Assembly: GCA_016191225.1 (NCBI GenBank)
Contig: JACPPC010000003.1
Location: 62,001 to 126,000, forward strand
Direction: 5' to 3'
Length of the DNA: 64,000 nucleotides
DNA from: Gemmatimonadota bacterium
GTDB lineage: Bacteria > Gemmatimonadota > Gemmatimonadetes > Gemmatimonadales > Gemmatimonadaceae
The translations under genes and the position numbers were made by a program. This document shows, in pieces, positions 1-64,000 of this stretch. Below the pieces are notes generated by a model. It searched no databases and was not told the origin of the DNA. It saw only the letters and a program-made list of their open reading frames with translations. Within the stretch, counting starts at the first letter, position 1. Each line of letters starts with the position of its first letter.

Positions 1-561
1 CGGGCCCTCGACCTCGACGCGGGGTACGGCGCCGTGCGCCTGTCGCTGGCGCGCCTGCTCAGCGCACAGGGCGAGGGCGCGGGGGCCGAGGAGCAGCTCC
101 TCGCCGCGATCGATGCCGTGCCCACGTGGGACGAGCCCCAGCTCGAGCTGGCGAGGCTGCGTCGCCACCTCGACCGGCCGCACGAGGCGATGGACCTGCT
201 GATCGCGGTGCTGCGGCGCGACCCGTACCACTTCGAGGCCCTGCTCACCCTTGGCGAGTCACTCCTCGACACCGGCGAGGTGCGCGACGCGGCGACCGCC
301 TTCGCCCGCATCCTGCGCTTCGACCCGTCGCACGCCGGGGCGCTGTACTACAGCGGCACGCTGCTGGCCCGCCAAAGCCGCTGGCGCGACGCGATCATCG
401 CCTGGCACCGCGTGACGGAGGTCGAGCCCGCCGGCGAGTGGGCGCGCCGCGCCCGCAAGGAGGCGCGCACCGCCGCCGAGCTGTCGCACATCTTCACCCA
501 GCCCGGCGACCCGGGCGTGACGCCGGTGGGCTCGCCCGCCCTTCCCTCCGGGGCGCGCTAG
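1..561 (+). CDS. TPR-repeat protein, 5' truncated by the window edge
   Basis: The frame is open from the first base to TAG at 559-561, so the gene begins upstream; 186 residues are visible. The sequence is almost entirely tetratricopeptide-like helix pairs, with alternating small and aromatic positions such as ALYYSGTLLARQSRWRDAI, and a short Gly/Pro-rich tail. TPR arrays are protein-binding scaffolds; no catalytic motif is seen. The stop codon shares one base with the GTG start of the DUF4388 gene, which implies translational coupling and one operon. The partner is unknown; by context it probably serves the GTPase/chemosensory system encoded downstream. Confidence 0.75.
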   Translation, partial: RALDLDAGYGAVRLSLARLLSAQGEGAGAEEQLLAAIDAVPTWDEPQLELARLRRHLDRPHEAMDLLIAVLRRDPYHFEALLTLGESLLDTGEVRDAATAFARILRFDPSHAGALYYSGTLLARQSRWRDAIIAWHRVTEVEPAGEWARRARKEARTAAELSHIFTQPGDPGVTPVGSPALPSGAR

Positions 562-1706
562 TGGCGATCGAGGGCCCCCTCCGCGAGCTCGGCATCCACG
601 ACGTCTTCCAGCTCCTCGACCTGAGCCGGAAGACGGGGACGCTGGCCGTCACGTCGGAGCTGCGCGACAACGAGGGGACGGTCTACTTCGACGCCGGCAA
701 GGTCATCTACGCCACCATCAAGTCGAACCCGCATCCCCTCGGGCTGATGCTGGTCAAGTCGGGGAGGGTGACGGAGGCCGACCTCGACCGCGCCCTCCTC
801 GCCCAGAAGTCCCGCCCCGGCGTGAAGTTCGGCGCAATCCTCGTCGAGATGGGGGTGATCACCCCGCGCGAGCTCGAGCGGCAGGTCAAGCTGCAGATCG
901 AGGAGGTCGTCTTCGAGCTGATGTCGTGGCGCGAGGGCTTCTTCTCCTTCACCGAGCGCGACATGACCGACGTCCCCGCCGGCGCGACGGTGCAGGTGAG
1001 CACCGAGTCGCTGCTCATGGAGGGGGCGCGCCGCATCGACGAGTGGAGCCGCATCGCCGACAAGGTGCCGCACCTCGCCGTCATCCCCGTCCTCGCCGAC
1101 GTCTCCGACGCCCACTCGGCGCAGCTCGAGCTCCTCCCCAACGAGTGGGAGATGCTGAGCATGATCGACGGAGGAGCCGACCTCCGCGAGATCGCCGCCG
1201 CCCTCGTCCGCAGCGAGTTCGACGTCGCCCGCATCGCCTACGGCCTCGTCAGCACCGGCATCGTGACGCTGCGCATGCCGTCGCGGGTCAGCACCCGCGC
1301 CCTCCTCCCCGTGGACGACGCCACGCCGCACCTCACGGCGGCCAGCGCGGCGCTGGCGGAGAACCAGCTCGAGGCCGCGCTGGTGGCGGCGCGGCAGGCG
1401 ATCGCCGCCGACCCCGGGTCCGTCGACGGGCGCCTCCTCGCCGGCCGGGCCCTGCTGCGGCTGGGCCACCTGGGCGAGGCCGTGGACGAGCTGCGCCGCG
1501 GCGCGCAACTGGATCCCTCGAACCCGGCGATGTCGCTGGAACTGGCGTTCGCGGCCGCCCGGGCAGGACATTTCGCGGAGGCGCTGGAGCGGTGGCAGCG
1601 GTATCTCGCCGAGATGCCCGCCTCGCCCCTCGGCCCGCGCGTGCGCGCGGCCATCGAGGCCACGCGCCGGCTCACCGCCCTGATCGAGGAACACGCGAGT
1701 GTCTGA
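561..1706 (+). CDS. DUF4388 (PATAN) domain protein with C-terminal TPR
   Basis: 381 residues from a GTG that overlaps the previous stop by one base. The frame is open far upstream, but the PATAN-like start MAIEGPLRELGIHDVFQLL fixes this codon: the second DUF4388 protein of the operon begins almost identically (MAIKGSLREASLPDVLQLL). Residues 1-100 are the DUF4388 fold. A middle alpha/beta region (about 100-260) is shared with the paralogue, including the conserved ESLLMEGARRIDEWS. The last 120 residues are TPR-like. PATAN domains are known from PatA-like signalling proteins and are often found with small GTPases and two-component systems. The role here is inferred to be a scaffold or sensor for the MglA-type GTPase. 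No kinase or GTPase motif is present. Confidence 0.8.
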   Translation: MAIEGPLRELGIHDVFQLLDLSRKTGTLAVTSELRDNEGTVYFDAGKVIYATIKSNPHPLGLMLVKSGRVTEADLDRALLAQKSRPGVKFGAILVEMGVITPRELERQVKLQIEEVVFELMSWREGFFSFTERDMTDVPAGATVQVSTESLLMEGARRIDEWSRIADKVPHLAVIPVLADVSDAHSAQLELLPNEWEMLSMIDGGADLREIAAALVRSEFDVARIAYGLVSTGIVTLRMPSRVSTRALLPVDDATPHLTAASAALAENQLEAALVAARQAIAADPGSVDGRLLAGRALLRLGHLGEAVDELRRGAQLDPSNPAMSLELAFAAARAGHFAEALERWQRYLAEMPASPLGPRVRAAIEATRRLTALIEEHASV

Positions 1707-2544
1707 CGACATCGCCCGCCTGAGTGAAGCGCTGGCCCGCGATCCCGCGAGCCTCGCCTTCATCGAGCTCGCCGAGGCGCTGCGCAAGCGCGGCGATGTC
1801 GAGGTGGCGACCAAGGTCGCGCTCCGGGGCCTCGAGCGGCACCCCCACCTCGGCGCGGCGCACGACGTCCTCGCCCGCCTCTACGCGGACGCGGGGGACC
1901 TCGAGCGCGCCTTCGACGAGTGGGACATGGTGCTGCGCTTCACCCCCGGGCACGCCGGCGCGCTCAAGGGGCTCGGCTTCGTGCGCTTCCACCAGGGGCA
2001 GCTCGCCGAGGCCGAGCGGTGGCTGGCGCAGGCGGCGGCCGCCGACCCGGCCGACGAGCGCAACCTTGGCGCCCTCGCCTACGTTCGGCAGCAGCTCGGC
2101 ACCGCCGCGGCGCCGGACGCGGCGGCGCCGCCGGCGGAGGCCCGGGCCGCCGCCTCGGGGCACCGCGCCACCGGCACGATGGGGGCCCGCGAGCTCTTTG
2201 CCGACATCCTCGGCGCCGAGAAGGGGATGGCGCTCCTGCTCGACGAGCACGGGCTGGTGATGGCCGGCGGGCACGAGGTCGACGGGCGCGACGTGGGGCA
2301 GGAGGTCGGGGCCCAGCTCGACAGCGTGGGCGAGGAGGCCGAGCGGGCGATGCGCCACCTCGGGCTGGGCGCCTGGACGTCGATCGTGTTCGAGACCGAG
2401 CAGTCCACGGTGGCGATGGCGCCCGGCCCCGAGAACTCGCTGATGCTGGTGAGCGCGAGCCGGGCGACGCCGGTGGGCTTCGTGCGCCGCATGCTCGAGC
2501 GCTCGCTGCAGCGCGCCGGCCGCTTCCTCGGGGGGGGCCGGTGA
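1699..2544 (+). CDS. TPR + roadblock/LC7 domain protein
   Basis: 281 residues from GTG 1699, overlapping the previous gene by 8 nt. The N-terminal 125 residues are TPR repeats (LARDPASLAFIELAEALRKR and similar). An Ala/Pro linker (about 130-155) leads to a roadblock/LC7-like domain from about 160, with the typical 'LLLDEHGLVMAGG' strand and a late 'ENSLMLVSAS' strand. Roadblock domains are the fold of MglB, which binds and activates MglA GTPases. The MglA-type GTPase lies 860 nt downstream, so this is a plausible partner or GTPase-activating subunit. That role is inferred from family and context. Confidence 0.75.
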   Translation: MSDDIARLSEALARDPASLAFIELAEALRKRGDVEVATKVALRGLERHPHLGAAHDVLARLYADAGDLERAFDEWDMVLRFTPGHAGALKGLGFVRFHQGQLAEAERWLAQAAAADPADERNLGALAYVRQQLGTAAAPDAAAPPAEARAAASGHRATGTMGARELFADILGAEKGMALLLDEHGLVMAGGHEVDGRDVGQEVGAQLDSVGEEAERAMRHLGLGAWTSIVFETEQSTVAMAPGPENSLMLVSASRATPVGFVRRMLERSLQRAGRFLGGGR

Positions 2545-2897
2545 GGGCGTCGCCGTTCGCCGAGTTGCTCGCGGCGCTGATCCGCCAGCGCGGCGTGACC
2601 GGCGCGCTGGTGGTCTCCGAGGCCGACGGGATCGTCGTCGACGCGAACGTGAGCATCGGGCTCAAGGCCGAGGTGCTGGCGGCGCTGTCGGCGTCGCTCT
2701 ACCGGCGGGCGCGGCTGGCGGCCGCCGCGGCGGGCTACGGCGAGGCGACCTTCCTGCAGCTCGAGGCGGCGCAGGGGCGCATCTGCGCCGTGGGGCGCAG
2801 CGACCTCGTGCTGGTGGCGGTCACCGAGCCCGGCGCCAACGTCGGCCTCGTGCGCATGGAAATGCTCAAGGGGCTGCAGGGCGGGGCGCTCGGATGA
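2541..2897 (+). CDS. Roadblock/LC7 domain protein
   Basis: 118 residues from GTG 2541 (GTGA overlap with the previous stop). It is a single roadblock/LC7 fold: 'GVTGALVVSEADGIVVDANV' then an amphipathic helix, and a C-terminal 'VLVAVTEPGANVGLVRMEM' strand-helix. The length matches a stand-alone MglB-like subunit. It is the second of three consecutive roadblock-type genes before the GTPase. Such proteins usually dimerise and act on Ras-like GTPases. Which of the three is the activator cannot be told from sequence alone. Confidence 0.75.
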   Translation: MRASPFAELLAALIRQRGVTGALVVSEADGIVVDANVSIGLKAEVLAALSASLYRRARLAAAAAGYGEATFLQLEAAQGRICAVGRSDLVLVAVTEPGANVGLVRMEMLKGLQGGALG

Positions 2898-3367
2898 CCT
2901 CGATCGCCGTCACCGAGGCGTGGGCGGAGGCGCCGATGCGCGCCTTCGTCGACGACGCACGGGTGCAGCTCGCCGTGCTCCTGCACACGAGCGGCCAGGT
3001 GCTCGCGCAGCACGGCTTCGGCAAGCGCATGGACGTGATGTCGGCGTGCGCGCTGGCGGCGGCGATCCACGCCAGCGCGAGCGAGCTCGGCAGGATGCTC
3101 GACGGCAAGCCGTTCAGCGGGCTGCACTACGCCGGCAGGCGGAAGCAGATCTTCCTCGGGGTCGCCGAGACGCGGCGGGGCCCGTTCCTGCTCCTGACCG
3201 TGTTCGACGAGAACGCGTCGCTGGGGCTGGTGCAGCTCTACTTCGGCGAGTTCCGCGCCAGGCTGTCCACCGCCGCCCCCGAGCCGGCCAAGGACACCAC
3301 GCCCCTCAACGAGCACTTCGAGGGCGAGCTCAACCGCAACCTGTCGGCGCTGTTCGGCCGGTCGTGA
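2894..3367 (+). CDS. Roadblock/LC7-like protein
   Basis: 157 residues from ATG 2894 (ATGA overlap). The core has roadblock-type features: 'VLLHTSGQVLAQHG', a long helix with 'SACALAAAIHASASELGRML', and a closing strand 'GPFLLLTVFDENASLGLVQL'. The C-terminal 35 residues are an extra charged tail. It is more divergent than the neighbouring roadblock proteins. It immediately precedes the MglA-type GTPase with a 38 nt gap, the usual place for an MglB-like partner. Confidence 0.7.
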   Translation: MTSIAVTEAWAEAPMRAFVDDARVQLAVLLHTSGQVLAQHGFGKRMDVMSACALAAAIHASASELGRMLDGKPFSGLHYAGRRKQIFLGVAETRRGPFLLLTVFDENASLGLVQLYFGEFRARLSTAAPEPAKDTTPLNEHFEGELNRNLSALFGRS

Positions 3368-3405
3368 CGCCCATGCCCACCCTCCGCTGACTCCGCGAGC
3401 GCCCC

Positions 3406-4011
3406 GTGTCGATCGTCAACTACGCCACGCGCGAAATCACCTGCAAGATCGTCTACTACGGCGCCGGCCGCAGCGGCAAGACGACGAACCTGCAGTACAT
3501 CTACGCGCAGGTGCCGCCGGACCGGAAGGGCAACATGGTCTCGCTGGCCACCCAGACCGACCGCACCCTCTTCTTCGACTTCCTGCCCCTCGACCTCGGC
3601 ACGATCTCGGGCTTCACCACGCGCTTCCAGCTCTACACCGTCCCCGGCCAGGTGTACTACCAGGCCACCCGCAAGCTCGTGCTGCAGGGGGCCGACGGCG
3701 TGGTCTTCGTGGCCGACAGCCAGTCCCGCCAGCTCGACGAGAACATCGAGAGCATGCAGGACCTGCACGGCAACCTCGCCGAGCACGGCATCGACGCGCG
3801 CACCGTGCCGCTGGTGGTGCAGTACAACAAGCGCGACCTGCCGCAGGAGTTGCTGAGCACCATCGACGAGCTGCAGGACGTCGTGAACTTCCGCGGCGTC
3901 CCCGACTTCCCCGCCGACGCGCTGCACGGCCCCGGTGTGTTCGAGACGTTGCGCGGCATCTCGGAGATCGTGCTCAAGCGGCTCAGCGCCACGCAGTCGA
4001 CGCCGCGGTGA
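3406..4011 (+). CDS. mglA: MglA-family small Ras-like GTPase
   Basis: 201 residues from GTG 3406. P-loop GAGRSGKT is at residues 19-26. The switch II region is TVPGQVYY, the 'VPGQ' form typical of MglA rather than Ras DxxG. The base-specificity motif is NKRD. Length and motifs match MglA, a GTP-dependent polarity switch in Myxococcus and relatives. It likely cycles with one of the three upstream roadblock proteins and recruits effectors such as the neighbouring TPR, PATAN or AAA+ proteins; that part is inference. The next gene starts 7 nt after the stop. Confidence 0.9.
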
Positions 4012-4018
4012 CCCCCAG

Positions 4019-5947
4019 GTGACCGCCTCGCGCTTCCGCTTCGACACCTACGTCGTCGGCTCGGCCAACCGCCTCGCCGTGGGCGCCGCGCGCGCGGTGG
4101 CCGAGGCGCCGGGGGCGGTCTACAACCCGCTCTTCATCCACGGCCCGAGCGGCCTCGGCAAGACCCACCTCCTCGCCGCCATCGGCTCGCACGCACGGCA
4201 GCTCCAGCCGTCGCTGCAGGTCGAGTACGTCGGCTTCGACGACTTCGTGGAGCAGTTCCACGCGTCGGTGTCGGCCGGCGAGATGGAGACTTTCCGCCGC
4301 CGCTGGGGCGCGGTCGACCTGCTGCTGCTCGACGACGTGCAGTTCCTCACCGGCCGGCGCGAGCTCCAGGGCGAGCTCCTGCGGCTGTTCAACGCGCTGC
4401 AGGGTACGGGGAAGCAGGTCGTCCTGTCGAGCGACCGGCCGCCACAGGAGATCTCCGACGTCGACGAGCGGCTCGTGTCGCGTCTCGCCGGCGGGCTGAT
4501 CGTCGACATCGGCGCCCCCGACTACGAGACCCGGCTGGCGATCCTCCGTGCCGCCACCACCGAGCGCAACGTGCAGGTCGCCACCGACGTGCTCGAGACG
4601 ATCGCGCGGCTCCAGCTCCCCAACGTGCGCGAGCTGCACGGCGCGCTGAACCGGGTCGTGGCCGAGCAGTCGCTGGCCGGCCGCCGCGTGACCTCCGGGG
4701 AGGTGTGGGAGCTCGCCGGATCCAAGGGCGTCCCCCCCGAGGTCGAGGCCCCGCGGCGCGCCTCCGATGGCACCTCGCTGGGCGGCGAGTACGCGAGCTT
4801 CCTGTCCGACATCGCGAGCGCCGTGGCGGCCAGCGTCGAGCCGTGGAAGTCGCGCCTCGCCGAGGCGATCGCCTACTGGCGCGGCGAGGGGTTCCGCACC
4901 GGCGTGCTCGAGCGCGCGATGCAGCTCGGCGCGGCCCCCGACATCGACGCACTGCTGGGGACCTTCACGGCCGCGGTCGAGCACATGCGGCAGCTCGAGC
5001 GGCACGCCGTCACGGTGGACCCCCTGCTGGGCGGCAACGAGGTCTTTCGCGACCCCGAGCGCATCGACGACGCCGAGGCGCTGGTGGACCGCGCCCTCGC
5101 CGGCGACACGCCGCCCCCCGGCCCCGACCCCGCCTTCACCCGGCAGGGCTTCGAGTCGGCCGGCTCCAACCAGCTCGCCGCGCGCGCTGCCGACGCGGTG
5201 GTCGCCGAGCCGGGCGCGCGCTACAACCCGCTCGTCATCCACGGCCCGAGCGGCACCGGCAAGACGCACCTCCTGCACGCGGTCGGCAACGCCCTCGTGG
5301 TGTCGGGGGCGAGGCGGGTGGCTTGCGCCGGCGCGCAGGCATTCATCGAGGAGCTCGTGGGTGCCCTGCAGGACGGCTCGGTGGACCGGTGGCGGGCGCG
5401 CTACCGCGGCGTGGACGCGCTGCTGCTCGACGACGTGCACTTCTTCGCCGGCACCGAGCGGGCGCAGGAGGAGCTCTTCCACCTCTTCAACGAGTTGCAC
5501 GGCCAGGGGCGCCAGATCGTCTTCACGTCGAACGTGGCACCCAAGGACCTCACGGGGCTCGAGGACCGGCTGCGCTCGCGCCTCGAGGGGGGCCTCGTGG
5601 TGAGCATGCAGCCCCCCGAGCGGACGCTGCGCGAGGCGCTCTACCGGCGCTGGCTCTCCGGCTGGGGGGTCACCGCCGACGACGAGCTCCTGCGCTACCT
5701 CGGCGAGCGGCCGGCCAATACGGCGCGCGAGGTCCAGGGCACCGCGTCGCGGCTGCGCGAGGCGGCGGCGCAGGCCAACGTCACCCTCACCCTCGGCTTC
5801 GCGATGGAGACCCTCGAGCCGCAGCGGCGCGCGTCGCTCGCGGTGCCGCGCGCCTCGGGGGGGATCGACGCCTTCCTGCTGAACGAGGAGAAGATCGTCT
5901 GGGACTGGCCCGACGTGAGCGGGCGCGTGATCGAGGAGCTCCGCTAG
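4019..5947 (+). CDS. Protein with two tandem DnaA-type AAA+ ATPase modules
   Basis: 642 residues from GTG 4019, chosen because it lies 7 nt after the GTPase stop and begins just before the DnaA-like 'FDTYVVGSANRLAVGAA'. Module 1 has Walker A GPSGLGKTH (42-50) and Walker B LLLLDDVQFL (Asp105-106). Module 2 repeats the pattern: 'FESAGSNQLAARAA', Walker A GPSGTGKTH (409-417) and Walker B LLLDDVHFF (Asp471-472). 'YNPLFIHGPSG' and 'YNPLVIHGPSG' are hallmark DnaA/Hda sequences. A charged helical linker (about 260-375) joins them. There is no DnaA domain IV helix-turn-helix; the C-terminus is short and acidic. Origin binding is therefore unlikely. The place in a GTPase/chemosensory operon suggests an assembly or localisation ATPase. 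No function can be assigned from homology alone. Confidence 0.85.
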   Translation: MTASRFRFDTYVVGSANRLAVGAARAVAEAPGAVYNPLFIHGPSGLGKTHLLAAIGSHARQLQPSLQVEYVGFDDFVEQFHASVSAGEMETFRRRWGAVDLLLLDDVQFLTGRRELQGELLRLFNALQGTGKQVVLSSDRPPQEISDVDERLVSRLAGGLIVDIGAPDYETRLAILRAATTERNVQVATDVLETIARLQLPNVRELHGALNRVVAEQSLAGRRVTSGEVWELAGSKGVPPEVEAPRRASDGTSLGGEYASFLSDIASAVAASVEPWKSRLAEAIAYWRGEGFRTGVLERAMQLGAAPDIDALLGTFTAAVEHMRQLERHAVTVDPLLGGNEVFRDPERIDDAEALVDRALAGDTPPPGPDPAFTRQGFESAGSNQLAARAADAVVAEPGARYNPLVIHGPSGTGKTHLLHAVGNALVVSGARRVACAGAQAFIEELVGALQDGSVDRWRARYRGVDALLLDDVHFFAGTERAQEELFHLFNELHGQGRQIVFTSNVAPKDLTGLEDRLRSRLEGGLVVSMQPPERTLREALYRRWLSGWGVTADDELLRYLGERPANTAREVQGTASRLREAAAQANVTLTLGFAMETLEPQRRASLAVPRASGGIDAFLLNEEKIVWDWPDVSGRVIEELR

Positions 5948-7570
5948 GTGGCGATCAAGGGCTCCCTCCGCGAGGCGTCGCTCCCCGACGTGCTCCAGCT
6001 CCTCACGCTGGGCAAGAAGTCCGGCTGCCTGTCGGTCACCCACCGGTCGAACTTCGGCTACATCTACTTCGACAAGGGGCGGATCTCCTATGCGTCGATC
6101 GTCAACCGGCGCGACCGCCTCGGCGACCTGCTGGTGAAGACCGGCGCGATCTCGCAGTCGCAGCTCGACCAGGCGATCGACCAGCAGGGGCGCGAGCGCG
6201 ACAAGAAGCTCGGCGAGATCATGGTCGGGATGGGCCTCCTCGCCCGCGAGGGGCTCGTCGCCCACATCCGCACCCAGATCGAGGAGGCCGTCTACTTCCT
6301 GTTCACGTGGACGCAGGGGACCTTCTCGTTCGAGCCCGACGTCACTCCCGAGCAGCAGGACGTCCTCGTCTCGATCAACCCCGAGTCCCTCCTCCTCGAG
6401 GGGGCGCGCCGGGTGGACGAGTGGTCGCTGATCGAGAAGAAGATCCCCAGCTTCGACCTCGTCTTCGACGTCGACCGCCACAAGCTGCGCGAGGCCGCCG
6501 TCAAGCTCACCGACGAGCAGAACCAGCTCCTTCTCCTCGTCGACGGGCGTCGCGACGTCGCGACCCTGATCGAGGAGTCGGGGATGGTCGAGTTCGAGGT
6601 CGGCAAGGCGCTCTACGGCCTGATCACCGCCGGCTTCACGCAGCGCGTCGGCAAGAGCCGCCCCACCACCGACGCCGTGAGCGAGGCGCGCGTCGAGGAG
6701 CACCGCAACCTCGGCATCGCCTTCTACAAGACGGGAATGCTCGACGAGGCGGTGCGCGAGTTCCGCCGCGTGATCGACCTTCGCGAGGGGGACGTCCCGG
6801 CCCGCTTCTACACCGGGCTCGTGCACCTCCGGCAGCACCACTGGTCGGAGGCCGTGCGCGTGCTGCAGGAGGTCGCGGCCGCCCCCGGCGGGGCGCGCGT
6901 CGCCGTCTTCCACAACCTCGCCTACGCCCTCGAGCGCAGCGGCCGCGCCCACGAGGCCGGGCTCGCCCTCGACGAGGCCCTCAAGCGCGGCGGCGCCACC
7001 GACGCCATGGTGCAGACCACCGCCGGTGTCGTCGCCCTCCGCGCCGGCGACGCCCAGGGGGCCGACGCGACCCTCGCCTCGGCGCGGCCGCTGTGGGGAC
7101 GCCGCCCGCCGCCGCCCGCCTGGTTCCACTACGCCGCCCTCGCCGCCGCCCTCAGCGGCGACCTCCAGCGCGGCATCGCCCTCCTCACCGAGGGGATCGG
7201 CGTGCATGCCCACGCCGCCGTCCTGTTCAGCAACCTCGCCGCGATGCTCGAGCGCAAGGGACAGGTCGACGACGCGATCAAGGTGGCCGAGCGCGGGGTG
7301 ATGGAGGACGCCGGGCTTCCCCAGCTCCACAAGAACGTCGGCGACCTGCAGTACCGCACCGCGCAGTACGACGAGGCCCTCGAGTCCTTCCAGCGGGCCG
7401 TCAAGCTCGCCCCCGACCTCGGCGCCGACGTGTACCTCAAGCTCGGCAACATCCGCTTCCGCCGGCAGGAGACCGCCGAGGCGGTGAAGTTCTGGGAGCG
7501 CTCGCTCGAGCTCGACCCCGGCAACGCCATCGTCCGGGCCAACCTCGACGCCGTGCGGCGCGGCGCGTGA
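5948..7570 (+). CDS. DUF4388 (PATAN) protein with extended TPR array
   Basis: 540 residues from GTG 5948, directly abutting the previous stop. Residues 1-100 are DUF4388 (opening MAIKGSLREASLPDVLQLL). Residues 100-240 match the middle region of the first DUF4388 protein ('NPESLLLEGARRVDEWSLI'). From about 250 to the end there are seven or so TPR-like units, ending with the canonical 'AVKFWERSLELDPGNAIVRA'. It is a paralogue of the 561-1706 gene with a longer TPR tail. The two bracket the roadblock/GTPase/AAA+ block, which suggests that they are distinct adaptors of one system. No enzymatic motif is visible. Confidence 0.85.
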   Translation: MAIKGSLREASLPDVLQLLTLGKKSGCLSVTHRSNFGYIYFDKGRISYASIVNRRDRLGDLLVKTGAISQSQLDQAIDQQGRERDKKLGEIMVGMGLLAREGLVAHIRTQIEEAVYFLFTWTQGTFSFEPDVTPEQQDVLVSINPESLLLEGARRVDEWSLIEKKIPSFDLVFDVDRHKLREAAVKLTDEQNQLLLLVDGRRDVATLIEESGMVEFEVGKALYGLITAGFTQRVGKSRPTTDAVSEARVEEHRNLGIAFYKTGMLDEAVREFRRVIDLREGDVPARFYTGLVHLRQHHWSEAVRVLQEVAAAPGGARVAVFHNLAYALERSGRAHEAGLALDEALKRGGATDAMVQTTAGVVALRAGDAQGADATLASARPLWGRRPPPPAWFHYAALAAALSGDLQRGIALLTEGIGVHAHAAVLFSNLAAMLERKGQVDDAIKVAERGVMEDAGLPQLHKNVGDLQYRTAQYDEALESFQRAVKLAPDLGADVYLKLGNIRFRRQETAEAVKFWERSLELDPGNAIVRANLDAVRRGA

Positions 7571-8403
7571 ACACCGGCGCCACCAGCGACCCGGGCTTCG
7601 ACGCCCTCACCGCGAAGATCGCCCGCGACCGCGGCTTCGCCTGCGGCAGCTACAAGCCCACCTGCCTCAGGCGGCGAATCGCCGTGCGCATGCGTGCCCG
7701 CGGCGTACACCGGTACGCCGACTATGCCGCCCTCCTCGACCGCGACCGCGACGAGTACGAGAAGCTGATCGACACGCTCACCATCAACGTCACGCGGCTC
7801 TACCGCAATCCGGAGGCCTGGCTGGCGGTCGAGCGCCAGGTCTGGCCGGCGCTGTTCACGCGCAAGGAACGCGAGCTGCGTGCCTGGAGCGCCGGTTGCT
7901 CGAGCGGCGAGGAGCCGTACACCCTCGCCATCTCGGCGCTCCGCGCCGCCGAGGCCGCGGGGACGCCGGCCGCCGCGTCGCGCGTGCGGATCACCGCCAC
8001 CGACATCGACCTTCGCTCGCTCGAGGCGGCGCGTGCCGGCGCCTTCGCCGAGCCGGCCTTCGCCGACGTCCCCGCGGGCGTGCGGGAGCGCTGGTTCGAG
8101 CCCGGCTGGCCCGCCCGCGCCCGCGACGCCGCGCGCGCCCTCGTGCGCGTCGAGCGCCGCGACCTCCTCGAGGAGGCGCCGCCGCCGGGGCCGTGGCACC
8201 TGATCGTCTGCCGCAACGTGATCATCTACTTCGATCGGGAGTCGCAGGAGGCCCTCTTTCACCGCTTCCGCGACGCCCTCGCCCCCGGCGGCTTCCTCGT
8301 CCTCGGCAAGGTCGAGACGCTGCTCGGCGACAGCCGGGCCCTGTTCGAGCCGGTGAACAGCCGCGAGCGGATCTTCCGCCGGCCGCCGGCCGCCGCCGCA
8401 TGA
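7567..8403 (+). CDS. cheR: Chemotaxis receptor methyltransferase CheR
   Basis: 278 residues from GTG 7567 (GTGA overlap). It carries the N-terminal helical CheR domain ('YKPTCLRRRIAVRMRARG') and the SAM-binding motif WSAGCSSGEEPYTLA, followed by 'ITATDIDLRSLEAAR' and 'LIVCRNVIIYFDRE'. All are signature CheR features. It methylates glutamates of chemoreceptors using S-adenosylmethionine and is opposed by CheB. No receptor gene is in the window, so its substrate must be encoded elsewhere. Confidence 0.95.
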   Translation: MNTGATSDPGFDALTAKIARDRGFACGSYKPTCLRRRIAVRMRARGVHRYADYAALLDRDRDEYEKLIDTLTINVTRLYRNPEAWLAVERQVWPALFTRKERELRAWSAGCSSGEEPYTLAISALRAAEAAGTPAAASRVRITATDIDLRSLEAARAGAFAEPAFADVPAGVRERWFEPGWPARARDAARALVRVERRDLLEEAPPPGPWHLIVCRNVIIYFDRESQEALFHRFRDALAPGGFLVLGKVETLLGDSRALFEPVNSRERIFRRPPAAAA

Positions 8404-8924
8404 GCACGCGCGCGCTGCGGGAGCGTCCCGCGATCGAGCGGCCGGGGCGCGAGGTCCGCGTCAAGGTCGCCGACCATGCGATCGCGGGCGACGGGCAACA
8501 CCTCGTCACCCTCGGGCTCGGGTCGTGCGTGGCGATCGCCATCCATGCCCCGCGGGCACGGCTCGGCGCCCTCGCCCATGTGCTCCTTCCCGACACGAGC
8601 ATCGCGCGCGACCGGGGGAACCCCGCCCGCTTCGCCGACCGTGCGGTGCCCCTGCTCGTCGAGGCCCTCCGCGCGCGCGGCGCCACCGAGCCCCTCGTCG
8701 CCAAGCTCGTGGGCGGTGCCGGCATGTTCGCCCAGCTGCTCCGGCAGGGCGGCGTGAACATGGGGGCGCGCAACACCGAGGCGGCGCGCGCCGCCCTCCG
8801 GCTCGCCGGCGTCGCCGTCGTCGCCGAGGATACCGGCGGCGACTACGGCCGGTCGGTCTGGTTCGACACGGCCAGCGGCACCGTCACCGTGCGCTCGCTC
8901 CGCGGGGGGGACCGTGTCCTCTAG
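8400..8924 (+). CDS. cheD: Chemoreceptor glutamine deamidase CheD
   Basis: 174 residues from ATG 8400 (ATGA overlap with cheR). The catalytic dyad is present: Cys43 in LGLGSCVAI and His60 in ALAHVLLP. The 'KLVGGAGMF' and 'GARNTEA' motifs follow, as in other CheD proteins. It deamidates receptor glutamines so that they can be methylated, and in some bacteria it binds CheC. No cheC is seen here. The 3' end overlaps cheB by 11 nt, so cheR, cheD and cheB are probably translated together. Confidence 0.93.
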   Translation: MSTRALRERPAIERPGREVRVKVADHAIAGDGQHLVTLGLGSCVAIAIHAPRARLGALAHVLLPDTSIARDRGNPARFADRAVPLLVEALRARGATEPLVAKLVGGAGMFAQLLRQGGVNMGARNTEAARAALRLAGVAVVAEDTGGDYGRSVWFDTASGTVTVRSLRGGDRVL

Positions 8925-9984
8925 CCGCCGCAGCGTGCTCGTCGTCGACGACAGCGCCTTCATGCGCAAGGTGATCGCCGAGATCATCGAGGGCTCGGGG
9001 GAGTTCCGCGTCGCCGGGACCGCGCGGCACGGCATCGACGCGATCGAGAAGATCGGGGTCCTCGACCCCGACATCGTCACCCTCGACGTCGACATGCCCG
9101 AGCTCGACGGGCTGCAGACCCTCGGCTACATCATGAGCGAGATCCCGCGCCCCGTCGTGATGCTGTCGGGGGCCGAGGCGCAGGACGGCGTCGATCCCGT
9201 CATCCGGGCCCTCGAGCTCGGCGCCGTGGACTTCGTGCGCAAGCCGTCGGGGCCCATCTCCCTCGACTTCGACGTGGTGCGCGAGCGGCTGGTCGACGCG
9301 CTGCGCGCCGCCGCCGTGGTCAACCTCGGTGGCATCTCGGTCCTCGCCCGCGCCTCGCTCGTGGAGCCGACGCCGCCGCCCACCGCGATCGGTGGCGCCA
9401 CGCGCTGCGTCTGCATCGCCGCCAGCACCGGCGGCCCGCGCGCCCTCGCCGACGTCATCCCCAGGCTCCCCGCCGGGCTCGACGCCGCGGTGCTCGTGGT
9501 GCAGCACATGCCCGCCGGCTTCACCCGCTCGCTCGCCACGCGGCTCGACGGCATCAGTCGCTTGCACGTCACCGAGGCGGTCGAGGGCGAGTCGCTGGTG
9601 CACGGGCGCGTGTACATCGCCCCCGGCGGCCAGCACATGCGGCTCAGCCCGGGGGCGCACGGCCAGGCCATCGCGCTCGACGGCGGTCCACCGGTGTGGG
9701 GCGTGCGCCCCGCCGCCGACCCGCTGTTCAAGGATGTCGCCCATGCCTTTGGCGGCGACGCGGTGGCCGCCGTGCTCACCGGCATGGGGCGCGACGCCGC
9801 CGACGGCGTGCGGGCGATCCTCGACGCCGGCGGCGATGCCGTGGCGCAGGACAAGGCCACCAGTATCATCTACGGCATGCCGCAGGCGGCCGTCGCGATC
9901 GGCGGCGCGCAGCGCGTGCTGCCGGTGCGGGAGATCCCGCACGCGATCACCGAGATGGTCGGCGCGCGGAGGGCCACCCTGTGA
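8914..9984 (+). CDS. cheB: Chemotaxis response regulator methylesterase CheB
   Basis: 356 residues from GTG 8914, overlapping cheD by 11 nt. The N-terminal receiver domain has the phospho-acceptor Asp58 in TLDVDMPEL. The C-terminal methylesterase domain has the catalytic Ser171 in AASTGGPRAL, His in VQHMPAGFT and Asp in MGRDAADGV. It demethylates and deamidates receptors when phosphorylated by CheA. Length and domain order match canonical CheB. The cognate CheA is not in the window. Confidence 0.95.
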   Translation: MSSSRRSVLVVDDSAFMRKVIAEIIEGSGEFRVAGTARHGIDAIEKIGVLDPDIVTLDVDMPELDGLQTLGYIMSEIPRPVVMLSGAEAQDGVDPVIRALELGAVDFVRKPSGPISLDFDVVRERLVDALRAAAVVNLGGISVLARASLVEPTPPPTAIGGATRCVCIAASTGGPRALADVIPRLPAGLDAAVLVVQHMPAGFTRSLATRLDGISRLHVTEAVEGESLVHGRVYIAPGGQHMRLSPGAHGQAIALDGGPPVWGVRPAADPLFKDVAHAFGGDAVAAVLTGMGRDAADGVRAILDAGGDAVAQDKATSIIYGMPQAAVAIGGAQRVLPVREIPHAITEMVGARRATL

Positions 9985-10781
9985 TCGAGGACTACTGGGG
10001 CCTCCGGCGCAAGCCGTTCGCCAACACCCCCGATCCGGCCTTCTTCGTGCGGCTCCCCGACGTCGACGAGGCCTTCGCCCGCCTCCTCTACGACGTCACC
10101 GAGGTGCGGGGCGGCCTCTCGCTCGTCACCGGCGACATCGGCTGTGGCAAGACGATGCTCGCCCACGCCCTCGTCGACCGGCTCGCCGGAACCCCCTGCG
10201 AGGCCACCGTGCTGCACTCGCCGCGGCTCACCCCGGTGCAGCTGCTCCAGGCCGTGCTCCACGCCGCCGGCGGCACCCGCGCGCCGCGCGGCAAGCATCC
10301 GCTCGTGCAGGCCCTCGCCGCGCACCTCAAGCAGCAGCACGCCGCCGGTCGGCGCCCCGTGTTCGTGGTGGACGAGGCGCAGCTCGCCACGCCGACCCTT
10401 CTCGAGGAGGTCCGCCTCCTCACCAACTTCGAGGACCGCTCCGACAAGCACGTGCACGTCGTCCTCGTCGGACAGCCGGAATTGCGCGCCCGCATCGCCA
10501 CGCTGCCCCAGATCAACCAGCGCGTGGGGCTGCGCGCCCACTTGGTTCCCCTCGAGCTCGCCGACGTCGAGACGTACGTGGCCCAGCGCCTCAGGGTCGC
10601 GGGGGCCAACGGCCGCCCGATCTTCGCCGCCGAGGCCCTCGCCGCCCTCGCCGCCCGGAGCGGCGGCGTGCCGAGACTGATCAACAACATCGCCACGCAG
10701 GCCCTCTTCGTCGCCGCCGCCCGCGGCGAGCGCGTGGTCGGGGCCGGACTGGTGGACGACGTGGCGGACGACCGCGAATGA
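9981..10781 (+). CDS. ExeA/GspA-type AAA+ ATPase
   Basis: 266 residues from GTG 9981 (GTGA overlap with cheB). It opens with the ExeA-family 'YWGLRRKPFANTPDP', then Walker A GDIGCGKT, Walker B VFVVDEAQ, and the sensor-like 'VLVGQPELRARI' and 'GVPRLINNIATQAL'. The family includes GspA/ExeA of type II secretion and TniB-like ATPases. There is no peptidoglycan-binding extension, and no secretion or transposition genes are nearby. Its position between cheB and cheW is unusual and suggests a dedicated role in this sensory operon. That role is unknown. Confidence 0.85.
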   Translation: MIEDYWGLRRKPFANTPDPAFFVRLPDVDEAFARLLYDVTEVRGGLSLVTGDIGCGKTMLAHALVDRLAGTPCEATVLHSPRLTPVQLLQAVLHAAGGTRAPRGKHPLVQALAAHLKQQHAAGRRPVFVVDEAQLATPTLLEEVRLLTNFEDRSDKHVHVVLVGQPELRARIATLPQINQRVGLRAHLVPLELADVETYVAQRLRVAGANGRPIFAAEALAALAARSGGVPRLINNIATQALFVAAARGERVVGAGLVDDVADDRE

Positions 10782-11638
10782 CGAAGAAGAAGCCGAAGAT
10801 CAGCTACCGCGACCTGCTCGCGACGTCGCCGGACGCCGCGCCGTCGATTGCCCCACCGGCTGCGCCGCCGGTTGCCCCACCGGCTGCACCACCAGGTGCG
10901 CCATCGCCCGTCGACCTCGCCGTCGTCCTCAACCCCGGCCTCACCCACCAGGTCACGCCCGCCGCCGGCGTCCACGTCGTGATTCCCGAGCCCGTCGCCG
11001 CGATGGTGCGCGCCCTCACCCCGCGGCAGGCCAGGGCCGCGGTTGTTCCCCCGGTCGCGCCGGCCTCCACCACGCCGATCGTGCCCGCCCCGATGGCGGT
11101 CCCCGCACGCGTTCGCGCGACCCGCGCCACCCGCGCCCTGCGCGCCACCGTTGCCGGCCGCGTCGTCCTCGCCAGCGCCCTTCGGGAACTGCTCGCCGAA
11201 CGGGGAAGCGCCGAGCTCCTCCGCTTCCGCGTCGGCCGCGAGCGGTTCGCCCTCCGCCTCGCCGAGGTCGAGGAGGCGGTCGAGAGCCCCGAGCTGCACC
11301 CCATTCCCGAGGCCCCGCGCGAGATGCTCGGCGTCGTCGCCCTGCGCGGGCGCCTCGTGCCGGTGTACGCGCCCGCACGCGCCCTCGGCGTGCGCCTCGA
11401 CACGCCGAGCATCGCCCTCGTCCTCGCCGGCCTCGTGCGCCCGATCGGCATCGCGGTCGACGACGTCGAGGATGTCTTCACCATGGCCGCCGCCGCGCTG
11501 CGTCCCGCGCCCGGCACCGACGATCCCGACGGCGTGCTGCTGGGCGTGACCCGGCACGGCCGCCGCCTCGTGTCCGTGCTCGATGGCGCGGCCCTCGCCG
11601 CCGCCTGCACCGCCGACCTCGCGCCGGAGACCGCATGA
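10778..11638 (+). CDS. CheW-like protein with Pro/Ala-rich N-terminal extension
   Basis: 286 residues from ATG 10778 (ATGA overlap). Residues 1-130 are low complexity, with repeated 'APPAAPP'-type segments and basic stretches. Residues 145-280 form a CheW-like fold ('LRFRVGRERFALRLAEVEEA', 'MLGVVALRGRLVPVYAPARA', 'VLLGVTRHGRRLVSVLDG'). CheW couples receptors to CheA. The long disordered extension is not typical of CheW and may bind another member of the operon. It is divergent from the next gene, so the two are probably not interchangeable. Confidence 0.8.
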   Translation: MTKKKPKISYRDLLATSPDAAPSIAPPAAPPVAPPAAPPGAPSPVDLAVVLNPGLTHQVTPAAGVHVVIPEPVAAMVRALTPRQARAAVVPPVAPASTTPIVPAPMAVPARVRATRATRALRATVAGRVVLASALRELLAERGSAELLRFRVGRERFALRLAEVEEAVESPELHPIPEAPREMLGVVALRGRLVPVYAPARALGVRLDTPSIALVLAGLVRPIGIAVDDVEDVFTMAAAALRPAPGTDDPDGVLLGVTRHGRRLVSVLDGAALAAACTADLAPETA

Positions 11639-12120
11639 CCGCCCCCGCCCCCGCCACCCAGATCGTCATCTTCAAGCTCGGCGACGATCACTTCGCCGCC
11701 GACGTCTTCGCCGTCGAGCGCGTCCTCCGGCACGTGGCCCCCACCGCGATTCCCAACGTGCCCCCGTGGATGGTCGGCGTGATCGACTACCAGCAGCGCG
11801 TCGTGCCGGTGATCGACCTGCGCCGCCGCTTCGGCCTCGCCGCCGCCGACGTCCGGCCCGAGACGCGCCTCCTCGTGCTCAACGCCAACGGGGAGTGGGT
11901 CGGCGCCGTCGTCGACGCCGTCGTCGAGGTCGTCTCGGTCGACGTGGCGGCGATCACGCCGCCGCCGCCGATGTTCCGCGGCCTCGCCGGCGAGTACATC
12001 CGCGGACTCGTGCGCCGCGCCGACCGGCTCGTCATCTGCCTCGACGTCGCCCGCCTCCTCTCCACCACCGACCGCCTGACGCTCGACCAGGCCCGCACCG
12101 AGGTTGCCGCGAATGCCTGA
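11635..12120 (+). CDS. cheW: Chemotaxis coupling protein CheW
   Basis: 161 residues from ATG 11635 (ATGA overlap). It is a standard-length CheW domain: 'IFKLGDDHFAADVFAVERVL', 'PPWMVGVIDYQQRVVPVIDL', 'RLLVLNANGEWVGAVVDAV' and 'FRGLAGEYIRGLVRRADRL'. It links chemoreceptors to a CheA kinase at the membrane. It is one of two CheW-like genes in tandem. Its stop overlaps the start of the following TPR gene by 8 nt. Confidence 0.9.
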   Translation: MTAPAPATQIVIFKLGDDHFAADVFAVERVLRHVAPTAIPNVPPWMVGVIDYQQRVVPVIDLRRRFGLAAADVRPETRLLVLNANGEWVGAVVDAVVEVVSVDVAAITPPPPMFRGLAGEYIRGLVRRADRLVICLDVARLLSTTDRLTLDQARTEVAANA

Positions 12121-12976
12121 CCACGATCTCGCGACCTACAAGGCGCAGTTCGGCGCCATCGACGCGCGCCTCGACGCCGCCCAGAATCCCGACGACGTCG
12201 CCGCCCTCAAGGGCGACATCATCGGCCTCTTTCGCAGCGTCGAGCAGCAGGTCGCCGACCTCACCGCCCTCAAGGACGAGATCAAGAAGCTCGTCGACAA
12301 GTGGAAGGCCCTCTCCGCCAATCCATCCCTCGCCCCGCAGTTCACGGGCGAGAAGCCCGTCGTCCACGCCGACCACATCGGTGCCTCCACCTTCATCGAG
12401 AAGGGATGGAGCCGCCTCTCGCTCGGCGACCACGCCGGTGCCGAGGAGGCCCTCGCCAGGGCCAACCAGCTCTCCCCCGGCGACCCGCAGACCGAGGCCC
12501 TCCTCGGCTGGGCCCAGATGCTCCAGGAGAAGTACGACGAGGCGCTCATGAACTTCCAGAAGGTCCTCGTGCGGGAACCCGCCAACGCCCTCGCCCGTAT
12601 CAACGTCGGCTACATCTGCCTCAAGAAGCGCATCTTCGGCGAGGCGATCGAGCACCTCTCGCGCGCGATCCGGCTCGACAACGACCGCAAGGCCACCCTC
12701 TACGCGCACTTCTACCTTGGCCTCGTCTACCTCGAGCGCGAGATGTTCGAGGACGCCGAGAACTTCTTCCGCAAGACCCTCGCCCTCGGTCCCAACCTGA
12801 TCGAGGCCTACTACGAGCTGGGCCGTGCCCAGTGGTTCAACGACGAGAGGGACGCCGCCACGCAGACGTGGCGTGACGGTTTCGCCGCCAACAAGTTCAA
12901 TCCATGGGGCAAGCGCTGCGCGCAGGTGCTGCAGTTGATCGAGTCGGGGGGGCAGCCGCCGGGCATCGGCGAGTAG
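12113..12976 (+). CDS. Helical/TPR protein at the end of the sensory operon
   Basis: 287 residues from ATG 12113; a TTG 9 nt upstream in frame is a weaker choice. Residues 1-65 are a charged helical segment, possibly coiled coil ('VADLTALKDEIKKLVDKWKA'). Residues 90-280 are TPR units ('GWSRLSLGDHAGAEEALARA', 'GLVYLEREMFEDAENFFRKT'). There is no signal peptide, so it is probably cytoplasmic. It ends a run of genes with at most 38 nt between them and is likely the last member of the operon. Its binding partner is unknown. Confidence 0.8.
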   Translation: MPDHDLATYKAQFGAIDARLDAAQNPDDVAALKGDIIGLFRSVEQQVADLTALKDEIKKLVDKWKALSANPSLAPQFTGEKPVVHADHIGASTFIEKGWSRLSLGDHAGAEEALARANQLSPGDPQTEALLGWAQMLQEKYDEALMNFQKVLVREPANALARINVGYICLKKRIFGEAIEHLSRAIRLDNDRKATLYAHFYLGLVYLEREMFEDAENFFRKTLALGPNLIEAYYELGRAQWFNDERDAATQTWRDGFAANKFNPWGKRCAQVLQLIESGGQPPGIGE

Positions 12977-13020
12977 CGCCCTCGGCGCTCCGGCCATGGC
13001 GCCGTCGCGCTTCCGCGAGC

Positions 13021-14028
13021 GTGGCACGCGTCCTCGCCCCGGCCCTCCTGCCTGCCATGGCCCTCCTGTGCCCGTCGGCCAGGCTCCCCGCGCAGGCCGG
13101 CGGCGACCTGCGACAGCACGCCGCCGGCCGCTTCACCTTCGTCGCCGGCGCGCGCGACGAGGCCATGGCCCGGGCGCTCCTCGCCAGCGCCGCCGAGCGC
13201 GACACCTTTCCCGGCCTCCCGCGGCCGGCGTCGCCCGTGGTCGTCATGATCGCTCCCGATGCGCGTCGGTTTCGCGACTGGGCCGGCGCCGGCGCTCCCG
13301 AGTGGGGCGCCGCCGTCGCCCTCCCCGCGCGCCGGCTGGTCGTCATGCAGGGGCGAGCCGGCAACTCGAGCGCGGGCGACCCGGTGCGCGTGCTGCGCCA
13401 CGAGCTCGCCCACCTCGCCCTTCACGAGTTCCTCGGCGACAAGCCGCCACGCTGGTTCGACGAGGGCTACGCCAGCGTGGCCGCCGGGGAGTGGGGGCGC
13501 GACGAGCTCCTCGCCACGAGCGTGGCCCTGGCCATGCGCCGCGGCCGCACCCTCGCCCAGCTCGACTCAGGCTTCGAGGGCGGGGCCGTGACGGCCGAGG
13601 CGACCTACGCCCTCGCCTGGCGCGCCGTCGAGGAAATGCAGGCCCTCGACCCGGACCGCGGCCTGACACTCCTCTTCCGGTACTGGCGCGAGGTGCCCCG
13701 CCTCGATCTCGCGGTGCGGCGCGCCTACGGCGTCACCCTCGACGGCTTCGAGAAGCGCTGGCAGGACCGCACCCGGGCGCGCTACGGCGCACTGGCCGTC
13801 GCCGCCGACTTGACCCTGGCGACCCTCTTCTTCCTCGCCCTCCTCGCCCCTCTCCACCTGATGCGGCGGCGGCGCGACCGGCGCCGGCTGGAGCAGATGC
13901 GCGCCGCCGATGTCCTCGCCGAGCAGCGCGCCCGCGAAACGGCCATCGACGAACTCCTCCGCACGATCCCGCCGCGGCAGCCGCCGCCGAGCGCCGCCGC
14001 CCCAGATCGTGACGTCCCGGAAACTTGA
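13021..14028 (+). CDS. Membrane-anchored peptidase_MA-like metallopeptidase
   Basis: 335 residues from GTG 13021. This start gives a clean signal sequence (MARVLAPALLPAMALLCPSA); the frame is also open upstream into the TPR gene, but that gives no sensible N-terminus. The zinc-site motif HELAHLALHE (HExxH) is followed by 'PPRWFDEGYASVAAGEWG', as in gluzincin/peptidase_MA families. A C-terminal transmembrane helix ('LTLATLFFLALLAPLHLM') is followed by a strongly basic cytoplasmic tail. It likely cleaves peptides or proteins in the periplasm. It starts 44 nt after the sensory operon and may be its distal gene. The substrate is unknown. Confidence 0.8.
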   Translation: MARVLAPALLPAMALLCPSARLPAQAGGDLRQHAAGRFTFVAGARDEAMARALLASAAERDTFPGLPRPASPVVVMIAPDARRFRDWAGAGAPEWGAAVALPARRLVVMQGRAGNSSAGDPVRVLRHELAHLALHEFLGDKPPRWFDEGYASVAAGEWGRDELLATSVALAMRRGRTLAQLDSGFEGGAVTAEATYALAWRAVEEMQALDPDRGLTLLFRYWREVPRLDLAVRRAYGVTLDGFEKRWQDRTRARYGALAVAADLTLATLFFLALLAPLHLMRRRRDRRRLEQMRAADVLAEQRARETAIDELLRTIPPRQPPPSAAAPDRDVPET

Positions 14029-14053
14029 CACAAGTCCAAGACGGGCCTAGGCT
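14025..14053 (+). promoter_or_regulatory. Sigma-70-type promoter, leaderless-like
   Basis: TTGACA at 14025-14030, a 17 nt spacer, then TAGGCT at 14048-14053. The -35 is a perfect consensus and overlaps the stop codon of the peptidase gene. The start site should fall near 14060, only a few bases before ATG 14063, so the small membrane protein gene is probably expressed from a leaderless or nearly leaderless message. It may also drive the tRNA downstream. Confidence 0.7.
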
Positions 14054-14062
14054 TCCACGCTT

Positions 14063-14233
14063 ATGGCTGATGGCGAACGAGCGGTCCGGACGCGTGAGTT
14101 TTTGTGGTGGGGATTGGCGGCGCTGGCCCTGCTGCTGGGCTACGCCGACCTGGTACGAGGCGGTGTGACGGTGGCACCGATCCTGCTCGTGATCGGGTAC
14201 TGCGTTCTCGTTCCGCTCGCCATACTCAAGTAG
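14063..14233 (+). CDS. Small membrane protein (56 aa)
   Basis: A short open frame ATG 14063 to TAG 14231-14233. The charged N-terminus (MADGERAVRTREF) is followed by two hydrophobic helices, 'LWWGLAALALLLGYADLV' and 'VAPILLVIGYCVLVPLAIL'. It is predicted as a two-pass inner-membrane miniprotein. A near-consensus promoter ends about 10 nt upstream, and no Shine-Dalgarno sequence separates promoter and ATG. I recognise no family. Promoter placement and the coherent membrane topology argue that it is real. Confidence 0.6.
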   Translation: MADGERAVRTREFLWWGLAALALLLGYADLVRGGVTVAPILLVIGYCVLVPLAILK

Positions 14234-14317
14234 GGCACGACGGCAGTGACGTCCGGCCGGTGACGCCGGGCACGATGGGGCGGGGGCGAGGAACGCGGGG
14301 ACCTGGCGGGCTGCAGC

Positions 14318-14391
14318 GGGCGAATAGCTCAGTTGGTTAGAGCGCCTGCCTTACACGCAGGAAGTCGGGGGTTCGAGTCCCTCTTCGCCCA
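14318..14391 (+). tRNA. tRNA-Val (anticodon UAC)
   Basis: A 74 nt cloverleaf. The acceptor stem GGGCGAA (14318-14324) pairs with TTCGCCC (14384-14390), with discriminator A at 14391. The anticodon stem CCTGC/GCAGG (14345-14349, 14357-14361) encloses a 7 nt loop with anticodon TAC at 14352-14354. The T-arm has GGTTCGAGTCC. CCA is not encoded, so it must be added enzymatically. It decodes GUA and, with modification, other GUN valine codons. Confidence 0.97.
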
Positions 14392-14413
14392 TCGGGGAGC
14401 AGGACCCCCCCGA
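14392..14413 (+). terminator. Weak hairpin after tRNA-Val
   Basis: TCGGGG at 14392-14397 can pair with CCCCGA at 14408-14413 around a 10 nt loop directly after the tRNA. There is no T-run, so it may be a processing or weak termination structure rather than a true intrinsic terminator. Confidence 0.3.
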
Positions 14414-14455
14414 CGAATCGGGTGTAGCGCATTCATGGCTTCGGAGGAACGGATC

Positions 14456-16156
14456 GTGAAGGCACTCTTGTCGGCGGAACGGACGTCACGCGCGGCCTGC
14501 GCGCTCGCGGTGCTGGGCGTGGCCGTGCTTCCTTTGGTGGCCCGGGCGCAGCGTCGCGCGCCACAGCCCCCGCGGTTCATGATCACGCCCTTTCGCGCCC
14601 CGGAGAAGGCGCTTGGGTGCCTGGCAGCCGACGCCGTGCGCGAGCGGCTCGCGGACGACAATCCGCAGCGGATCCTGTTCATCATCCCCAAGGACGACAT
14701 CAACAGGACGCTCGAGGCATCGGGCTTTCCGCCCTGCGACCCCCTGCCGGCCACCGAGGCCAAGTCGCTCGCGAGCGTCGTGCGCGCCGACGAGTACCTC
14801 GATGGCGTGGTGACCAAGACGCCGACCGGCTTCAAGCTGGAGGCCCGGCTCTTCCTCGGCCGCGACAATTCGTACTCGCAGCCGATGCCGGCCGTCGAGG
14901 GCGCCCGCCTCGGCGACGTCGCCGCCAGGCTCTCGCGGCAGCTCGATGACGTGCGCAAGCAGATCGAGGACGAGAAGAGCTGCTACACGAACACCCGTCT
15001 CCGCAACGAGAAGGAGGCGATCAAGAACGCCAGGGACGCCATCCGCCAGTATCCCAGGGCGACCCTGGCCCGCGTCTGCCTGCTGCAAGCCATGGACCAG
15101 TCCAAGGCGAACAAGGACTCCATGTTCGCCGTCGCGCAGGAGATCCTCATCCTCGACTCGATCAGCCGCCCCGCGCTGACGCTGACGTCGTCGTACTACA
15201 AGGAGCGGGGCGACTCGACCCGCTACGTCGAGACCCTCACCAGGCTCTTCGCCAACGACCCCACCAACCCGCGCCTCGCCGACCGCGTCGTCACCGACCT
15301 GGTGCTCTACAAGCGCATGCCGACGGCGATCCCGATCATCAAGCGCGCCCTCGCCGAGAACCCCGGCGAGACGCAGCTGCTGGCCACCGCGTTCAAGCTC
15401 TACTACGCCGCCAGCGAGTACAAGGAGATGATCGGCGTGGGCGAGGAAATCGTCCGCATCGACACCGCCTTCGCCGACAGCAGCTACTTCTTCCGCATGG
15501 CGTTCGCCTACGCGGCCGACAGCCAGCCCGCCAGGCAGGCGGAGATGTTCGCCCGGGGCGCGCAGAAGTTCCCCGCCAGCACCAGCTGGCTCCTCCTCCT
15601 CGCGCAGGTGCAGCGCGCCCAGGGGCAGAACCAGCAGGCCATGGAGACCCTCAAGAAGGCCCTCGTCGCCGACCCGAAGACGAAGGGCGTCTACCTCCAG
15701 CTCGCCCGGTCCTACCAGGAGCAGAAGCAGCCCGACTCGGCGCTCATGATGGTCCGCCACGGCATCGAGGCGAAGGACTCGGTGCCGCTGCTCTCGCAGT
15801 ACGCGCTCAGCATCGCCAACGCCAGGTACCGCGAGGGGAACGCGAGCAAGAACCGCGACGACTGGTCGGCCTCGATCAAGATCGCGCAGTACGCCGACAG
15901 CGTGACCCCCGACCCTCGTGCGAAGCTGCTGATCGGCGCCAGCGCCCTTTCGATCGCCATCTCGGCGTTGCAGGAGGCGAGCACCGCCAGGAGCTGCGAC
16001 CTCGCCAGGCTCAGCGTCGACAACTTCACTCTCGTGAACGTCGTGGTGCCGGGCGCCGGCGCGGCCAACCGCGAGCAGGCCGGGCAGCTGATGCAGAACG
16101 CGATGCAGTATGGTCCGATGGCCGACAACCTGGTCAAGCAATTGAAGTGCAAGTAA
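14456..16156 (+). CDS. Exported TPR-repeat protein
   Basis: 566 residues from GTG 14456, preferred over ATG 14435 because GGAGGA sits 7 nt upstream of the GTG. The N-terminus is a signal peptide (basic start, then 'CALAVLGVAVLPLVARAQ'), so the protein is periplasmic or surface exposed. Residues 40-170 resemble a small alpha/beta domain ('ERLADDNPQRILFIIPKDDI'). The rest is a long TPR array ('WLLLLAQVQRAQGQNQQAM', 'GVYLQLARSYQEQKQPDSAL'). It overlaps rsmH by 10 nt, so it is physically coupled to the division cluster. Its function is unknown; an envelope scaffold is possible. Confidence 0.75.
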   Translation: MKALLSAERTSRAACALAVLGVAVLPLVARAQRRAPQPPRFMITPFRAPEKALGCLAADAVRERLADDNPQRILFIIPKDDINRTLEASGFPPCDPLPATEAKSLASVVRADEYLDGVVTKTPTGFKLEARLFLGRDNSYSQPMPAVEGARLGDVAARLSRQLDDVRKQIEDEKSCYTNTRLRNEKEAIKNARDAIRQYPRATLARVCLLQAMDQSKANKDSMFAVAQEILILDSISRPALTLTSSYYKERGDSTRYVETLTRLFANDPTNPRLADRVVTDLVLYKRMPTAIPIIKRALAENPGETQLLATAFKLYYAASEYKEMIGVGEEIVRIDTAFADSSYFFRMAFAYAADSQPARQAEMFARGAQKFPASTSWLLLLAQVQRAQGQNQQAMETLKKALVADPKTKGVYLQLARSYQEQKQPDSALMMVRHGIEAKDSVPLLSQYALSIANARYREGNASKNRDDWSASIKIAQYADSVTPDPRAKLLIGASALSIAISALQEASTARSCDLARLSVDNFTLVNVVVPGAGAANREQAGQLMQNAMQYGPMADNLVKQLKCK

Positions 16157-17091
16157 CGGTCGGGGCCTTCGATGCCCCGTATCATGCTCCCGTGCTCGTG
16201 GCCGAGGTGCTCCAGCTCCTCGGCCACGTGCGTTCCGTACTCGACGGCACCCTCGGCGGCGGTGGCCACAGCGCCGCGCTGATTGTCGCCGGCGCCCGCG
16301 TCACCGCCCTCGACCGCGACCCCGAGGCCATCGCCGCCGCCCGCGCCAGGCTCGCCGACGCCGAGCGCGCGGGACAGTTCGAGGCGGTCTGCGCCAACTT
16401 CGCCGATGTCGATGCCGTCCCCGCCCTCGCCGGCCGCACTTTCGACGGCATCCTCCTCGACCTCGGCGTCTCGTCGCACCAGCTCGACGACACCCGCCGC
16501 GGCTTCACCTTCCGGGAGGGCTCGCCCCTCGACATGCGGATGGGCGCCGATGCGACCGTCACCGCCGCCGAGTGGCTCAACGGGAACGACGAGCCCGCCC
16601 TCGCCCAGGCCTTTCGCGAGTACGCCGACGAGCACAAGGCGATGCGCCTCGCCCGCGTGATCGGCAAGCGCCGGGCGAACCACCCCTTCGCCACCTCCGA
16701 CGACCTCGTCGGGGCGATCCGCGAGGCACTCGGGGCACGCTCGGGGCCCAGCGACTTCGCCCGGCTCTTCCAGGCCGTGCGCATCGCCGTCAACGACGAG
16801 ATCGCCGCCCTCGGCAAGGCCCTCCCGGTCCTCCGTGACCGCCTCGCGCCCGGGGGCGTCATGGCGGTGATCGCCTACCACTCGGGAGAAGACCGGCTCG
16901 TGAAGCACGCCTTTCGCGCCTGGAGCGAGGACTGCACCTGCCCGCCCCGGCTCCCCCGCTGCGCCTGCGGCGGCAACCGCGCGCTGGGTGCCGTCGTCAC
17001 GCGGCGCGCGGTGACCGCCGGCGCGGCCGAGGCCGGCCGCAACGCCCGCGCGCGGAGCGCGCGCCTCAGGGGATGGCGCCGAAAGGGGTAG
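16147..17091 (+). CDS. rsmH: 16S rRNA (cytosine-1402-N4)-methyltransferase RsmH
   Basis: 314 residues from GTG 16147. It opens with the family's 'YHAPVLVAEV' and SAM motif 'VLDGTLGGGGHSAA', then 'GILLDLGVSSHQLD' and 'RGFTFREGSPLDMRMG', and ends with 'VKHAFRAWSEDCTCPPRLP'. It methylates N4 of C1402 in 16S rRNA. It is the first gene of the dcw cluster here; mraZ, its usual upstream partner, is missing. It overlaps ftsL by 19 nt. Confidence 0.95.
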   Translation: MQVTVGAFDAPYHAPVLVAEVLQLLGHVRSVLDGTLGGGGHSAALIVAGARVTALDRDPEAIAAARARLADAERAGQFEAVCANFADVDAVPALAGRTFDGILLDLGVSSHQLDDTRRGFTFREGSPLDMRMGADATVTAAEWLNGNDEPALAQAFREYADEHKAMRLARVIGKRRANHPFATSDDLVGAIREALGARSGPSDFARLFQAVRIAVNDEIAALGKALPVLRDRLAPGGVMAVIAYHSGEDRLVKHAFRAWSEDCTCPPRLPRCACGGNRALGAVVTRRAVTAGAAEAGRNARARSARLRGWRRKG

Positions 17092-17378
17092 GGGGCACGC
17101 GCCCGCGCGGGCGCGCCTGGGTGGCCATCGTCCTCCTCGGTTTCGTTGCGGTGGCCAGCGGCGTCATATGGAGGCGCAGCACCGGCTACGACGCCGCCCG
17201 GCGAATCGCCGAGCTCGACCGGTCGCGGATGCAGCTCGAGGCCCGCAAGGCCCGCCTCGAGGCCGACATTCGCGACCTCTCGAGCCGGCTCAAGCTGGGC
17301 CCCGTGGTGGAGCAGCGCCTGCAGATGAAGGTCGCCCCCGACTCGCAGGTCATCATCCTCCCGCGCCCGCCCCGCTGA
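17073..17378 (+). CDS. ftsL: FtsL-like cell division protein
   Basis: 101 residues from ATG 17073, inside the end of rsmH. It has a short basic cytoplasmic N-terminus, one transmembrane helix ('WVAIVLLGFVAVASGVIW') and an extracytoplasmic coiled coil ('AELDRSRMQLEARKARLEAD'). Topology, size and position between rsmH and ftsI identify FtsL, although sequence conservation in this family is low. FtsL with FtsB and FtsQ activates the FtsW/FtsI synthase. Confidence 0.8.
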   Translation: MAPKGVGGTRPRGRAWVAIVLLGFVAVASGVIWRRSTGYDAARRIAELDRSRMQLEARKARLEADIRDLSSRLKLGPVVEQRLQMKVAPDSQVIILPRPPR

Positions 17379-17394
17379 CCACCGTGTCCTCCGC

Positions 17395-19380
17395 ATGACG
17401 CGCCCAGACCGCCTGCGCATCGTCTCGATCGCGCTCGGGCTCTTTGCCGGCGCCCTCGTCCTGCGCGCGGGCTACGTGCAGCTCTGGCAGGGGGGAACGT
17501 GGTCGCGGCGCGCCGAGCGGCAGCACTTCGCCGACGCCGACCTCCCCGCGCCGCGCGGCCGGATCGTCGACGCCGCCGGCTTTCCCCTCGCCGAGAGCCG
17601 CGAACTCGTGCAGCTGCGCGTGGCCCCGCGCGAGGTCGCCCAGCGCAAGGGCACGGCGGCGCTGCGGGCGGCCCTCGTCGCGCTCGGCGTGGCGAACGAG
17701 TGGGTGGCGCGTGCCACCGACCGCCGGCGCGAATGGGTCGAGATCCCCGGCGGCTTCCTCCCCGGCGACGTCGCGCAGGTCACCGCGATCTGGGGCGTCC
17801 ATCCGCGCGCCATCATGGAGCGGGTGCTCGCGCCGAGCCCGAGCGTGCGGCGGCTCGTCGGGCACGTGAACGCCGACGGCCGACCGCTCGACGGCGTCGA
17901 GCGCTCCCTCGACTCGCTCCTGGCGGGAGTGAAGGGAAGCGCCGCGGTGGCCCGCGACGCCCGCGGCAATCGACTTGCCGCCCCCGACGCGAAGTCGGTC
18001 AGCGCGCGCCCCGGGCGGCAGGTGGTGCTCACGATCAACCACTCGGTGCAGGACATCGCCGAGCGGGCCCTCGCCGACGCCATGCGCCGCACCGGCGCCA
18101 GTGGCGGCGACATCGTGGTCATGGACCCCGCCGACGGCGCCCTCCTCGCGCTCGCCGGCGCACGCCCCGGCGCGACCGAGGCCGGCGCCGTCACCGCCTT
18201 CACCGAGCCGTACGAGCCCGGCTCGACCCTCAAGCCCTTCGTCGCCGCCAGGCTGCTCGAGCTCGGCCGAGCCCGCCCCGACGAGGTCATGAACGTCTTT
18301 GGCGGCCAGTGGAAGGTCGACGGCCGCACCATCACCGACGTCCACCGCGCCGCCGCCCTCTCGCTGCGCGACGTGATCAAGTACTCGAGCAACATCGGGA
18401 TCGTGCGCTTTGGCGCGCGCCTCTCGCGCCCCGAGGAATTCTCGCTGCTGCGCGAGGCAGGCTTCGGCGCCAGGGCCGGCCTCCCGTACCCGATCGAGTC
18501 GTCGGGGCGCCTGCCGGCGCCGGCCCGCTGGTCGCGCACCACCCCCGCGTCGCTGCTGATGGGGTACGAGCTCATGGTCACCCCCGTGCAGCTCGCCGCG
18601 GCCTACGCCGCCTTCGCTAACGGCGGGGAACTGCTCCGGCCGGCCCTCGTGCGCGAGGTGCGGGACGCCAGCGGCCGCGCGACCTTCCACCACGTGCGCT
18701 CGGTGGTGCGGCGCCTCATGTCCCCGGCGATCGCGGCCACCGTGCTGTCGATGCTCCACGACGTGGTCGACGGCGGCACGGCCGCCGGCGCGGAACTCAA
18801 GGTGTACGAGGTCGCCGGCAAGAGCGGCACCGCGCGACGCACCGAGCGCGGCCGCTACGTCGAGGGCGCCTACACCGCCAGCTTCGTCGGCCTCTTTCCC
18901 GCCGACCGGCCGCAGTACGTGATCGTCGTCAAGCTCGACAACCCGCGCGACGGCTACTTCGGCGGCAAGGTCGCGGCGCCCGTCTTCAAGCAGGTCGCCG
19001 AGGAGGCGATCGCCGCCCGCGACGCCTCCCTCGACCTCGGGCAGTTGGCGCAGAGCGCCCGCCCCTCGGGTCATCCTGCGCACGTCCCCGGTCATCCCGG
19101 GCGCGGCGAGGGATATGCCTTCGCCGCCGCGCCCCCTGCCGACACCGGCGCCGTCCCCTACGTCATCGCGCTGGGCGCCCCTCGCCCGGCGCCCGCCCCT
19201 GCGCCGTCGCAGCGCCCCGTCCCCGACGTGCGCGGCGTCCCCGTGCGCGGTGCCGTGCTCGCCCTCCACGAGGCGGGATTCCGCGTGCAGGTCGTCGACG
19301 GCTCGGCGCCGGGCACGATGCCCGCGGCCGGCGCGGTCGTGCGCACCGGCTCGCTGGTGCGCCTCGTCGCGCCGCGCTAG
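17395..19380 (+). CDS. ftsI: Division transpeptidase FtsI (PBP3) with PASTA domain
   Basis: 661 residues from ATG 17395. An N-terminal membrane anchor ('IVSIALGLFAGALVLRAGYV') precedes the dimerisation and transpeptidase domains. The active-site motifs are GSTLKPF (Ser277), YSSN (Ser331) and KSGTARR (Lys476). A C-terminal PASTA domain ('RPVPDVRGVPVRGAVLALHE') follows a low-complexity linker. That linker contains a copy of a dispersed repeat (19069-19119). It cross-links septal peptidoglycan together with FtsW. The terminal PASTA domain is more typical of Gram-positive and some other phyla than of E. coli PBP3. Confidence 0.93.
   Translation: MTRPDRLRIVSIALGLFAGALVLRAGYVQLWQGGTWSRRAERQHFADADLPAPRGRIVDAAGFPLAESRELVQLRVAPREVAQRKGTAALRAALVALGVANEWVARATDRRREWVEIPGGFLPGDVAQVTAIWGVHPRAIMERVLAPSPSVRRLVGHVNADGRPLDGVERSLDSLLAGVKGSAAVARDARGNRLAAPDAKSVSARPGRQVVLTINHSVQDIAERALADAMRRTGASGGDIVVMDPADGALLALAGARPGATEAGAVTAFTEPYEPGSTLKPFVAARLLELGRARPDEVMNVFGGQWKVDGRTITDVHRAAALSLRDVIKYSSNIGIVRFGARLSRPEEFSLLREAGFGARAGLPYPIESSGRLPAPARWSRTTPASLLMGYELMVTPVQLAAAYAAFANGGELLRPALVREVRDASGRATFHHVRSVVRRLMSPAIAATVLSMLHDVVDGGTAAGAELKVYEVAGKSGTARRTERGRYVEGAYTASFVGLFPADRPQYVIVVKLDNPRDGYFGGKVAAPVFKQVAEEAIAARDASLDLGQLAQSARPSGHPAHVPGHPGRGEGYAFAAAPPADTGAVPYVIALGAPRPAPAPAPSQRPVPDVRGVPVRGAVLALHEAGFRVQVVDGSAPGTMPAAGAVVRTGSLVRLVAPR
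19069..19119 (+). repeat. Dispersed TGTCATCC-type repeat inside ftsI
   Basis: Two tandem partial copies, GGTCATCCTGCGCACGTCC from 19069 and GGTCATCCCGGGCGCGGCGA from 19090 running on to GGGATATGCC. They match the intergenic copy at 52847 (TGTCATCCCGAGCG...). They are translated in frame as the His/Gly/Pro-rich linker between the transpeptidase and PASTA domains. Confidence 0.55.
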
Positions 19381-19387
19381 CGAGCTC

Positions 19388-20863
19388 GTGCAGCTCGCCC
19401 GCATCGCCGCCGCCCTCGAGCGCGAGGGGCTCCTCGTCGCGCGGCGCGGGGCCCTCCCCGACAGCGTCGCATCGATCGCCGGCGACTCGCGAGCCGTCAC
19501 GCCCGGCGCCCTCTTCGTCGCCGTGCGCGGGTCGCAGCGCGACGGGCACGCCTTCCTCAGTACAGCGGCCGCGGCGGGTGCCACCGCCGCCATCGTCGAG
19601 GACGCCGCTGCCACCACCCTCCCCGTCCTCCTGGTGCGCGATGGGCGCCGGGCGGCGGCGGTGGCCGCGGCCGCCTTTCACGCCAATCCCGCGCGCGCCC
19701 TTACCCTCGTTGGCGTGACCGGCACCAATGGCAAGACCACCACCGTCGGCATGCTGCGCCACCTCCTCGACGAGCAGGGCGCACGAAGCGCCTCGATTGG
19801 CACACTGGGCGTGCTCGTCGGCAGCGAGGGCACGCCCCTGCCCGGCGGCAGCGGCCTGACCACGCCCGGACCGATCGAGCTGCAGGCGGTGCTCCGCGCC
19901 CTCGTCGACGCCGGCGTGCGCACCGTTGCCATGGAGGTCTCCAGCCACGCCCTCGACCAGCGCCGCGTCGACGGCGTCGAGTTCGCCGCGGCCGTCTTCA
20001 CCAACCTCACGCGTGACCACCTCGACTATCACGGCACCATGGAGGCCTACGCCGCGGCCAAGGCGCGCCTGGTGGACTGCCTCGCCGCGTCCGGCGCCGC
20101 CGTGGTGAATGCCGACGACGACGCCTGGCAGGCCCTGCCGCCGGCGGGGCGACGCCTCACCTTCGGCATCACCCACCCCGCCGACGTGCGCGCCACCGGC
20201 CTGCGCTTCGCCGCGGGGGGCAGCACCTTCACCATCGCCAACGCCGGCGACCGCGCCGACGTCACCCTGCCGCTCATCGGCGACTTCAACGTCGCCAATG
20301 CGCTCGCCGCTGCCGCTGCCGCCCTTGCCCTTGGCGCCTCGCTCCCCGTCATCGCCGCGCGCCTGGCCACCATGCCGCAGGTCCCCGGCCGGCTCGAGGT
20401 GCTCCACCGCGCCCCCACCGTGCTGCGCGACTACGCCCACACCCCCGACGCCCTTGCCCGCGCCATCGCCGCCGTCCGCCCGTTCGCGCGGCGCCGGCTG
20501 GTCGTCGTTTTCGGCGCCGGCGGCGATCGCGATCGCGGCAAGCGCCCCGAGATGGGGCGCATCGCCGCCGAGGGCGCCGACCTGGCCATCGTCACCAGCG
20601 ACAATCCGCGCACCGAGGATCCCGAGCGCATCCTCGACGACATCGAGGCGGGCATGCGTGGCCGGACGCATCGCCGCATCGAGGACCGGCGCGCCGCCAT
20701 CGCCGCCGCGCTCGCCGGGGCGGCGCCCGACGACCTGATCCTCCTCGCCGGCAAGGGGCACGAGACGTACCAGGTGCGCGGCACGGTGTCGCATCCCTTC
20801 GACGAGAAGCTGGTCGTCGCCGAGCTCACCGCGGGCGGCGCCACGCCGCCCGTGCGCAACTAG
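19388..20863 (+). CDS. murE: UDP-MurNAc-Ala-Glu--meso-diaminopimelate ligase MurE
   Basis: 491 residues from GTG 19388, 7 nt after ftsI. The Mur ligase order is N-terminal UDP-binding domain ('IAGDSRAVTPGALFVAVRG'), ATP site GTNGKTTT, central 'TNLTRDHLDYHGTMEAY', and C-terminal 'VFGAGGDRDRGKRPEM'. The motif SDNPRTEDP includes DNPR, known to specify meso-diaminopimelate rather than lysine. It adds the third stem-peptide residue in the cytoplasm. Confidence 0.95.
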   Translation: MQLARIAAALEREGLLVARRGALPDSVASIAGDSRAVTPGALFVAVRGSQRDGHAFLSTAAAAGATAAIVEDAAATTLPVLLVRDGRRAAAVAAAAFHANPARALTLVGVTGTNGKTTTVGMLRHLLDEQGARSASIGTLGVLVGSEGTPLPGGSGLTTPGPIELQAVLRALVDAGVRTVAMEVSSHALDQRRVDGVEFAAAVFTNLTRDHLDYHGTMEAYAAAKARLVDCLAASGAAVVNADDDAWQALPPAGRRLTFGITHPADVRATGLRFAAGGSTFTIANAGDRADVTLPLIGDFNVANALAAAAAALALGASLPVIAARLATMPQVPGRLEVLHRAPTVLRDYAHTPDALARAIAAVRPFARRRLVVVFGAGGDRDRGKRPEMGRIAAEGADLAIVTSDNPRTEDPERILDDIEAGMRGRTHRRIEDRRAAIAAALAGAAPDDLILLAGKGHETYQVRGTVSHPFDEKLVVAELTAGGATPPVRN

Positions 20864-20886
20864 CCGCACGCCGGCGAGATTCCAGC

Positions 20887-22296
20887 GTGCCCTTCTGGAC
20901 CCTGCGCCGCCTCGCCGCCGCCCTCGACGGCGCCGACCCTGCCCGGCCCACGCCCGCCCGTGCGCTGCACACCAGCCCGCACGACGAGCGGGCCGTCGCG
21001 GGCATCTCCACCGACTCGCGCACCGTCGGCGTGGGCGACGCCTTCCTTGCGCTCAGGGGCGACACGTTCGACGGCCACGACTTCCTCGCGAAGGCCGTGA
21101 GGGCCGGTGCGGCGGCCGTGATCGTCAGCCGGCCGGAGGCGGCGACCGGGCTCGGCGTCCCCGTCCTCGCGGTCGGCGACACGCTCCACGCCCTCGGCCG
21201 CCTCGGGCGCTACCGCCGCCGCGCCTGGGGGCGCACCGTGGTCGCGATCGGGGGCTCCAACGGCAAGACCAGCACCAAGGAGCTCGTCCGCGCGGCGCTC
21301 GGCGCTCGGCTCTCGGTGCATGCGACCACGGGCAACCTCAACAACCAGGTTGGCGTGCCGCGGACGCTGCTCGCGATCCCCGATCACGCCGACCTCGCGG
21401 TGGTGGAAATGGGGACCTCGCTTCCCGGCGAGATGGCGCTGCTGCGCGAGATCGGTGCCCCCGACATCGCCGTCATCACCAGCATCGGCGAGGAGCACCT
21501 CGAGGGGCTCGGCTCGGTGGACGGCGTCATGGCGGAGGAGGCCGCGCTCGCCGACGGTGTTCCCCTCGCGATCGTGCCGTCGCACGAGGGGGCCCTGGTC
21601 GAGGCGCTGCGCGGGCGGGCGGGGACGGTCGTGACGGCGGGACTGGCGCCCGCCGGCGGGCCGGCGCGCCCGGGCGCCCTGCTGGCGGAGTCGCACGGCC
21701 TGAACGCCGATGGCACGGGCTGGCTCGTGGTCGACGGCCAGCGGGTCGAGGTGCCGCTGCTCGGCGAGCACAACCTGCGCAACGCCGCCCTCGCCCTCGC
21801 CGTGGCCCGGGCCTGCGGTGTCTCGGCAGGGGACGCCGCGGCCGGCATCGGCCGCCTCACGCCGCCGGCCATGCGCTCCAACGCGCGGCCCCTCGGCCCG
21901 GCGCTGCTCATCAACGACGCCTACAACTCCAACCCGCCGTCGGCGCGGGCCGCCCTCGACCTGTTGGTCGCGCTGGGGAAGGGCCGGCCCATGGTGGCTG
22001 TGCTCGGCACCATGCGCGAGCTCGGTGCCCACGCCGAGCGGCTGCACCGCGAGATCGCCGGCCGCGCCCTGGCCGGCCCCGCCGCCGTGATCGCCGGTGT
22101 GGGCGAGATGGGCGATGCCCTGCGGGCCCTCGCCCCGGCAGACCCCCGGGTGATCACCGCGCCCGACCCCGACTTCCTCTGGCCGCTGCTCGAGCCGCGG
22201 CTTGCCCCCGACGCCTGCATCCTCCTCAAGGCGTCGCGTGGCGTGAAGCTGGAGCGAATCGTCCCTCACTTGGAAGGGTGGGCCGCGCGACCGTGA
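20887..22296 (+). CDS. murF: UDP-MurNAc-tripeptide--D-Ala-D-Ala ligase MurF
   Basis: 469 residues from GTG 20887. Features are 'ISTDSRTVGVGDAFLALRG', the ATP-binding 'VAIGGSNGKTSTKELV', 'TTGNLNNQVGVPRTLL', and C-terminal 'LLINDAYNSNPPSARAALD' followed by 'VAVLGTMRELG'. These are standard MurF signatures. It adds D-Ala-D-Ala to complete the pentapeptide precursor. The D-Ala-D-Ala ligase (ddl) is not in this cluster; alanine racemase is about 40 kb away. Confidence 0.95.
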   Translation: MPFWTLRRLAAALDGADPARPTPARALHTSPHDERAVAGISTDSRTVGVGDAFLALRGDTFDGHDFLAKAVRAGAAAVIVSRPEAATGLGVPVLAVGDTLHALGRLGRYRRRAWGRTVVAIGGSNGKTSTKELVRAALGARLSVHATTGNLNNQVGVPRTLLAIPDHADLAVVEMGTSLPGEMALLREIGAPDIAVITSIGEEHLEGLGSVDGVMAEEAALADGVPLAIVPSHEGALVEALRGRAGTVVTAGLAPAGGPARPGALLAESHGLNADGTGWLVVDGQRVEVPLLGEHNLRNAALALAVARACGVSAGDAAAGIGRLTPPAMRSNARPLGPALLINDAYNSNPPSARAALDLLVALGKGRPMVAVLGTMRELGAHAERLHREIAGRALAGPAAVIAGVGEMGDALRALAPADPRVITAPDPDFLWPLLEPRLAPDACILLKASRGVKLERIVPHLEGWAARP

Positions 22297-22354
22297 GTCG
22301 CGGGGCACGCCTCGCCTTGCCCCGTGTTCAACGCCGCCCGCCCACAGCCTCCCC

Positions 22355-23497
22355 GTGCTCCCGCTCCTCCTCCTGCCGTTCATCGGCCGCCTGCCGTTCC
22401 TGCGGCTGTTCAACTACATCACCTTCCGCGCCGCTGCCGCGGCCGTCACGGCGCTCCTGTTCTCGTTCGTGATCGGGCCGTGGATCCTGCGGCGCCTCCA
22501 GGCGATGTCGGTGCACCAGGTGGTGCGCGAGGGAACGCCCGACTCGCACAGGGAGAAGGGCACCACGCCCACCATGGGCGGGCTGATCATCCTCTCCGCG
22601 ACCGTGTTCGCGTCGCTGCTCTGGATGCGCCTCGCCAACCAGTATGTGCTGATCGCCGTGGCCGTGATGATCTGGATGGGCGGCATCGGCTTCCTCGACG
22701 ACTGGCTGAAGCTCCGCCAGAAGCGCGCGGGGAAGAAGAACGAGGGGCTCGTCGAGCGCTACAAGCTCGCGGGGCAGGTGGCCGCCGGCGTGGCCCTTGG
22801 CCTCTACCTCTGGCTCTCGCCCCTCTCCAACCTCCCCGGCGCCAGCACCACGCTGCCGTTCTACAAGTACGTGCTCGTCGTGCCGGCGGCGTCGTGGCTG
22901 GCGTGGGTCTACGTGCCGTGGGTGACCTTCGTCCTCACCGGCGCCTCGAACGCGGTGAACCTCACCGACGGGCTCGACGGCCTCGCCACCGGGCTCGTCG
23001 CGATCTCGGCGATCGTGTTCGGCATCTTCGCCTACGTGATCGGCCGCGTCGACACCAGCGCCTACCTGCAGGTCTATTACATGCCCGGCGCGGGGGAACT
23101 CACCGTATTCTGCACCGCGATCCTCGGCGCCTGCATCGGCTTCCTCTGGTTCAACTGCTACCCGGCGCAGGTGTTCATGGGCGACACCGGCGCCCTCGCG
23201 CTCGGCGGCGCCCTCGGCGCCGTCTCGATCCTCCTCAAGAGCGAGTTCCTGCTCGGCATCGTCGGCGGCGTCTTCCTCGTCGAGACACTCAGCGTCATCA
23301 TCCAGCGCGGCGCCTTCCGCTGGCGCAAGCGCAAGTACGGCCTCGAGTACGCCCGGAAGAACCGCGTCTTCCTCAAGGCGCCGCTCCACCATCACTTCGA
23401 GATGAAGGGGTGGCCCGAGTCGCAGGTCGTGGTCCGGTTCTGGATCCTCGGCATCCTCTGCGCCTTCCTCGCCCTCAGCACGCTCAAGCTCCGTTGA
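22355..23497 (+). CDS. mraY: Phospho-MurNAc-pentapeptide translocase MraY
   Basis: 380 residues from GTG 22355, 58 nt after murF, the widest gap in this half of the cluster. It is an integral membrane protein with about ten hydrophobic helices. Signature motifs are 'KGTTPTMGGLIIL', 'IGFLDDWLK', 'NLTDGLDGLATG', 'FMGDTGALALGG' and the loop 'APLHHHFEMKGWPE'. It transfers phospho-MurNAc-pentapeptide to undecaprenyl phosphate, forming lipid I. The stop shares one base with the murD ATG. Confidence 0.96.
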   Translation: MLPLLLLPFIGRLPFLRLFNYITFRAAAAAVTALLFSFVIGPWILRRLQAMSVHQVVREGTPDSHREKGTTPTMGGLIILSATVFASLLWMRLANQYVLIAVAVMIWMGGIGFLDDWLKLRQKRAGKKNEGLVERYKLAGQVAAGVALGLYLWLSPLSNLPGASTTLPFYKYVLVVPAASWLAWVYVPWVTFVLTGASNAVNLTDGLDGLATGLVAISAIVFGIFAYVIGRVDTSAYLQVYYMPGAGELTVFCTAILGACIGFLWFNCYPAQVFMGDTGALALGGALGAVSILLKSEFLLGIVGGVFLVETLSVIIQRGAFRWRKRKYGLEYARKNRVFLKAPLHHHFEMKGWPESQVVVRFWILGILCAFLALSTLKLR

Positions 23498-24903
23498 TGC
23501 CAGACTCGCTCGTCGGCCGCGCCGGCGAAGTCGCCGTCGTCGGCCTCGGCCAGAGCGGCGCCGCCGCCGCCCTCCTTCTCGCGCGGCGAGGCCGCGAGGT
23601 GTACGCCAGCGACGGCAACGTGTCCCCCGCCCTCGAGGCCACCGCCGCCACGCTCCGCAGCGCCGGCATCGCCGTCGAGCTCGGCGAGCACGACCTCGCC
23701 CGCATCCGCAAGGCGGCCCTCGTCGTCGCCAGTCCCGGCATCCCCCCCGACGCCGCCCCCCTCGGCACCGCCCGCGCCGCCGGCGTGACGGTCGTGGGCG
23801 AGATCGAGGTCGCACTCCGCGCCCTCCCCCAGCTGCGCTACATCGCAATCACCGGCACCAACGGCAAGACCACCACCACCGCGCTCGCCGGACACCTCCT
23901 GCGCGCCCTCGGCCACGACGCGCTCGAGGCCGGCAACATCGGGCTCCCGCTGGCCGAGGTCGCCATGCGGGAGCCCATTCCGGCGTGGGTCGCCCTCGAG
24001 ATCTCGTCGTACCAGTTGCACGACACCCCATCCATCCACCCCACGGTGGGCGTCGTCACCAACCTCAGTCCCGACCACCTCGACCGGTACCCGAGCGTCG
24101 AGGCGTACTACGGCGACAAGGCGCGCCTCTTCCAGAACGGCCATTCCGGCTCCAGGTGGGTCTGGAACGGCGACGACCCCTTGGTCGCCGACCTGCCGCG
24201 CCTCCGCCCCGCCTACGTCCGCAACCGCGAGGTGCTCCTCGGCACCACCTGGCGCTTCTCGCTGCAGCGGAAGTCGGAGGCCTGGTTCGACCGCGAGCGG
24301 CAGCAGCTCGTCCTGCTCGGCGAGCCCCTCATTGCCCGCGACGAGCTGCACCTCGTTGGCGACCACAATGTCGCCAACGCGCTCGCGGCGAGCCTCGCCG
24401 TGATGGTGGCCGACACGACCCACCAGACCGCCGGCGCCCGCGCCCTCATGGCGCAGGCCCTCCGCGAGTTCCGGCCACTCAGGCACCGCCTCGAGACCAT
24501 CGGTGCCTGGGGCGGCGTGGAGTGGATCAACGACAGCAAGGCGACGAACGTGAGCAGCACCCTCGTCGCCGTGCAGGGCATGACGCGCCGCACCGTGCTC
24601 CTCCTCGGCGGGCGCCACAAGGGCGAGCCCTACACGGCGCTCATCGGGCCGATGCTGCGCTGCGGCGGCACCGTGCTCGCCTATGGCGAGGCGGCACAGC
24701 TCATCGAGCGCGACCTCAAGGGACACGTGCCGCTCGAGCGCCTCGGATCGTCATTCCCCGACGTGGTCGCTCGCGCCCGGGCCCTCGCCCAGCCGGGCGA
24801 CGCGGTCTTGCTGTCCCCCGCCTGCTCGAGCTTCGACATGTTCCCGAACTACGAGGTCCGCGGGGCCACCTTCGCCCGGCTCGCCGCCGGCGACGACGCG
24901 TGA
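23497..24903 (+). CDS. murD: UDP-MurNAc-L-Ala--D-Glu ligase MurD
   Basis: 468 residues from ATG 23497 (TGATG overlap with mraY). It has an N-terminal Rossmann segment 'VAVVGLGQSGAAAALLLARR', ATP site GTNGKTTT, 'LEISSYQLHD', 'TNLSPDHLDRY', 'WINDSKATN' and the terminal 'LLSPACSSFDMFPNYEVRG'. It adds D-glutamate to UDP-MurNAc-L-Ala. Length and motif order are normal for the family. Confidence 0.96.
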   Translation: MPDSLVGRAGEVAVVGLGQSGAAAALLLARRGREVYASDGNVSPALEATAATLRSAGIAVELGEHDLARIRKAALVVASPGIPPDAAPLGTARAAGVTVVGEIEVALRALPQLRYIAITGTNGKTTTTALAGHLLRALGHDALEAGNIGLPLAEVAMREPIPAWVALEISSYQLHDTPSIHPTVGVVTNLSPDHLDRYPSVEAYYGDKARLFQNGHSGSRWVWNGDDPLVADLPRLRPAYVRNREVLLGTTWRFSLQRKSEAWFDRERQQLVLLGEPLIARDELHLVGDHNVANALAASLAVMVADTTHQTAGARALMAQALREFRPLRHRLETIGAWGGVEWINDSKATNVSSTLVAVQGMTRRTVLLLGGRHKGEPYTALIGPMLRCGGTVLAYGEAAQLIERDLKGHVPLERLGSSFPDVVARARALAQPGDAVLLSPACSSFDMFPNYEVRGATFARLAAGDDA

Positions 24904-26153
24904 CGGCCGTCGCGGCCGCGCACGACCTCTTCACCGCCGACACCGACGGTGCCGGCGACGCCACCATTCCCGCCGGGACCGACACTCCGCACGCCCCGCT
25001 GGAGCGCGAGCGCTGGCGCATGACCGCCGAGGCCCGCGCCCTCGTGCTCCTCACCGCCGCGCTCCTCGCCTGGGGACTCGCGGTGCTCTACAGCGCCAGC
25101 GCGATCGTCGCCATCCAGGAGCACCGCGCCGGGTCGTACTACGTGCTGCGGCAGGGCACCGGCGTGCTGGCCGGGATCGTGATCTTCGCCATCGCCGCCA
25201 AGGTCGACGCCGAGCGCTGGCAGCAGTGGGCCTGGCCCCTCATGGCGCTGTCCCTCGTGACCATGCTGCTCGTGATCCTGCCGTTCACCGAGAAGTGGGC
25301 GCCGCGCGTCCTCGGCTCGCGGCGCTTCCTGATCGGCAGCGCGCTGCAGCCCAGCGAGCTCGCCAAGCTCGCCGTGGTGGTCTGGACCGCGATGCTCGTC
25401 GTGAAGAAGGGGGACACCCTGCGGCGGCTCACCAAGGGGCTCGGCCCGTTCCTGGTGGTGATCGGGGCGCTCGACCTCTTTGCCGCGCTCGAGCCCGACC
25501 TCTCCGCCGCCATGATGTTCACCCTCGTGATGGGGGTGGTGCTCTTCGCCGGCGGCGTGCGCATCGGGCACGTCGTGGCGCTGGTCGTGATCGCGACTCC
25601 GCTCCTCTGGCACGAGATGCAGCGCCTCACCTACGTGCTCAACCGGCTCGTCGTCTTCTTCGACCCCAGCAAGGGACTCGAGCAGGTGAACTACCAGCTC
25701 AAGCAGTCGCTGATCGCGGTCGGCTCGGGGGGGCTGTTCGGCGTCGGGTTCGGCGAGGGGCGGCAGCAGCTCGGCTACCTGCCGCTCCCGTTCAACGACT
25801 TCATCGCCGGCAATATCGGCGAGGAATGGGGCTTCGTCGGGATCGCCGGCGTCACTCTCGTCTTCGCCCTCTGGGCGTGGCTCGGCTTCCGCATCGCCCG
25901 GCAGGCCCGCAGCACCTTCCTGCAGCTCACCGCCATCGGGCTGACGTTCACCATCGTCCTCACCGCCTTCCTCCACATCGGCGTGGCGATCGGCCTCCTG
26001 CCCACCACCGGTCTCACCCTGCCGTTCATCTCCTACGGGAGGTCGAACCTGCTCCTGTCGCTGCTGATGACCGGAATCCTCGTCAACATCGGCAGCCGCC
26101 GCGAACGGGTGAGCGGGGAGCTCCCGGCACCCGCTCTGCCCGCCGCGGCCTAG
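24900..26153 (+). CDS. ftsW: SEDS septal peptidoglycan polymerase FtsW
   Basis: 417 residues from GTG 24900 (GTGA overlap). It has a 40-residue soluble N-terminus and about ten transmembrane helices. SEDS features are present: 'VLGSRRFLIGSALQPSELAK', the catalytic-region 'LEPDLSAAMM', and 'NDFIAGNIGEEWGF'. The family signature normally reads SYGGSS, but here it is SYGRSN ('PFISYGRSNLLLSLL'). It polymerises lipid II glycan with FtsI. RodA is the alternative, but the dcw position favours FtsW. Confidence 0.92.
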   Translation: MTAVAAAHDLFTADTDGAGDATIPAGTDTPHAPLERERWRMTAEARALVLLTAALLAWGLAVLYSASAIVAIQEHRAGSYYVLRQGTGVLAGIVIFAIAAKVDAERWQQWAWPLMALSLVTMLLVILPFTEKWAPRVLGSRRFLIGSALQPSELAKLAVVVWTAMLVVKKGDTLRRLTKGLGPFLVVIGALDLFAALEPDLSAAMMFTLVMGVVLFAGGVRIGHVVALVVIATPLLWHEMQRLTYVLNRLVVFFDPSKGLEQVNYQLKQSLIAVGSGGLFGVGFGEGRQQLGYLPLPFNDFIAGNIGEEWGFVGIAGVTLVFALWAWLGFRIARQARSTFLQLTAIGLTFTIVLTAFLHIGVAIGLLPTTGLTLPFISYGRSNLLLSLLMTGILVNIGSRRERVSGELPAPALPAAA

Positions 26154-26198
26154 CCGCCGCCACGGGCCCGGCCCGCGAGCCACGCTGTACCTTCTGCC

Positions 26199-27296
26199 AT
26201 GCGCGTGATCTTCGCCGGCGGCGGAACGGGTGGGCACCTCTACCCCGGGCTCGCGATTGCGCGGGCCATCGCCAGGCTCGACCCGGGCGCGGACCTCCTG
26301 TTCGTGGGCGCCAGACGCGGGATCGAGGCCCGGGTCCTCCCGGAATCCGGCTTCCGCCACGTACTGCTCGACCTCTATCCCCTCTTTCGGCGCCAGGTCT
26401 GGAAGAACCTCGAAACCGCCGGCTCCCTGGTCGACTCCTGGCTCAAGGTCGGCGACCTCATGCGTGCCAATCCCCCCTCGGTGGTCGTGGGCCTCGGGGG
26501 GTACGCCAGCGGCGTTACCCTCGCCTGGTCGGTCGCCCACCGGATCCCCATCGTCCAGCAAGCTGGCGACTCCATTCCGGGCCTCGCCGCCCGGATCTTC
26601 AGCCGCTGGAGCCGGGTCCTCTACGTGGGCTTCCCGGAGGCCGTCGAACGCCTGCCGCGGAGCCGGCGGACAGACGTCGTGATCACCGGAAACCCGATCG
26701 AGCCCCCGCCAAGCCCACGTCCGTCCAAGGCTGCGTCGCTCGTCAACCTGGGATTTCCGGGCGCCTCCGGGCGCGAGCGCGTGGTGCTGGTCTTTGGCGG
26801 CAGCCAGGGCTCCTTCGCCATCAACGAGGCCGTCGACGACTGGGTCGGCAGGGGCCTCCCCGCCGACGTCCGGGTGATCTGGGCGACCGGATCGAACAGG
26901 TGGGAAGAGTACCGCCAGCGCGAGAGCAGCCAAGTTGTGGTGAAGCCATACCTCTCGCCGATTTCAGACGCCTACGCGGCCTGCGACCTCGCCGTCACGA
27001 GGGCCGGGGCAATGACCTGCGCCGAGCTCGCCGCGTGGGGAATTCCTGCCATAATGATCCCGCTCCCATCCGCGGCCGCCGACCACCAGACGGGCAATGC
27101 ACGGGCTGTCGAAGCCGGCGGGGCAGGGGTCCTCCTCCCGGAACGCGACCTCTCGGCGTCGTCGCTCAGCCAAACGGTGCTCAGTCTCCTCGGCGATCAA
27201 GCGTCGCTCGCTTCCATGTCGGCTGCAGCGCGCGACAGAGGTCGAAGTGATGCGGCAGAAACTATTGCCCGTGATATACTTGCACGGTTCACATAA
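26199..27296 (+). CDS. murG: Lipid II-forming GlcNAc transferase MurG
   Basis: 365 residues from ATG 26199. The N-terminal glycine loop is FAGGGTGGHLYPGLAIA. Further motifs are 'VVGLGGYASG', 'VVITGNPIE', 'LVFGGSQGSFAIN', and the UDP-sugar site 'VTRAGAMTCAELAAWGIPAI' followed by 'ADHQTGNA'. It transfers GlcNAc to lipid I on the inner membrane face. The last third is less GC-rich than the genes before it and runs into the AT-rich gap before murC. Confidence 0.95.
   Translation: MRVIFAGGGTGGHLYPGLAIARAIARLDPGADLLFVGARRGIEARVLPESGFRHVLLDLYPLFRRQVWKNLETAGSLVDSWLKVGDLMRANPPSVVVGLGGYASGVTLAWSVAHRIPIVQQAGDSIPGLAARIFSRWSRVLYVGFPEAVERLPRSRRTDVVITGNPIEPPPSPRPSKAASLVNLGFPGASGRERVVLVFGGSQGSFAINEAVDDWVGRGLPADVRVIWATGSNRWEEYRQRESSQVVVKPYLSPISDAYAACDLAVTRAGAMTCAELAAWGIPAIMIPLPSAAADHQTGNARAVEAGGAGVLLPERDLSASSLSQTVLSLLGDQASLASMSAAARDRGRSDAAETIARDILARFT
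27272..27280 (+). promoter_or_regulatory. Extended -10 promoter candidate before murC
   Basis: TG at 27272-27273, one base, then TATACT at 27275-27280 form an extended -10 element inside the 3' end of murG, where the sequence becomes AT-rich. A second -10-like TATATT is at 27299-27304. Either could start a murC-ftsQ-ftsA transcript. Confidence 0.4.
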
Positions 27297-27313
27297 AGTA
27301 TATTCTTGAGATC

Positions 27314-27338
27314 ATGCATCACAATGCATAGCTATGCA
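27314..27338 (+). repeat. Three ATGCA repeats at 10 bp phase over the murC start
   Basis: ATGCA occurs at 27314, 27324 and 27334, exactly 10 bp apart; the third contains the murC ATG. TGCATAGCTATGCA at 27325-27338 is a perfect 14 bp palindrome spanning the start codon. Helical phasing suits a DNA-binding protein, and the palindrome could alternatively fold in mRNA over the start. Confidence 0.55.
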
Positions 27339-28749
27339 GCAGCCTGACTACACTCATTCTCCGGCCGATATCGCGCGGATTCTCGCTCGAGACGATCCCC
27401 GGCCGATCCACTTCGCCGGTGTCGCCGGAGCGGGCATGAGCGCACTCGCGGAGCTCTTTGTGCGACGAGGGCTCCCCGTTTCCGGGTGCGATGCCAACCT
27501 GGCGGGAGTCGATGACCTCAGGCGGTTGGGCGTTCGCCTTTTCCCCAGCCACGACGCCGGTCATGTGGAGAACTCCAGGGGCATCGTGGTTACGTCGGCA
27601 ATGCCCAAGGACCACCCCGAACTCGTTCGCGCCCGCAGTCTTGGGATTCCTGTGGTGAGGCGTGCCGAGGCGTTGGGGGCGGCGGTCAATGCGGGACGGT
27701 TGGTGGCGGTGGCCGGTACCCACGGCAAGACCACCACCACCACGTTGGCCACCGAGGCGCTGGCGTCGGCCGGCCTCGATCCGACCGGCGTGGTCGGGGC
27801 TCGAGTCGCCGCCTGGCAGGGTAACTTTCGCCGGGGAGGCGACGACGTCTTCGTGGTGGAGGCGGACGAGTACGACCGCTCGTTCCTCGCCCTCACCCCC
27901 ACCGTCGCCGTGATTACCAACGTCGAGGCCGACCACCTCGACATCTACCGGGACCTCGACGACATCCGGGCGGCGTTCGCCCGGTTCGCGGCCGGGGCGC
28001 GGTACGTCGTGATCTGCGCCGACGACGCCGGCGCCCGGTCGGTTCCCCTCGCCGACGCGGCCGACGTGATCCCGTACGGGCTCTCGAGTCCGGGCGCCCG
28101 GCTGCTGGCCCGCGACCTCGGTCCGGCGGCGCGCGGGCTCGGCACCCGCTGCCGGGTGCACTTCGACGGCAGGGAGCTGGGCGAGCTGCACCTTCGCATT
28201 CCCGGCGAGCACAACGTGCGAAACGCCCTCGCCGCGGTGGGGGCTGGCCTGGCCCTCGGAGCCAGCTTCAGTGCGATGTGCGAGGGGCTCGCCGCGGTGG
28301 AGGGGGCCGAGCGCCGCTTCCAGCTCCTCGGCGAGCGGGGGGGAGTGACCGTGATCGACGACTACGCGCACCACCCCTCCGAAATCGAGGCCACCCTGGC
28401 CGCCGCGCGCGCGGTCTGGCCCGGGCGACGGCTCGTGGCCGCATTCCAGCCCCACCTGTACACCCGCACTCGCGACTTCGCCGCCGGGTTCGGGCGCGCG
28501 CTCGTCGGCGCCGACGTGGCCTTGCTCGCCGACCTCTACCCGGCCCGCGAGCAGCCCATCGCCGGGGTCAGTTCCGCGCTGATCGCCGCCGCGGCGCGGG
28601 CAGCCGGCCGGGCCGTGCAGTGGGAGGGTCCGCGCGGCGAACTCGCGGCCGCATTGCGGCGTGCCGTTCACCCTGGGGACGTCGTCATCACTCTGGGAGC
28701 GGGGGACATCACGAAGACCGGTCCCGAACTGCTCGACCTGCTCACCTGA
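27334..28749 (+). CDS. murC: UDP-MurNAc--L-alanine ligase MurC
   Basis: 471 residues from ATG 27334. Motifs are 'IHFAGVAGAGMSALAELF', ATP site 'AVAGTHGKTTTTTLA', 'VVEADEYDRSFL', 'TNVEADHLDIYRDLDD', 'VIDDYAHHPSEIEAT' and 'AFQPHLYTRTRDF'. It performs the first Mur ligase step in the cytoplasm. In many dcw clusters murC is followed by murB and ddl; here ftsQ follows directly after 38 nt. The start codon lies within a phased ATGCA repeat and palindrome that may regulate it. Confidence 0.95.
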   Translation: MQQPDYTHSPADIARILARDDPRPIHFAGVAGAGMSALAELFVRRGLPVSGCDANLAGVDDLRRLGVRLFPSHDAGHVENSRGIVVTSAMPKDHPELVRARSLGIPVVRRAEALGAAVNAGRLVAVAGTHGKTTTTTLATEALASAGLDPTGVVGARVAAWQGNFRRGGDDVFVVEADEYDRSFLALTPTVAVITNVEADHLDIYRDLDDIRAAFARFAAGARYVVICADDAGARSVPLADAADVIPYGLSSPGARLLARDLGPAARGLGTRCRVHFDGRELGELHLRIPGEHNVRNALAAVGAGLALGASFSAMCEGLAAVEGAERRFQLLGERGGVTVIDDYAHHPSEIEATLAAARAVWPGRRLVAAFQPHLYTRTRDFAAGFGRALVGADVALLADLYPAREQPIAGVSSALIAAAARAAGRAVQWEGPRGELAAALRRAVHPGDVVITLGAGDITKTGPELLDLLT

Positions 28750-28787
28750 CCCCACCGGAACCACCGCACCGCCACATCCCGCTTGCC

Positions 28788-29507
28788 ATGAACGACACCG
28801 CGACCGACATCGCGGCCGCCACGCCCTCGCGCCTGGCGCCGTGGAAGCTCGCGGCGGCCGGCATCGCCGCCGCCCTGTTGCTGGCGAGCCCCCTGTGGGG
28901 GCGCGCCCTGCTGCGCCGCATGTCGTTCTTCAACGTGCGCGCGGTGCAAGTCGAGGGGGTGCGCTACCTCGACCCCGGCGTGGTCGTCGCGCGGCTGCGC
29001 ATCGACACCACCGTCTCCCTGTTCGACGACGGTGACACCTGGGTGGCGCGCGTCGAGGGGCACCCGCAGGTCGCGGCGGTCGAAGTGTCGCGCACCCTCC
29101 CGGGCACCCTCGTGGTGCGCATCACCGAGGTGCCGCCGGTGGCGCTCGTGCCCGCGGCCGATGGCCTGGTGGCGATCGACGCCGCCGGCCGGCGACTCCC
29201 CGTCGACGCCTCGCGCGTGCCGATGGACCTCCCCGTTCTCGGCGTGCGCGACCGACGCCTCGTCGCCCTGCTCGATACGCTGCGGGCGCGCGAGCCCGCG
29301 CTCTACGCCAGCCTGAGCGAGGTGCGGCGCGAGGGTCGCGAGCTGCGCATCGACGTCGCCGGCCTCCAGGTGCGCGCCCCCCTCGTGCTCAGTGCCGGGC
29401 GCATCGCCGAGATCGTCCCCGTCACCGACGACCTCGCGCGCCGCCATGTGCGCGTGGCCGAACTCGACCTGCGTTATCGCGACCAGGTCATCGCCCGACT
29501 CCAATAG
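28788..29507 (+). CDS. ftsQ: Cell division protein FtsQ
   Basis: 239 residues from ATG 28788. The frame is open upstream as a shadow of murC. It has a short cytoplasmic tail, one transmembrane helix ('LAAAGIAAALLLASPLW') and a POTRA domain starting 'FFNVRAVQVEGVRYLDPGVV'. 'VEVSRTLPGTLVVRITEVPP' is the conserved FtsQ/DivIB segment. It recruits FtsB and FtsL to the septum. It abuts ftsA with no gap. Confidence 0.9.
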   Translation: MNDTATDIAAATPSRLAPWKLAAAGIAAALLLASPLWGRALLRRMSFFNVRAVQVEGVRYLDPGVVVARLRIDTTVSLFDDGDTWVARVEGHPQVAAVEVSRTLPGTLVVRITEVPPVALVPAADGLVAIDAAGRRLPVDASRVPMDLPVLGVRDRRLVALLDTLRAREPALYASLSEVRREGRELRIDVAGLQVRAPLVLSAGRIAEIVPVTDDLARRHVRVAELDLRYRDQVIARLQ

Positions 29508-30776
29508 ATGACCACGAACGAACTGAACCTCGTCGCCGGGCTCGACATCGGCAGTGCCAAGACCACGGCCGTGATCGCCGAGGTCGTGGGGGACCTGCCG
29601 CGCGCGCCGACGATTCGCATCCTCGGCGTCGGCCAGAGCCGCACCACCGGGCTCCGCAAGGGCGTCGTGAGCGACATCGAGGAGACGACCCGCTCGATCA
29701 AGAAGGCCCTCACCGACGCCGAGCGGATGGCCGGCGCGCAGGTCCCCGCGCTCTACGTCGGCATCGCCGGCGAGCACGTGCAGGCGATGACGAGCCAGGG
29801 GATCGTCGCGATCAACGGCAGCGAGATCACCAAGGCCGACGTCGACCGGGCCCACGAGGTCGCCCGCGCGCAGGTGATCCCGCAGGACCGCGAGCTCCTC
29901 CACGCGATCCCGCAGGAGTACACCGTCGACAAGAACAAGGGCGTGCGCGACCCGATCGGCATGATCGGCACGCGCCTCGAGACCGAGATGTACCTCGTCA
30001 CGATCGGCGCCAGCCCGAGCATGAACCTCCGCAAGGCGGTCGAGCGGGCCGGCTACCAGATCAAGGAACTGGTGCTCGAGCCCCTCGCCAGCGCCCTCGC
30101 CGTCCTCACCGACGACGAGAAGGAGCTCGGCACGACGCTGATCGAGATGGGCGCCGGGACCACCGACATCGCCGTCTTTCACGAGGGGAAGATCCGCCAC
30201 CTCGCGACGGTGAACTTCGGCGGCAACAACGTCACGAGCGACATCGTGCACGGACTCGGCGTGACGCAGGCCGACGCCGAGCGCCTCAAGGACAGGTACG
30301 GCTGCGCCTATGAGTCACTCGTGCCGCCGGAGGAAGTGATCCAGCTGCCGAGCACGGTCGCGCAGGGGGACCGGCGCATTCCGCGTGAGCTGCTGGCGCA
30401 CATCATCCACCAGCGCACCGACGAGATCTTCGACCTCGTGCAGCGCGAGATCGAGCGCAGCGGCTATCACGGCAAGCTGAGCGCGGGCGTCGTGCTCACC
30501 GGCGGCGCGGCAGCGACGGTCGGCACGGTGGAGCTCGCGACGGATGTGTTCGGCATCGGCGCGCGGGTCGGCGTGCCGAGCGACAACGTGGGTGGACTGA
30601 GCGACAGCGTGGAAGCGCCGCGCTTCGCGACGGTGGTGGGGCTCGCGATGTACGGCGCGCACCGCGCGGCGCTTGGCGCCGGCGCCTCGAGCGGCCGCGG
30701 CCGCATGAGCCTCGGCGCGCCGAACGTGGACAAGCTCGCGCAGCGGGTGAAGACCTGGCTGCAGGACTTCTTCTAG
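29508..30776 (+). CDS. ftsA: Actin-like divisome protein FtsA
   Basis: 422 residues from ATG 29508. Actin-fold nucleotide motifs are present: 'VAGLDIGSAKTTAVIAE', 'LIEMGAGTTDIAVFHEG' and 'GVVLTGGAAATVGTVELA'. The FtsA-specific 1C domain ('RAPTIRILGVGQSRTTGLRK') is included. The C-terminal amphipathic helix 'LAQRVKTWLQDFF' is the likely membrane-targeting sequence. It tethers FtsZ to the membrane. Unusually, ftsZ is not next to it but begins 7.9 kb downstream. Confidence 0.95.
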   Translation: MTTNELNLVAGLDIGSAKTTAVIAEVVGDLPRAPTIRILGVGQSRTTGLRKGVVSDIEETTRSIKKALTDAERMAGAQVPALYVGIAGEHVQAMTSQGIVAINGSEITKADVDRAHEVARAQVIPQDRELLHAIPQEYTVDKNKGVRDPIGMIGTRLETEMYLVTIGASPSMNLRKAVERAGYQIKELVLEPLASALAVLTDDEKELGTTLIEMGAGTTDIAVFHEGKIRHLATVNFGGNNVTSDIVHGLGVTQADAERLKDRYGCAYESLVPPEEVIQLPSTVAQGDRRIPRELLAHIIHQRTDEIFDLVQREIERSGYHGKLSAGVVLTGGAAATVGTVELATDVFGIGARVGVPSDNVGGLSDSVEAPRFATVVGLAMYGAHRAALGAGASSGRGRMSLGAPNVDKLAQRVKTWLQDFF

Positions 30777-31138
30777 GCGGCGGGATCAGGTGCGGGGGCC
30801 CGCTTCCCCCCGCGACGGGCACACGCGCCGTGGCCGATGCGGCCGCGGCGCGTGCGCGCCGCCACGGCGAGCCCGACCGCACTCGTCGAGTCGACGGAGC
30901 CCGTCCACATCCTCACCGGCGGCGAATCCGAGTGCGCACCGCCCGTGACGACGCCGGCCGACCGGTGTGCCGCGGGCAGCCCCGAGCTCGCATCCCGGTC
31001 CTGGATGCCGATGCCCCACTGGACCTCGCCGGTGCCGGGCACATCTTCGCGCGGTCCCGTCGGCTGGCATCGCGGCACGAACGCGGCGACCCACACCGTG
31101 GCGGTTCGGGGTGCCGGGACGGCGAACGCGCGCGTCAC
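30773..31138 (-). CDS. Hypothetical protein convergent with ftsA (121 aa)
   Basis: An open frame from GTG at 31138-31136 to a stop at 30775-30773. The start overlaps the stop of the TonB-plug gene in a GTGA arrangement, which supports translational coupling. The other end overlaps the last four bases of ftsA. The predicted protein has a varied composition with Trp, Val and acidic residues ('GEVQWGIGIQDRDASS') and a basic C-terminus. I recognise no family. In DNA this GC-rich such frames arise by chance, so coding status is uncertain; if it is not a gene, 30777-31134 is simply intergenic. Confidence 0.35.
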   Translation of the reverse strand: MTRAFAVPAPRTATVWVAAFVPRCQPTGPREDVPGTGEVQWGIGIQDRDASSGLPAAHRSAGVVTGGAHSDSPPVRMWTGSVDSTSAVGLAVAARTRRGRIGHGACARRGGKRAPAPDPAA

Positions 31139-31935
31139 CGCAGGCCCCTCGCGTCCGTGCTGTCGCTCGCCGCACCGGCCTTGGTGCGTGTCCACATCAG
31201 GATCACCCCGCAGTTCTGCGCCCCCGGCCGCTTGAACTCGCTCGGGACTTGCGAGACCGAGTACACCTCGATCGCCTCGATGTCCGACGATCGGTAGGTG
31301 CGGTTCACGATCGACGCCACCTCATCGAACCCGTCCACGAATATCGACACTTCACATCCCGCGCCGCCATTGGTGAAGGAACGCCCGCCACGCGACGAGA
31401 CGACCGTGAGTCCCGTGGGATACTCGTCGTCCTTGGTGATGACCTCGATGCCGGCGATGCCGCGCAACACGTCGAGCAGCTGCGGCGCCCCCTTCTTCCC
31501 GATCGCGGAGCGGTCGAGGAAGATCCCGCCGGCGTTGCGCAGCCGCCGCTGCTCGAAGCCGCGCGAGAAGTCCACCACCGGGTCGGCCCTGGCCTTGATC
31601 AGGATTCCGGCGAGTCGCAGCGACACCGGCTCGGTGCGCACGATGACCTCCATCGTGTCGCGTCCGTCGAGCTGGAATGGCTGCGAGATGTCCCCGCGGA
31701 TCCCCAGCCGCCGGATGCCGATCCGGTAGCGTCCCGCCGGGGCCGGCACCAGGTACCGGCCGAGCGAGTCGGTGCGCGTGGTGGCCACGGAGTGCGTGCT
31801 GTCGGCCAGGAGCCGCACCTCCACCTCGGGAATCCCCTTGCCCTGGTCCACCGTGATCACGCGGCCGCGCACGGCCTGCGCGCCAGCGGTCGCGGCGCAG
31901 AGGCAGCCGGCGAGCACGAGGGAAGGGAGGTGCAT
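31135..31935 (-). CDS. Exported carboxypeptidase-regulatory-like + TonB-plug-like protein
   Basis: 266 residues, ATG at 31935-31933. It has a signal peptide (MHLPSLVLAGCLCAATAGAQ). Residues 22-110 are a carboxypeptidase regulatory-like (CarboxypepD_reg) fold ('VRGRVITVDQGKGIPEVEVR', 'RYLVPAPAGRYRIGIRRLG'). Residues 125-250 resemble a TonB-receptor plug ('DVLRGIAGIEVITKDDEYP', 'VSIFVDGFDEVA', 'DIEAIEVYSVSQVPSEF'), but there is no beta-barrel. This truncated layout suggests a stand-alone periplasmic or surface protein. The ligand is unknown. It is divergent from the reductase gene. Confidence 0.7.
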   Translation of the reverse strand: MHLPSLVLAGCLCAATAGAQAVRGRVITVDQGKGIPEVEVRLLADSTHSVATTRTDSLGRYLVPAPAGRYRIGIRRLGIRGDISQPFQLDGRDTMEVIVRTEPVSLRLAGILIKARADPVVDFSRGFEQRRLRNAGGIFLDRSAIGKKGAPQLLDVLRGIAGIEVITKDDEYPTGLTVVSSRGGRSFTNGGAGCEVSIFVDGFDEVASIVNRTYRSSDIEAIEVYSVSQVPSEFKRPGAQNCGVILMWTRTKAGAASDSTDARGLR

Positions 31936-32066
31936 GCGCCATGAAGTACTCGCCCGTCGCCGCCGAGGTCCATCCGCCCTGCCACCCGGGACGAGTCGCG
32001 AGCCGGGTATCGACGTATGTTTGTCGGCGCCGTTCGATCCCCGCCCTCGCCACGACCGGTCCCCCC

Positions 32067-33053
32067 ATGCTTCGCGCCGAGTACGCCACTCGCGGTCCCG
32101 TTCCGCAGGATGTCATCGACGCCGTGGAATTCACGCCGCCGCCCCTCGCCGAGGGGCAGGCCCTCGTGCAGGTGCTGGCCGCGCCGATCAACCCTTCGGA
32201 CGTGCTGACCCTGACCGGGCAGTACGGCCTGCTGCCGCCCCTGCCCGCCATCGGCGGCAACGAGGGAGTGGGGCGCATCGCCGCCCTCGGCCCCGGCACG
32301 AGCGCCCCGCCGGTCGGTACCACCGTCATGCTCCCCCCCGGCTCGGGCACCTGGGCGACCCACCTCGTGGCCGAGGCCGGGAAATGCGTGCCCCTCCCCG
32401 GTGGCGTCGATCCGCAACAGCTCGCCATGCTGACCATCAACCCGCCCACCGCGTCCCTGATGCTGAGCGACTACGTGACCCTCGCTCCCGGCGACTGGGT
32501 CATCCAGGACGCGGCCAACTCCGCCGTCGGCGGCTACGTGGTGCAGCTGGCGAAGCTCCGCGGCTATCGCACGGTGAACGTCGTCCGGCGGGAGTCGGCC
32601 GTCGCGCCGGTGCAGGCCAGCGGCGGTGACGTGGTGCTCGTGGACGGCGCCGACCTCGCCAGGCGCGTCGCGGCGGCGACGGGGAAGGCGCCGATCAAGC
32701 TGGCGATCGACGCCGTGGGCGGCGCGAGCACCGACCACCTCGCGTCGTGCCTTGCGCCGGGCGGAACGCTGGTGAACTACGGCATGATGGGAGGCGAGCC
32801 CTGCCAGGTGTCGCCGGCGAACTTCGTGTTCAAGGACGTGACGCTGCGCGGCTTCTGGCTCGCCTTCTGGTTCCGCAACGCGACGCCGGCGCAGGTGCAG
32901 GCGCTGTTCGGCGAGATGGCCACCCTCGTGGCCGGCGGAAAGCTCTCCGCGCGGGTGGCGGCGACCTTCGACGTGCGCGAGATCAAGCGAGCGGTGGCCC
33001 TCGCCGCCGCCGGCGAGCGCGAGGGAAAGGTCCTCGTCGTGCCGAAGGCCTAA
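32067..33053 (+). CDS. Medium-chain zinc-free reductase (MECR / 2-enoyl-thioester reductase-like)
   Basis: 328 residues from ATG 32067; an in-frame extension upstream has no recognisable domain. The GroES-like N-terminus includes 'VQVLAAPINPSDVLTLTGQY', with the Tyr of GQYG as in trans-2-enoyl-CoA reductases. 'GGNEGVGRIAALGPG' follows, and the NADPH fold includes 'WVIQDAANSAVGGYVVQLAK' and 'IDAVGGASTDHLA'. No structural zinc cysteine cluster is seen. It probably reduces an enoyl or quinone substrate with NADPH; the exact substrate is unknown. The gene interrupts the ftsA-ftsZ linkage. Confidence 0.8.
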   Translation: MLRAEYATRGPVPQDVIDAVEFTPPPLAEGQALVQVLAAPINPSDVLTLTGQYGLLPPLPAIGGNEGVGRIAALGPGTSAPPVGTTVMLPPGSGTWATHLVAEAGKCVPLPGGVDPQQLAMLTINPPTASLMLSDYVTLAPGDWVIQDAANSAVGGYVVQLAKLRGYRTVNVVRRESAVAPVQASGGDVVLVDGADLARRVAAATGKAPIKLAIDAVGGASTDHLASCLAPGGTLVNYGMMGGEPCQVSPANFVFKDVTLRGFWLAFWFRNATPAQVQALFGEMATLVAGGKLSARVAATFDVREIKRAVALAAAGEREGKVLVVPKA

Positions 33054-33081
33054 CCCGGTCGCCCAGCCGGGGCGCGCGCGA

Positions 33082-33705
33082 TCACGCCGCGCGCCGCCGG
33101 CGCGGCTTGTGCGCGACCTCGCGCGAGCGCGCGAACAGTTCGTCCATGGCGGCCGCGGCGCGCCGGTCGGCCTGGGCGTCGCCGAGCAGGCGCTGCGCGA
33201 CGCGGTGGGCGAGGATCACGCCGTGGGCCTCGCGCACCCACGCCTCGGCGTCGATCCCCGCGCGGAAGTGGCCGGCCTCGATTGCGATCGTGCAGGCGAC
33301 GGCGAGGGTGGCGAGCCAGCGGCGCTGTGACGTGACGAGGCAGTCGCGGACGATTCCGGGGCGGTCGTCGAACTCGAAGGCGGCGGCACTCAGCAGGTCG
33401 CCGCCGCGTGCCTCGCGGGTACGCTCCCAGGCGAGCCAGCGGTGGACGAGGGAGCGGAGCCGTGGCTCGCCCGACCTCGCGCGGAGCCCGGGATAGAGCA
33501 CATCGGCGTGAAAGCGGTCGACGGCGCGCAGGAGGACGGCGAGCTGCAGCCCCTCGCGACTGCCGAAGTGGGCGAAGAGGCCGCTCTTGGACATGGCGAG
33601 CTCGGCGGCGAGGACGCCGAAGGTGATGCCGTCGAGGCCCTCGAGGCCGGCGATGCGCTCGGCGCGCTGGATGATGCGGTCTCGGGTGGCCGCGCCTTTT
33701 GTCAT
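33082..33705 (-). CDS. TetR/AcrR-family transcriptional regulator
   Basis: 207 residues, ATG at 33705-33703. The N-terminal helix-turn-helix is 'RDRIIQRAERIAGLEGLDGI' to 'LAAELAMSKSGLFAHFGSRE'. The C-terminal 150 residues are helical ligand-binding sequence, and the protein ends in a basic tail (PRRRRAA). The upstream 25 bp hold a perfect 12 bp palindrome and a -10-like TATTAT about 5 nt before the ATG, so it is probably autoregulated and leaderless. It is divergent from the DUF4397 lipoprotein gene, which may be its target. The effector is unknown. Confidence 0.9.
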   Translation of the reverse strand: MTKGAATRDRIIQRAERIAGLEGLDGITFGVLAAELAMSKSGLFAHFGSREGLQLAVLLRAVDRFHADVLYPGLRARSGEPRLRSLVHRWLAWERTREARGGDLLSAAAFEFDDRPGIVRDCLVTSQRRWLATLAVACTIAIEAGHFRAGIDAEAWVREAHGVILAHRVAQRLLGDAQADRRAAAAMDELFARSREVAHKPRRRRAA

Positions 33706-33711
33706 GTATCA

Positions 33712-33730
33712 TAATATTACGAACGTTCGT
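33712..33730. promoter_or_regulatory. Operator palindrome between tetR and DUF4397 gene
   Basis: ACGAACGTTCGT (33719-33730) is a perfect 12 bp palindrome and overlaps TAATATTA (33712-33719), a perfect 8 bp palindrome. On the minus strand the AT-rich part gives a -10 (TATTAT) just before the TetR start, so a bound repressor would occlude that promoter. Size and symmetry are typical of TetR operators. Confidence 0.6.
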
Positions 33731-33911
33731 GCGTTACGCAACCGCAACCGAGCCCCAGCATCACCGGCCGACCGTGACCCGGCTGCCTACCGCCACCCGC
33801 CCATGCCGTGCAGCTTCCGGGAAACCACCACCGGGACCCTTCCCCGCCTCGTTGCCGAGGGCGCGCGCCGCGCGTCTGACCCGTATGCGCTCCTTCACGA
33901 CAGCACTTCCC

Positions 33912-34718
33912 ATGCGCCCCACCGCGCGCCTCGCCCACGCGGCGTTGCTCGCGACGCTCCTCGCCCCAGTCCTCCTTGCCGGCTGCAGCCCCAGGACCGA
34001 TGCCCCCACGGGCGGCTCACCCGGCTCGGGCACGGGGGGGGGCGTCACCAACGACAAGGGCTCGACGATCTCGTTCTACCACCTGCTGATGACCAGCAAC
34101 GCCCCCACGAGCACGGTGGCCTTCAAGGCCAACGGGGCGATCTTCGGCGCCGGCACCACCTACCTCGGCTCGGCCCTCGACAACAGCGTCGCCTGGGCGA
34201 GCTCCACGCCGCTCGTCCCCTTCGAGGTCACCGACGGCGGCACGACCCGCTTCCTCGCCGTCGGGCGACTCCTCACCAACGGCTACGGCCACAGCGCGAT
34301 CGCGATCGGCGTGATCGGCAGCACCGACCCGAACCTGCAGCCCACGCTGGTCGTGGCGGTCAAGGACTCCGTCAATCCGGGGGCGGGAAACGCGCGCGTG
34401 CGCTGGCTGCACAACTGGCCCGGCGTCGCGGCCGTGGACATCTGGTCGGGCAATCCGGGCTTCGAAGTGCGGGTCGTGCAGAACCTCGCCTACGGCCAGA
34501 TCACCGCCTACAGCGACATCACCGCGGCCACCAGCATCACGTCGCTCCACGTCGTGGTGACGCCGGCCGGCGTTGCCCGGGGCGTGGCCGACCTCACCAA
34601 CATCTCGGCGATTACGCAGATCACCACCGGCAACACCTACCTGGTGCCGCTGATCCACACCTCGTCGAACTTCGCCAGCCCCGGCAGCAGGTCGCTCGCG
34701 ATCTACCAGGAGCGCTGA
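33912..34718 (+). CDS. DUF4397-domain lipoprotein
   Basis: 268 residues from ATG 33912; ATG 33885 in frame would add nine residues, and neither has a clear ribosome site. The lipoprotein signal peptide ends in the lipobox LLAGC. A Gly-rich linker leads to DUF4397 sequence: 'STISFYHLLMTSNAPTS', and 'ARVRWLHNWPGVAAVDIWS', which matches the family's usual 'ARVRFVHASPDAPAVDV' theme. It is expected in the outer membrane or periplasm. DUF4397 proteins have no defined function. It is transcribed away from tetR, with a terminator hairpin after the stop. Confidence 0.8.
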   Translation: MRPTARLAHAALLATLLAPVLLAGCSPRTDAPTGGSPGSGTGGGVTNDKGSTISFYHLLMTSNAPTSTVAFKANGAIFGAGTTYLGSALDNSVAWASSTPLVPFEVTDGGTTRFLAVGRLLTNGYGHSAIAIGVIGSTDPNLQPTLVVAVKDSVNPGAGNARVRWLHNWPGVAAVDIWSGNPGFEVRVVQNLAYGQITAYSDITAATSITSLHVVVTPAGVARGVADLTNISAITQITTGNTYLVPLIHTSSNFASPGSRSLAIYQER

Positions 34719-34728
34719 CGACGCCGCT

Positions 34729-34757
34729 CGCCGCCGCGGCCTGAAACCGCGGCGGCG
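34729..34757 (+). terminator. GC-rich hairpin after DUF4397 gene
   Basis: CGCCGCCGCGG (34729-34739) and CCGCGGCGGCG (34747-34757) form a perfect 11 bp stem with a 7 nt loop, 10 nt after the stop codon. No T-tract follows, so termination strength is uncertain. Confidence 0.5.
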
Positions 34758-34811
34758 CGGGGGCCGTCATGCCCGCTGGTGATCGCGGACGCGCCACCCC
34801 GAGGAACAGGC

Positions 34812-35093
34812 ATGGACAAGCAGACAATGGTCGTGGCGGTGATGGGCCAGCTGATCGGGCTCACGATCGTGCTGTCGATCATCATGGCATGGGTCAAGAC
34901 CCGCTCGCCCGGCAAGGGGCAGGGGCCGTCGAGCGAGGCCGTCCAGCGCCTGTCGGCGCAGATCGAGCAGCTGCAGGGGTCGCTCGACGCCGTGGCGCTC
35001 GAAGTCGAACGAATCTCCGAGGGCCAGCGCTTCACCACCAAGCTCCTCTCGGAGCGTGGCGCGACGGTGCGCCCGGGACTGGGCGATGGTTGA
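34812..35093 (+). CDS. Small membrane protein with coiled coil, paralogue A (93 aa)
   Basis: 93 residues from ATG 34812, chosen because GAGGA lies about 7 nt upstream. It has one transmembrane helix ('MVVAVMGQLIGLTIVLSIIM'), then a charged region and a predicted coiled coil ('RLSAQIEQLQGSLDAVALEV'), ending 'ERISEGQRFTTKLLSERG'. The following gene encodes a protein of the same length with nearly the same C-terminal block. The family is not recognised. The pair probably forms a membrane hetero-oligomer; that is inference. Confidence 0.75.
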   Translation: MDKQTMVVAVMGQLIGLTIVLSIIMAWVKTRSPGKGQGPSSEAVQRLSAQIEQLQGSLDAVALEVERISEGQRFTTKLLSERGATVRPGLGDG

Positions 35094-35367
35094 TCGCAGC
35101 GAGGTGATCCTGGCGCTGGCCGGGATGATGTCGGGCACGACGGTGATCGTGGCCGGGATGTACACCTGGCTGCGGGCGCGCCGGCAGCCCGAGTCGCTGC
35201 CCCGCGAGACCACGGTGCAGATCCTCGCCCAGCTCGACTCGCTGCAGCAGTCGGTCGACACGATGTCGCTCGAAGTCGAGCGGATCGCCGAGGGGCAGCG
35301 ATTCACGACCCGGCTCCTGTCGGAGCGGGGAGCGGCACAGGCAGAACCCTCGCTGCGCTCGGGCTGA
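35086..35367 (+). CDS. Small membrane protein with coiled coil, paralogue B (93 aa)
   Basis: 93 residues from ATG 35086, overlapping paralogue A by 8 nt. It has a transmembrane helix ('VILALAGMMSGTTVIVAGMY'), then 'ILAQLDSLQQSVDTMSLEVE' and 'RIAEGQRFTTRLLSERGAA', mirroring paralogue A. The equal length and overlap indicate a tandem duplication kept as a translationally coupled pair. The last six residues (PSLRSG) are encoded by a copy of the dispersed repeat. Function unknown. Confidence 0.75.
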   Translation: MVDRSEVILALAGMMSGTTVIVAGMYTWLRARRQPESLPRETTVQILAQLDSLQQSVDTMSLEVERIAEGQRFTTRLLSERGAAQAEPSLRSG

Positions 35368-35404
35368 CGGCGAGACGCAGGTCCTTCACGTCGCTCAGGA
35401 CGAC
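35348..35404. repeat. Dispersed repeat between convergent genes
   Basis: CCTCGCTGCGCTCGGGCTGAC (from 35349) and the block from 35377, GCAGGTCCTTCACGTCGCTC followed by AGGACGAC, are two same-orientation relatives of the reverse complement of TGTCATCCCGAGCG..GCGA.GGATCTGC. They fill the 36 nt gap and overlap the coding ends on both sides. Confidence 0.5.
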
Positions 35405-38361
35405 TAGGGGACGGCGCCGGCGGCTCCGGCGCGGCGGGGATCGGCGCCGGCGGTGACCTTCTTCGCGTCGACCGCGATCGCGGCGCCGTAGCCCATCCGC
35501 AGCTCGCCGCGGAGGGAGATCGGCCGCAGCGTCCAGCCACGGGTCTCGAGCTGCCGGATCACGCCAGGCGCGAAGCCGTCCTCGTAGTCGATCGAGAAGC
35601 TCGTCGCCTCGGCTCCCGGCGGGGCGAAGCGGCCCGCCGGGAGGACGCGCGGCAGCTCGAGGGCCCGCTGGGGGTCGAGCTTGAAGTCCAGCGCGCCAAC
35701 CACCGCCGCGTACACCGCGCTCGAGATCCAGGCGTTCCCCGCCGCCCCCACCACGAACACCGGTCGCCGGTCCTTCATCACGATCGTGGGCGTGATGATG
35801 CTCCCGTGCCGTGCGAACGGGAGCCGCGCGCCATAGCCGTTGGGGTCGGTGGAGTAGCTCGTAAGCTTGTCGTTGTAGAGGAAGCCGAGCCCGGGCGAAA
35901 CGTAGAAGTTGCCACCCCACGTCCCGAGGGTCTGCGTCACGGCGACGGCGTTGCCGTCGGCGTCGGCCACGGCGAACGAGGTCGTCCCCTGCGCGCGGCA
36001 GGCACTCGCGTCGGTGGCGTGGTCGTCGGGGCCGCAGCCATCGCGCACGGGGAGGCGCGCGAGGGCGTCGCCCTCGCGCGCGCCGAGGGCCGACAGGCCG
36101 CCCCCGGGGGCGCTGGCTGGTGCGCGGCGGGTGGTGTCACCGCAGGCGATCGCGTCGCCCCGCAGTTGCCGTGGTGACGGCGCCCGGCCCGCGTCGAAGC
36201 ACTTCCACCGGGCGCGGGCGGTGTCCTTGCTGGTGATCGGGTCGGTGTTCACCGGCCAGAGCGACGGGTCGGCGATCCGCCCCCGTTGCGACGGCCCGAG
36301 CAGCCACGCCGAGAGGAAGGCGTGCATTGTCGCCGCGTCGTCGGTGAAGGGCTTCGGGGCGGGGAACTGCTCGAGCAGGTTGAGCTGCGAGACGAGGGTC
36401 GCGCCGCCGCTCACCGGCGGGGCGCTCGAATAGAGCATGTAGCCTCGATACGTGCCCGACACGGGCTCACGCTCGGCGGCGAAGTAGCGCGCCAGGTCGG
36501 TGAGCCTGATCGGGTTGCCCTGCGCGCGCAGGTCGTTCACGAGGCGGCGGGCGACGTCGCCACGGTAGAAGCCGTCTGCGCCGCCGTCGGCGACCTTCTC
36601 GAGGGTGGCGGCGAGGTCGGGATTCCTGAGCGTGTCGCCGGCATGGAGTGGCTCGCCGTTCCGCCAGAAGAGGGCGCGGCTCCCGGCGTACTTCGCGAAG
36701 CCGGCGCGCTCGGTGGCCAGCGTCGTCGCCAGCCCGTCGCTCACCACGTAGCCGTCGCGCGCGGCGCGGATGGCCGGGGCGAGGATCGCCTTCCACGTCA
36801 CCTTGCCGCTCCCCCACTGCGTGAAGGCCTTGTGCATCCCCGCCACGGTGCCGGGGACGATCGCGAGCACCGGGCCGTCGGACGGGTAGCGGCCGTTCTC
36901 CAGCAGCGAGGCGTTGCCGAGGCCGGCCTCCTCCGGCACGCGGGCCATGAACTCGATGAGGCGCGGCTTGTCCCACCCGGCGAGCTGCACGACCATCTGG
37001 CCGTAGCCGCCGACACCGCTCGCGTCGGGCTCCACCACGCCGATGGCGAACGAGACGGCGACGGCGGCATCGACCACGTTGCCGCCGGCCCGGAGGATCT
37101 CGAGGCCGGCGTCGGTGGCGACGGGATGGGCGCTGGTGACCGCGGCACGCCCCGTGGCACTCGGGCGCAGCGGCGGGCGCTGCTGCAGCATGCCGTGGAT
37201 CGCGGCGTCGAGGGCGCTGTCGCTGGCGGCCGCGAGCGCCCGGGGGCGCCAGGAGCTCTTGAGCGATTCCCACTGCGCGCGCCGGGCCGCGTCGCCGGAG
37301 TAATAGAGCGTGGCGGTGCGCTCCCAGGCGCGGTCGAACGCCTCGGCGTTGCGGGCGGTGCGGTCGATCGCGCCCGCGACGCCGCGCTCCACGCGCCCGG
37401 CGTCGGGGCCGGCCGGGGCGTCGACGAACAGGAGTCGCTCGCGCGCGGCGAGGCGCTCGCTCACGCGCTCGCCAAGGCGGTCGGGGTCGCCGTTGTAGCC
37501 CGGGTCGTTGTCGGTGCGCTCGGCGATCGCGATCGTGCGCCCGTCGGGGGACCAGGCCGGGTCGCCGCGCACGAGCGACGCGACGTTCACCCAGCGCCCG
37601 TCGGCGGGGGTGACGAACACGCCGCTGCGCCCCCCGGCCGACGAGAAGGCGAGGCGCGTGCCGTCGGGCGACCAGGCGAGCCGCTCGGCCACGCGGTCGG
37701 TGACGATCGCGTGGTCGGCGCCGGTGGCGAGCGTGCGCACGCGCAGGGTGACGCCGAACTCGGTGGCCTGCGTGTAGGCGAGCTGCGCACCGTTCGGCGA
37801 GAAGGCGGGCGCGTTTTCGGGAAGGGTGGCGGTGGTGAGGCGCTTCTCGGCGCCGTCGGCGGCGCGGACCCAGATGCGCGCCATCGCGCCACGGCCGCGT
37901 ACGAAGGCCAGGCGTCCGTCGCCGGCCGCGGTTGGCGCGAAGTCATCGTCGCCGGTGGAGGTGACGCGCTCCGGCGCGACGGCCGGCGCCGCGCTGCGCG
38001 AACGAGGCACCGTCAGCCGCCAGATCGACCAGTGGCCGCCGCGATTCGAACTGAAGACAATGGCGGATCCGTCCGGCGTCCAGGCGGGGTCGCGATCCCA
38101 GCCGCCACCGGAGGTCAGGCGCACCCAGCCGCGGTCGGTGGCCTCGCCGGCCTGCGCCCAGAGGTCGCCGTCGATCGCGACGACGAGGCGACCGTCGGCG
38201 CTCCACGCCGGGCTTCGCGCCCCCCGCAGCGTTGCCGTCGAGTCGGGGCCGGCCTGCGCGCCGGCGGTACTGGCGAAGGGAAGGGCGAGGGAGACGAGCA
38301 TCGCGCCAGAGGCGATACCAAGGGGGTTCAATCCCGCGCACGGGAGGAGCAGCGTCGGCAT
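35404..38361 (-). CDS. Beta-propeller/gamma-glutamyltransferase fusion protein
   Basis: 985 residues, ATG at 38361-38359, with an N-terminal signal peptide ('LGIASGAMLVSLALPFASTA'). Residues 45-330 carry PD40/TolB-like propeller blades ('PAWTPDGSAIVFSSNRGGHW', 'LAWSPDGTRLAFSSAGGRSG', 'PAWSPDGRTIAIAER'). Residues 400-985 are gamma-glutamyltransferase: 'ATDAGLEILRAGGNVVDAAV', 'GVGGYGQMVVQL', and the autoprocessing nucleophile Thr793 in QGTTSFAVADADGNAVAV. Typical GGT is about 580 residues, so the propeller is an extra domain. It should be periplasmic and self-cleaving, acting on gamma-glutamyl peptides such as glutathione. The propeller may bind substrate or the cell envelope. Confidence 0.88.
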   Translation of the reverse strand: MPTLLLPCAGLNPLGIASGAMLVSLALPFASTAGAQAGPDSTATLRGARSPAWSADGRLVVAIDGDLWAQAGEATDRGWVRLTSGGGWDRDPAWTPDGSAIVFSSNRGGHWSIWRLTVPRSRSAAPAVAPERVTSTGDDDFAPTAAGDGRLAFVRGRGAMARIWVRAADGAEKRLTTATLPENAPAFSPNGAQLAYTQATEFGVTLRVRTLATGADHAIVTDRVAERLAWSPDGTRLAFSSAGGRSGVFVTPADGRWVNVASLVRGDPAWSPDGRTIAIAERTDNDPGYNGDPDRLGERVSERLAARERLLFVDAPAGPDAGRVERGVAGAIDRTARNAEAFDRAWERTATLYYSGDAARRAQWESLKSSWRPRALAAASDSALDAAIHGMLQQRPPLRPSATGRAAVTSAHPVATDAGLEILRAGGNVVDAAVAVSFAIGVVEPDASGVGGYGQMVVQLAGWDKPRLIEFMARVPEEAGLGNASLLENGRYPSDGPVLAIVPGTVAGMHKAFTQWGSGKVTWKAILAPAIRAARDGYVVSDGLATTLATERAGFAKYAGSRALFWRNGEPLHAGDTLRNPDLAATLEKVADGGADGFYRGDVARRLVNDLRAQGNPIRLTDLARYFAAEREPVSGTYRGYMLYSSAPPVSGGATLVSQLNLLEQFPAPKPFTDDAATMHAFLSAWLLGPSQRGRIADPSLWPVNTDPITSKDTARARWKCFDAGRAPSPRQLRGDAIACGDTTRRAPASAPGGGLSALGAREGDALARLPVRDGCGPDDHATDASACRAQGTTSFAVADADGNAVAVTQTLGTWGGNFYVSPGLGFLYNDKLTSYSTDPNGYGARLPFARHGSIITPTIVMKDRRPVFVVGAAGNAWISSAVYAAVVGALDFKLDPQRALELPRVLPAGRFAPPGAEATSFSIDYEDGFAPGVIRQLETRGWTLRPISLRGELRMGYGAAIAVDAKKVTAGADPRRAGAAGAVP

Positions 38362-38498
38362 GCGAAGTCGGCGGAGGGGGGAAGGACAGAATCTGCCGTC
38401 GAGGTGCGACAGGCGCGACGCTCAAGGCGTTGGAGGCTCCAGACCTGCACCAGGCCTGCGGTCCGGGATGTCATAAACTTGCTGTGCGGAACGCGAGT

Positions 38499-38507
38499 TG
38501 TGGATAA
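38499..38507 (-). promoter_or_regulatory. Perfect DnaA box upstream of ftsZ
   Basis: TTATCCACA on the minus strand (TGTGGATAA on the plus strand) is the exact consensus DnaA box, 189 nt before the ftsZ ATG. A single 9-mer can occur by chance, but in DNA this GC-rich an AT-rich box in a promoter region is noteworthy. Confidence 0.5.
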
Positions 38508-38536
38508 GCCAGTCCGGATAGGGAGTGCCGTCACTG

Positions 38537-38586
38537 CACGTTAGTCGTCCTAACAACGTGGCCTGACACGACGAAGCGTGTATATT
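38537..38586 (+). promoter_or_regulatory. ftsZ upstream region: inverted repeat and -10-like element
   Basis: GTTAG (38540-38544) and CTAAC (38550-38554) form an inverted repeat flanked by CACG and CGTG. CTGACA (38563-38568) resembles a -35 and TATATT (38581-38586) a -10, but their 12 nt spacing is too short for a standard pair, so the -10 may use another upstream element. The region lies 110-160 nt before the ftsZ start, so ftsZ probably has its own promoter and a long leader. Confidence 0.4.
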
Positions 38587-38695
38587 CTCGCTCCGAAACG
38601 GTGGCCATCCCAGCCCTGTTGAAAACTCGCTCGCCAGAGCCCTGCCGGCAGACGGCGCGCACGACCAGTCCCTCCGCTTGAGGCCGCGACCCCAG

Positions 38696-39847
38696 ATGAT
38701 TTTCGAGTTCGAGGAGAGCGCGTCCCAGAACGCTCGCATGAAGGTGGTGGGCGTGGGTGGCGGTGGCGGCAACGCCGTCAACCGCATGATCGACGAGCAC
38801 CTCGAGGGCGTGGAGTTCATCTCGGTGAACACCGACGCGCAGGCGCTGCTGGCGTCGAAGGCCGACGTGAAGATGCAGATCGGCAAGAAGCTGACGCGCG
38901 GCCTCGGCGCCGGCGCCCGTCCCGACATCGGCCGCCAGGCGATCGAGGAGAGCCGCGAGGAAGTGTCGCGCGTGCTCGGCAACGCCGACCTCGTCTTCGT
39001 CACCTGCGGGATGGGGGGCGGCACGGGCACGGGCTCGGCGCCGGTGATCTGCGAGCTGGCGCGCGAGATGGGTGCCCTCACCGTCGGCATCGTGACGCGG
39101 CCGTTCCTGTTCGAGGGGCGCAAGCGCATGCGGCAGGCCGAGGGCGGGATCGCCGAGATGCGCAAGCACGTGGACACGATGATCGTGGTGCCGAACGAGC
39201 GCTTGCTGGCGGTGGTCGGCAAGGGGATCCCGTTCCAGGACGCGCTCAAGAAGGCCGACGAGGTGCTGCTGCAGGCGACGCAGGGCATTTCGCTGCTGAT
39301 CTCCAAGACGGGGCTGATCAACGTCGACTTCGCCGACGTGCGCACGGTGATGATGAACGGCGGGTCGGCGTTGATGGGCACCGGCGTGGGGCGGGGCGAG
39401 AACCGGGCGACGGAGGCGGCGCAGCAGGCGATCTCGAGCCCGCTGCTCGACAACGTGTCGATCGCGGGGGCGGCGGGGGTGCTGCTCAACATCACCGGCG
39501 GCGAGGACCTGACCCTCGGCGAGGTGACGCAGATCTCGGACATCATCCACGACGCGGTGGGCGACGATTCGCAGATCATCTTCGGCGCGGTGACGGAGCC
39601 GGCGATGCAGGGCGAGGTGCGCGTGACGGTGATCGCGACCGGCTTCGACAAGGGGGCCGAGTCGACGGGCGAGGCGCGCGGCAGCGCCGTGCAGGGCGCC
39701 AAGGGGGCGCCGGTGATCCCGTTCCCCAACAGCAAGACGCGCCCGTCGCAGGGGGGGATGGTGCCGCCGGTGCAGCGGCCGTCGCGCCCGCAGGCGGAGC
39801 TCGGCGACATGGAGATCCCGACGTTCATTCGCCGGCAGATGGACTGA
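38696..39847 (+). CDS. ftsZ: Cell division tubulin homologue FtsZ
   Basis: 383 residues from ATG 38696; a TTG 18 nt upstream is a less likely start. GTP-binding motifs are '[16 protein letters not shown]' and the tubulin signature [10 protein letters not shown]. The T7 loop region is '[18 protein letters not shown]'. The C-terminal linker is short, and the conserved tail '[11 protein letters not shown]' should bind FtsA and other partners. It forms the Z-ring. It is separated from ftsA by seven or eight unrelated genes and has its own upstream signals, including a DnaA box. Confidence 0.97.
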
Positions 39848-39880
39848 CGCGGCGCCGGCCGGCGCCGTGCTGGGCCCATG

Positions 39881-39910
39881 CGGGCCGGCCCCCGCGACGG
39901 GGCCGGCCCG
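39881..39910 (+). terminator. Strong GC hairpin after ftsZ
   Basis: A perfect 12 bp stem: CGGGCCGGCCCC (39881-39892) with GGGGCCGGCCCG (39899-39910), loop CGCGAC, starting 33 nt after the ftsZ stop. Only TTGTG follows instead of a T-run, but the stem is very stable. Confidence 0.65.
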
Positions 39911-39937
39911 TTGTGCACTCACTAGCTTCCCCGGCGC

Positions 39938-41743
39938 ATGATCGCCTGGATGCTCTCCCTCACCGCGGGTGGCCTGGCGGCCGTGGCAGGCTACCTGCCG
40001 CGGCCCGAGGGCTCGTCGCGCGACACCGCGGTGCCGATGGCGCTGCGGTTTGCCGGCGTGGCGCTGGCGGTGGCGCTCGCGCTCGATGCGCCCGCGGGGT
40101 TGGCGCGCCGGGCGGCGCCGTTTGCCGCGCTCGATGCCTCGGCGAGCTGGTTGCGCGGGGGCGAGACCGCGCGCTGGAACGCGGCGCGCGACAGCGCGCG
40201 CAGCGCGGGGGCCGACAGCATCGCCATGTTCGGCGACTCGGTGCGGGTGGGCGAGCCGCCGGCGCAGCCGCTCGACGCCGGCTCGCGCGCCCAGCCGGTC
40301 GTGGAGCGCGCCCTCGCAAGCGGTCGGCCGCTGATCGTGGTGACCGATGGCGAACTGTCCGACCCGGAGGCCTTGCGCGCCCTCCCGGCGGGCTCGCGCG
40401 TGATCGTGGCGCCCCCGGCGCAGGTGCGTGACGCGGCGGTGGTGCAGCTCGAGGCGCCGCACGCGGTGGTGCAGGGCGACACGATGGACGTGCGCGTGGA
40501 CATCGCCGCCGGAGTGCGCGGCGCGGCGGCCGGTCGCGTGACCCTCCTGCTCGGCGACGCGACCGTGGGCGACGCCCCGTTCGACTCGCTTCCGTCGTGG
40601 GGGGAGCGGTCCGTGTCGCTTCGCGCGCGAGCCACGGTGGCGGCGGGGCCGGCCGTCCTGCGCGCGGTGCTCCGATCGGCGCAGGACGGCGAGGGGCGCA
40701 ACGACACGCTGGCGGTGGCGATCGACGTGGCGGCGCAGGCGAGCGCGGTGTTCGTCTCCACGAGCCCCGACGCCGACGTGCGGTGGCTCGTCGCCACGCT
40801 GCGCGGCGCGGTGTCCCTGCCGACGCGGGCGTACTATCGCGTGGCGCCGGGGCAGTGGCGCGTGGAAGGCTCGCTGGCGCCGATCGCCGAGGGGGAGGTG
40901 CAGAAGGTGCTGCGCGAGGCCCCGCTGGCGGTGATTCATGGTGACACGGCGATGTTCGGGGCGCCGCTCGCGGCCACGCGCGGGGCGCTCGCCCTGCTCG
41001 CGCCGCCGCGGGAGCGCACCGGGGAGTGGTACGCGAGCGGGACGCCGCCGTCGCCGATGGTGGCGGCGCTGGCCGGTGCGCGATGGGACTCGCTGCCGCC
41101 GCTCGACGTGGCGCTCGCCAACGCCAAGGGCGACTGGGTGGCGCTCGAGGCACAGCGGAGCGCGAGCGACGCCAAGCATCCGGTGGTCGTAGGGCGGAGC
41201 GAACCGCGGCGCACGGTGGTGGTGACGGCGTCGGGGTTCGCGCGGTGGCGAGTGCGGGCCGGGGCGCCGGCCGACGCTTTCGGCGCGCTGTGGGGGGCGA
41301 TCTTCGACTGGCTGGCGGCGGAACGTCCAGATGTGCGCGCAGCGCTGCCGGCTGGTGGCGTGTTGCGCGAGGGGGACGCGGTGGCCTGGCGGCGGGGCGG
41401 GGCGCGCGACTCGGTGGTGCGCGTCGTCGTGCAGGCTCGGGCCGCCAAGGCCAAGTCCGACACCATCGTGCTGCGCTTCCCGCGGGGAACGACGGAGGCG
41501 CAGTCGCCGGCGCTGGCGGTGGGGGTGTACGATGTGCGGGCGCCGGGTGGCGCCTCGCTGCTGGTGGTGAATCGCGGGCTCGAGTGGGTGCCGCGCCGGC
41601 CGACGGTGCAGAGCGGGGCCGTGGGGGGCGGGGCGGCGCTCGGCGACGTGCCGGCGCTGCGGCAGTACGCGTGGCCGTTCGTGGTGGCGGTGGTGCTGCT
41701 GTGCGCCGAGTGGTTCCTGCGCCGGCGCGCGGGGCTGCGGTAG
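39938..41743 (+). CDS. Uncharacterised membrane protein, Bat-like layout
   Basis: 601 residues from ATG 39938. Hydrophobic helices at residues 1-20 and 32-50, then a long extracytoplasmic region, and a C-terminal transmembrane helix ('YAWPFVVAVVLLCAEWFL') with a basic end. A small segment 'RPLIVVTDGELSDPEALRAL' resembles part of a von Willebrand A-like fold. 'VVVTASGFARWRVRAGAPAD' resembles glutamine-amidotransferase-like membrane proteins linked to BatA families. No full domain can be assigned. It follows ftsZ after a terminator and ends before a 620 nt gap. Confidence 0.6.
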   Translation: MIAWMLSLTAGGLAAVAGYLPRPEGSSRDTAVPMALRFAGVALAVALALDAPAGLARRAAPFAALDASASWLRGGETARWNAARDSARSAGADSIAMFGDSVRVGEPPAQPLDAGSRAQPVVERALASGRPLIVVTDGELSDPEALRALPAGSRVIVAPPAQVRDAAVVQLEAPHAVVQGDTMDVRVDIAAGVRGAAAGRVTLLLGDATVGDAPFDSLPSWGERSVSLRARATVAAGPAVLRAVLRSAQDGEGRNDTLAVAIDVAAQASAVFVSTSPDADVRWLVATLRGAVSLPTRAYYRVAPGQWRVEGSLAPIAEGEVQKVLREAPLAVIHGDTAMFGAPLAATRGALALLAPPRERTGEWYASGTPPSPMVAALAGARWDSLPPLDVALANAKGDWVALEAQRSASDAKHPVVVGRSEPRRTVVVTASGFARWRVRAGAPADAFGALWGAIFDWLAAERPDVRAALPAGGVLREGDAVAWRRGGARDSVVRVVVQARAAKAKSDTIVLRFPRGTTEAQSPALAVGVYDVRAPGGASLLVVNRGLEWVPRRPTVQSGAVGGGAALGDVPALRQYAWPFVVAVVLLCAEWFLRRRAGLR

Positions 41744-42365
41744 AGTTTCGTCAGGGTAGCGCGGTAGCGCTCACGCCGCACCGTTCTGCGGGTCAGGATG
41801 CTGCGTCACGCCTCCACCATGTTCCACCACCAAGCGCTGGATAGCGACGGGCCGGCACCTTCGAGAAGCGCACGACGCGGGCTCCGGTGCCGCTGGGTCA
41901 GCCCGGCTGGTGATCGTCACGCGTCCGGCCGTGCCGGAAGGCGGCCCCGAACGAGCCATTCAAGTTCGGCCCCCAACGCTTTGTCCCCGATGATCGAGCG
42001 TGCGCTGGATCGTGCGGCAACCTCGGAGGAGAGCGTGTGCACGGCTCAAGGCATTGGCATGCCTTCTGATACGCAGCACAGGCGCCAGTAGACATACGGC
42101 TCGTCACACCGGCGGCACGTCACGAGCCCTTGCGCCTGGACAAAACGTTTCGCATGCTGTCGTCACGACAACAATGACGTTGGCGCCTGCGGCTCCGATC
42201 TGGGGTCAGGCGCCTTTTTTGTTTTCGACCTGATGCGCTTGCGCGCCGACGACGGCGCACACCCTGGTCGCGGAGATCGAAGCGAAGACTCAATCGTGGG
42301 CACGTGCGACGGAAGGACGGTCAAGGGCGACCGGCCCCTGCCGCGTGGTGGACGCTGAGCACGCA
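41744..42365. other. Long intergenic region with structured-RNA signals
   Basis: 622 nt without a convincing gene; the open frames in it have no start context or recognisable product. It contains an AGCGC/GCGCT hairpin just after 41755, a perfect 7 bp AAGGCAT/ATGCCTT stem at 42048-42065 with a TGGC loop, a TGTCGT-C-ACGACA palindrome at 42158-42170, and a strong T-tailed terminator at 42182-42220. The base composition becomes less GC-rich from here. Confidence 0.5.
42182..42220 (+). terminator. Intrinsic terminator with T-tract
   Basis: GGCGCCTG (42182-42189) pairs with CAGGCGCC (42207-42214), followed by six T, a G and four more T (42215-42225). It is the only classical T-tailed terminator I see in the window. 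The nearest upstream gene ends 440 nt earlier, so it may end that long transcript or a small RNA from this gap. Confidence 0.75.
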
Positions 42366-43325
42366 GTGACTCGAAAGTGCCGGCCTGCGCCACGATACCG
42401 GGGCCCCGCCCGACAGGTCATGGTTGCGGCACTCGTTGCTGGGGTGGCTGCGTGCAGTGATGGGGCATCCCCCGCCGGAGTGACGCGGGACTCGCCATCG
42501 CTCATCCGGCGAATCGATCGAACCGGCCTGGTGACGGTTCGTGATATCGGGATCGACCTTTCCGATACCCACTACGCGACAGAGGCGGAGCTCAGCGTGT
42601 CGCTGACGATCGCGTCGGACACGTTGATCCGAAACCCGTTCACCGGGGCGATGGTATACGAGTTCACGATCCCGGGGCGCATCGACACACTTCAGATCGA
42701 AGCGGGATTCGATGGCGCGGGCCGGACGCACCTCAACGGATACAAATTGTCGACACCGGATTCGCAAGTGGCCGCAGCGGATGAGCTTCGTGCGGTGCAG
42801 ATGATCGACGACGCCCAGCAGATGGTGTCGGGTCTCGGTCAGCCGTTCGCGTACGACGCAACCGGCGGGTCACCGCCCGCGATGCCGACGTCGGCGCTTG
42901 GCAACGTCGGCGCCATCGACCTGGACCAATTCGTCGGCGGTGGCGGCGGTGGCGGCGGCCCGGGTGGCGGTCCGCTCATGGAACTACTCGCACCCGCCGG
43001 GTCGCCACGCGAGGGATCGACGAATCGCAAGGAGTCGATCGACGCGCGCGGGCGACGGCACGTGACGGAGGACGTTCTGGGGGACGCGAGCCTGCTGGCT
43101 CCAGCCGTCTCTGGCGGCGCGCGACGAGTGGTGACGGAGCGCGTCCATCTTCGGGTCAGCACCGGCTGGCTGATGAGTGGGGTGAAGGTTCGGAGCGAGA
43201 CGTCCGCTGGTCGTTCGAGGCATGTGAATGTGAGCGAGGTGGAGCTTCGGCGCACGCGGGCGTACTTGAACCCGCAGCGGGCGAGGGAGCGAGCCCGTCG
43301 CCGCCGGGCGCGCGTGGAGTCGTAG
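42366..43325 (+). CDS. Lipoprotein, N-terminal part of a probable broken lipase unit
   Basis: 319 residues if GTG 42366 is the start, which gives a basic n-region before the hydrophobic 'VMVAALVAGVAAC' lipobox; GTG 42345 and ATG 42420 are alternatives. The mature part has beta-rich sequence ('YATEAELSVSLTIASDT') and a Gly-rich stretch (GGGGGGGGPGGGP) at about 200, and ends in a basic helix. No family is recognised. After TAG 43323-43325 the same frame stays open into the lipase domain, so this may be the front half of one secreted enzyme cut by a nonsense mutation. Confidence 0.55.
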   Translation: MTRKCRPAPRYRGPARQVMVAALVAGVAACSDGASPAGVTRDSPSLIRRIDRTGLVTVRDIGIDLSDTHYATEAELSVSLTIASDTLIRNPFTGAMVYEFTIPGRIDTLQIEAGFDGAGRTHLNGYKLSTPDSQVAAADELRAVQMIDDAQQMVSGLGQPFAYDATGGSPPAMPTSALGNVGAIDLDQFVGGGGGGGGPGGGPLMELLAPAGSPREGSTNRKESIDARGRRHVTEDVLGDASLLAPAVSGGARRVVTERVHLRVSTGWLMSGVKVRSETSAGRSRHVNVSEVELRRTRAYLNPQRARERARRRRARVES

Positions 43326-43412
43326 GTCGCCGCTCGTCCGAAGGTTCAGGATCTCGCAGTCAATCCCTGTATCGCTCGACTCGAGCAGGCGGCGCCGGCA
43401 CGCACGGCGGAT

Positions 43413-44460
43413 GTGCGAAGCGACTGCGGCAGGTCGGGCGGGGGGCCGAACGGATTCGGGACGATTCCATTCCCGATTGCGCCCTGTACGGCCGGTTACG
43501 AGCAACTGGGGAGCGGGACCCAGAATGTCATGTTCGTGCATGGTTTCTGGCAGAATGCGTGCTACTGGAACTATGTCGCTCCGCAGCTGTCGAACATCGA
43601 TGGCACCAAGGGCACGCTTTCGCTGCCAACGTTTGCGAGCTTCTCGAGCCAGGCCGACGAGGTGATCGGTGCGACCGCCGGGCGAGGCGGAGGCCCGTCA
43701 ATGCGATTCGTACTGGTCGCGCACAGCCTTGGCGGCGACGTTGCGCGGCTTGCTGCGCAGCGCAACCCGGGTATGTTTCGCGGGTCGATCTCGATCGGGG
43801 CACCTCACGACGGCGTTCCATTTGTGCAGACCGGGAGCGCGTTCTTTGTCGAGGCGGGGGCGCTGGTGTACTTGGTCGTTCCCGGCTTGGGTCCGACGTT
43901 GTCGACCGGACTGGGCGTGATTGGCACGTACGTGCAACTCACGCGATGCTCCGTGCACGCCGCCATGCTCGACGCGAGCCCGGGAAGCGCGACGCTCAAT
44001 GCGATCAACGCCGCGCCGGCGATCCCGGGCGCCGCCGTGGTCTATCACGCGTCGAACAACTGGCTCTTCTATCGCGTCGTGGGGGACTTGCAGTGTAGCG
44101 GCTGCGGGCCGAGCTGGGTGCGAAATGTCGGCGGTGTCTATGACGGGGCGAGGATCTGTGCGGGAGCCGGCTTGATCTTTGGCATCGTGTTCCCCCCCGC
44201 CTTGGGGGCCGCTTACGCTTGCGGTTCGGTTGCCGCCGGCATCGGGGGGCATCGACGTGCTCTACCAGAACGCGGTCTCTGGCGGCGCGACGAGCGATGG
44301 GCTGATACCGGTGTCGTCGCAGCAGTGGCCAGGGGGCGCTGAGGCGCAACAATCCCGCGTGCCGAACGCGCCGTCGCACGCCGTCGAGCCCGGTGATTTC
44401 CGGACTGTGCAGCAGCTGAACACGGCGCACAGTAGGAACTTCATTGGAAAGAATCCGTGA
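43413..44460 (+). pseudogene. Alpha/beta-hydrolase (lipase), frameshifted
   Basis: The first frame (from about 43413, open back to 43326) carries the oxyanion region 'NVMFVHGFWQNACYWNYV' and nucleophile elbow AHSLGGD. At the G6 run 44244-44249 the sensible sequence jumps by one base: removing one G joins 'GSVAAGIG' to 'IDVLYQNAVSGG' and on to 'TSDGLIPVSSQQWPGG' and 'LNTAHSRNF', the expected catalytic Asp and His. Without the shift, the first frame ends in nonsense at 44342. The restored frame ends at TGA 44460, in GTGA overlap with the next gene, supporting it as the original end. There is no signal peptide of its own. It could be a sequencing error in a homopolymer or genuine decay. Confidence 0.7.
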
Positions 44461-45605
44461 GGCAGGGGAGTGTCGGACGTACCGTTGGGTCGCTTCGGTG
44501 GCTGCCTTGCATCCTGGCCAGTGTGGTCGCGGTACCAAGCTGCGACGAACCAACCCGGCCGCTTCCCCAACTCCAGCCGTTCTGGAGTGTGCCGATCCCA
44601 GGGGGCGGGCCGAACTTCTGGGATGGCGACCCGGCGGCCGACAGCGACATCGCCGTGTTCGCCCTGCAGTTTCCGTCGAAACGCATCGTCGCTGTCGACG
44701 CGCAGACCGGTGCGCTTCGGTGGTCGACACCGCTGGCGGGCTGGGTTGGGATCTTCGAGCACCTCGTATTGACGCCCACCCTCGTGGTCTTCGCCAGCGC
44801 GAATCGGGTCGGCGTGTTCGACCGCGCGACGGGAGCGCCCGTGTGGGACCTGACGTACCCGTCGATCAAGCAGGCCGCGTGGTCTGTCGTCGCTGGTGGC
44901 GCGGTCCTGACGAGTGTCGACTGGTCGATCCGGGCATTCGACCTGGCGACCGGGGCACCGAGGTGGCGCTACCAATTCCAGCCAGACTCCGTCAACGGAG
45001 CGATTTCCGCCATGGCGGTCAGCGGAGACACGGTGTATGCGTCGGCCGGGCAGTCTAGCCCGGCTGGGCTTCAACCGACGGCGATCGCGATCGCGGTGCG
45101 CCTCAGCGACGGCGCCGAGCTCCGGCGAAACGTCGCGCCGGAGCCAGAGCGAGGGAGACTGGAGCGCCTCACGATCGCGGGGCGCCTGCTGGTGGCCGGT
45201 GACTTCCAGGGAGGCGTGCAGGCGTTCGATCGCTTCACCGGTCAGCGCGTGTGGCGGACCTTGGGCGACCCATGTTGCGCGGGGGTCGGGAGCGCACCAG
45301 TGGTGTACGATGGTGTGCTCTTCTACGTCGCCGGTGACGAGACCGCGACTGCGCTGGACTTGCCGTCGGGTCAGGTGCGATGGCGGATGACGGGATCGGG
45401 CAGCTTTATTCCACAGCCAGCGGCCTGCGGGCGTCACCTGTTTGCCAACAGCGGCCTTCTGTACAAATGTGCGCTGTCGAACGGGGCCGTTGCGGGCATC
45501 GCACTCAATGGCGACGAGGACGCCCCGTCATCGGGCTTCGCGACCAACGGCACGCTCGCGTTCGTCGCTGGCGTTTGCAAGATCTACGCGTTCCGCTGCG
45601 ACTAG
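44457..45605 (+). CDS. PQQ-like beta-propeller lipoprotein
   Basis: 382 residues from GTG 44457 (GTGA overlap with the restored lipase end). The N-terminus is signal-like and ends near 'VVAVPSCDEPTRP'. PQQ/quinoprotein-like blades repeat: 'RIVAVDAQTGALRWSTPLAG', 'RVGVFDRATGAPVWDLTYP', 'SIRAFDLATGAPRWRYQFQ', 'GVQAFDRFTGQRVWRTLGD' and 'TATALDLPSGQVRWRMTGS'. Such propellers bind partners rather than PQQ unless fused to enzymes. It is intact, unlike its tandem copy downstream. Its ligand is unknown. Confidence 0.8.
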   Translation: MRQGSVGRTVGSLRWLPCILASVVAVPSCDEPTRPLPQLQPFWSVPIPGGGPNFWDGDPAADSDIAVFALQFPSKRIVAVDAQTGALRWSTPLAGWVGIFEHLVLTPTLVVFASANRVGVFDRATGAPVWDLTYPSIKQAAWSVVAGGAVLTSVDWSIRAFDLATGAPRWRYQFQPDSVNGAISAMAVSGDTVYASAGQSSPAGLQPTAIAIAVRLSDGAELRRNVAPEPERGRLERLTIAGRLLVAGDFQGGVQAFDRFTGQRVWRTLGDPCCAGVGSAPVVYDGVLFYVAGDETATALDLPSGQVRWRMTGSGSFIPQPAACGRHLFANSGLLYKCALSNGAVAGIALNGDEDAPSSGFATNGTLAFVAGVCKIYAFRCD

Positions 45606-45680
45606 TACCTCAACGTCAAGGTCGAATTGGCATGCGGCCCAATCCCTGCGGTGCCGAAGTGGCCATCATGGCGATCCCCT

Positions 45681-46804
45681 GTGCACCCGCAGCCACTCGT
45701 CGGAAGACTCGCTCCACTATTGGCACTGCTCGCCGTGCGGTGCGACGAGCCGACGCGGCCGACGAGCCAGCTGCAGCCCGTGTGGAGCGTTCCTCTCCCT
45801 GGCGGCGGCAAGAGTTTCTGGGGAGGTGAGCCTGCGGCCGACGGCGAGCTATTCGTTTTCGTGCTGCTTCAGCCATCCGCGCGGCTCGTCGCCGTCGAGA
45901 CGAGTGGGGGAGCGCCGCGATGGTCGATCGCGCTGGCGGGGTGGGCTGGTTTCTTCGGGCACGTCGAGCTTACCCCAACCCGCATCTTCCTGGCGAGCGC
46001 GGGGCACCTCGGCGTTTCGATCGAGCATCGGGGGCCCTGCTTTGGCATGTGACGTACACTGTTGTTTCGCCAGCGGCGTGGGCAACGAGCGCGGGTGGAA
46101 CCGTAGTTTCTGGCGCAGATTGGTCGATTCGAGCGTTTGATGCGTCGACCGGCGCCTTGCGCTGGCGATACGAGTTCCAGCCAGATACGGTGAACGGCGC
46201 GATCATTTCCGTGACGATCAGCGGAGACACAGTTTACGCGGTTGCTGAGCAACTTGACCCCGCCGGCTTGAACCCGAAGGCCGTCGCCATGGCCGTGCGA
46301 CTCACCGACGGAACGGAGCTCTGGCGCGGCGTCGCTCCAGAGCCTGAGCGAGGCGGATTGCGAAGTGCGGTGATCGCTGGAAGCCTGCTGATTGCCGGAG
46401 ACTATCGTGGCGGCGTTCAGGCGTTCGATCGCCTTACGGGCCTGCGCCCGTGGCGCACGACCGGCGACCCTTGCTGCGCTGGTGTGACGAGCGCGCCGAT
46501 CGTACGCGACAACCTGCTCTACTACGTCAGCGGAGATGAGACGGTTGTCGCTCTGGACCTTCCATCGGGGTCAAGGCGATGGACGACGAACGTCCCCGGG
46601 AGCTTGATCGTTCAGCCGGCGCTGTGCCGCGACCGCTTGTTTGCGAACAACGACTACCTCTACAAATTCGATCGATTCACCGGAGCCGTCGTCGGCATTG
46701 CCCTCAATAGCGAGACGGAACTTCCAACTTCCGGCATCGCCGCCCACGGCGAGCTTGCCTTCGTCGTCGGAAACGACCGGGTGTACGCCTTTCGCTGCGA
46801 CTGA
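45681..46804 (+). pseudogene. Second copy of PQQ-like propeller lipoprotein, frameshifted
   Basis: A tandem paralogue of the preceding gene. The first frame starts near GTG 45681 and runs through 'CDEPTRPTSQLQPVWSVPLP' to 'IFLASAGHLGV'. At gtttc (46013-46017) one base is missing. Inserting it restores 'FDRASGALLWHVTYTVVSP', and the second frame continues to the stop at 46804 with the same blades as copy one ('GVQAFDRLTGLRPWRTTGD', ending 'VYAFRCD'). The first frame alone stops at 46052. Either one copy is decaying or there is a sequence error. Confidence 0.75.
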
Positions 46805-46877
46805 ATCCCGGTGAAGGCGCGGCTCGCGTGTTTTGTTCCCACACGCATTCGCGTACCTTTCGCGCACCGTGGCGAAC

Positions 46878-47810
46878 ATGACGCGCATCATCCCGAAGGC
46901 GGGCGACGTCCCCAAGCGATCGCTCTGGCAGCGCATCAAGGACGTGGCGCTGGCCGACGTCGCCGTGCTCGTGACGGGGGGCGTCAAGGCCGGCCTCCTC
47001 GAGCCGCTCGAGGAGCTGCTGCTGCAAGCCGACTTCGGCGTGCCGACCACGCTGGCCCTCGTCGCCGAGGTCGAGCGGCTCGCCAGGCGCGGCGCGGTGA
47101 GGTCGGACGAGGACTTTCGGGAAGCGCTGCGGGCCGAGATCGAGCGCAGCTTGCGCGACGGCCAGAGCGACCCTGCGCTGCTCCGCGCACCCTCGGCGCC
47201 GACGGTGATCCTCGTGGTCGGCGTGAATGGCGCCGGCAAGACGACGTTCATCGGCAAGCTTGCCCACCGGCTGCGGGGGGAGGGGCGCCGGGTGCTGGTG
47301 GGCGCCGGCGACACCTTCCGGGCCGGGGCGGTGGACCAGCTGCGGCTCTGGGCGGAGCGGACGGGAGCGGACTTCGTGGAGGGCGTGTCGCAGGGGGACC
47401 CCGCCTCGGTGGCGTACGACGCGATCGACGCCGGCGTGACGCGCGGCGTGGACACGATCATCGTCGACACCGCGGGGCGCCTGCACACGAGCGACAGCTT
47501 GATGGACGAGCTGCGGAAGGTCGGGCGGGTGATCGCCAAGCGGCTGCCCGGCGCACCGCACGAGACGCTGTTGGTGCTCGACGGCACGATCGGGCAGAAC
47601 GCGCTGCAGCAGGCGAAGACGTTCACTGGCGCGGTGCCGGTGACGGGGCTGGTCGTGACGAAAGTGGACGGCACGGCCAAGGGAGGGATCGTGGTGGCGG
47701 TGCACCAGGCGCTCGACGTCCCGGTGAAGTTCCTCGGCACCGGGGAATCGGCGTCGGACCTCGAGCCGTTCGACGCGGCCGCGTTTTCGCGCGCGCTGCT
47801 CGACGCGTAG
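46878..47810 (+). CDS. ftsY: SRP receptor GTPase FtsY
   Basis: 310 residues from ATG 46878; GTG 46869 is an alternative. It has the N domain ('LEELLLQADFGVPTTLALVA') and G domain with P-loop VGVNGAGKTT, 'GAGDTFRAGAVDQLRLWAER', DTAGR and 'TKVDGTAKGG', ending 'LGTGESASDLEPFD'. It is an NG-only form without the acidic A domain of E. coli FtsY. It docks the signal recognition particle at the membrane. A weak TTGTTC/TACCTT promoter is possible at 46833-46859. recG follows after 27 nt. Confidence 0.95.
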   Translation: MTRIIPKAGDVPKRSLWQRIKDVALADVAVLVTGGVKAGLLEPLEELLLQADFGVPTTLALVAEVERLARRGAVRSDEDFREALRAEIERSLRDGQSDPALLRAPSAPTVILVVGVNGAGKTTFIGKLAHRLRGEGRRVLVGAGDTFRAGAVDQLRLWAERTGADFVEGVSQGDPASVAYDAIDAGVTRGVDTIIVDTAGRLHTSDSLMDELRKVGRVIAKRLPGAPHETLLVLDGTIGQNALQQAKTFTGAVPVTGLVVTKVDGTAKGGIVVAVHQALDVPVKFLGTGESASDLEPFDAAAFSRALLDA

Positions 47811-47837
47811 GGCGGCGCCCCCGGTGCCGGTGCACCC

Positions 47838-49949
47838 GTGAGCACGCGGCGTCGCGACGGCACCTGGAAGCGCGACGGCGCCCCGCCGCTCACTCTCACC
47901 ACGCCGATCACCTACCTGCGCGGCGTCGGGCCGGCGCGGGCGGCGAGCTTCGAGAAGCTCGGCGTGCGCACGGCCGGCGACCTGCTGTACCACGTGCCCT
48001 TCCGCTACGAGGACGCGAGCACCATCACCCCCGTCGCGAAGATCGACGTGGGGCGCGACGGGACGGTGCTGGGCACGGTGGTGTCGAAGGGGATCATCCC
48101 GACGCGCAAGGGCCTGAAGATCTTCCAGGCGGTGCTCAAGGACGCGAGCGGGATGCTGGAGCTGGCGTGGCCGGGGCAGCCGTTCCTCGATCGCGTGATC
48201 GAGAAGGGGGACGTGATCCTCGCCACCGGCACGGTGCGGTTCTACCACGGCCGCCAGTTCGCGCCGCGCGAGTGGGTGAACCTCGGACCCGATCACGCCG
48301 GCACGGCCGGGGGGCGCGTGCTCTCGGTGTACGCCGCCACCGAGGGGCTGAGCTACAAGGTCATTCGCGGGATCCTCGACCAGCACCTCGACGCCCTGCT
48401 GCCGCTCGTGCGCGAGTACCTGCCGGCGGACGTGATCGCGGAGGCCGGCGTGCAGCCGATCGGCGAGGCGCTGCGCGCCGTGCACCGTCCGGCCACGATG
48501 GCGGAGGCGCAGCAGGGGCGCGAGCGGCTGGCGTTCGACGAGCTGCTCGGCGTGCAGCTCGTGCAGCGCCGCGCGCGCGCCGTGGGGCGCACGCCGCGCA
48601 CGGGGATCGCGTTCCGGAACCGAAAGCTGCTCGGCAAGCAGCTCAAGGCGGCCCTGCCGTACGAGCTGACGAAGGCGCAGCTGCGGGCGATCAAGGAAAT
48701 CGTGGGCGACATGACGAGCGAGGTGCGGATGCACCGGCTGCTGCAGGGGGACGTCGGCAGCGGCAAGACGGTGGTGGCGGTCTTCGCCGGGCTGGTGGCG
48801 ATGGAGAACGGCTACCAGGTGGCGATGATGGCCCCCACCGAGCTGCTCGCCGAGCAGCACGCCCGCACGATCGAGGGGATGCTCGCGCCGCTGGGAATGT
48901 CGCCGCTGCTGGTGACCGGCGCGTTGGGGGCCAAGGCGCGGCGCGAGGCGGCGGCGCGGCTGCTGAGCGCGGAGCCGGTGTTCGCGGTCGGGACCAATGC
49001 GCTGGTGCAGGAGAGCAGCCGGTTCGCGAGGCTCGGGCTGGCGATCGTCGACGAACAGCACCGATTCGGCGTGGCGCAGCGGGAGCAGCTCGGCGCCAAG
49101 GGCGAGGCCCCCGACGTGCTGCTGATGAGTGCGACGCCGATCCCGCGGTCGCTCGGCCTCACGCTCTATGGCGACCTCGACGTAAGCGTGCTCGACGAGC
49201 GGCCGCCGGGGCGGCAGCCGGTCACGACGGCGCTGCGCCCCGAGTCGGCGCGGGCGAGCGTGCTGGCGTTCGTGCGCCGCCAGCTCGACGCCGGCCGCCA
49301 GGCGTACATCGTCTATCCCGTGATCGACGAGTCGGAGAAGACCGATCTCAAGGCGGCGACGACGATGCACGCGCTGCTGGCTGAGGGAGCGTTCGCGGGA
49401 CGCCGGACGGCGCTGCTGCACGGTCGGCTGCCGCAGGGCGAGCGCGACGACATCATGCGGCGCTTTCGCGACGGGGGGATCGACGTGCTGGTGGCGACGA
49501 CGGTGATCGAGGTGGGGATCGACGTGCCGAACGCCACGGTGATGGTCGTCGAGCACCCCGAGCGCTTCGGGCTCGCGCAGCTGCACCAGCTGCGCGGACG
49601 GGTGGGGCGCGGCGCGGCGCAGTCGTACTGCATCCTGCTGGGGGGGATGGGGGCGGAGAGCGCGGCGCGGCTCAGGATCGTGGTCGAGTCGGACGACGGG
49701 TTCGCGATCGCCGAGGCCGACCTGCGGTTGCGCGGCATGGGCGACTTGTTCGGGGAGCGCCAGAGCGGTGTGCCGACCTTCCGGATCGCCGACCCGCTGC
49801 GCGACGCCACGCTCAACGCCACGGCCCGCGCGATCGCCGACCGGCTGCTCGCCGCCGACCCGGAGCTGGCGCAACCGGCGCACGAGCCGTTGCGGGCGAT
49901 GCTCGGCGCGCGCTACCGGCGTGCGCTGGAGTTGTTCCGTGTCGGGTGA
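47838..49949 (+). CDS. recG: ATP-dependent DNA helicase RecG
   Basis: 703 residues from GTG 47838. The N-terminal wedge/OB region begins 'LTLTTPITYLRGVGPARAAS'. Helicase motifs are 'LTKAQLRAIKEI', Walker A GDVGSGKT near residue 305, DEQHRFG, 'LLMSATPIPRSL', 'ATTVIEVGIDVPNATVMV' and 'LHQLRGRVGRG'. It remodels stalled replication forks and branched DNA. Size and motif order match bacterial RecG. Confidence 0.96.
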   Translation: MSTRRRDGTWKRDGAPPLTLTTPITYLRGVGPARAASFEKLGVRTAGDLLYHVPFRYEDASTITPVAKIDVGRDGTVLGTVVSKGIIPTRKGLKIFQAVLKDASGMLELAWPGQPFLDRVIEKGDVILATGTVRFYHGRQFAPREWVNLGPDHAGTAGGRVLSVYAATEGLSYKVIRGILDQHLDALLPLVREYLPADVIAEAGVQPIGEALRAVHRPATMAEAQQGRERLAFDELLGVQLVQRRARAVGRTPRTGIAFRNRKLLGKQLKAALPYELTKAQLRAIKEIVGDMTSEVRMHRLLQGDVGSGKTVVAVFAGLVAMENGYQVAMMAPTELLAEQHARTIEGMLAPLGMSPLLVTGALGAKARREAAARLLSAEPVFAVGTNALVQESSRFARLGLAIVDEQHRFGVAQREQLGAKGEAPDVLLMSATPIPRSLGLTLYGDLDVSVLDERPPGRQPVTTALRPESARASVLAFVRRQLDAGRQAYIVYPVIDESEKTDLKAATTMHALLAEGAFAGRRTALLHGRLPQGERDDIMRRFRDGGIDVLVATTVIEVGIDVPNATVMVVEHPERFGLAQLHQLRGRVGRGAAQSYCILLGGMGAESAARLRIVVESDDGFAIAEADLRLRGMGDLFGERQSGVPTFRIADPLRDATLNATARAIADRLLAADPELAQPAHEPLRAMLGARYRRALELFRVG

Positions 49950-50057
49950 ACCACCACAGCCCGGGATGCCCGTGACGACGGCGCGCCCGCGCGCTACACT
50001 TTGAGGCTGGCGCCCTGGCGGGCGCCCCATCCCCAGATCGGCCGCCCCGGTCCCCGC

Positions 50058-52844
50058 ATGGCCATTCCGAACGGCACCATCGAGGAGCCCAACTACGCGC
50101 AGCTGGCCGCGATGTGCGCGGACCTGCTGGGCGTGGCGAGCGCGTCGGGGGTGGTCGAGTACGTGAACCCGGCGGTGGAGCGGACACTCGGCTTCGCGGC
50201 CGCGGACCTCGTCGGACGGTCGCTGCCGGGGGTGATCCACCCCGACGACCTGCCGTCGATCGCGGAGGCGTTCGCCTCCGCCGGCGGTGCGGCCGGGGCG
50301 GACCGCGTCGAGTTCCGGGCGCAGCACGCGCGGGGCGGTTGGGTCTGGCTGTCGCTGCGCCAGATGGTGCGCGGCGACGACGGTCGCCTCTACGCCGTGG
50401 TGCGCGACGTGTCGCGGCGCAAGCAGGAAGAGGCGATCGACCGCGGGCAACGGGCGGTGCTCGAGGCGATCGCAACGGGCGAGCCGCTGCCGCAGGTGAT
50501 CGCGCGGCTGGTGCAGTTCGTCGAGGCGCTCGCGCCGGGGATGACGTGCTCGGTGCTGTCGCGTGAGGACCCCGGCGTGGTGCACGTGGTGGCGGCGCCC
50601 AGCCTGCCGGCGGACTACCTCGCGTCGATCGAGGGCGTGGCGATCGGCCCCGCCGCCGGGTCGTGCGGGACCGCCATGTTCCTCGGCGCGCGGGTGATCG
50701 TGGGCGACGTGGGCACCGATGCGCGGTGGGACCAGTACCGGGCCGCGGCGCTGGCGGCCGGGCTGCGGTCGTGCTGGTCGGAGCCGTACTTCTCGGGCGA
50801 CGGCCGGGTGCTGGGAGCCCTTGCCATGTACGGTCGCACCGTGCGCACGCCATCGCCGGCGGAACTCAAGCTGCTGGAGACCGCGGGGCACCTGGCCGGG
50901 ATCGCCGTGGAGTCACGGCGGGCGATCGACGAACTCGGGCTCTACCGCCGGGCCGTGGAACACCTTGGCGACCTGGTGGTGATCGCCGCGGCTCCGCCGA
51001 GCCGCGACGAGACCCCGCGAATCGTGTACGCCAATCCGGCCTTCGAGCGGCGCACGGGATGGATGCTGCCGGAAGTGCTGGGGCGCGTGCCGACCTTCCT
51101 GTTCGGCGAGCAGACGAGCGCCGAGGATGTGGCCGCGCTCGGGGCGAAGGTGCGCGCGGGGCGCGCGGCCCACGTGTACCTGACGGCGCACGCGAAGGGG
51201 GGGACGCCGTTCATGGTCGACCTCGACGTGCTCCCGATCATCGGCCCCGAGGGGTGGGCGACGCACTGGGTGGGGGTGGGACGTGACGTGACGGCGCGCA
51301 AGCGGGCCGAGGCCGAGCTGCGTCGCTCGCAGGAGCTGTTCAGCGCGCTGTCCAAGGTGGCGCCGATGGTGGTGTGGGCGGTGGATCGCACGGGACGGTT
51401 CACGCAGGCGAGCGGGGGCGGGATCGCGGCGGCGGGGCTCACCCCCGAGGCGGTGGTCGGCACGTCGTCGCTGGACCTGCTCGCCGGCACGACGCTGACC
51501 GACGCCCGGGGGCAGGTGCACAGCTACGCCGAGGTGCTGCCGGCCGTGCTCGAGCACGGCGAGAGCTTTGCGGGAATGGCCGAGTTCAACGGTGTGCACT
51601 TCGAGATCGCGGCCGGCCCGCTGCACGGCGAGGACGGGGCGATCGAGGGGCTCGTGTGCGCGGGGATCGTGGTGTCGGACCGGGTGCGGCTCGAGACGCA
51701 GCTCCGGCATGCGCAGAAGATGGAGGCGGTGGGGCGCCTCGCCGGCGGGGTGGCGCACGACTTCAACAACGTGCTGACGGCGATCCTCGGCTTCGCCTGG
51801 GTGGCGCAGGAGGAGGCGCCGGGGGAGTCGACGGTGGCGACGGCGCTGCAGGAGATCATCGCGGCGACACGCCGGGCGAGCGACCTGACCAAGCGGCTGC
51901 TGGTGTTCAGCCGGCAGCAGGTGCTCCAGCCGCGGTCGCTCGCGCTCAACGACGTGGTGCAGAACTCGGAGCGGCTGCTGCAGCGCCTGATTGGCGAGGA
52001 CGTGGTGCTGCGGTCGCGGCTCACCGACGTGCCGTGGAAGGTGCGCGCCGACCCGTCGCAGCTCGAGCAGGTGGTGATGAACCTCGCCCTCAACGCGCGG
52101 GACGCGATGCCGTACGGCGGGGCGCTGACGCTCGAGGTGACGCACGTGCGGGTGAGCGCGCAGACGCCGGCGGCGGACCCGGGCGTGCCGCCGGGGGAGT
52201 GGGTCATGCTGACGGTGAGCGACACCGGGGTGGGCATGGACCAGACGACGCTGTCGCGGGTGTTCGAGCCGTTCTTCACCACGAAGGCGCCGGGGCGGGG
52301 GACGGGGCTCGGCCTGTCGACGGTGTACGGGATCGTGACCCAGAGCGGCGGCCAGGTGCATGTGTCGAGCGCCCCCGGGCGGGGCACGACCTTTCGCGTG
52401 TACCTGCCGCGGAGCGAGGCCACCAAGGAGGTGGCGACGATCTCGGCCGGCGACGACCAGCGCTCGGGGCAGGGGCTCGAGACGGTGCTGGTGGCGGAGG
52501 ACGACCGCGGGGTGCGCGACCTGATCCGGCTGTCGCTCAAGCGGTTCGGGTACAAGCTGCTCGTGGCGGCGAGCGGCGAGGAGGCGCTCGAGCTGGCGGC
52601 GAAGCACGAGGGGCCGCTGCCGATCCTGGTGACCGACGTGGTGATGCCGCGGATGAGCGGGCCGCAACTGCGCGACCGCCTGCTGGCGATCCGCCCGGAG
52701 ACACGGGTGCTGTTCCTGTCGGGCTACACCGACGACGAGATGATCAAGCGCGGCGTGCTGGAGGACGGGGTGGCGTTCCTGCAGAAGCCGTTCCCGCCCG
52801 AGGTGCTGGCGCGCAAGGTGCGCGAAGTGCTGGACCAGGCCTGA
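50058..52844 (+). CDS. PAS/GAF hybrid sensor histidine kinase with receiver domain
   Basis: 928 residues from ATG 50058; a TTG 57 nt upstream is less likely. Domains in order are PAS (about 15-125), GAF (130-295, 'GSCGTAMFLGARVIVGDVG'), PAS ('YANPAFERRTGWMLPEVLG'), PAS ('LFSALSKVAPMVVWAVDRTG'), HisKA with phospho-acceptor His567 in GVAHDFNNVLTAI, HATPase ('LNARDAMPYGGALTLEV', 'GTGLGLSTVYGI'), and a C-terminal receiver with Asp860 in LVTDVVMPRM. There are no transmembrane helices, so it is cytoplasmic. It probably relays through its own receiver to a separate phosphotransfer protein. TACACT at 49995-50000 is a possible -10. The signal is unknown. Confidence 0.92.
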   Translation: MAIPNGTIEEPNYAQLAAMCADLLGVASASGVVEYVNPAVERTLGFAAADLVGRSLPGVIHPDDLPSIAEAFASAGGAAGADRVEFRAQHARGGWVWLSLRQMVRGDDGRLYAVVRDVSRRKQEEAIDRGQRAVLEAIATGEPLPQVIARLVQFVEALAPGMTCSVLSREDPGVVHVVAAPSLPADYLASIEGVAIGPAAGSCGTAMFLGARVIVGDVGTDARWDQYRAAALAAGLRSCWSEPYFSGDGRVLGALAMYGRTVRTPSPAELKLLETAGHLAGIAVESRRAIDELGLYRRAVEHLGDLVVIAAAPPSRDETPRIVYANPAFERRTGWMLPEVLGRVPTFLFGEQTSAEDVAALGAKVRAGRAAHVYLTAHAKGGTPFMVDLDVLPIIGPEGWATHWVGVGRDVTARKRAEAELRRSQELFSALSKVAPMVVWAVDRTGRFTQASGGGIAAAGLTPEAVVGTSSLDLLAGTTLTDARGQVHSYAEVLPAVLEHGESFAGMAEFNGVHFEIAAGPLHGEDGAIEGLVCAGIVVSDRVRLETQLRHAQKMEAVGRLAGGVAHDFNNVLTAILGFAWVAQEEAPGESTVATALQEIIAATRRASDLTKRLLVFSRQQVLQPRSLALNDVVQNSERLLQRLIGEDVVLRSRLTDVPWKVRADPSQLEQVVMNLALNARDAMPYGGALTLEVTHVRVSAQTPAADPGVPPGEWVMLTVSDTGVGMDQTTLSRVFEPFFTTKAPGRGTGLGLSTVYGIVTQSGGQVHVSSAPGRGTTFRVYLPRSEATKEVATISAGDDQRSGQGLETVLVAEDDRGVRDLIRLSLKRFGYKLLVAASGEEALELAAKHEGPLPILVTDVVMPRMSGPQLRDRLLAIRPETRVLFLSGYTDDEMIKRGVLEDGVAFLQKPFPPEVLARKVREVLDQA

Positions 52845-52846
52845 CC

Positions 52847-52936
52847 TGTCATCCCGAGCGCCGCGAAGGATCTGCGTCTCCACGAACAAACAGGCCCTTC
52901 GCTCCGCCCAGGGCGACGGGCTCCGCTCAGGGCGAC
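52847..52936. repeat. Dispersed repeat as inverted element between convergent genes
   Basis: TGTCATCCCGAGCGCCGCGA continuing to GGATCTGCG (52847-52876) is followed in opposite sense by two relatives, GCTCCGCCCAGGGCGAC (52901-52917) and GCTCCGCTCAGGGCGAC (52920-52936). The arms can pair as an imperfect hairpin that fills the gap between the kinase and the convergent propeller gene, and could terminate both. Confidence 0.65.
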
Positions 52937-52940
52937 AGGA

Positions 52941-54020
52941 TCAGCGACGGCCGGGAATCAGCGCCATCCCGTCGGGTTCGCGACCCGCCTGCAGGAGGCG
53001 AACGACCGTTCGCTTTTCCACGTCGACCTCGGCGATCCGGTCCATCGCCGCGAGGGCGACCCACGCCCGCGCGCCCGAGGGATGCATCACGATCCCGAGC
53101 GGGGTGGCCGAGTTGCCCATCTGGCCGCCGAGCATCTGCGGGCGGAGGAGGGCGCTGTCGACCGCGAACGGGATCTGCGCCACCTCGGTGCGGCGCTTCA
53201 CGTCGTAGATGCCGACGTACCCCGACTGCGCATTCGACAGCAGCACGTGGCGCCCGTCGGGGGTGAACTTGAGCCGGTTGGAACGCTTGCCGGTTGGCGC
53301 ACTCGCCAGCGTGTCGAGCGTGCGCGCGTCGAGCATGAACACGCGCTCGGCGGGCCAGTCGGCGGCCCAGAGTTCGCGGCCGTCGGGCGACAGGTCGATG
53401 GCCTCGGGGCCCTTCCCGAGGTGCGTGGACTTGAGCAGGGTCCCCTTCGCCACGTCGATCATCGACACCGAGCCGGCGCCGATGTTGGCGGTGTACACGC
53501 GGCTGCCGTCGCGCGAGCGGACGAGGAGATGGGTGCCGGCCTCGTTGGTGGCGATCGTCCTCTCCACGGTGCCCGCGCGCACGTCGACGACCAGCACCGC
53601 CTGGTTGGCCTCGACGGTGACCACCACGCGGCGGTTGTCGGGGAGCCAGGCGATGCCGTGCGGCCGGCGGTACGCGCCGAGGTCCACGGTGCGCTCGACC
53701 TTCCGTCCCGCGAGGTCGAGCACGGTGAGCGTGGAGCCGGGGGCCTGCGCCGTGCCGTAGTTGCACGCGACCGCGGTGCCACCGTCGAGGCTCACGGCGA
53801 CTTCGTGCGGCCCGTTGCCCACCGGGAGGGTGAACGCCACGCGTCCGGTGCCGAGGTCGATCACCGACGCGGTGGCCTCGGCCTTGTTGAGGACGATCAG
53901 CGACTCCCCCACCGGCTGCGCGGCGACCGGGGCCGCCGCCAGCGAGCATGCCGCCAGCGCCACGACAAGACGGGGAACTCGCGCGCCGCGCGCGACCGGG
54001 GACCACGGCGGGCGCGGCAT
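52941..54020 (-). CDS. Exported YVTN-type beta-propeller protein
   Basis: 359 residues, ATG at 54020-54018. The signal peptide region is 'RLVVALAACSLAAAPVAAQP'. Repeats follow the YVTN/40-residue pattern: 'LIVLNKAEATASVIDLGTGR', 'VLVVDVRAGTVERTIATNE', 'SVSMIDVAKGTLLKSTHLG' and 'IAEVDVEKRTVVRLLQAGRE'. It is probably a seven-bladed surface or periplasmic propeller that binds protein or ligand. The start overlaps the stop of the carboxylesterase gene by one base, so the two are co-expressed. Confidence 0.85.
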   Translation of the reverse strand: MPRPPWSPVARGARVPRLVVALAACSLAAAPVAAQPVGESLIVLNKAEATASVIDLGTGRVAFTLPVGNGPHEVAVSLDGGTAVACNYGTAQAPGSTLTVLDLAGRKVERTVDLGAYRRPHGIAWLPDNRRVVVTVEANQAVLVVDVRAGTVERTIATNEAGTHLLVRSRDGSRVYTANIGAGSVSMIDVAKGTLLKSTHLGKGPEAIDLSPDGRELWAADWPAERVFMLDARTLDTLASAPTGKRSNRLKFTPDGRHVLLSNAQSGYVGIYDVKRRTEVAQIPFAVDSALLRPQMLGGQMGNSATPLGIVMHPSGARAWVALAAMDRIAEVDVEKRTVVRLLQAGREPDGMALIPGRR

Positions 54021-55705
54021 CAGTGCGACCCCCCGGCCCGAACCGGGGGCGACGCGCGCTCCCAAAGCGCGACCCGGTCGCCGAGGATCGACGACAGGAG
54101 GTCGAACTGTGCGGCGCGCAGCCCGCGTCCCGCGGCGATCGTGGCGCCGAACTCGAGGTAGCCGTCGTCGGCCACGGTGAAGGCCGGCCAGGGCACCGCG
54201 CCGACGCCGTTGGGATCGCCGGTGGCCGCGAATCGTGTCCAGTACCCGTTCATCGCCACGCCGAGTGTGCTGTCGAACGCCGTGCGCCCCCAGACCGGCG
54301 ACGACATCCGCGTCACGCCGAAGACGAACGGGATCTCGGAGGCGTGGAAGGCACCGAGGGCGAGGCCGGTCATGCCGTCGGCGACGCGGGTGTAGTAGTA
54401 GCGATAGACGCGCTGACCGGCGCGCGTGAATGAACGCGCGGTTTCCCGGGCCGTGACGCCGAAGACGTCGTCGGTCCAGGCCTGGCGATAGGCACGACGG
54501 GCGCCGTCCGGCCCGGCGGTCGGATACAACGCGAGCAGCTGGTCGGCGCGGGCCGGGTACGTGCGGCGCATCAGCGCCTCGAACTGCTCGGGCGTCGTCA
54601 CCGGAACCTGCCGCACGAGGATCGTGGCCTCGTCGGCGTTGGAGCCGATCATGATCGGCACCGGGGCGAGGCGGCCCCGGGCGACGGCCACGGCGGGGGG
54701 CTCGGTGAGGAACCAGCCGTCGACCGTCTCGGGGAAAGTGCCCATCTGCGCGGTCGCGGTGAGCGTGATGATGGAGTCGGCCGGCATCGACCGCAGCGCG
54801 CGGACCCCCTCGGCGCCCGGCGGGGCGCCGACGCGCTTCGCGAACTCCGTTCCCACGCGCTCGGCACTGCGCGCCGAGTCGCTCGCCGAGCGGAGGGGCA
54901 CCACCTCGCGAAATGGCGAGCCACTCTGGAGGATCGCCTTGTGGAAGAGGCCGCGCGAGAGCGGCGACGCGAGGTGGTAGCCCACCGAGTAGGCCCCGGC
55001 GCTCTCGCCGAAGATCGTGACGTTGTCGGGATCGCCCCCGAAGGCGGCGATGTTCTCCCGGACCCAGCGGAGGGCGGCGACCTGGTCGAGGAAGGCGTAG
55101 TTGCCGCTGATTCCCTGCGGCGACTCGGCGCTCAGCGCGGGATGGGCGAGGAATCCGAGCGCGCCAAGGCGATAGTTGATCGTGACCAGCACGACGCCGC
55201 CGCGGGCAAAGCGGGTGCCGTCGTAGATGAGGACGCGGCCGCTGCCGTGGGTGAGGGAGCCGCCGTGGATCCAGACCATCACCGGGCGCCGCTCGCGCGG
55301 CGAGGTCGCCGCGGTCCAGACGTTGAGGGTCAGGCAGTCCTCGCTGGTCGGCTCGAGCGTGGCGCCGTAGGCACGGGCCACCGCGTCCGTCTGCGGGCAG
55401 ACGGGGCCGAACTCGGAGGCGTCGCGCGGCGTGGTCCAGGCGGCCACGGGTTGCGGCGCGCGCCAGCGCAGGTCGCCAACCGGGGGCTGCGCGTATGGGA
55501 TGCCCCGAAAGACGCGCACGCCGTACCGCTCGCGGCCGGCGAGCGGCCCACCGGCGATGGTGACGGCGACCGGAGCGCCTGGGGCCGGAGCGGCCGACGG
55601 CGCCGGTGGCGCGGCGGGCTGCTGCTGGGCGGCGTGTGCGGCGATGGGCAGCAGCAGGGCGGCGGCAACGGCCGCGCGGGCGACGGGCGAGGGATGCATC
55701 GGCAT
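54020..55705 (-). CDS. Type-B carboxylesterase, exported
   Basis: 561 residues, ATG at 55705-55703. A signal peptide ('VAAALLLPIAAHAAQQQ') and a Pro/Ala linker precede the esterase. Signatures are 'RVFRGIPYAQPPVGDLRW', 'SEDCLTLNVW', 'PVMVWIHGGSLTHGSG', nucleophile FGESAGAYSV, acid 'GSNADEATIL' and base 'FHASEIPFVFG'. The catalytic triad is complete. It hydrolyses carboxylic esters in the periplasm; the natural substrate is unknown. It lies upstream of and coupled to the propeller gene, and the pair may work on one extracellular substrate. Confidence 0.92.
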   Translation of the reverse strand: MPMHPSPVARAAVAAALLLPIAAHAAQQQPAAPPAPSAAPAPGAPVAVTIAGGPLAGRERYGVRVFRGIPYAQPPVGDLRWRAPQPVAAWTTPRDASEFGPVCPQTDAVARAYGATLEPTSEDCLTLNVWTAATSPRERRPVMVWIHGGSLTHGSGRVLIYDGTRFARGGVVLVTINYRLGALGFLAHPALSAESPQGISGNYAFLDQVAALRWVRENIAAFGGDPDNVTIFGESAGAYSVGYHLASPLSRGLFHKAILQSGSPFREVVPLRSASDSARSAERVGTEFAKRVGAPPGAEGVRALRSMPADSIITLTATAQMGTFPETVDGWFLTEPPAVAVARGRLAPVPIMIGSNADEATILVRQVPVTTPEQFEALMRRTYPARADQLLALYPTAGPDGARRAYRQAWTDDVFGVTARETARSFTRAGQRVYRYYYTRVADGMTGLALGAFHASEIPFVFGVTRMSSPVWGRTAFDSTLGVAMNGYWTRFAATGDPNGVGAVPWPAFTVADDGYLEFGATIAAGRGLRAAQFDLLSSILGDRVALWERASPPVRAGGSH

Positions 55706-55708
55706 ACG

Positions 55709-56140
55709 TTACGCGCCGAAGCGCCCCTCGGCCACGGCCAGTTCGGCGTCGAGCCGGGCGCGCAGCGCCGGTTCGAGGGCCCCCAGCCGGTGCCGGGCGG
55801 CGGCGAGCACGGCGAGGAAGTTGTGCCGCCACGGGGGGACGGCATCCCAGGCCAGGTCGGCGACGACGCAGGCGGTGAGGAGCAGGTCGCCCGGGCCGGC
55901 CTCGGCGGCGAGAAAGGGATCGCCCTGCAGTCGTGCGATGGCCACCGGCATCAGGAGCGAGATGCCGCGCCCCTCGCCAAGGAGGAAGCGAACCTCGCCG
56001 AGGGAGAGGGCGTCGACGGGGACGCGGAGGGCGCGCGAGAGGCGGGCCACGCGTGGGCCGCCGTAGGCGCCCCTAGCGATGTCGAGCCCCTCGAAATGGG
56101 CGATCGAGCCGGGGAGGGGAGGATCGAGGTCGGCGCGCAC
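55709..56140 (-). CDS. CdiI-like contact-dependent inhibition immunity protein homologue
   Basis: 143 residues, GTG at 56140-56138. The core 'LRVPVDALSLGEVRFLLGEG', 'GISLLMPVAIARLQGDPFLA' and 'AGPGDLLLTACVVADLAWD' matches my recollection of a CdiI immunity family with a 'PL..L...ELR.LIGQ..GL..L.PLAL..L..NP....D.YPGDLL' pattern. It is cytoplasmic, with no signal or membrane segment. CdiI proteins neutralise a cognate CdiA toxin tip, but no CdiA/CdiB or toxin is encoded nearby, so this is an orphan. It may protect against neighbours or have a housekeeping role. Confidence 0.55.
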   Translation of the reverse strand: MRADLDPPLPGSIAHFEGLDIARGAYGGPRVARLSRALRVPVDALSLGEVRFLLGEGRGISLLMPVAIARLQGDPFLAAEAGPGDLLLTACVVADLAWDAVPPWRHNFLAVLAAARHRLGALEPALRARLDAELAVAEGRFGA

Positions 56141-56220
56141 GCCTGACCTTGCAGCATCGGCCCCGCGATGGCAATCGGCAAATTATCTTTCCGCGCCGCC
56201 GTTCACCCTCGCCCCGCGCC

Positions 56221-57522
56221 ATGTCCGCCCCCTTCGCCCGCATCTCCGAACTCCCGGCGCACGCCGGCGCCACCGTCACCGTGCGCGGCTGGGTCACGCA
56301 CCTGCGCTCGTCGGGGAAGGTGGCCTTCGTGGTGATGCGCGACGGCACGGGCCTGCTGCAGGCGGTGCTGGTCAAGAACGCGCTGTCGCCCGAGGCGTGG
56401 ACGCGGTTCGGCGAGCTGACGCAGGAGGCGTGCGTCGCGGTCACGGGTCAGGTGAAGGTCGATGCCCGCGCGCCGGGCGGGCACGAGCTGGGGGTGAGCG
56501 ACCTCGCGATCATCGGCCCGTCGCCGCTCGACTACCCGATCCAGCCCAAGGAGCACGGGGTCGACTACCTGCTCGACCACCGCACCTTCTGGCTGCGGAC
56601 GCCGCGCCAGGTGGCGATCGCGCGCATCCGCCACGAGGTCGAGCAGGGGATCCACGACTTCTTCTACGAGCGGGAGTTCGTGCGGGTCGACACGCCGATC
56701 CTGACGGCGGCGATCGGCGAGCGGAGCGGGCTGTTCAGCACCGAGTACTTCGAGGAGGGGAACGCCTACCTCGCGCAGACGGGGCAGCTGTACGGCGAGG
56801 CGGCGGCGGCGGCGCTGGGCAAGATCTACACCTTCGGGCCGACCTTTCGCGCCGAGAAGAGCAAGACGCGCCGGCACCTGACCGAGTTCTGGATGATCGA
56901 GCCGGAGGTCGCGTTCAACGACAGCGCGGCCAACATGGTGCTGCAGGAGGAGTTCGTGAGCTACCTCGTGCAGCGCTGCGTCGAGAGGCGCCAGGCCGAG
57001 CTCAAGGAACTGGAGCGCGACATCAGCAAGCTCGAGAAGGTCGTGCCACCGTTCCCGCGGCTGGACTACACCGACGCCGTGGCGCTGGTGCGGTCGAAGG
57101 GGAGCGACGCGAAGTGGGGGGACGACCTCGGCGCCGAGGACGAGGCGCTGATCGTGGCAGACTACGACAAGCCGGTGTTCGTCTTCAACTACCCGAAGGC
57201 GGCGAAGGCCTTCTACATGAAGGAGAACCCCGACGACCCGCGCACGGTGCTCTGCGACGACCTGCTGGCGCCCGAGGGGTCCGGCGAGATCATTGGCGGG
57301 TCGCAGCGCGAGGACGACCACGACAAGCTGCTGCACCGGATCCGCGAGGAGCAGCTCCCCGAGGACGCCTACGGGTGGTACCTCGCGCTGCGCAAGTACG
57401 GCACCTTCCCGCACGCGGGGTTCGGGCTGGGGCTGGAGCGCACGGTGGCGTGGATCTGCGGCACGCCGCACATCCGCGAGTGCATCGCGTTCCCGCGCAT
57501 GATGCACCGGCTGCGGCCGTAG
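56221..57522 (+). CDS. asnS: Asparaginyl-tRNA synthetase
   Basis: 433 residues from ATG 56221; the frame is open upstream, but the OB-fold anticodon-binding domain starts here ('ISELPAHAGATVTVRGWVTH'). Class II motifs are 'FGPTFRAEKSKTRRHLTEFW' followed by MIEPEVAF, 'SGEIIGGSQRE', and motif 3 'GFGLGLERTVAWICG'. 'IRECIAFPRMMHRLRP' closes the protein as in AsnRS. It charges tRNA-Asn directly, so the transamidation route is not essential here. A non-discriminating AspRS is less likely given these motifs. Confidence 0.93.
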   Translation: MSAPFARISELPAHAGATVTVRGWVTHLRSSGKVAFVVMRDGTGLLQAVLVKNALSPEAWTRFGELTQEACVAVTGQVKVDARAPGGHELGVSDLAIIGPSPLDYPIQPKEHGVDYLLDHRTFWLRTPRQVAIARIRHEVEQGIHDFFYEREFVRVDTPILTAAIGERSGLFSTEYFEEGNAYLAQTGQLYGEAAAAALGKIYTFGPTFRAEKSKTRRHLTEFWMIEPEVAFNDSAANMVLQEEFVSYLVQRCVERRQAELKELERDISKLEKVVPPFPRLDYTDAVALVRSKGSDAKWGDDLGAEDEALIVADYDKPVFVFNYPKAAKAFYMKENPDDPRTVLCDDLLAPEGSGEIIGGSQREDDHDKLLHRIREEQLPEDAYGWYLALRKYGTFPHAGFGLGLERTVAWICGTPHIRECIAFPRMMHRLRP

Positions 57523-57529
57523 CCTCCCG

Positions 57530-58117
57530 ATGGCCGAGCGCGAGCGACCGGACTACTCGGCGGGCAAGTGGGCGCACGCGTTCAGGCCGCGGGCGAAGGG
57601 GGAGGTGCGGTACTGGCTCCTCAAGTCGGAGCCCGAGACCTTCTCGTGGGACGACCTGCTGGCGTCGCCCGGGCGCACGACCCACTGGGACGGGGTGCGG
57701 AACTTCGCGGCGCGCAACTTCCTGCTGGACGGGATGGCGGTGGGCGACGAGGCCTTCTTCTACCATTCCATGACCGGCGCCCAGGCGATCGTGGGGATCG
57801 TGGTCGTGGTGCGGGCCGGCTACCCCGACCACACGGCGTTCGACCGGAAGCACCACGGGTACGATCCCGATTCGAAGGCCGACGCGCCGCAGTGGTACAT
57901 GGTGGACGTGCGGGCGGTGGCGCCGCTGGCGCGACCGGTGGCGCTCACGGAGCTCAAGGCGAGCCAGGCGCTGGCGCGGATGGCGCTGCTGCGCATCGGG
58001 CGGCTCTCCGTGACGCCGGTGACGGCCGCCGAGTGGAAGGCCGTCATTGCGATGTCGGAACGGCCACCCGCATCTTCAAGGCGCGCCACGTCCCCGAAAC
58101 GCAGAGGAGCGAGATGA
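57530..58117 (+). CDS. EVE-domain protein
   Basis: 195 residues from ATG 57530, 7 nt after asnS. The EVE (PUA-like) fold begins 'RYWLLKSEPETFSWDDLLA' and continues 'THWDGVRNFAARNFLLDGM', 'GDEAFFYHSMTGAQAIVGI' and 'WYMVDVRAVAPLARPVALTE'. EVE domains bind modified bases in DNA or RNA, as in thymocyte nuclear protein 1. Stand-alone bacterial EVE proteins have been suggested to act in tRNA- or modified-base-related processes, which would fit the asnS neighbour. The C-terminal tail is basic. Confidence 0.88.
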   Translation: MAERERPDYSAGKWAHAFRPRAKGEVRYWLLKSEPETFSWDDLLASPGRTTHWDGVRNFAARNFLLDGMAVGDEAFFYHSMTGAQAIVGIVVVVRAGYPDHTAFDRKHHGYDPDSKADAPQWYMVDVRAVAPLARPVALTELKASQALARMALLRIGRLSVTPVTAAEWKAVIAMSERPPASSRRATSPKRRGAR

Positions 58118-58659
58118 TGTCGCGCCGCGCAGCGTGGTTCACCCTCGTGCCGATGGCCGCCCTCCTCGCCGCGGGGTGCGACCCGCCGGCCGCCGCCGAC
58201 CCGGCCGCCGCCGAGCAGGTGCGCGCGGCGACGTCGGCCTACACCGCGTCGCTGCCGGTGGGTGCCGACTCCACGGCGAGCTTCTTCGCCGACAGCGGCA
58301 CGATGCTGGGCGCGGGGATGGCGCCGGTGATCGGCCGCAAGGCGATCGGCGAGTGGCTGGCGCCGCTGTTCAGGCAGTACGAGGTGAGGGAAGCCGGCGA
58401 GGTGGTGCAGGCGGTCGACGTCTCGGGCAACGCGGCCACCGTGTGGGGGACGTACAGCCAGACGGTGGCGCCGCGCGGCGGCGGCGAGTCGCAGGCCCAC
58501 ACCGGGCGATTCGTGGCGGCCTGGAAGAAGGGAGGCGACGGACGCTGGCGCATCAACCTGATGATCACGCAGCCCGACCCGCCGCCGTCCCAGCCCGCCG
58601 CCGCGCCAAAGAAGTCGTCCCCGCCGCCGCCCGCTGATTCCCCGTCGAGACCCCGATGA
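58114..58659 (+). CDS. SnoaL/DUF4440-like lipoprotein
   Basis: 181 residues from ATG 58114 (ATGA overlap, with AGGAG just upstream). It has a lipoprotein signal 'FTLVPMAALLAAGC'. An NTF2/SnoaL-like cone fold spans about 35-155: 'FFADSGTMLGAGMAPVIGRK', 'WLAPLFRQYEVREAGEVVQA' and 'WKKGGDGRWRINLMIT'. The C-terminus is Pro/Ser-rich. NTF2-like lipoproteins are usually small-molecule binding or weakly enzymatic; the ligand is unknown. It overlaps the aminotransferase by 4 nt, forming an asnS-EVE-SnoaL-aminotransferase run. Confidence 0.8.
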   Translation: MMSRRAAWFTLVPMAALLAAGCDPPAAADPAAAEQVRAATSAYTASLPVGADSTASFFADSGTMLGAGMAPVIGRKAIGEWLAPLFRQYEVREAGEVVQAVDVSGNAATVWGTYSQTVAPRGGGESQAHTGRFVAAWKKGGDGRWRINLMITQPDPPPSQPAAAPKKSSPPPPADSPSRPR

Positions 58660-59996
58660 CCGCCACCGTGACCCCGCCGACCCTCGCCGCGCTCGACCTC
58701 GATGCGCACTGGATGCCGTTCACCGCCAACCGCGCCTTCAAGCGGGCGCCGCGGATGCTCGCCAGCGCGAGCGGGATGTTCTACCGCGACATGGACGGCC
58801 ACGAGGTGCTCGACGGCACCGCCGGGCTCTGGTGCGTGAACGCGGGGCACGCGCGCAAGCCGATCGTGGAGGCGATCGCGCGGCAGGCGGCCACGCTCGA
58901 CTTCGCGCCGACCTTCCAGATGGGGCACCCGCTGCCGTTCCAGCTGGCGACGCGGCTGGCCGGTCTGCTCCCGGGGGACCTCGACCACGTGTTCTTCACC
59001 AACTCGGGCTCCGAGGCGGTGGACACGTCGCTCAAGATCGCGCTCGCCTACTGGCGGGCGAAGGGCGAGCCGCAGCGGACGCGGTTCGTGGGGCGCCTGC
59101 GTGGCTACCACGGGGTGGGGTTCGGCGGCATCTCGGTGGGGGGCATCGAGGCCAACCGGGCGCCGTACGCGGCCCAGCTGCTGCCGGGCGTCGACCACCT
59201 GCCGCACACGCACGGGATCGCCGGCAACCTGTTCACCAAGGGGCGCCCCGCGCTGGGCGCCGAGCTGGCGGACGCGCTCGAGGAGATCGTGGCGAAGCGT
59301 GGCGGCGACACGATCGCGGCGGTGATCGTGGAGCCGGTGGCCGGTTCGACCGGGGTGCTGATCCCGCCCACCGGCTACCTCGAGCGGCTGCGGGCGATCT
59401 GCGACCGGCACGGCATCCTGCTGATCTTCGACGAGGTGATCACGGGCTTCGGCCGGCTGGGCGCGCCCTTCGCGGCGCAGTACTTCAACGTGCTCCCCGA
59501 CCTGATGACGGTAGCCAAGGGGATCACCAACGGCGCGGTGCCGATGGGCGCGGTGATGGTGCGGCGCGGGATCTACGAATCGACGATCGCGGCGACGGAG
59601 AAGGGGATCGAGTTCTTCCACGGGTACACGTATTCGGGGCACCCGCTGGCGTGCGCGGCGGGGCTCGCCACGCTCGACGTCTTCCAGTCCGAAGGGCTGC
59701 TGACGCGGGGGGCACAGCTGGCGGGCGCCTGGGAAAGGGCGATCCACTCGCTCCGGGGGTCGCCGCACGTGATCGACCTGCGCAACATCGGCCTCGTGGG
59801 GGCGATCGAGATGGAGCCGCGCCCCGGCTCGCCCGGCGCCCGGGCGATGGAGGCGATGCAGCTCACCTTCGAGCGCGGGCTGCTGATCCGCGTCACCGGC
59901 GACACGATCGCCCTCTCGCCGCCGCTGATCATCGAGCAGCCGCACATCGACCGGATCGTCGAGACGATCGCGGCCGTGCTGACGAAGATCCCGTAG
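58656..59996 (+). CDS. Class III aminotransferase (beta-alanine/omega-amino acid--pyruvate type)
   Basis: 446 residues from ATG 58656. It closely follows beta-alanine:pyruvate aminotransferase sequences: 'LDLDAHWMPFTANRAFKRAP', 'GLWCVNAGHARKPIVEAIAR', 'VFFTNSGSEAVDTSLKIAL', 'LIFDEVITGFGRLGAPFAAQ', and the PLP lysine Lys288 in VAKGITNGAVPMGAV. It moves an amino group from an omega-amino acid such as beta-alanine to pyruvate. Exact substrate preference needs biochemical proof; the overall resemblance is strong across the length. Confidence 0.9.
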   Translation: MTATVTPPTLAALDLDAHWMPFTANRAFKRAPRMLASASGMFYRDMDGHEVLDGTAGLWCVNAGHARKPIVEAIARQAATLDFAPTFQMGHPLPFQLATRLAGLLPGDLDHVFFTNSGSEAVDTSLKIALAYWRAKGEPQRTRFVGRLRGYHGVGFGGISVGGIEANRAPYAAQLLPGVDHLPHTHGIAGNLFTKGRPALGAELADALEEIVAKRGGDTIAAVIVEPVAGSTGVLIPPTGYLERLRAICDRHGILLIFDEVITGFGRLGAPFAAQYFNVLPDLMTVAKGITNGAVPMGAVMVRRGIYESTIAATEKGIEFFHGYTYSGHPLACAAGLATLDVFQSEGLLTRGAQLAGAWERAIHSLRGSPHVIDLRNIGLVGAIEMEPRPGSPGARAMEAMQLTFERGLLIRVTGDTIALSPPLIIEQPHIDRIVETIAAVLTKIP

Positions 59997-60058
59997 CGCC
60001 GGCACCGCCCGCTCGCTTGCCTCGCCGCCCGCCCCCCAGCCCCTGGAGGACCGACCGC

Positions 60059-60991
60059 ATGACGCGCCCGTCGCTCGTTGCCCGCCTTGCCGGCGTTGCC
60101 CTCGCCGTCGCCGCGCTCGCGCCGGCCGTCGCCGCGCGCGCCCAGCAGAACTTCGACACGATCCAGGTGCGGGCCATCCGGGTGGCCGACGGGGTGCACA
60201 TGCTCACCGGCGCGGGGGGGAACATCGCCCTGCTGTCGGGGCCCGACGGCACGATCCTGGTGGACGACCAGTACGCTCCGCTCACGCCGAAGATCCTCGC
60301 GGCGGTGAAGGGCGTCACGCCGGTGCCGGTCAAGTTCCTCGTCAACACGCATTTTCACTTCGACCACACGGGCGGCAACGAGAACATCGCCCGCGAGGGA
60401 GTCGTGATCGTGGCCCACGACAACGTGCGCGAGCGGATGACGAAGGAGAAGTTCTACGCCCGCTTCAACCGGCGCGATCCGCCGGCGCCGAAGGGGGCGC
60501 TGCCGGTGGTGACCTTCCTCGACCAGGTGGAGTTCCACCTGAACGGGGAGACGATCATGGCGTTCCACGTCGCGAACGCGCACACCGACGGCGACGTGAT
60601 GGTGAAGCTGCTGAACGCCGACGTGGTGCACACCGGCGACGTGTTCGTGCGCTACGGGTTCCCGTTCGTGGACTCCGAAAGCGGCGGCAGCGTGCTCGGC
60701 ATGATCCCGGCGATCGAGAAGCTGCTTGCCATCACCGGACCGAGGACGCAGTACATCCCCGGGCACGGCGCCGTGGCGACGCGCACCGACGTGGAGGCGT
60801 ACCTCACCATGCTGCGCGCGATCCGCGACCGCACCATGGCGGCGATCAGGCAGAAGCGGAAGTTGGACGACTTCGTGGCGACCAGGCCGCTGGCCGACTA
60901 CGAGGCGAAGTTCGGCGCCAGCGGCTTCATCAAGCCCGCCGAAATCCTGGCGCAGGCGTGGGGCGAGCTGGAGGCCCCGAAGCGGAAGTAG
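60059..60991 (+). CDS. Exported metallo-beta-lactamase-fold hydrolase
   Basis: 310 residues from ATG 60059, with GGAGG about 10 nt upstream. It has a signal peptide ('LARLAGVALAVAALAPAVAA'-like) ending near 'RAQQ'. The zinc motif is THFHFDHTGG (HxHxDH). A second ligand set is in 'ANAHTDGDVMV' and 'VHTGDVFVRYGFPF', then 'YIPGHGAVATRTDV'. It is probably a periplasmic Zn hydrolase of the MBL superfamily. Subclass B3 beta-lactamase, quinoprotein-relay and other families share these motifs, so the substrate is open. Confidence 0.85.
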   Translation: MTRPSLVARLAGVALAVAALAPAVAARAQQNFDTIQVRAIRVADGVHMLTGAGGNIALLSGPDGTILVDDQYAPLTPKILAAVKGVTPVPVKFLVNTHFHFDHTGGNENIAREGVVIVAHDNVRERMTKEKFYARFNRRDPPAPKGALPVVTFLDQVEFHLNGETIMAFHVANAHTDGDVMVKLLNADVVHTGDVFVRYGFPFVDSESGGSVLGMIPAIEKLLAITGPRTQYIPGHGAVATRTDVEAYLTMLRAIRDRTMAAIRQKRKLDDFVATRPLADYEAKFGASGFIKPAEILAQAWGELEAPKRK

Positions 60992-61647
60992 CGGCGCGAC
61001 GACCCGCGTGACGCGGCGCCCGGCACCACCCGCTCACGCCGCCGTCGTCGTTCCCCCACTCGCGTGGAGGGAGCACCCGCGGGCACGCCGGCCCAGCCGC
61101 CGTCGAGTCACCTGTCGCCGGTGATGGGCGCGCCCACCCTGCCGATCGTCACGCCTCCGCCGGGCCGGCCCGACGTCGCCTCGACCGACGCGCAGGTTCA
61201 GCAGCCGGCAATGGCGCTCCCCGGGGCCGCCCTTGCCGGCCCCTCCCGAGTTCCCGCGCTCGACGCATGCCCTGCCCGGGCCGTCCGTGGAGCGGGTGCT
61301 GCCCGGGCCGCGGTTCGTGCCGGCCGAGGCCGGCGGGCGGCGGGAGCGACCGTGCGTGCAGCAGCCGTTCGTGTTCGCGATCTCGCGGGGAGCAGGCGAG
61401 CCGGGCAACGGAAGGATCAACGGCCTCGCACGGAGCAAGGCGAGGGCTGGCTCGGGTCGTCGTCGGGCCGGTGCAGGGGCACAGCGGCTGCAATTCCCCG
61501 GGTGGTCGTGCACCAGGGGACGGCCTGGCGTGGCGAACGTCGGCCCAGCCCGATGTGCGAACCAGGCCCGGTTCGCCGGCGACCTCCGTGTTCTCCCGGC
61601 TGTTCTCGCGGGTTCTCCGTGAGAACGCCCCGCTCACCGTCCTCGCC
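60992..61647. other. Intergenic region without recognisable gene
   Basis: 656 nt between the MBL gene and the end of mazG. Several open frames exist on both strands, but all have Arg/Gly/Pro-heavy translations without domain features and no ribosome sites. Near the mazG end there are three GTTCTC copies (61590, 61602, 61612) and a GTTCTC-CGT-GAGAAC hairpin (61612-61626), which may serve as the mazG transcription end. Confidence 0.6.
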
Positions 61648-62502
61648 CTACTTCTCCCCGCGCTTGACCTCGTCCCACAGGGCGTCGAGTTCGGCGAGGG
61701 ACATGCCGTCGAGCACGAGCCCGCGCCGGCGCGCGAGCGCGGACACGGCGTCGAGTCGGCGCACGAACTTGAGGTTCGCCTGCTCGAGGGCGAGGGCCGC
61801 GTGCACGCCGGCCTTGCGGCAGAGGTTGACGCAGGCGAAGAGGAGGTCGCCGAGCTCGGCCTCGAGCCGGGCCGCGTGGGGGCCGGCGCCGGCGCTCATG
61901 AGGTCTCCCGGCCCAGCCCGCTGCGCGGGCTCCGCTCGAGATGACGGGGCGGGGGATGCGGGCTCCGCTCGAGATGACCCCAACTCCCGCTCCACCTCGC
62001 GCAGTTCCTCCGCCACCTTCGCCGCCGGCCCGCGCGCGTCCGGCCAGTCGAAGCCCATCCCGGCCGCGCGATCCTGGAGACGGTGCGCGCGGTGCAGCGC
62101 CGGGAGGTCGACCGGGAGTCCGTCGGCGACGCTGTTGCGAGGCGTGGCCGCCTTCATCGCCTCCCACTCCCGCTTCTCGCCGCCACCGTACAGATGCGGA
62201 TGCCGGGCACGCATCTTGGCGACCAGCCCCCCGGCCACGTCGTGCATGTCGAAGGCGCCGCGCTCCTCGGCCACGACCGAGTGAAAGAGGACCTGCAGCA
62301 GGAGGTCGCCAAGCTCCTCGCGCAGCAGGTCGTCGTTGCCGGCGCGCAGGGCATCGTCGACCTCGAGCGATTCCTCGATCAGGTACGGCCGCAGCGACTG
62401 GTGCGTCTGCGCCGCGTCCCAGTCGCATCGCGCCCGCAGGTCGCGCATCAGGGCCAGCGTGTCGTCGAGAGACCCCTTAGTTTTCCCCGTTTCCCCCGTC
62501 AT
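61648..62502 (-). CDS. mazG: Nucleoside triphosphate pyrophosphohydrolase MazG
   Basis: 284 residues, ATG at 62502-62500. Two MazG helical modules are seen: 'LRPYLIEESLEVDDALRAG' with 'LREELGDLLLQVLFHSVVAE', and the second with 'ARLEAELGDLLFACVNLCRK'. The acidic EExxE/ExxD metal sites are present. It hydrolyses NTPs to NMP and PPi, acting in nucleotide-pool cleaning. Between the modules lies an unusual insert with two copies of SSRAEP, encoded by the dispersed repeat. E. coli MazG is 263 residues, so the insert accounts for the extra length. Confidence 0.92.
   Translation of the reverse strand: MTGETGKTKGSLDDTLALMRDLRARCDWDAAQTHQSLRPYLIEESLEVDDALRAGNDDLLREELGDLLLQVLFHSVVAEERGAFDMHDVAGGLVAKMRARHPHLYGGGEKREWEAMKAATPRNSVADGLPVDLPALHRAHRLQDRAAGMGFDWPDARGPAAKVAEELREVERELGSSRAEPASPAPSSRAEPAQRAGPGDLMSAGAGPHAARLEAELGDLLFACVNLCRKAGVHAALALEQANLKFVRRLDAVSALARRRGLVLDGMSLAELDALWDEVKRGEK
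61925..61978. repeat. Dispersed repeat in frame inside mazG (two copies)
   Basis: GGGCTCCGCTCGAGATGAC occurs twice, within 61925-61945 and 61958-61978, offset by 33 nt (11 codons). It matches the reverse complement of the TGTCATC..GAGCG element and is translated as a duplicated SSRAEP peptide between the MazG modules. Confidence 0.75.
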
Positions 62503-62525
62503 GACCGAAGGCTAGCACGCCCCAC

Positions 62526-63638
62526 ATGACCCGCCAACCGCCGAACACCGCCCGCGCCTGGGTGGATGTGGACCTTGCCGCCGTTCGCCGCAACGCGGAG
62601 CGGCTGCGGGCGCATTGCCGCACGCGGGTGATGCCGATCGTGAAGGCGGACGCCTACGGCCTCGGCGCGGTGCCGGTGGCGCGCGCGCTCGAGCCGCTCG
62701 ATCCGTGGGGATTCGGCGTGGCGACCGTGAGCGAGGGGATCGCCCTGCGCGACGGCGGCGTGACCCGTCCGATCCTCGTCTGCCCGCCGGTGCTGCGCGA
62801 CGAGTTCCCGGCGGCCGCCGAGGCGCGGCTGACGCTGGCACTGGGCCACGCCCCGGACGTGGCGGCCTGGCGCGCCGCCGGCGGTGGCGCCTGGCACCTG
62901 TCCGTCGACACCGGGATGACGCGGGCCGGCGTGCGCTGGGACGACGTCGCGGCGATCGTCGACGCGGCCCGCGAGGCGCCCCCCGAGGGAGCGTTCACGC
63001 ACTTCCTGGCCGCCGAGCGCGGCGACGCGAGCATGGCGGTGCAGGAGGAGCGATTCCGGCTCGCGCTGGCGGCCCTGGCGAACCCGCCGGCGCTGCTGCA
63101 CGCCGAGAACAGCGCCGCGGCGGCCCGGCGCCCCAATTCGCGCTACGGGCTGGTCCGCCCGGGACTCTTCCTGTGGGGAGTGTGGAGCGGCCCGGGAGCG
63201 CTGGTGACGCCGGATCCGGTGGCGGCGGTGCGGGCGCGCGTGACCGACGTGCACCGGGTGACGGCGCACGAGAGCGTGAGCTACGACGCCACATGGGTGG
63301 CCCACGGCCCGCGCCGGATCGCCACCGTGTCGCTGGGGTATGCCGACGGCTACCGCCGGGCGTTCGGCAACCGGGGCCACATGCTGGTCAACGGACGGCG
63401 CGCGCCCGTGGTCGGGGTGGTCACCATGGACATGACGATGCTCGACGTCACCGATGTTCCCTGCGAGGTCGGCGATGCCGCGACCGCGCTCGGCGCCGAT
63501 GGCGGCGAGGCGATCACCGCCGAGGAGCTGGCGACGCTGGCGGAGTGCTCGCCGTACGAATTGCTCTGCGGGCTGCGGATGCGACTGGCGCGGCGCTATC
63601 TCGACGGCGCCGCCGTGTCGGCGGGGACGGTGTCGTGA
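62526..63638 (+). CDS. alr: Alanine racemase
   Basis: 370 residues from ATG 62526. The PLP lysine lies in PIVKADAYGLGAVPVA. Further signatures are 'LSVDTGMTRAGVRWDD', 'RYGLVRPGLFLWGVW', 'VSYDATWVAHGPRRIATVSL' (with the second catalytic Tyr) and 'VVGVVTMDMTMLDVTD'. It interconverts L- and D-alanine, supplying D-Ala for the peptidoglycan stem made by the dcw genes. The stop overlaps the start of deoB by 4 nt. Confidence 0.94.
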   Translation: MTRQPPNTARAWVDVDLAAVRRNAERLRAHCRTRVMPIVKADAYGLGAVPVARALEPLDPWGFGVATVSEGIALRDGGVTRPILVCPPVLRDEFPAAAEARLTLALGHAPDVAAWRAAGGGAWHLSVDTGMTRAGVRWDDVAAIVDAAREAPPEGAFTHFLAAERGDASMAVQEERFRLALAALANPPALLHAENSAAAARRPNSRYGLVRPGLFLWGVWSGPGALVTPDPVAAVRARVTDVHRVTAHESVSYDATWVAHGPRRIATVSLGYADGYRRAFGNRGHMLVNGRRAPVVGVVTMDMTMLDVTDVPCEVGDAATALGADGGEAITAEELATLAECSPYELLCGLRMRLARRYLDGAAVSAGTVS

Positions 63639-64000
63639 GCCGCCGGCGCGCCGCGATCGTGATCCTCGACGGCGTCGGCATCGGCGAGGCCGCCGACGCC
63701 GCGGCCTATGGCGACGGGGGGAGCAACACGCTGGGGAACCTCGCCCGCGCGGTGGGGGGACTGGACCTGCCGCAGTTGCAGCGCGCCGGCCTGGGGAACA
63801 TCGCCCCCCTTGCCGGCGTCGCGCCGGCAGGCGCGCCGCTGGCGGCGTGGGGCCTGATGGAGCCGCGCTCGGCGGGCAAGGACTCGACGACGGGACACTG
63901 GGAGATCGCCGGCGTGCGGCTGGCGCGGCCCTTCCCGACCTATCCGGGCGGCTTCCCGGCCGGGCTCGTGGCCGAGTGGTCGCGGCGCACCGGGCGCGGG
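63635..64000 (+). CDS. deoB: Phosphopentomutase DeoB, 3' truncated by window
   Basis: 122 residues visible from GTG 63635 (GTGA overlap with alr), open to the window edge. The alkaline-phosphatase-superfamily metal site is 'RAAIVILDGVGIGEAADAAA'. Family sequences 'YGDGGSNTLGNLARAVGG', 'LQRAGLGNIAPLAGV' and 'AGKDSTTGHWEIAGV' are highly characteristic; the Thr in DSTTGHWE is the expected phospho-site. It interconverts ribose/deoxyribose 1- and 5-phosphates in nucleoside salvage. Confidence 0.92.
   Translation, partial: MSRRRAAIVILDGVGIGEAADAAAYGDGGSNTLGNLARAVGGLDLPQLQRAGLGNIAPLAGVAPAGAPLAAWGLMEPRSAGKDSTTGHWEIAGVRLARPFPTYPGGFPAGLVAEWSRRTGRG

Follow-up and report, generated by a model that had tools for sequence, protein, structure and literature searches.

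The locus and its gene order

The window, by which we mean the whole stretch of 64,000 nucleotides that was analysed, comes from a genome of Gemmatimonadota, a phylum of soil bacteria, assembled to 3.04 Mb in 23 contigs at 93% completeness. Near the beginning of the window lies a cluster of signalling genes, in which an open reading frame with a GTG start codon and a TAG stop codon encodes a protein that we refer to as tDnaA. The features of the cluster, and the parts of tDnaA, are given below.

34..561, + strand: TPR protein; the frame is probably the C-terminal portion of a larger TPR gene whose start lies upstream of the window
501..1706, + strand: DUF4388a, a DUF4388 and TPR protein (profile match); true start probably near 567
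1699..2544, + strand: TPR and roadblock protein (Pfam)
2541..2897, + strand: Roadblock/LC7 protein 1 (Pfam)
2894..3367, + strand: Roadblock/MglB-like protein 2 (GTPaseActivMglBThm, 21.7 bits, below cut-off)
3406..4011, + strand: MglA-type small GTPase (weak Pfam Arf/Gtr1_RagA matches, TIGR00231 small_GTP; orthologues)
4019..5947, + strand: tDnaA, tandem DnaA-like AAA+ protein of 642 aa (open reading frame; two Bac_DnaA matches; orthologues)
4028..4708, + strand: M1, AAA+ module 1 of tDnaA, residues 4-230, DnaA domain IIIa+IIIb (Bac_DnaA match, residue audit)
4787..5131, + strand: middle helical domain of tDnaA, residues 257-371, no Pfam family (profile, alignment, AlphaFold)
5135..5818, + strand: M2, AAA+ module 2 of tDnaA, residues 373-600, DnaA-like (residue audit)
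5870..5944, + strand: C-terminal tail motif of tDnaA, residues 618-642, containing EEKIVWDWPDVSGRVIEELR (alignment, lowest dN/dS of tDnaA)
5948..7570, + strand: DUF4388b, with DUF4388/PATAN, an MshE-related c-di-GMP motif and TPR; the most constant neighbour
7567..8403, + strand: CheR (Pfam, TIGR/NF model matches)
8415..8924, + strand: CheD (named by sequence and synteny)
8914..9984, + strand: CheB (named by sequence and synteny)
9984..10781, + strand: AAA_22 ATPase, ExeA-like (85 bits)
about 10790-11638: CheW-like gene preceding CheW
11635..12120, + strand: CheW (sequence and synteny)
12104..12976, + strand: TPR protein, conserved end of the cluster

The original prediction placed tDnaA directly behind an MglA gene, and the coordinates agree with it, as mglA stops at 4011 and the GTG codon follows after 7 bases; on the other side, the gene of DUF4388b starts directly after the TAG codon. 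DUF4388 is a domain that we take to be the same as PATAN. Both DUF4388 proteins match NF053729, the model of the MshE-related c-di-GMP motif, above its cut-off of 38 bits (45.5 bits for DUF4388b and 43.9 bits for DUF4388a), which suggests a possible c-di-GMP input to both. The ExeA-like AAA_22 protein, encoded between the cheB and cheW genes, is a second ATPase in the operon. Upstream of the cluster are genes for CheW, CheY, CheA, and CheC and, before those, ileS, lspA, and rluD, all named by sequence and position. Downstream, a peptidase-like gene is followed by the division cluster mraW-ftsI-mur-ftsA, and the signalling cluster thereby runs into these dcw genes at 16147-30776. Many other members of the class also have mraW next, in so far as the retrieved stretch extends to it, and the polarity cluster seems to be fixed beside the division genes. 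The class-wide order is ileS-lspA-rluD-(che-TPR-DUF4388a-roadblocks-mglA-tDnaA-DUF4388b-che)-dcw, within which the order around tDnaA is near-universal: TPR, DUF4388a-TPR, three roadblock genes, mglA, tDnaA, DUF4388b, CheR, CheD, CheB, CheW, and TPR.

Architecture and functional residues of tDnaA

The claim that one polypeptide carries two DnaA-type modules, with Walker A at residues 42-50 and 409-417 and Walker B at Asp105-106 and Asp471-472, was borne out by the profile searches, in which Pfam Bac_DnaA matched tDnaA twice (345.8 bits, E 5e-104) and TIGR00362 DnaA reached 487 bits, split over two stretches of the protein. Walker A reads GPSGLGKTH in M1 and GPSGTGKTH in M2, and Walker B reads LLLLDD and ALLLDD, respectively. 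Both modules have DnaA as their relatives among solved structures, the best PDB and Foldseek matches of tDnaA are DnaA, and the closest solved structures are B. subtilis DnaA 8bv3/8btg, with 45% identity in the structural alignment. In the comparison with the DnaA, Hda, and DnaC families that had been proposed as a check, DnaA was strongest; the curated models of Hda (TIGR03420, 167.1 bits, under its cut-off of 194.8), IstB (107.8 against 200), and DnaI (51.4 against 228) stayed below their cut-offs, and the IstB_IS21 and DnaC-like profiles matched tDnaA more weakly than DnaA did. The classic-clade double AAA+ proteins (p97/Rix7) were rejected as relatives, since their full-length Foldseek matches showed 12–17% identity with an rmsd >17 and both modules of tDnaA are DnaA-type.

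The N-terminus of tDnaA is the first box of domain III, and both domain I, which binds DnaB and DiaA, and domain II are absent. Domain IV is missing as well, as originally predicted: past residue 600, no DnaA-box-binding HTH was found in the sequence or in the AlphaFold model, where residues 602-642 have a pLDDT <50 and form a single terminal helix (633-641). Based on a thin alignment, the model has moderate confidence in the modules (block means ~67–88) and low confidence in the linkers and the tail, with a pTM of 0.37, so that it does not fix the relative arrangement of the parts. A pattern search of the 642 residues for a sliding-clamp motif of the QxxL(F/L) or QLxLP type found none. A separate canonical DnaA, with the domain IV signature GGRDHSTVIHS, is encoded in the same genome. 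We file tDnaA as a variant in the DnaA/Hda clade of AAA+ proteins that is neither a DnaA nor an Hda.

The tandem holds a third domain between M1 and M2, which is helical and about 115 residues long. It matched no family in Pfam and no relative among PDB sequences (best E 0.089), and a fold search with a model of pLDDT 67 gave no match (best E 4.5). The domain is well conserved, with a mean column identity of 54% and invariant W, G, P, and A residues across 22 diverse sequences, and its first helix, EFxxFLxDIxxxVAxxVE, is retained even in the mini-proteins described below. The consensus of the C-terminal tail is roughly EKxVWxWPDxxxRxIEELR.

The functional residues were audited in an alignment of 51 M1, 37 M2, and 44 canonical DnaA modules, with positions in Aquifex aeolicus numbering, which, together with the roles of the residues, we take to follow the DnaA structures. 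The ATPase set of M1 is largely complete, with the Walker A Lys and the Walker B Asp in 51/51, the arginine finger in 46/51, and the sensor-2 Arg in 43/51. M2 has the Walker A Lys in 33/37 and the arginine finger in 36/37, while sensor 2 is present in just 23/37; sensor 2 is thus often lost, and several lineages also lack the lid. At the position of V156 (V211 in E. coli), all 44 canonical DnaA modules have I, V, or L, whereas M1 has His in 28/51 and otherwise mostly polar or small residues. The K188 position is Lys in 41/44 DnaA modules versus 4/51 M1 modules, and the R190 position is Glu in 36/51 M1 modules; V156 and K188 are the telling positions because R190 is variable among canonical DnaA too. 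The same three positions of M2 are I or V in 33/37, Lys in 26/37, and Arg in 33/37. As read from this alignment, the ssDNA-contact residues of the initiator-specific motif are lost in M1 and retained in M2. E. coli DnaA with the V211A substitution does not bind the unwound strand (PMC12122000).

In the tree, M1 forms one clade and M2 forms one clade, both apart from all canonical DnaA. The sister grouping of M1 and M2 has a support of 73/64, and the alternative placement of M2 with Gemmatimonadota DnaA has a p-AU of 0.09, so that the modules may have come either from an internal duplication or from two captures of dnaA.

Distribution, partners, and loss of modules

Full-length or nearly full-length orthologues of tDnaA were found in most of 40 relatives, with identities of 76–78% within the genus and about 43–59% across the order, which, together with the low dN/dS given below, indicates that the gene is not a chance reading frame. 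A profile of the middle domain found tDnaA in 176 of 298 genomes drawn evenly from Gemmatimonadota, nearly always in a single copy (in one genome a second match was found, on another contig), and among the matches listed all lie in the class of the window. None was found in 19 genomes of other phyla, and the one match out of 192 in the phylum of genome G313, which is partial with an E of 0.0027, was taken as chance. A species-wide pattern scan, which reaches close relatives only, found full-length tDnaA only in Gemmatimonadota.

An MglA-family gene is present in all 176 genomes with tDnaA versus 54 of the 122 others, and none of the 68 genomes without the MglA family has tDnaA; DUF4388b is present in 172/176 versus 26/122. 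The lineages are not independent and kinship robs the P-values of such co-occurrence of their meaning as probabilities, while the counts themselves stand. The distance between tDnaA and mglA is at most 2.5 kb in 64 of the 68 coordinate pairs compared, and the other four pairs are on different contigs. Most genomes of the order, including that of the window, have two MglA-family genes, one alone within the cluster. The association of tDnaA with mglA, DUF4388, and che genes, for which the original prediction had suggested a genome survey, is thus conserved over a whole bacterial class at one orthologous locus. It had also been held open that the homologues might sit mainly next to replication genes; in the loci read they adjoin mglA and were never seen beside dnaA or other replication genes. 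MglA as the partner was upheld as far as conservation goes, but the constant neighbour is DUF4388b: three genomes of family f5 have rluD, tDnaA, and DUF4388b without mglA or che genes between them, and in G005 mglA is absent from the locus and the tDnaA-DUF4388b pair is retained, making DUF4388b the most constant partner.

With its fixed flanks, the locus allows gains and losses to be followed in one place. Families f4 and f5 have M1, the middle domain, a lidless M2, and the tail, whereas families f6 and f9 have one AAA+ module, of the M1 type, with the middle domain and the tail. G017 and G253 have the middle domain and the tail only. Genera g5 and g7 have, between mglA and DUF4388b, a mini-protein of about 75 residues that consists of the first middle-domain helix GEFADFMADISQEIAQRVES and the tail VEWPNIADRMIEEMR, of the type EWP...IEE; its dN/dS of about 0.24 indicates that it is under selection. 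In the DUF4388b tree, G017/G253 and g5/g7 fall inside tandem-bearing groups, which indicates that the modules were lost there; the one-module state of f6 and f9 may be derived too, with less support. Proteins of the mini-protein's size are easily overlooked by annotation; the coordinates are 8424-8645 in L167, 8044-8328 in L169, 8645-8974 in L170, and 7697-8500 (3' part) in L168. A lidless-M2 version occurs in L088 (G024) and a further reduced one in L098 (G018). DUF4388b sits on long branches where the AAA+ modules were lost (L167-L170, L098, L099, and L145), as would be expected if DUF4388b touches the modules.

Selection differs between the parts of tDnaA, with dN/dS values, rough because they come from short segments of one genome pair (the window and the congeneric L036), of 0.07 for the tail, about 0.18 for both M1 and the middle domain, 0.31 for M2, and 0.72 for the linker. 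Since the tDnaA-DUF4388b pair survives the loss of mglA and che genes, and a remnant survives the loss of the modules, the putative docking helices would be the core of the protein and the AAA+ part a removable regulator. The idea of a double motor was too strong: several lineages have a degenerate or lidless M2, and the number of modules falls to one in two families and to zero in others. Versions with two modules, one, or none exist naturally at this one locus and provide ready-made constructs for asking what the engine adds to signalling, and an experimental test is practical because some Gemmatimonadota are in culture.

Possible functions and comparison with known systems

Domain III of DnaA stacks head to tail on ATP. 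M1 has what such stacking needs without the hold on ssDNA, which makes an ATP-dependent clustering switch the economical model. Our preferred reading, to which we give a probability of about 45%, is that tDnaA is an ATP-dependent assembly switch derived from DnaA domain III that acts outside replication and regulates DUF4388b between MglA/Che and type IV pili (T4P). From its sequence we infer that tDnaA oligomerises: M1 would bind and hydrolyse ATP and use its arginine finger to stack head to tail on further AAA+ modules, not on ssDNA, and M2 would join the stack as a second and more relaxed partner. The first middle-domain helix and the C-terminal tail would be docking helices for DUF4388b, the presumed binding partner, and, where present, MglA, although the target of the tail is a guess. 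ATP-driven clustering would multiply and switch these docking helices and so gate the passage of MglA/roadblock/Che signals to the T4P machinery. This purely protein-binding role leaves the DnaA-like ssDNA contacts of M2 unexplained, which counts against it.

As for the output, a check of 38 genomes found the PilT family in 36, among them all those with tDnaA or the mini-protein, and FliG in 9, so T4P are a likelier output than flagella, which are not needed; the flagellar reading was set aside. Since almost every genome of the phylum has T4P genes, the PilT correlation carries little weight. The output could also be division or the cell cycle, as the operon borders the dcw cluster. Elsewhere, PATAN response regulators have been connected with PilB1, the T4P motor of cyanobacteria (PMC7690835), and MglA and SgmX, a TPR protein, recruit PilB in Myxococcus (PMC11580455). 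A more specific reading, which we hold only tentatively, is that tDnaA forms a DNA-free, DnaA-type, nucleotide-dependent filament as the switchable scaffold of a polarity and twitching system, with stacking clustering the helices that recruit the PATAN-TPR effector and MglA. If this is true, some lineages swapped the scaffold for a bare docking peptide.

The intact ATPase motifs of M1, the weaker matches to the IstB_IS21 and DnaC-like profiles, and the T4P ATPases in all relevant genomes checked would also suit a DnaC- or IstB-like AAA+ protein that loads or remodels an oligomeric client, such as PilB/PilT-type ATPases, the MglA-GTP complex, or the Che array. We consider this unlikely, given that M2 is often lidless, that several lineages without either module retain the partner genes, and that the nearest fold is DnaA, an assembler and not a threading motor. 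Less probable again is an Hda-like or dominant replication regulator that stacks on ATP-DnaA and couples the start of replication to polarity, motility, or division. In its favour, each module is a DnaA domain III that retains the arginine finger, a canonical DnaA is present in the same genome, the locus adjoins the dcw cluster, and Hda offers a precedent, with a TIGR03420 match of 167 bits; but this score is under the Hda cut-off (167.1 against 194.8), the clamp-binding motif was not found, and domain III, with which the protein begins, is not preceded by an Hda-type N-terminal peptide. The gene is, moreover, tied to MglA and DUF4388b, none of the loci read has it beside dnaA or another replication gene, and where the short helices are kept it can do without the modules.

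The ssDNA-contact residues of M2, retained in most genomes, are what speaks for binding of nucleic acid through M2, which would anchor the polarity/chemosensory cluster to the nucleoid or to an RNA. We regard this as improbable, ranking it below the replication regulator, because tDnaA has no duplex-recognition domain IV, the M1 contacts are lost, and M2 is absent from two families and lidless in others. A passenger in decay, left over from a dnaA duplication, would account for the repeated loss or degeneration of the modules, but this view of the gene is hardly credible given the dN/dS of 0.07–0.31 for the folded parts and the tail versus 0.72 for the linker, the catalytic residues kept across the class, and the single locus in 176 genomes.

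DnaA usually counts as a replication protein, and those of its offshoots that are well known have replication roles; we know of no signalling or cytoskeletal use of the initiator fold. Here, a doubled DnaA engine without its DNA-recognition parts is kept class-wide in a polarity/chemosensory operon, which suggests that a replication engine has been re-used by evolution to help control surface movement. A literature search on DnaA with MglA, DUF4388, twitching, or Gemmatimonad, with most subscription papers outside its range, found no description of tDnaA. The fold is known, and as far as could be searched, no description exists of the architecture, the genomic context, the middle domain, or the loss of DNA contacts.

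tDnaA shares with DnaA the AAA+ core, the initiator insertion, the arginine finger, sensor 2, and the lid. It differs from DnaA in having no domains I, II, and IV, in its two modules with a new middle domain, in the lost ssDNA contacts of M1, and in being fixed in a motility operon of genomes with a separate canonical dnaA. Like Hda/HdaA, the regulatory inactivator of DnaA, tDnaA is DnaA domain III without domain IV; unlike Hda/HdaA, it falls below the model cut-off, shows no clamp motif, has two modules, and lies in an unrelated context. With its MglA, roadblock, and PATAN-TPR proteins, the operon resembles the MglA/PATAN polarity modules. PATAN-domain genes had been seen close to some Group 1 and 5 mglA genes, and likewise MglB homologues (Wuichet and Sogaard-Andersen 2014, PMC4316618); that paper mentions no DnaA-like protein, and the word DnaA does not occur in it. 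Nor does it occur in the account of T4P control in Myxococcus (PMC11580455), which has no DnaA-like component, and the roles in Gemmatimonadota are ones that we infer; what the operon has in common with the MglA/SgmX/FrzS/SopA system described there is MglA, a TPR effector, accessory proteins, and a chemosensory link, which in Myxococcus act on PilB at the pole.
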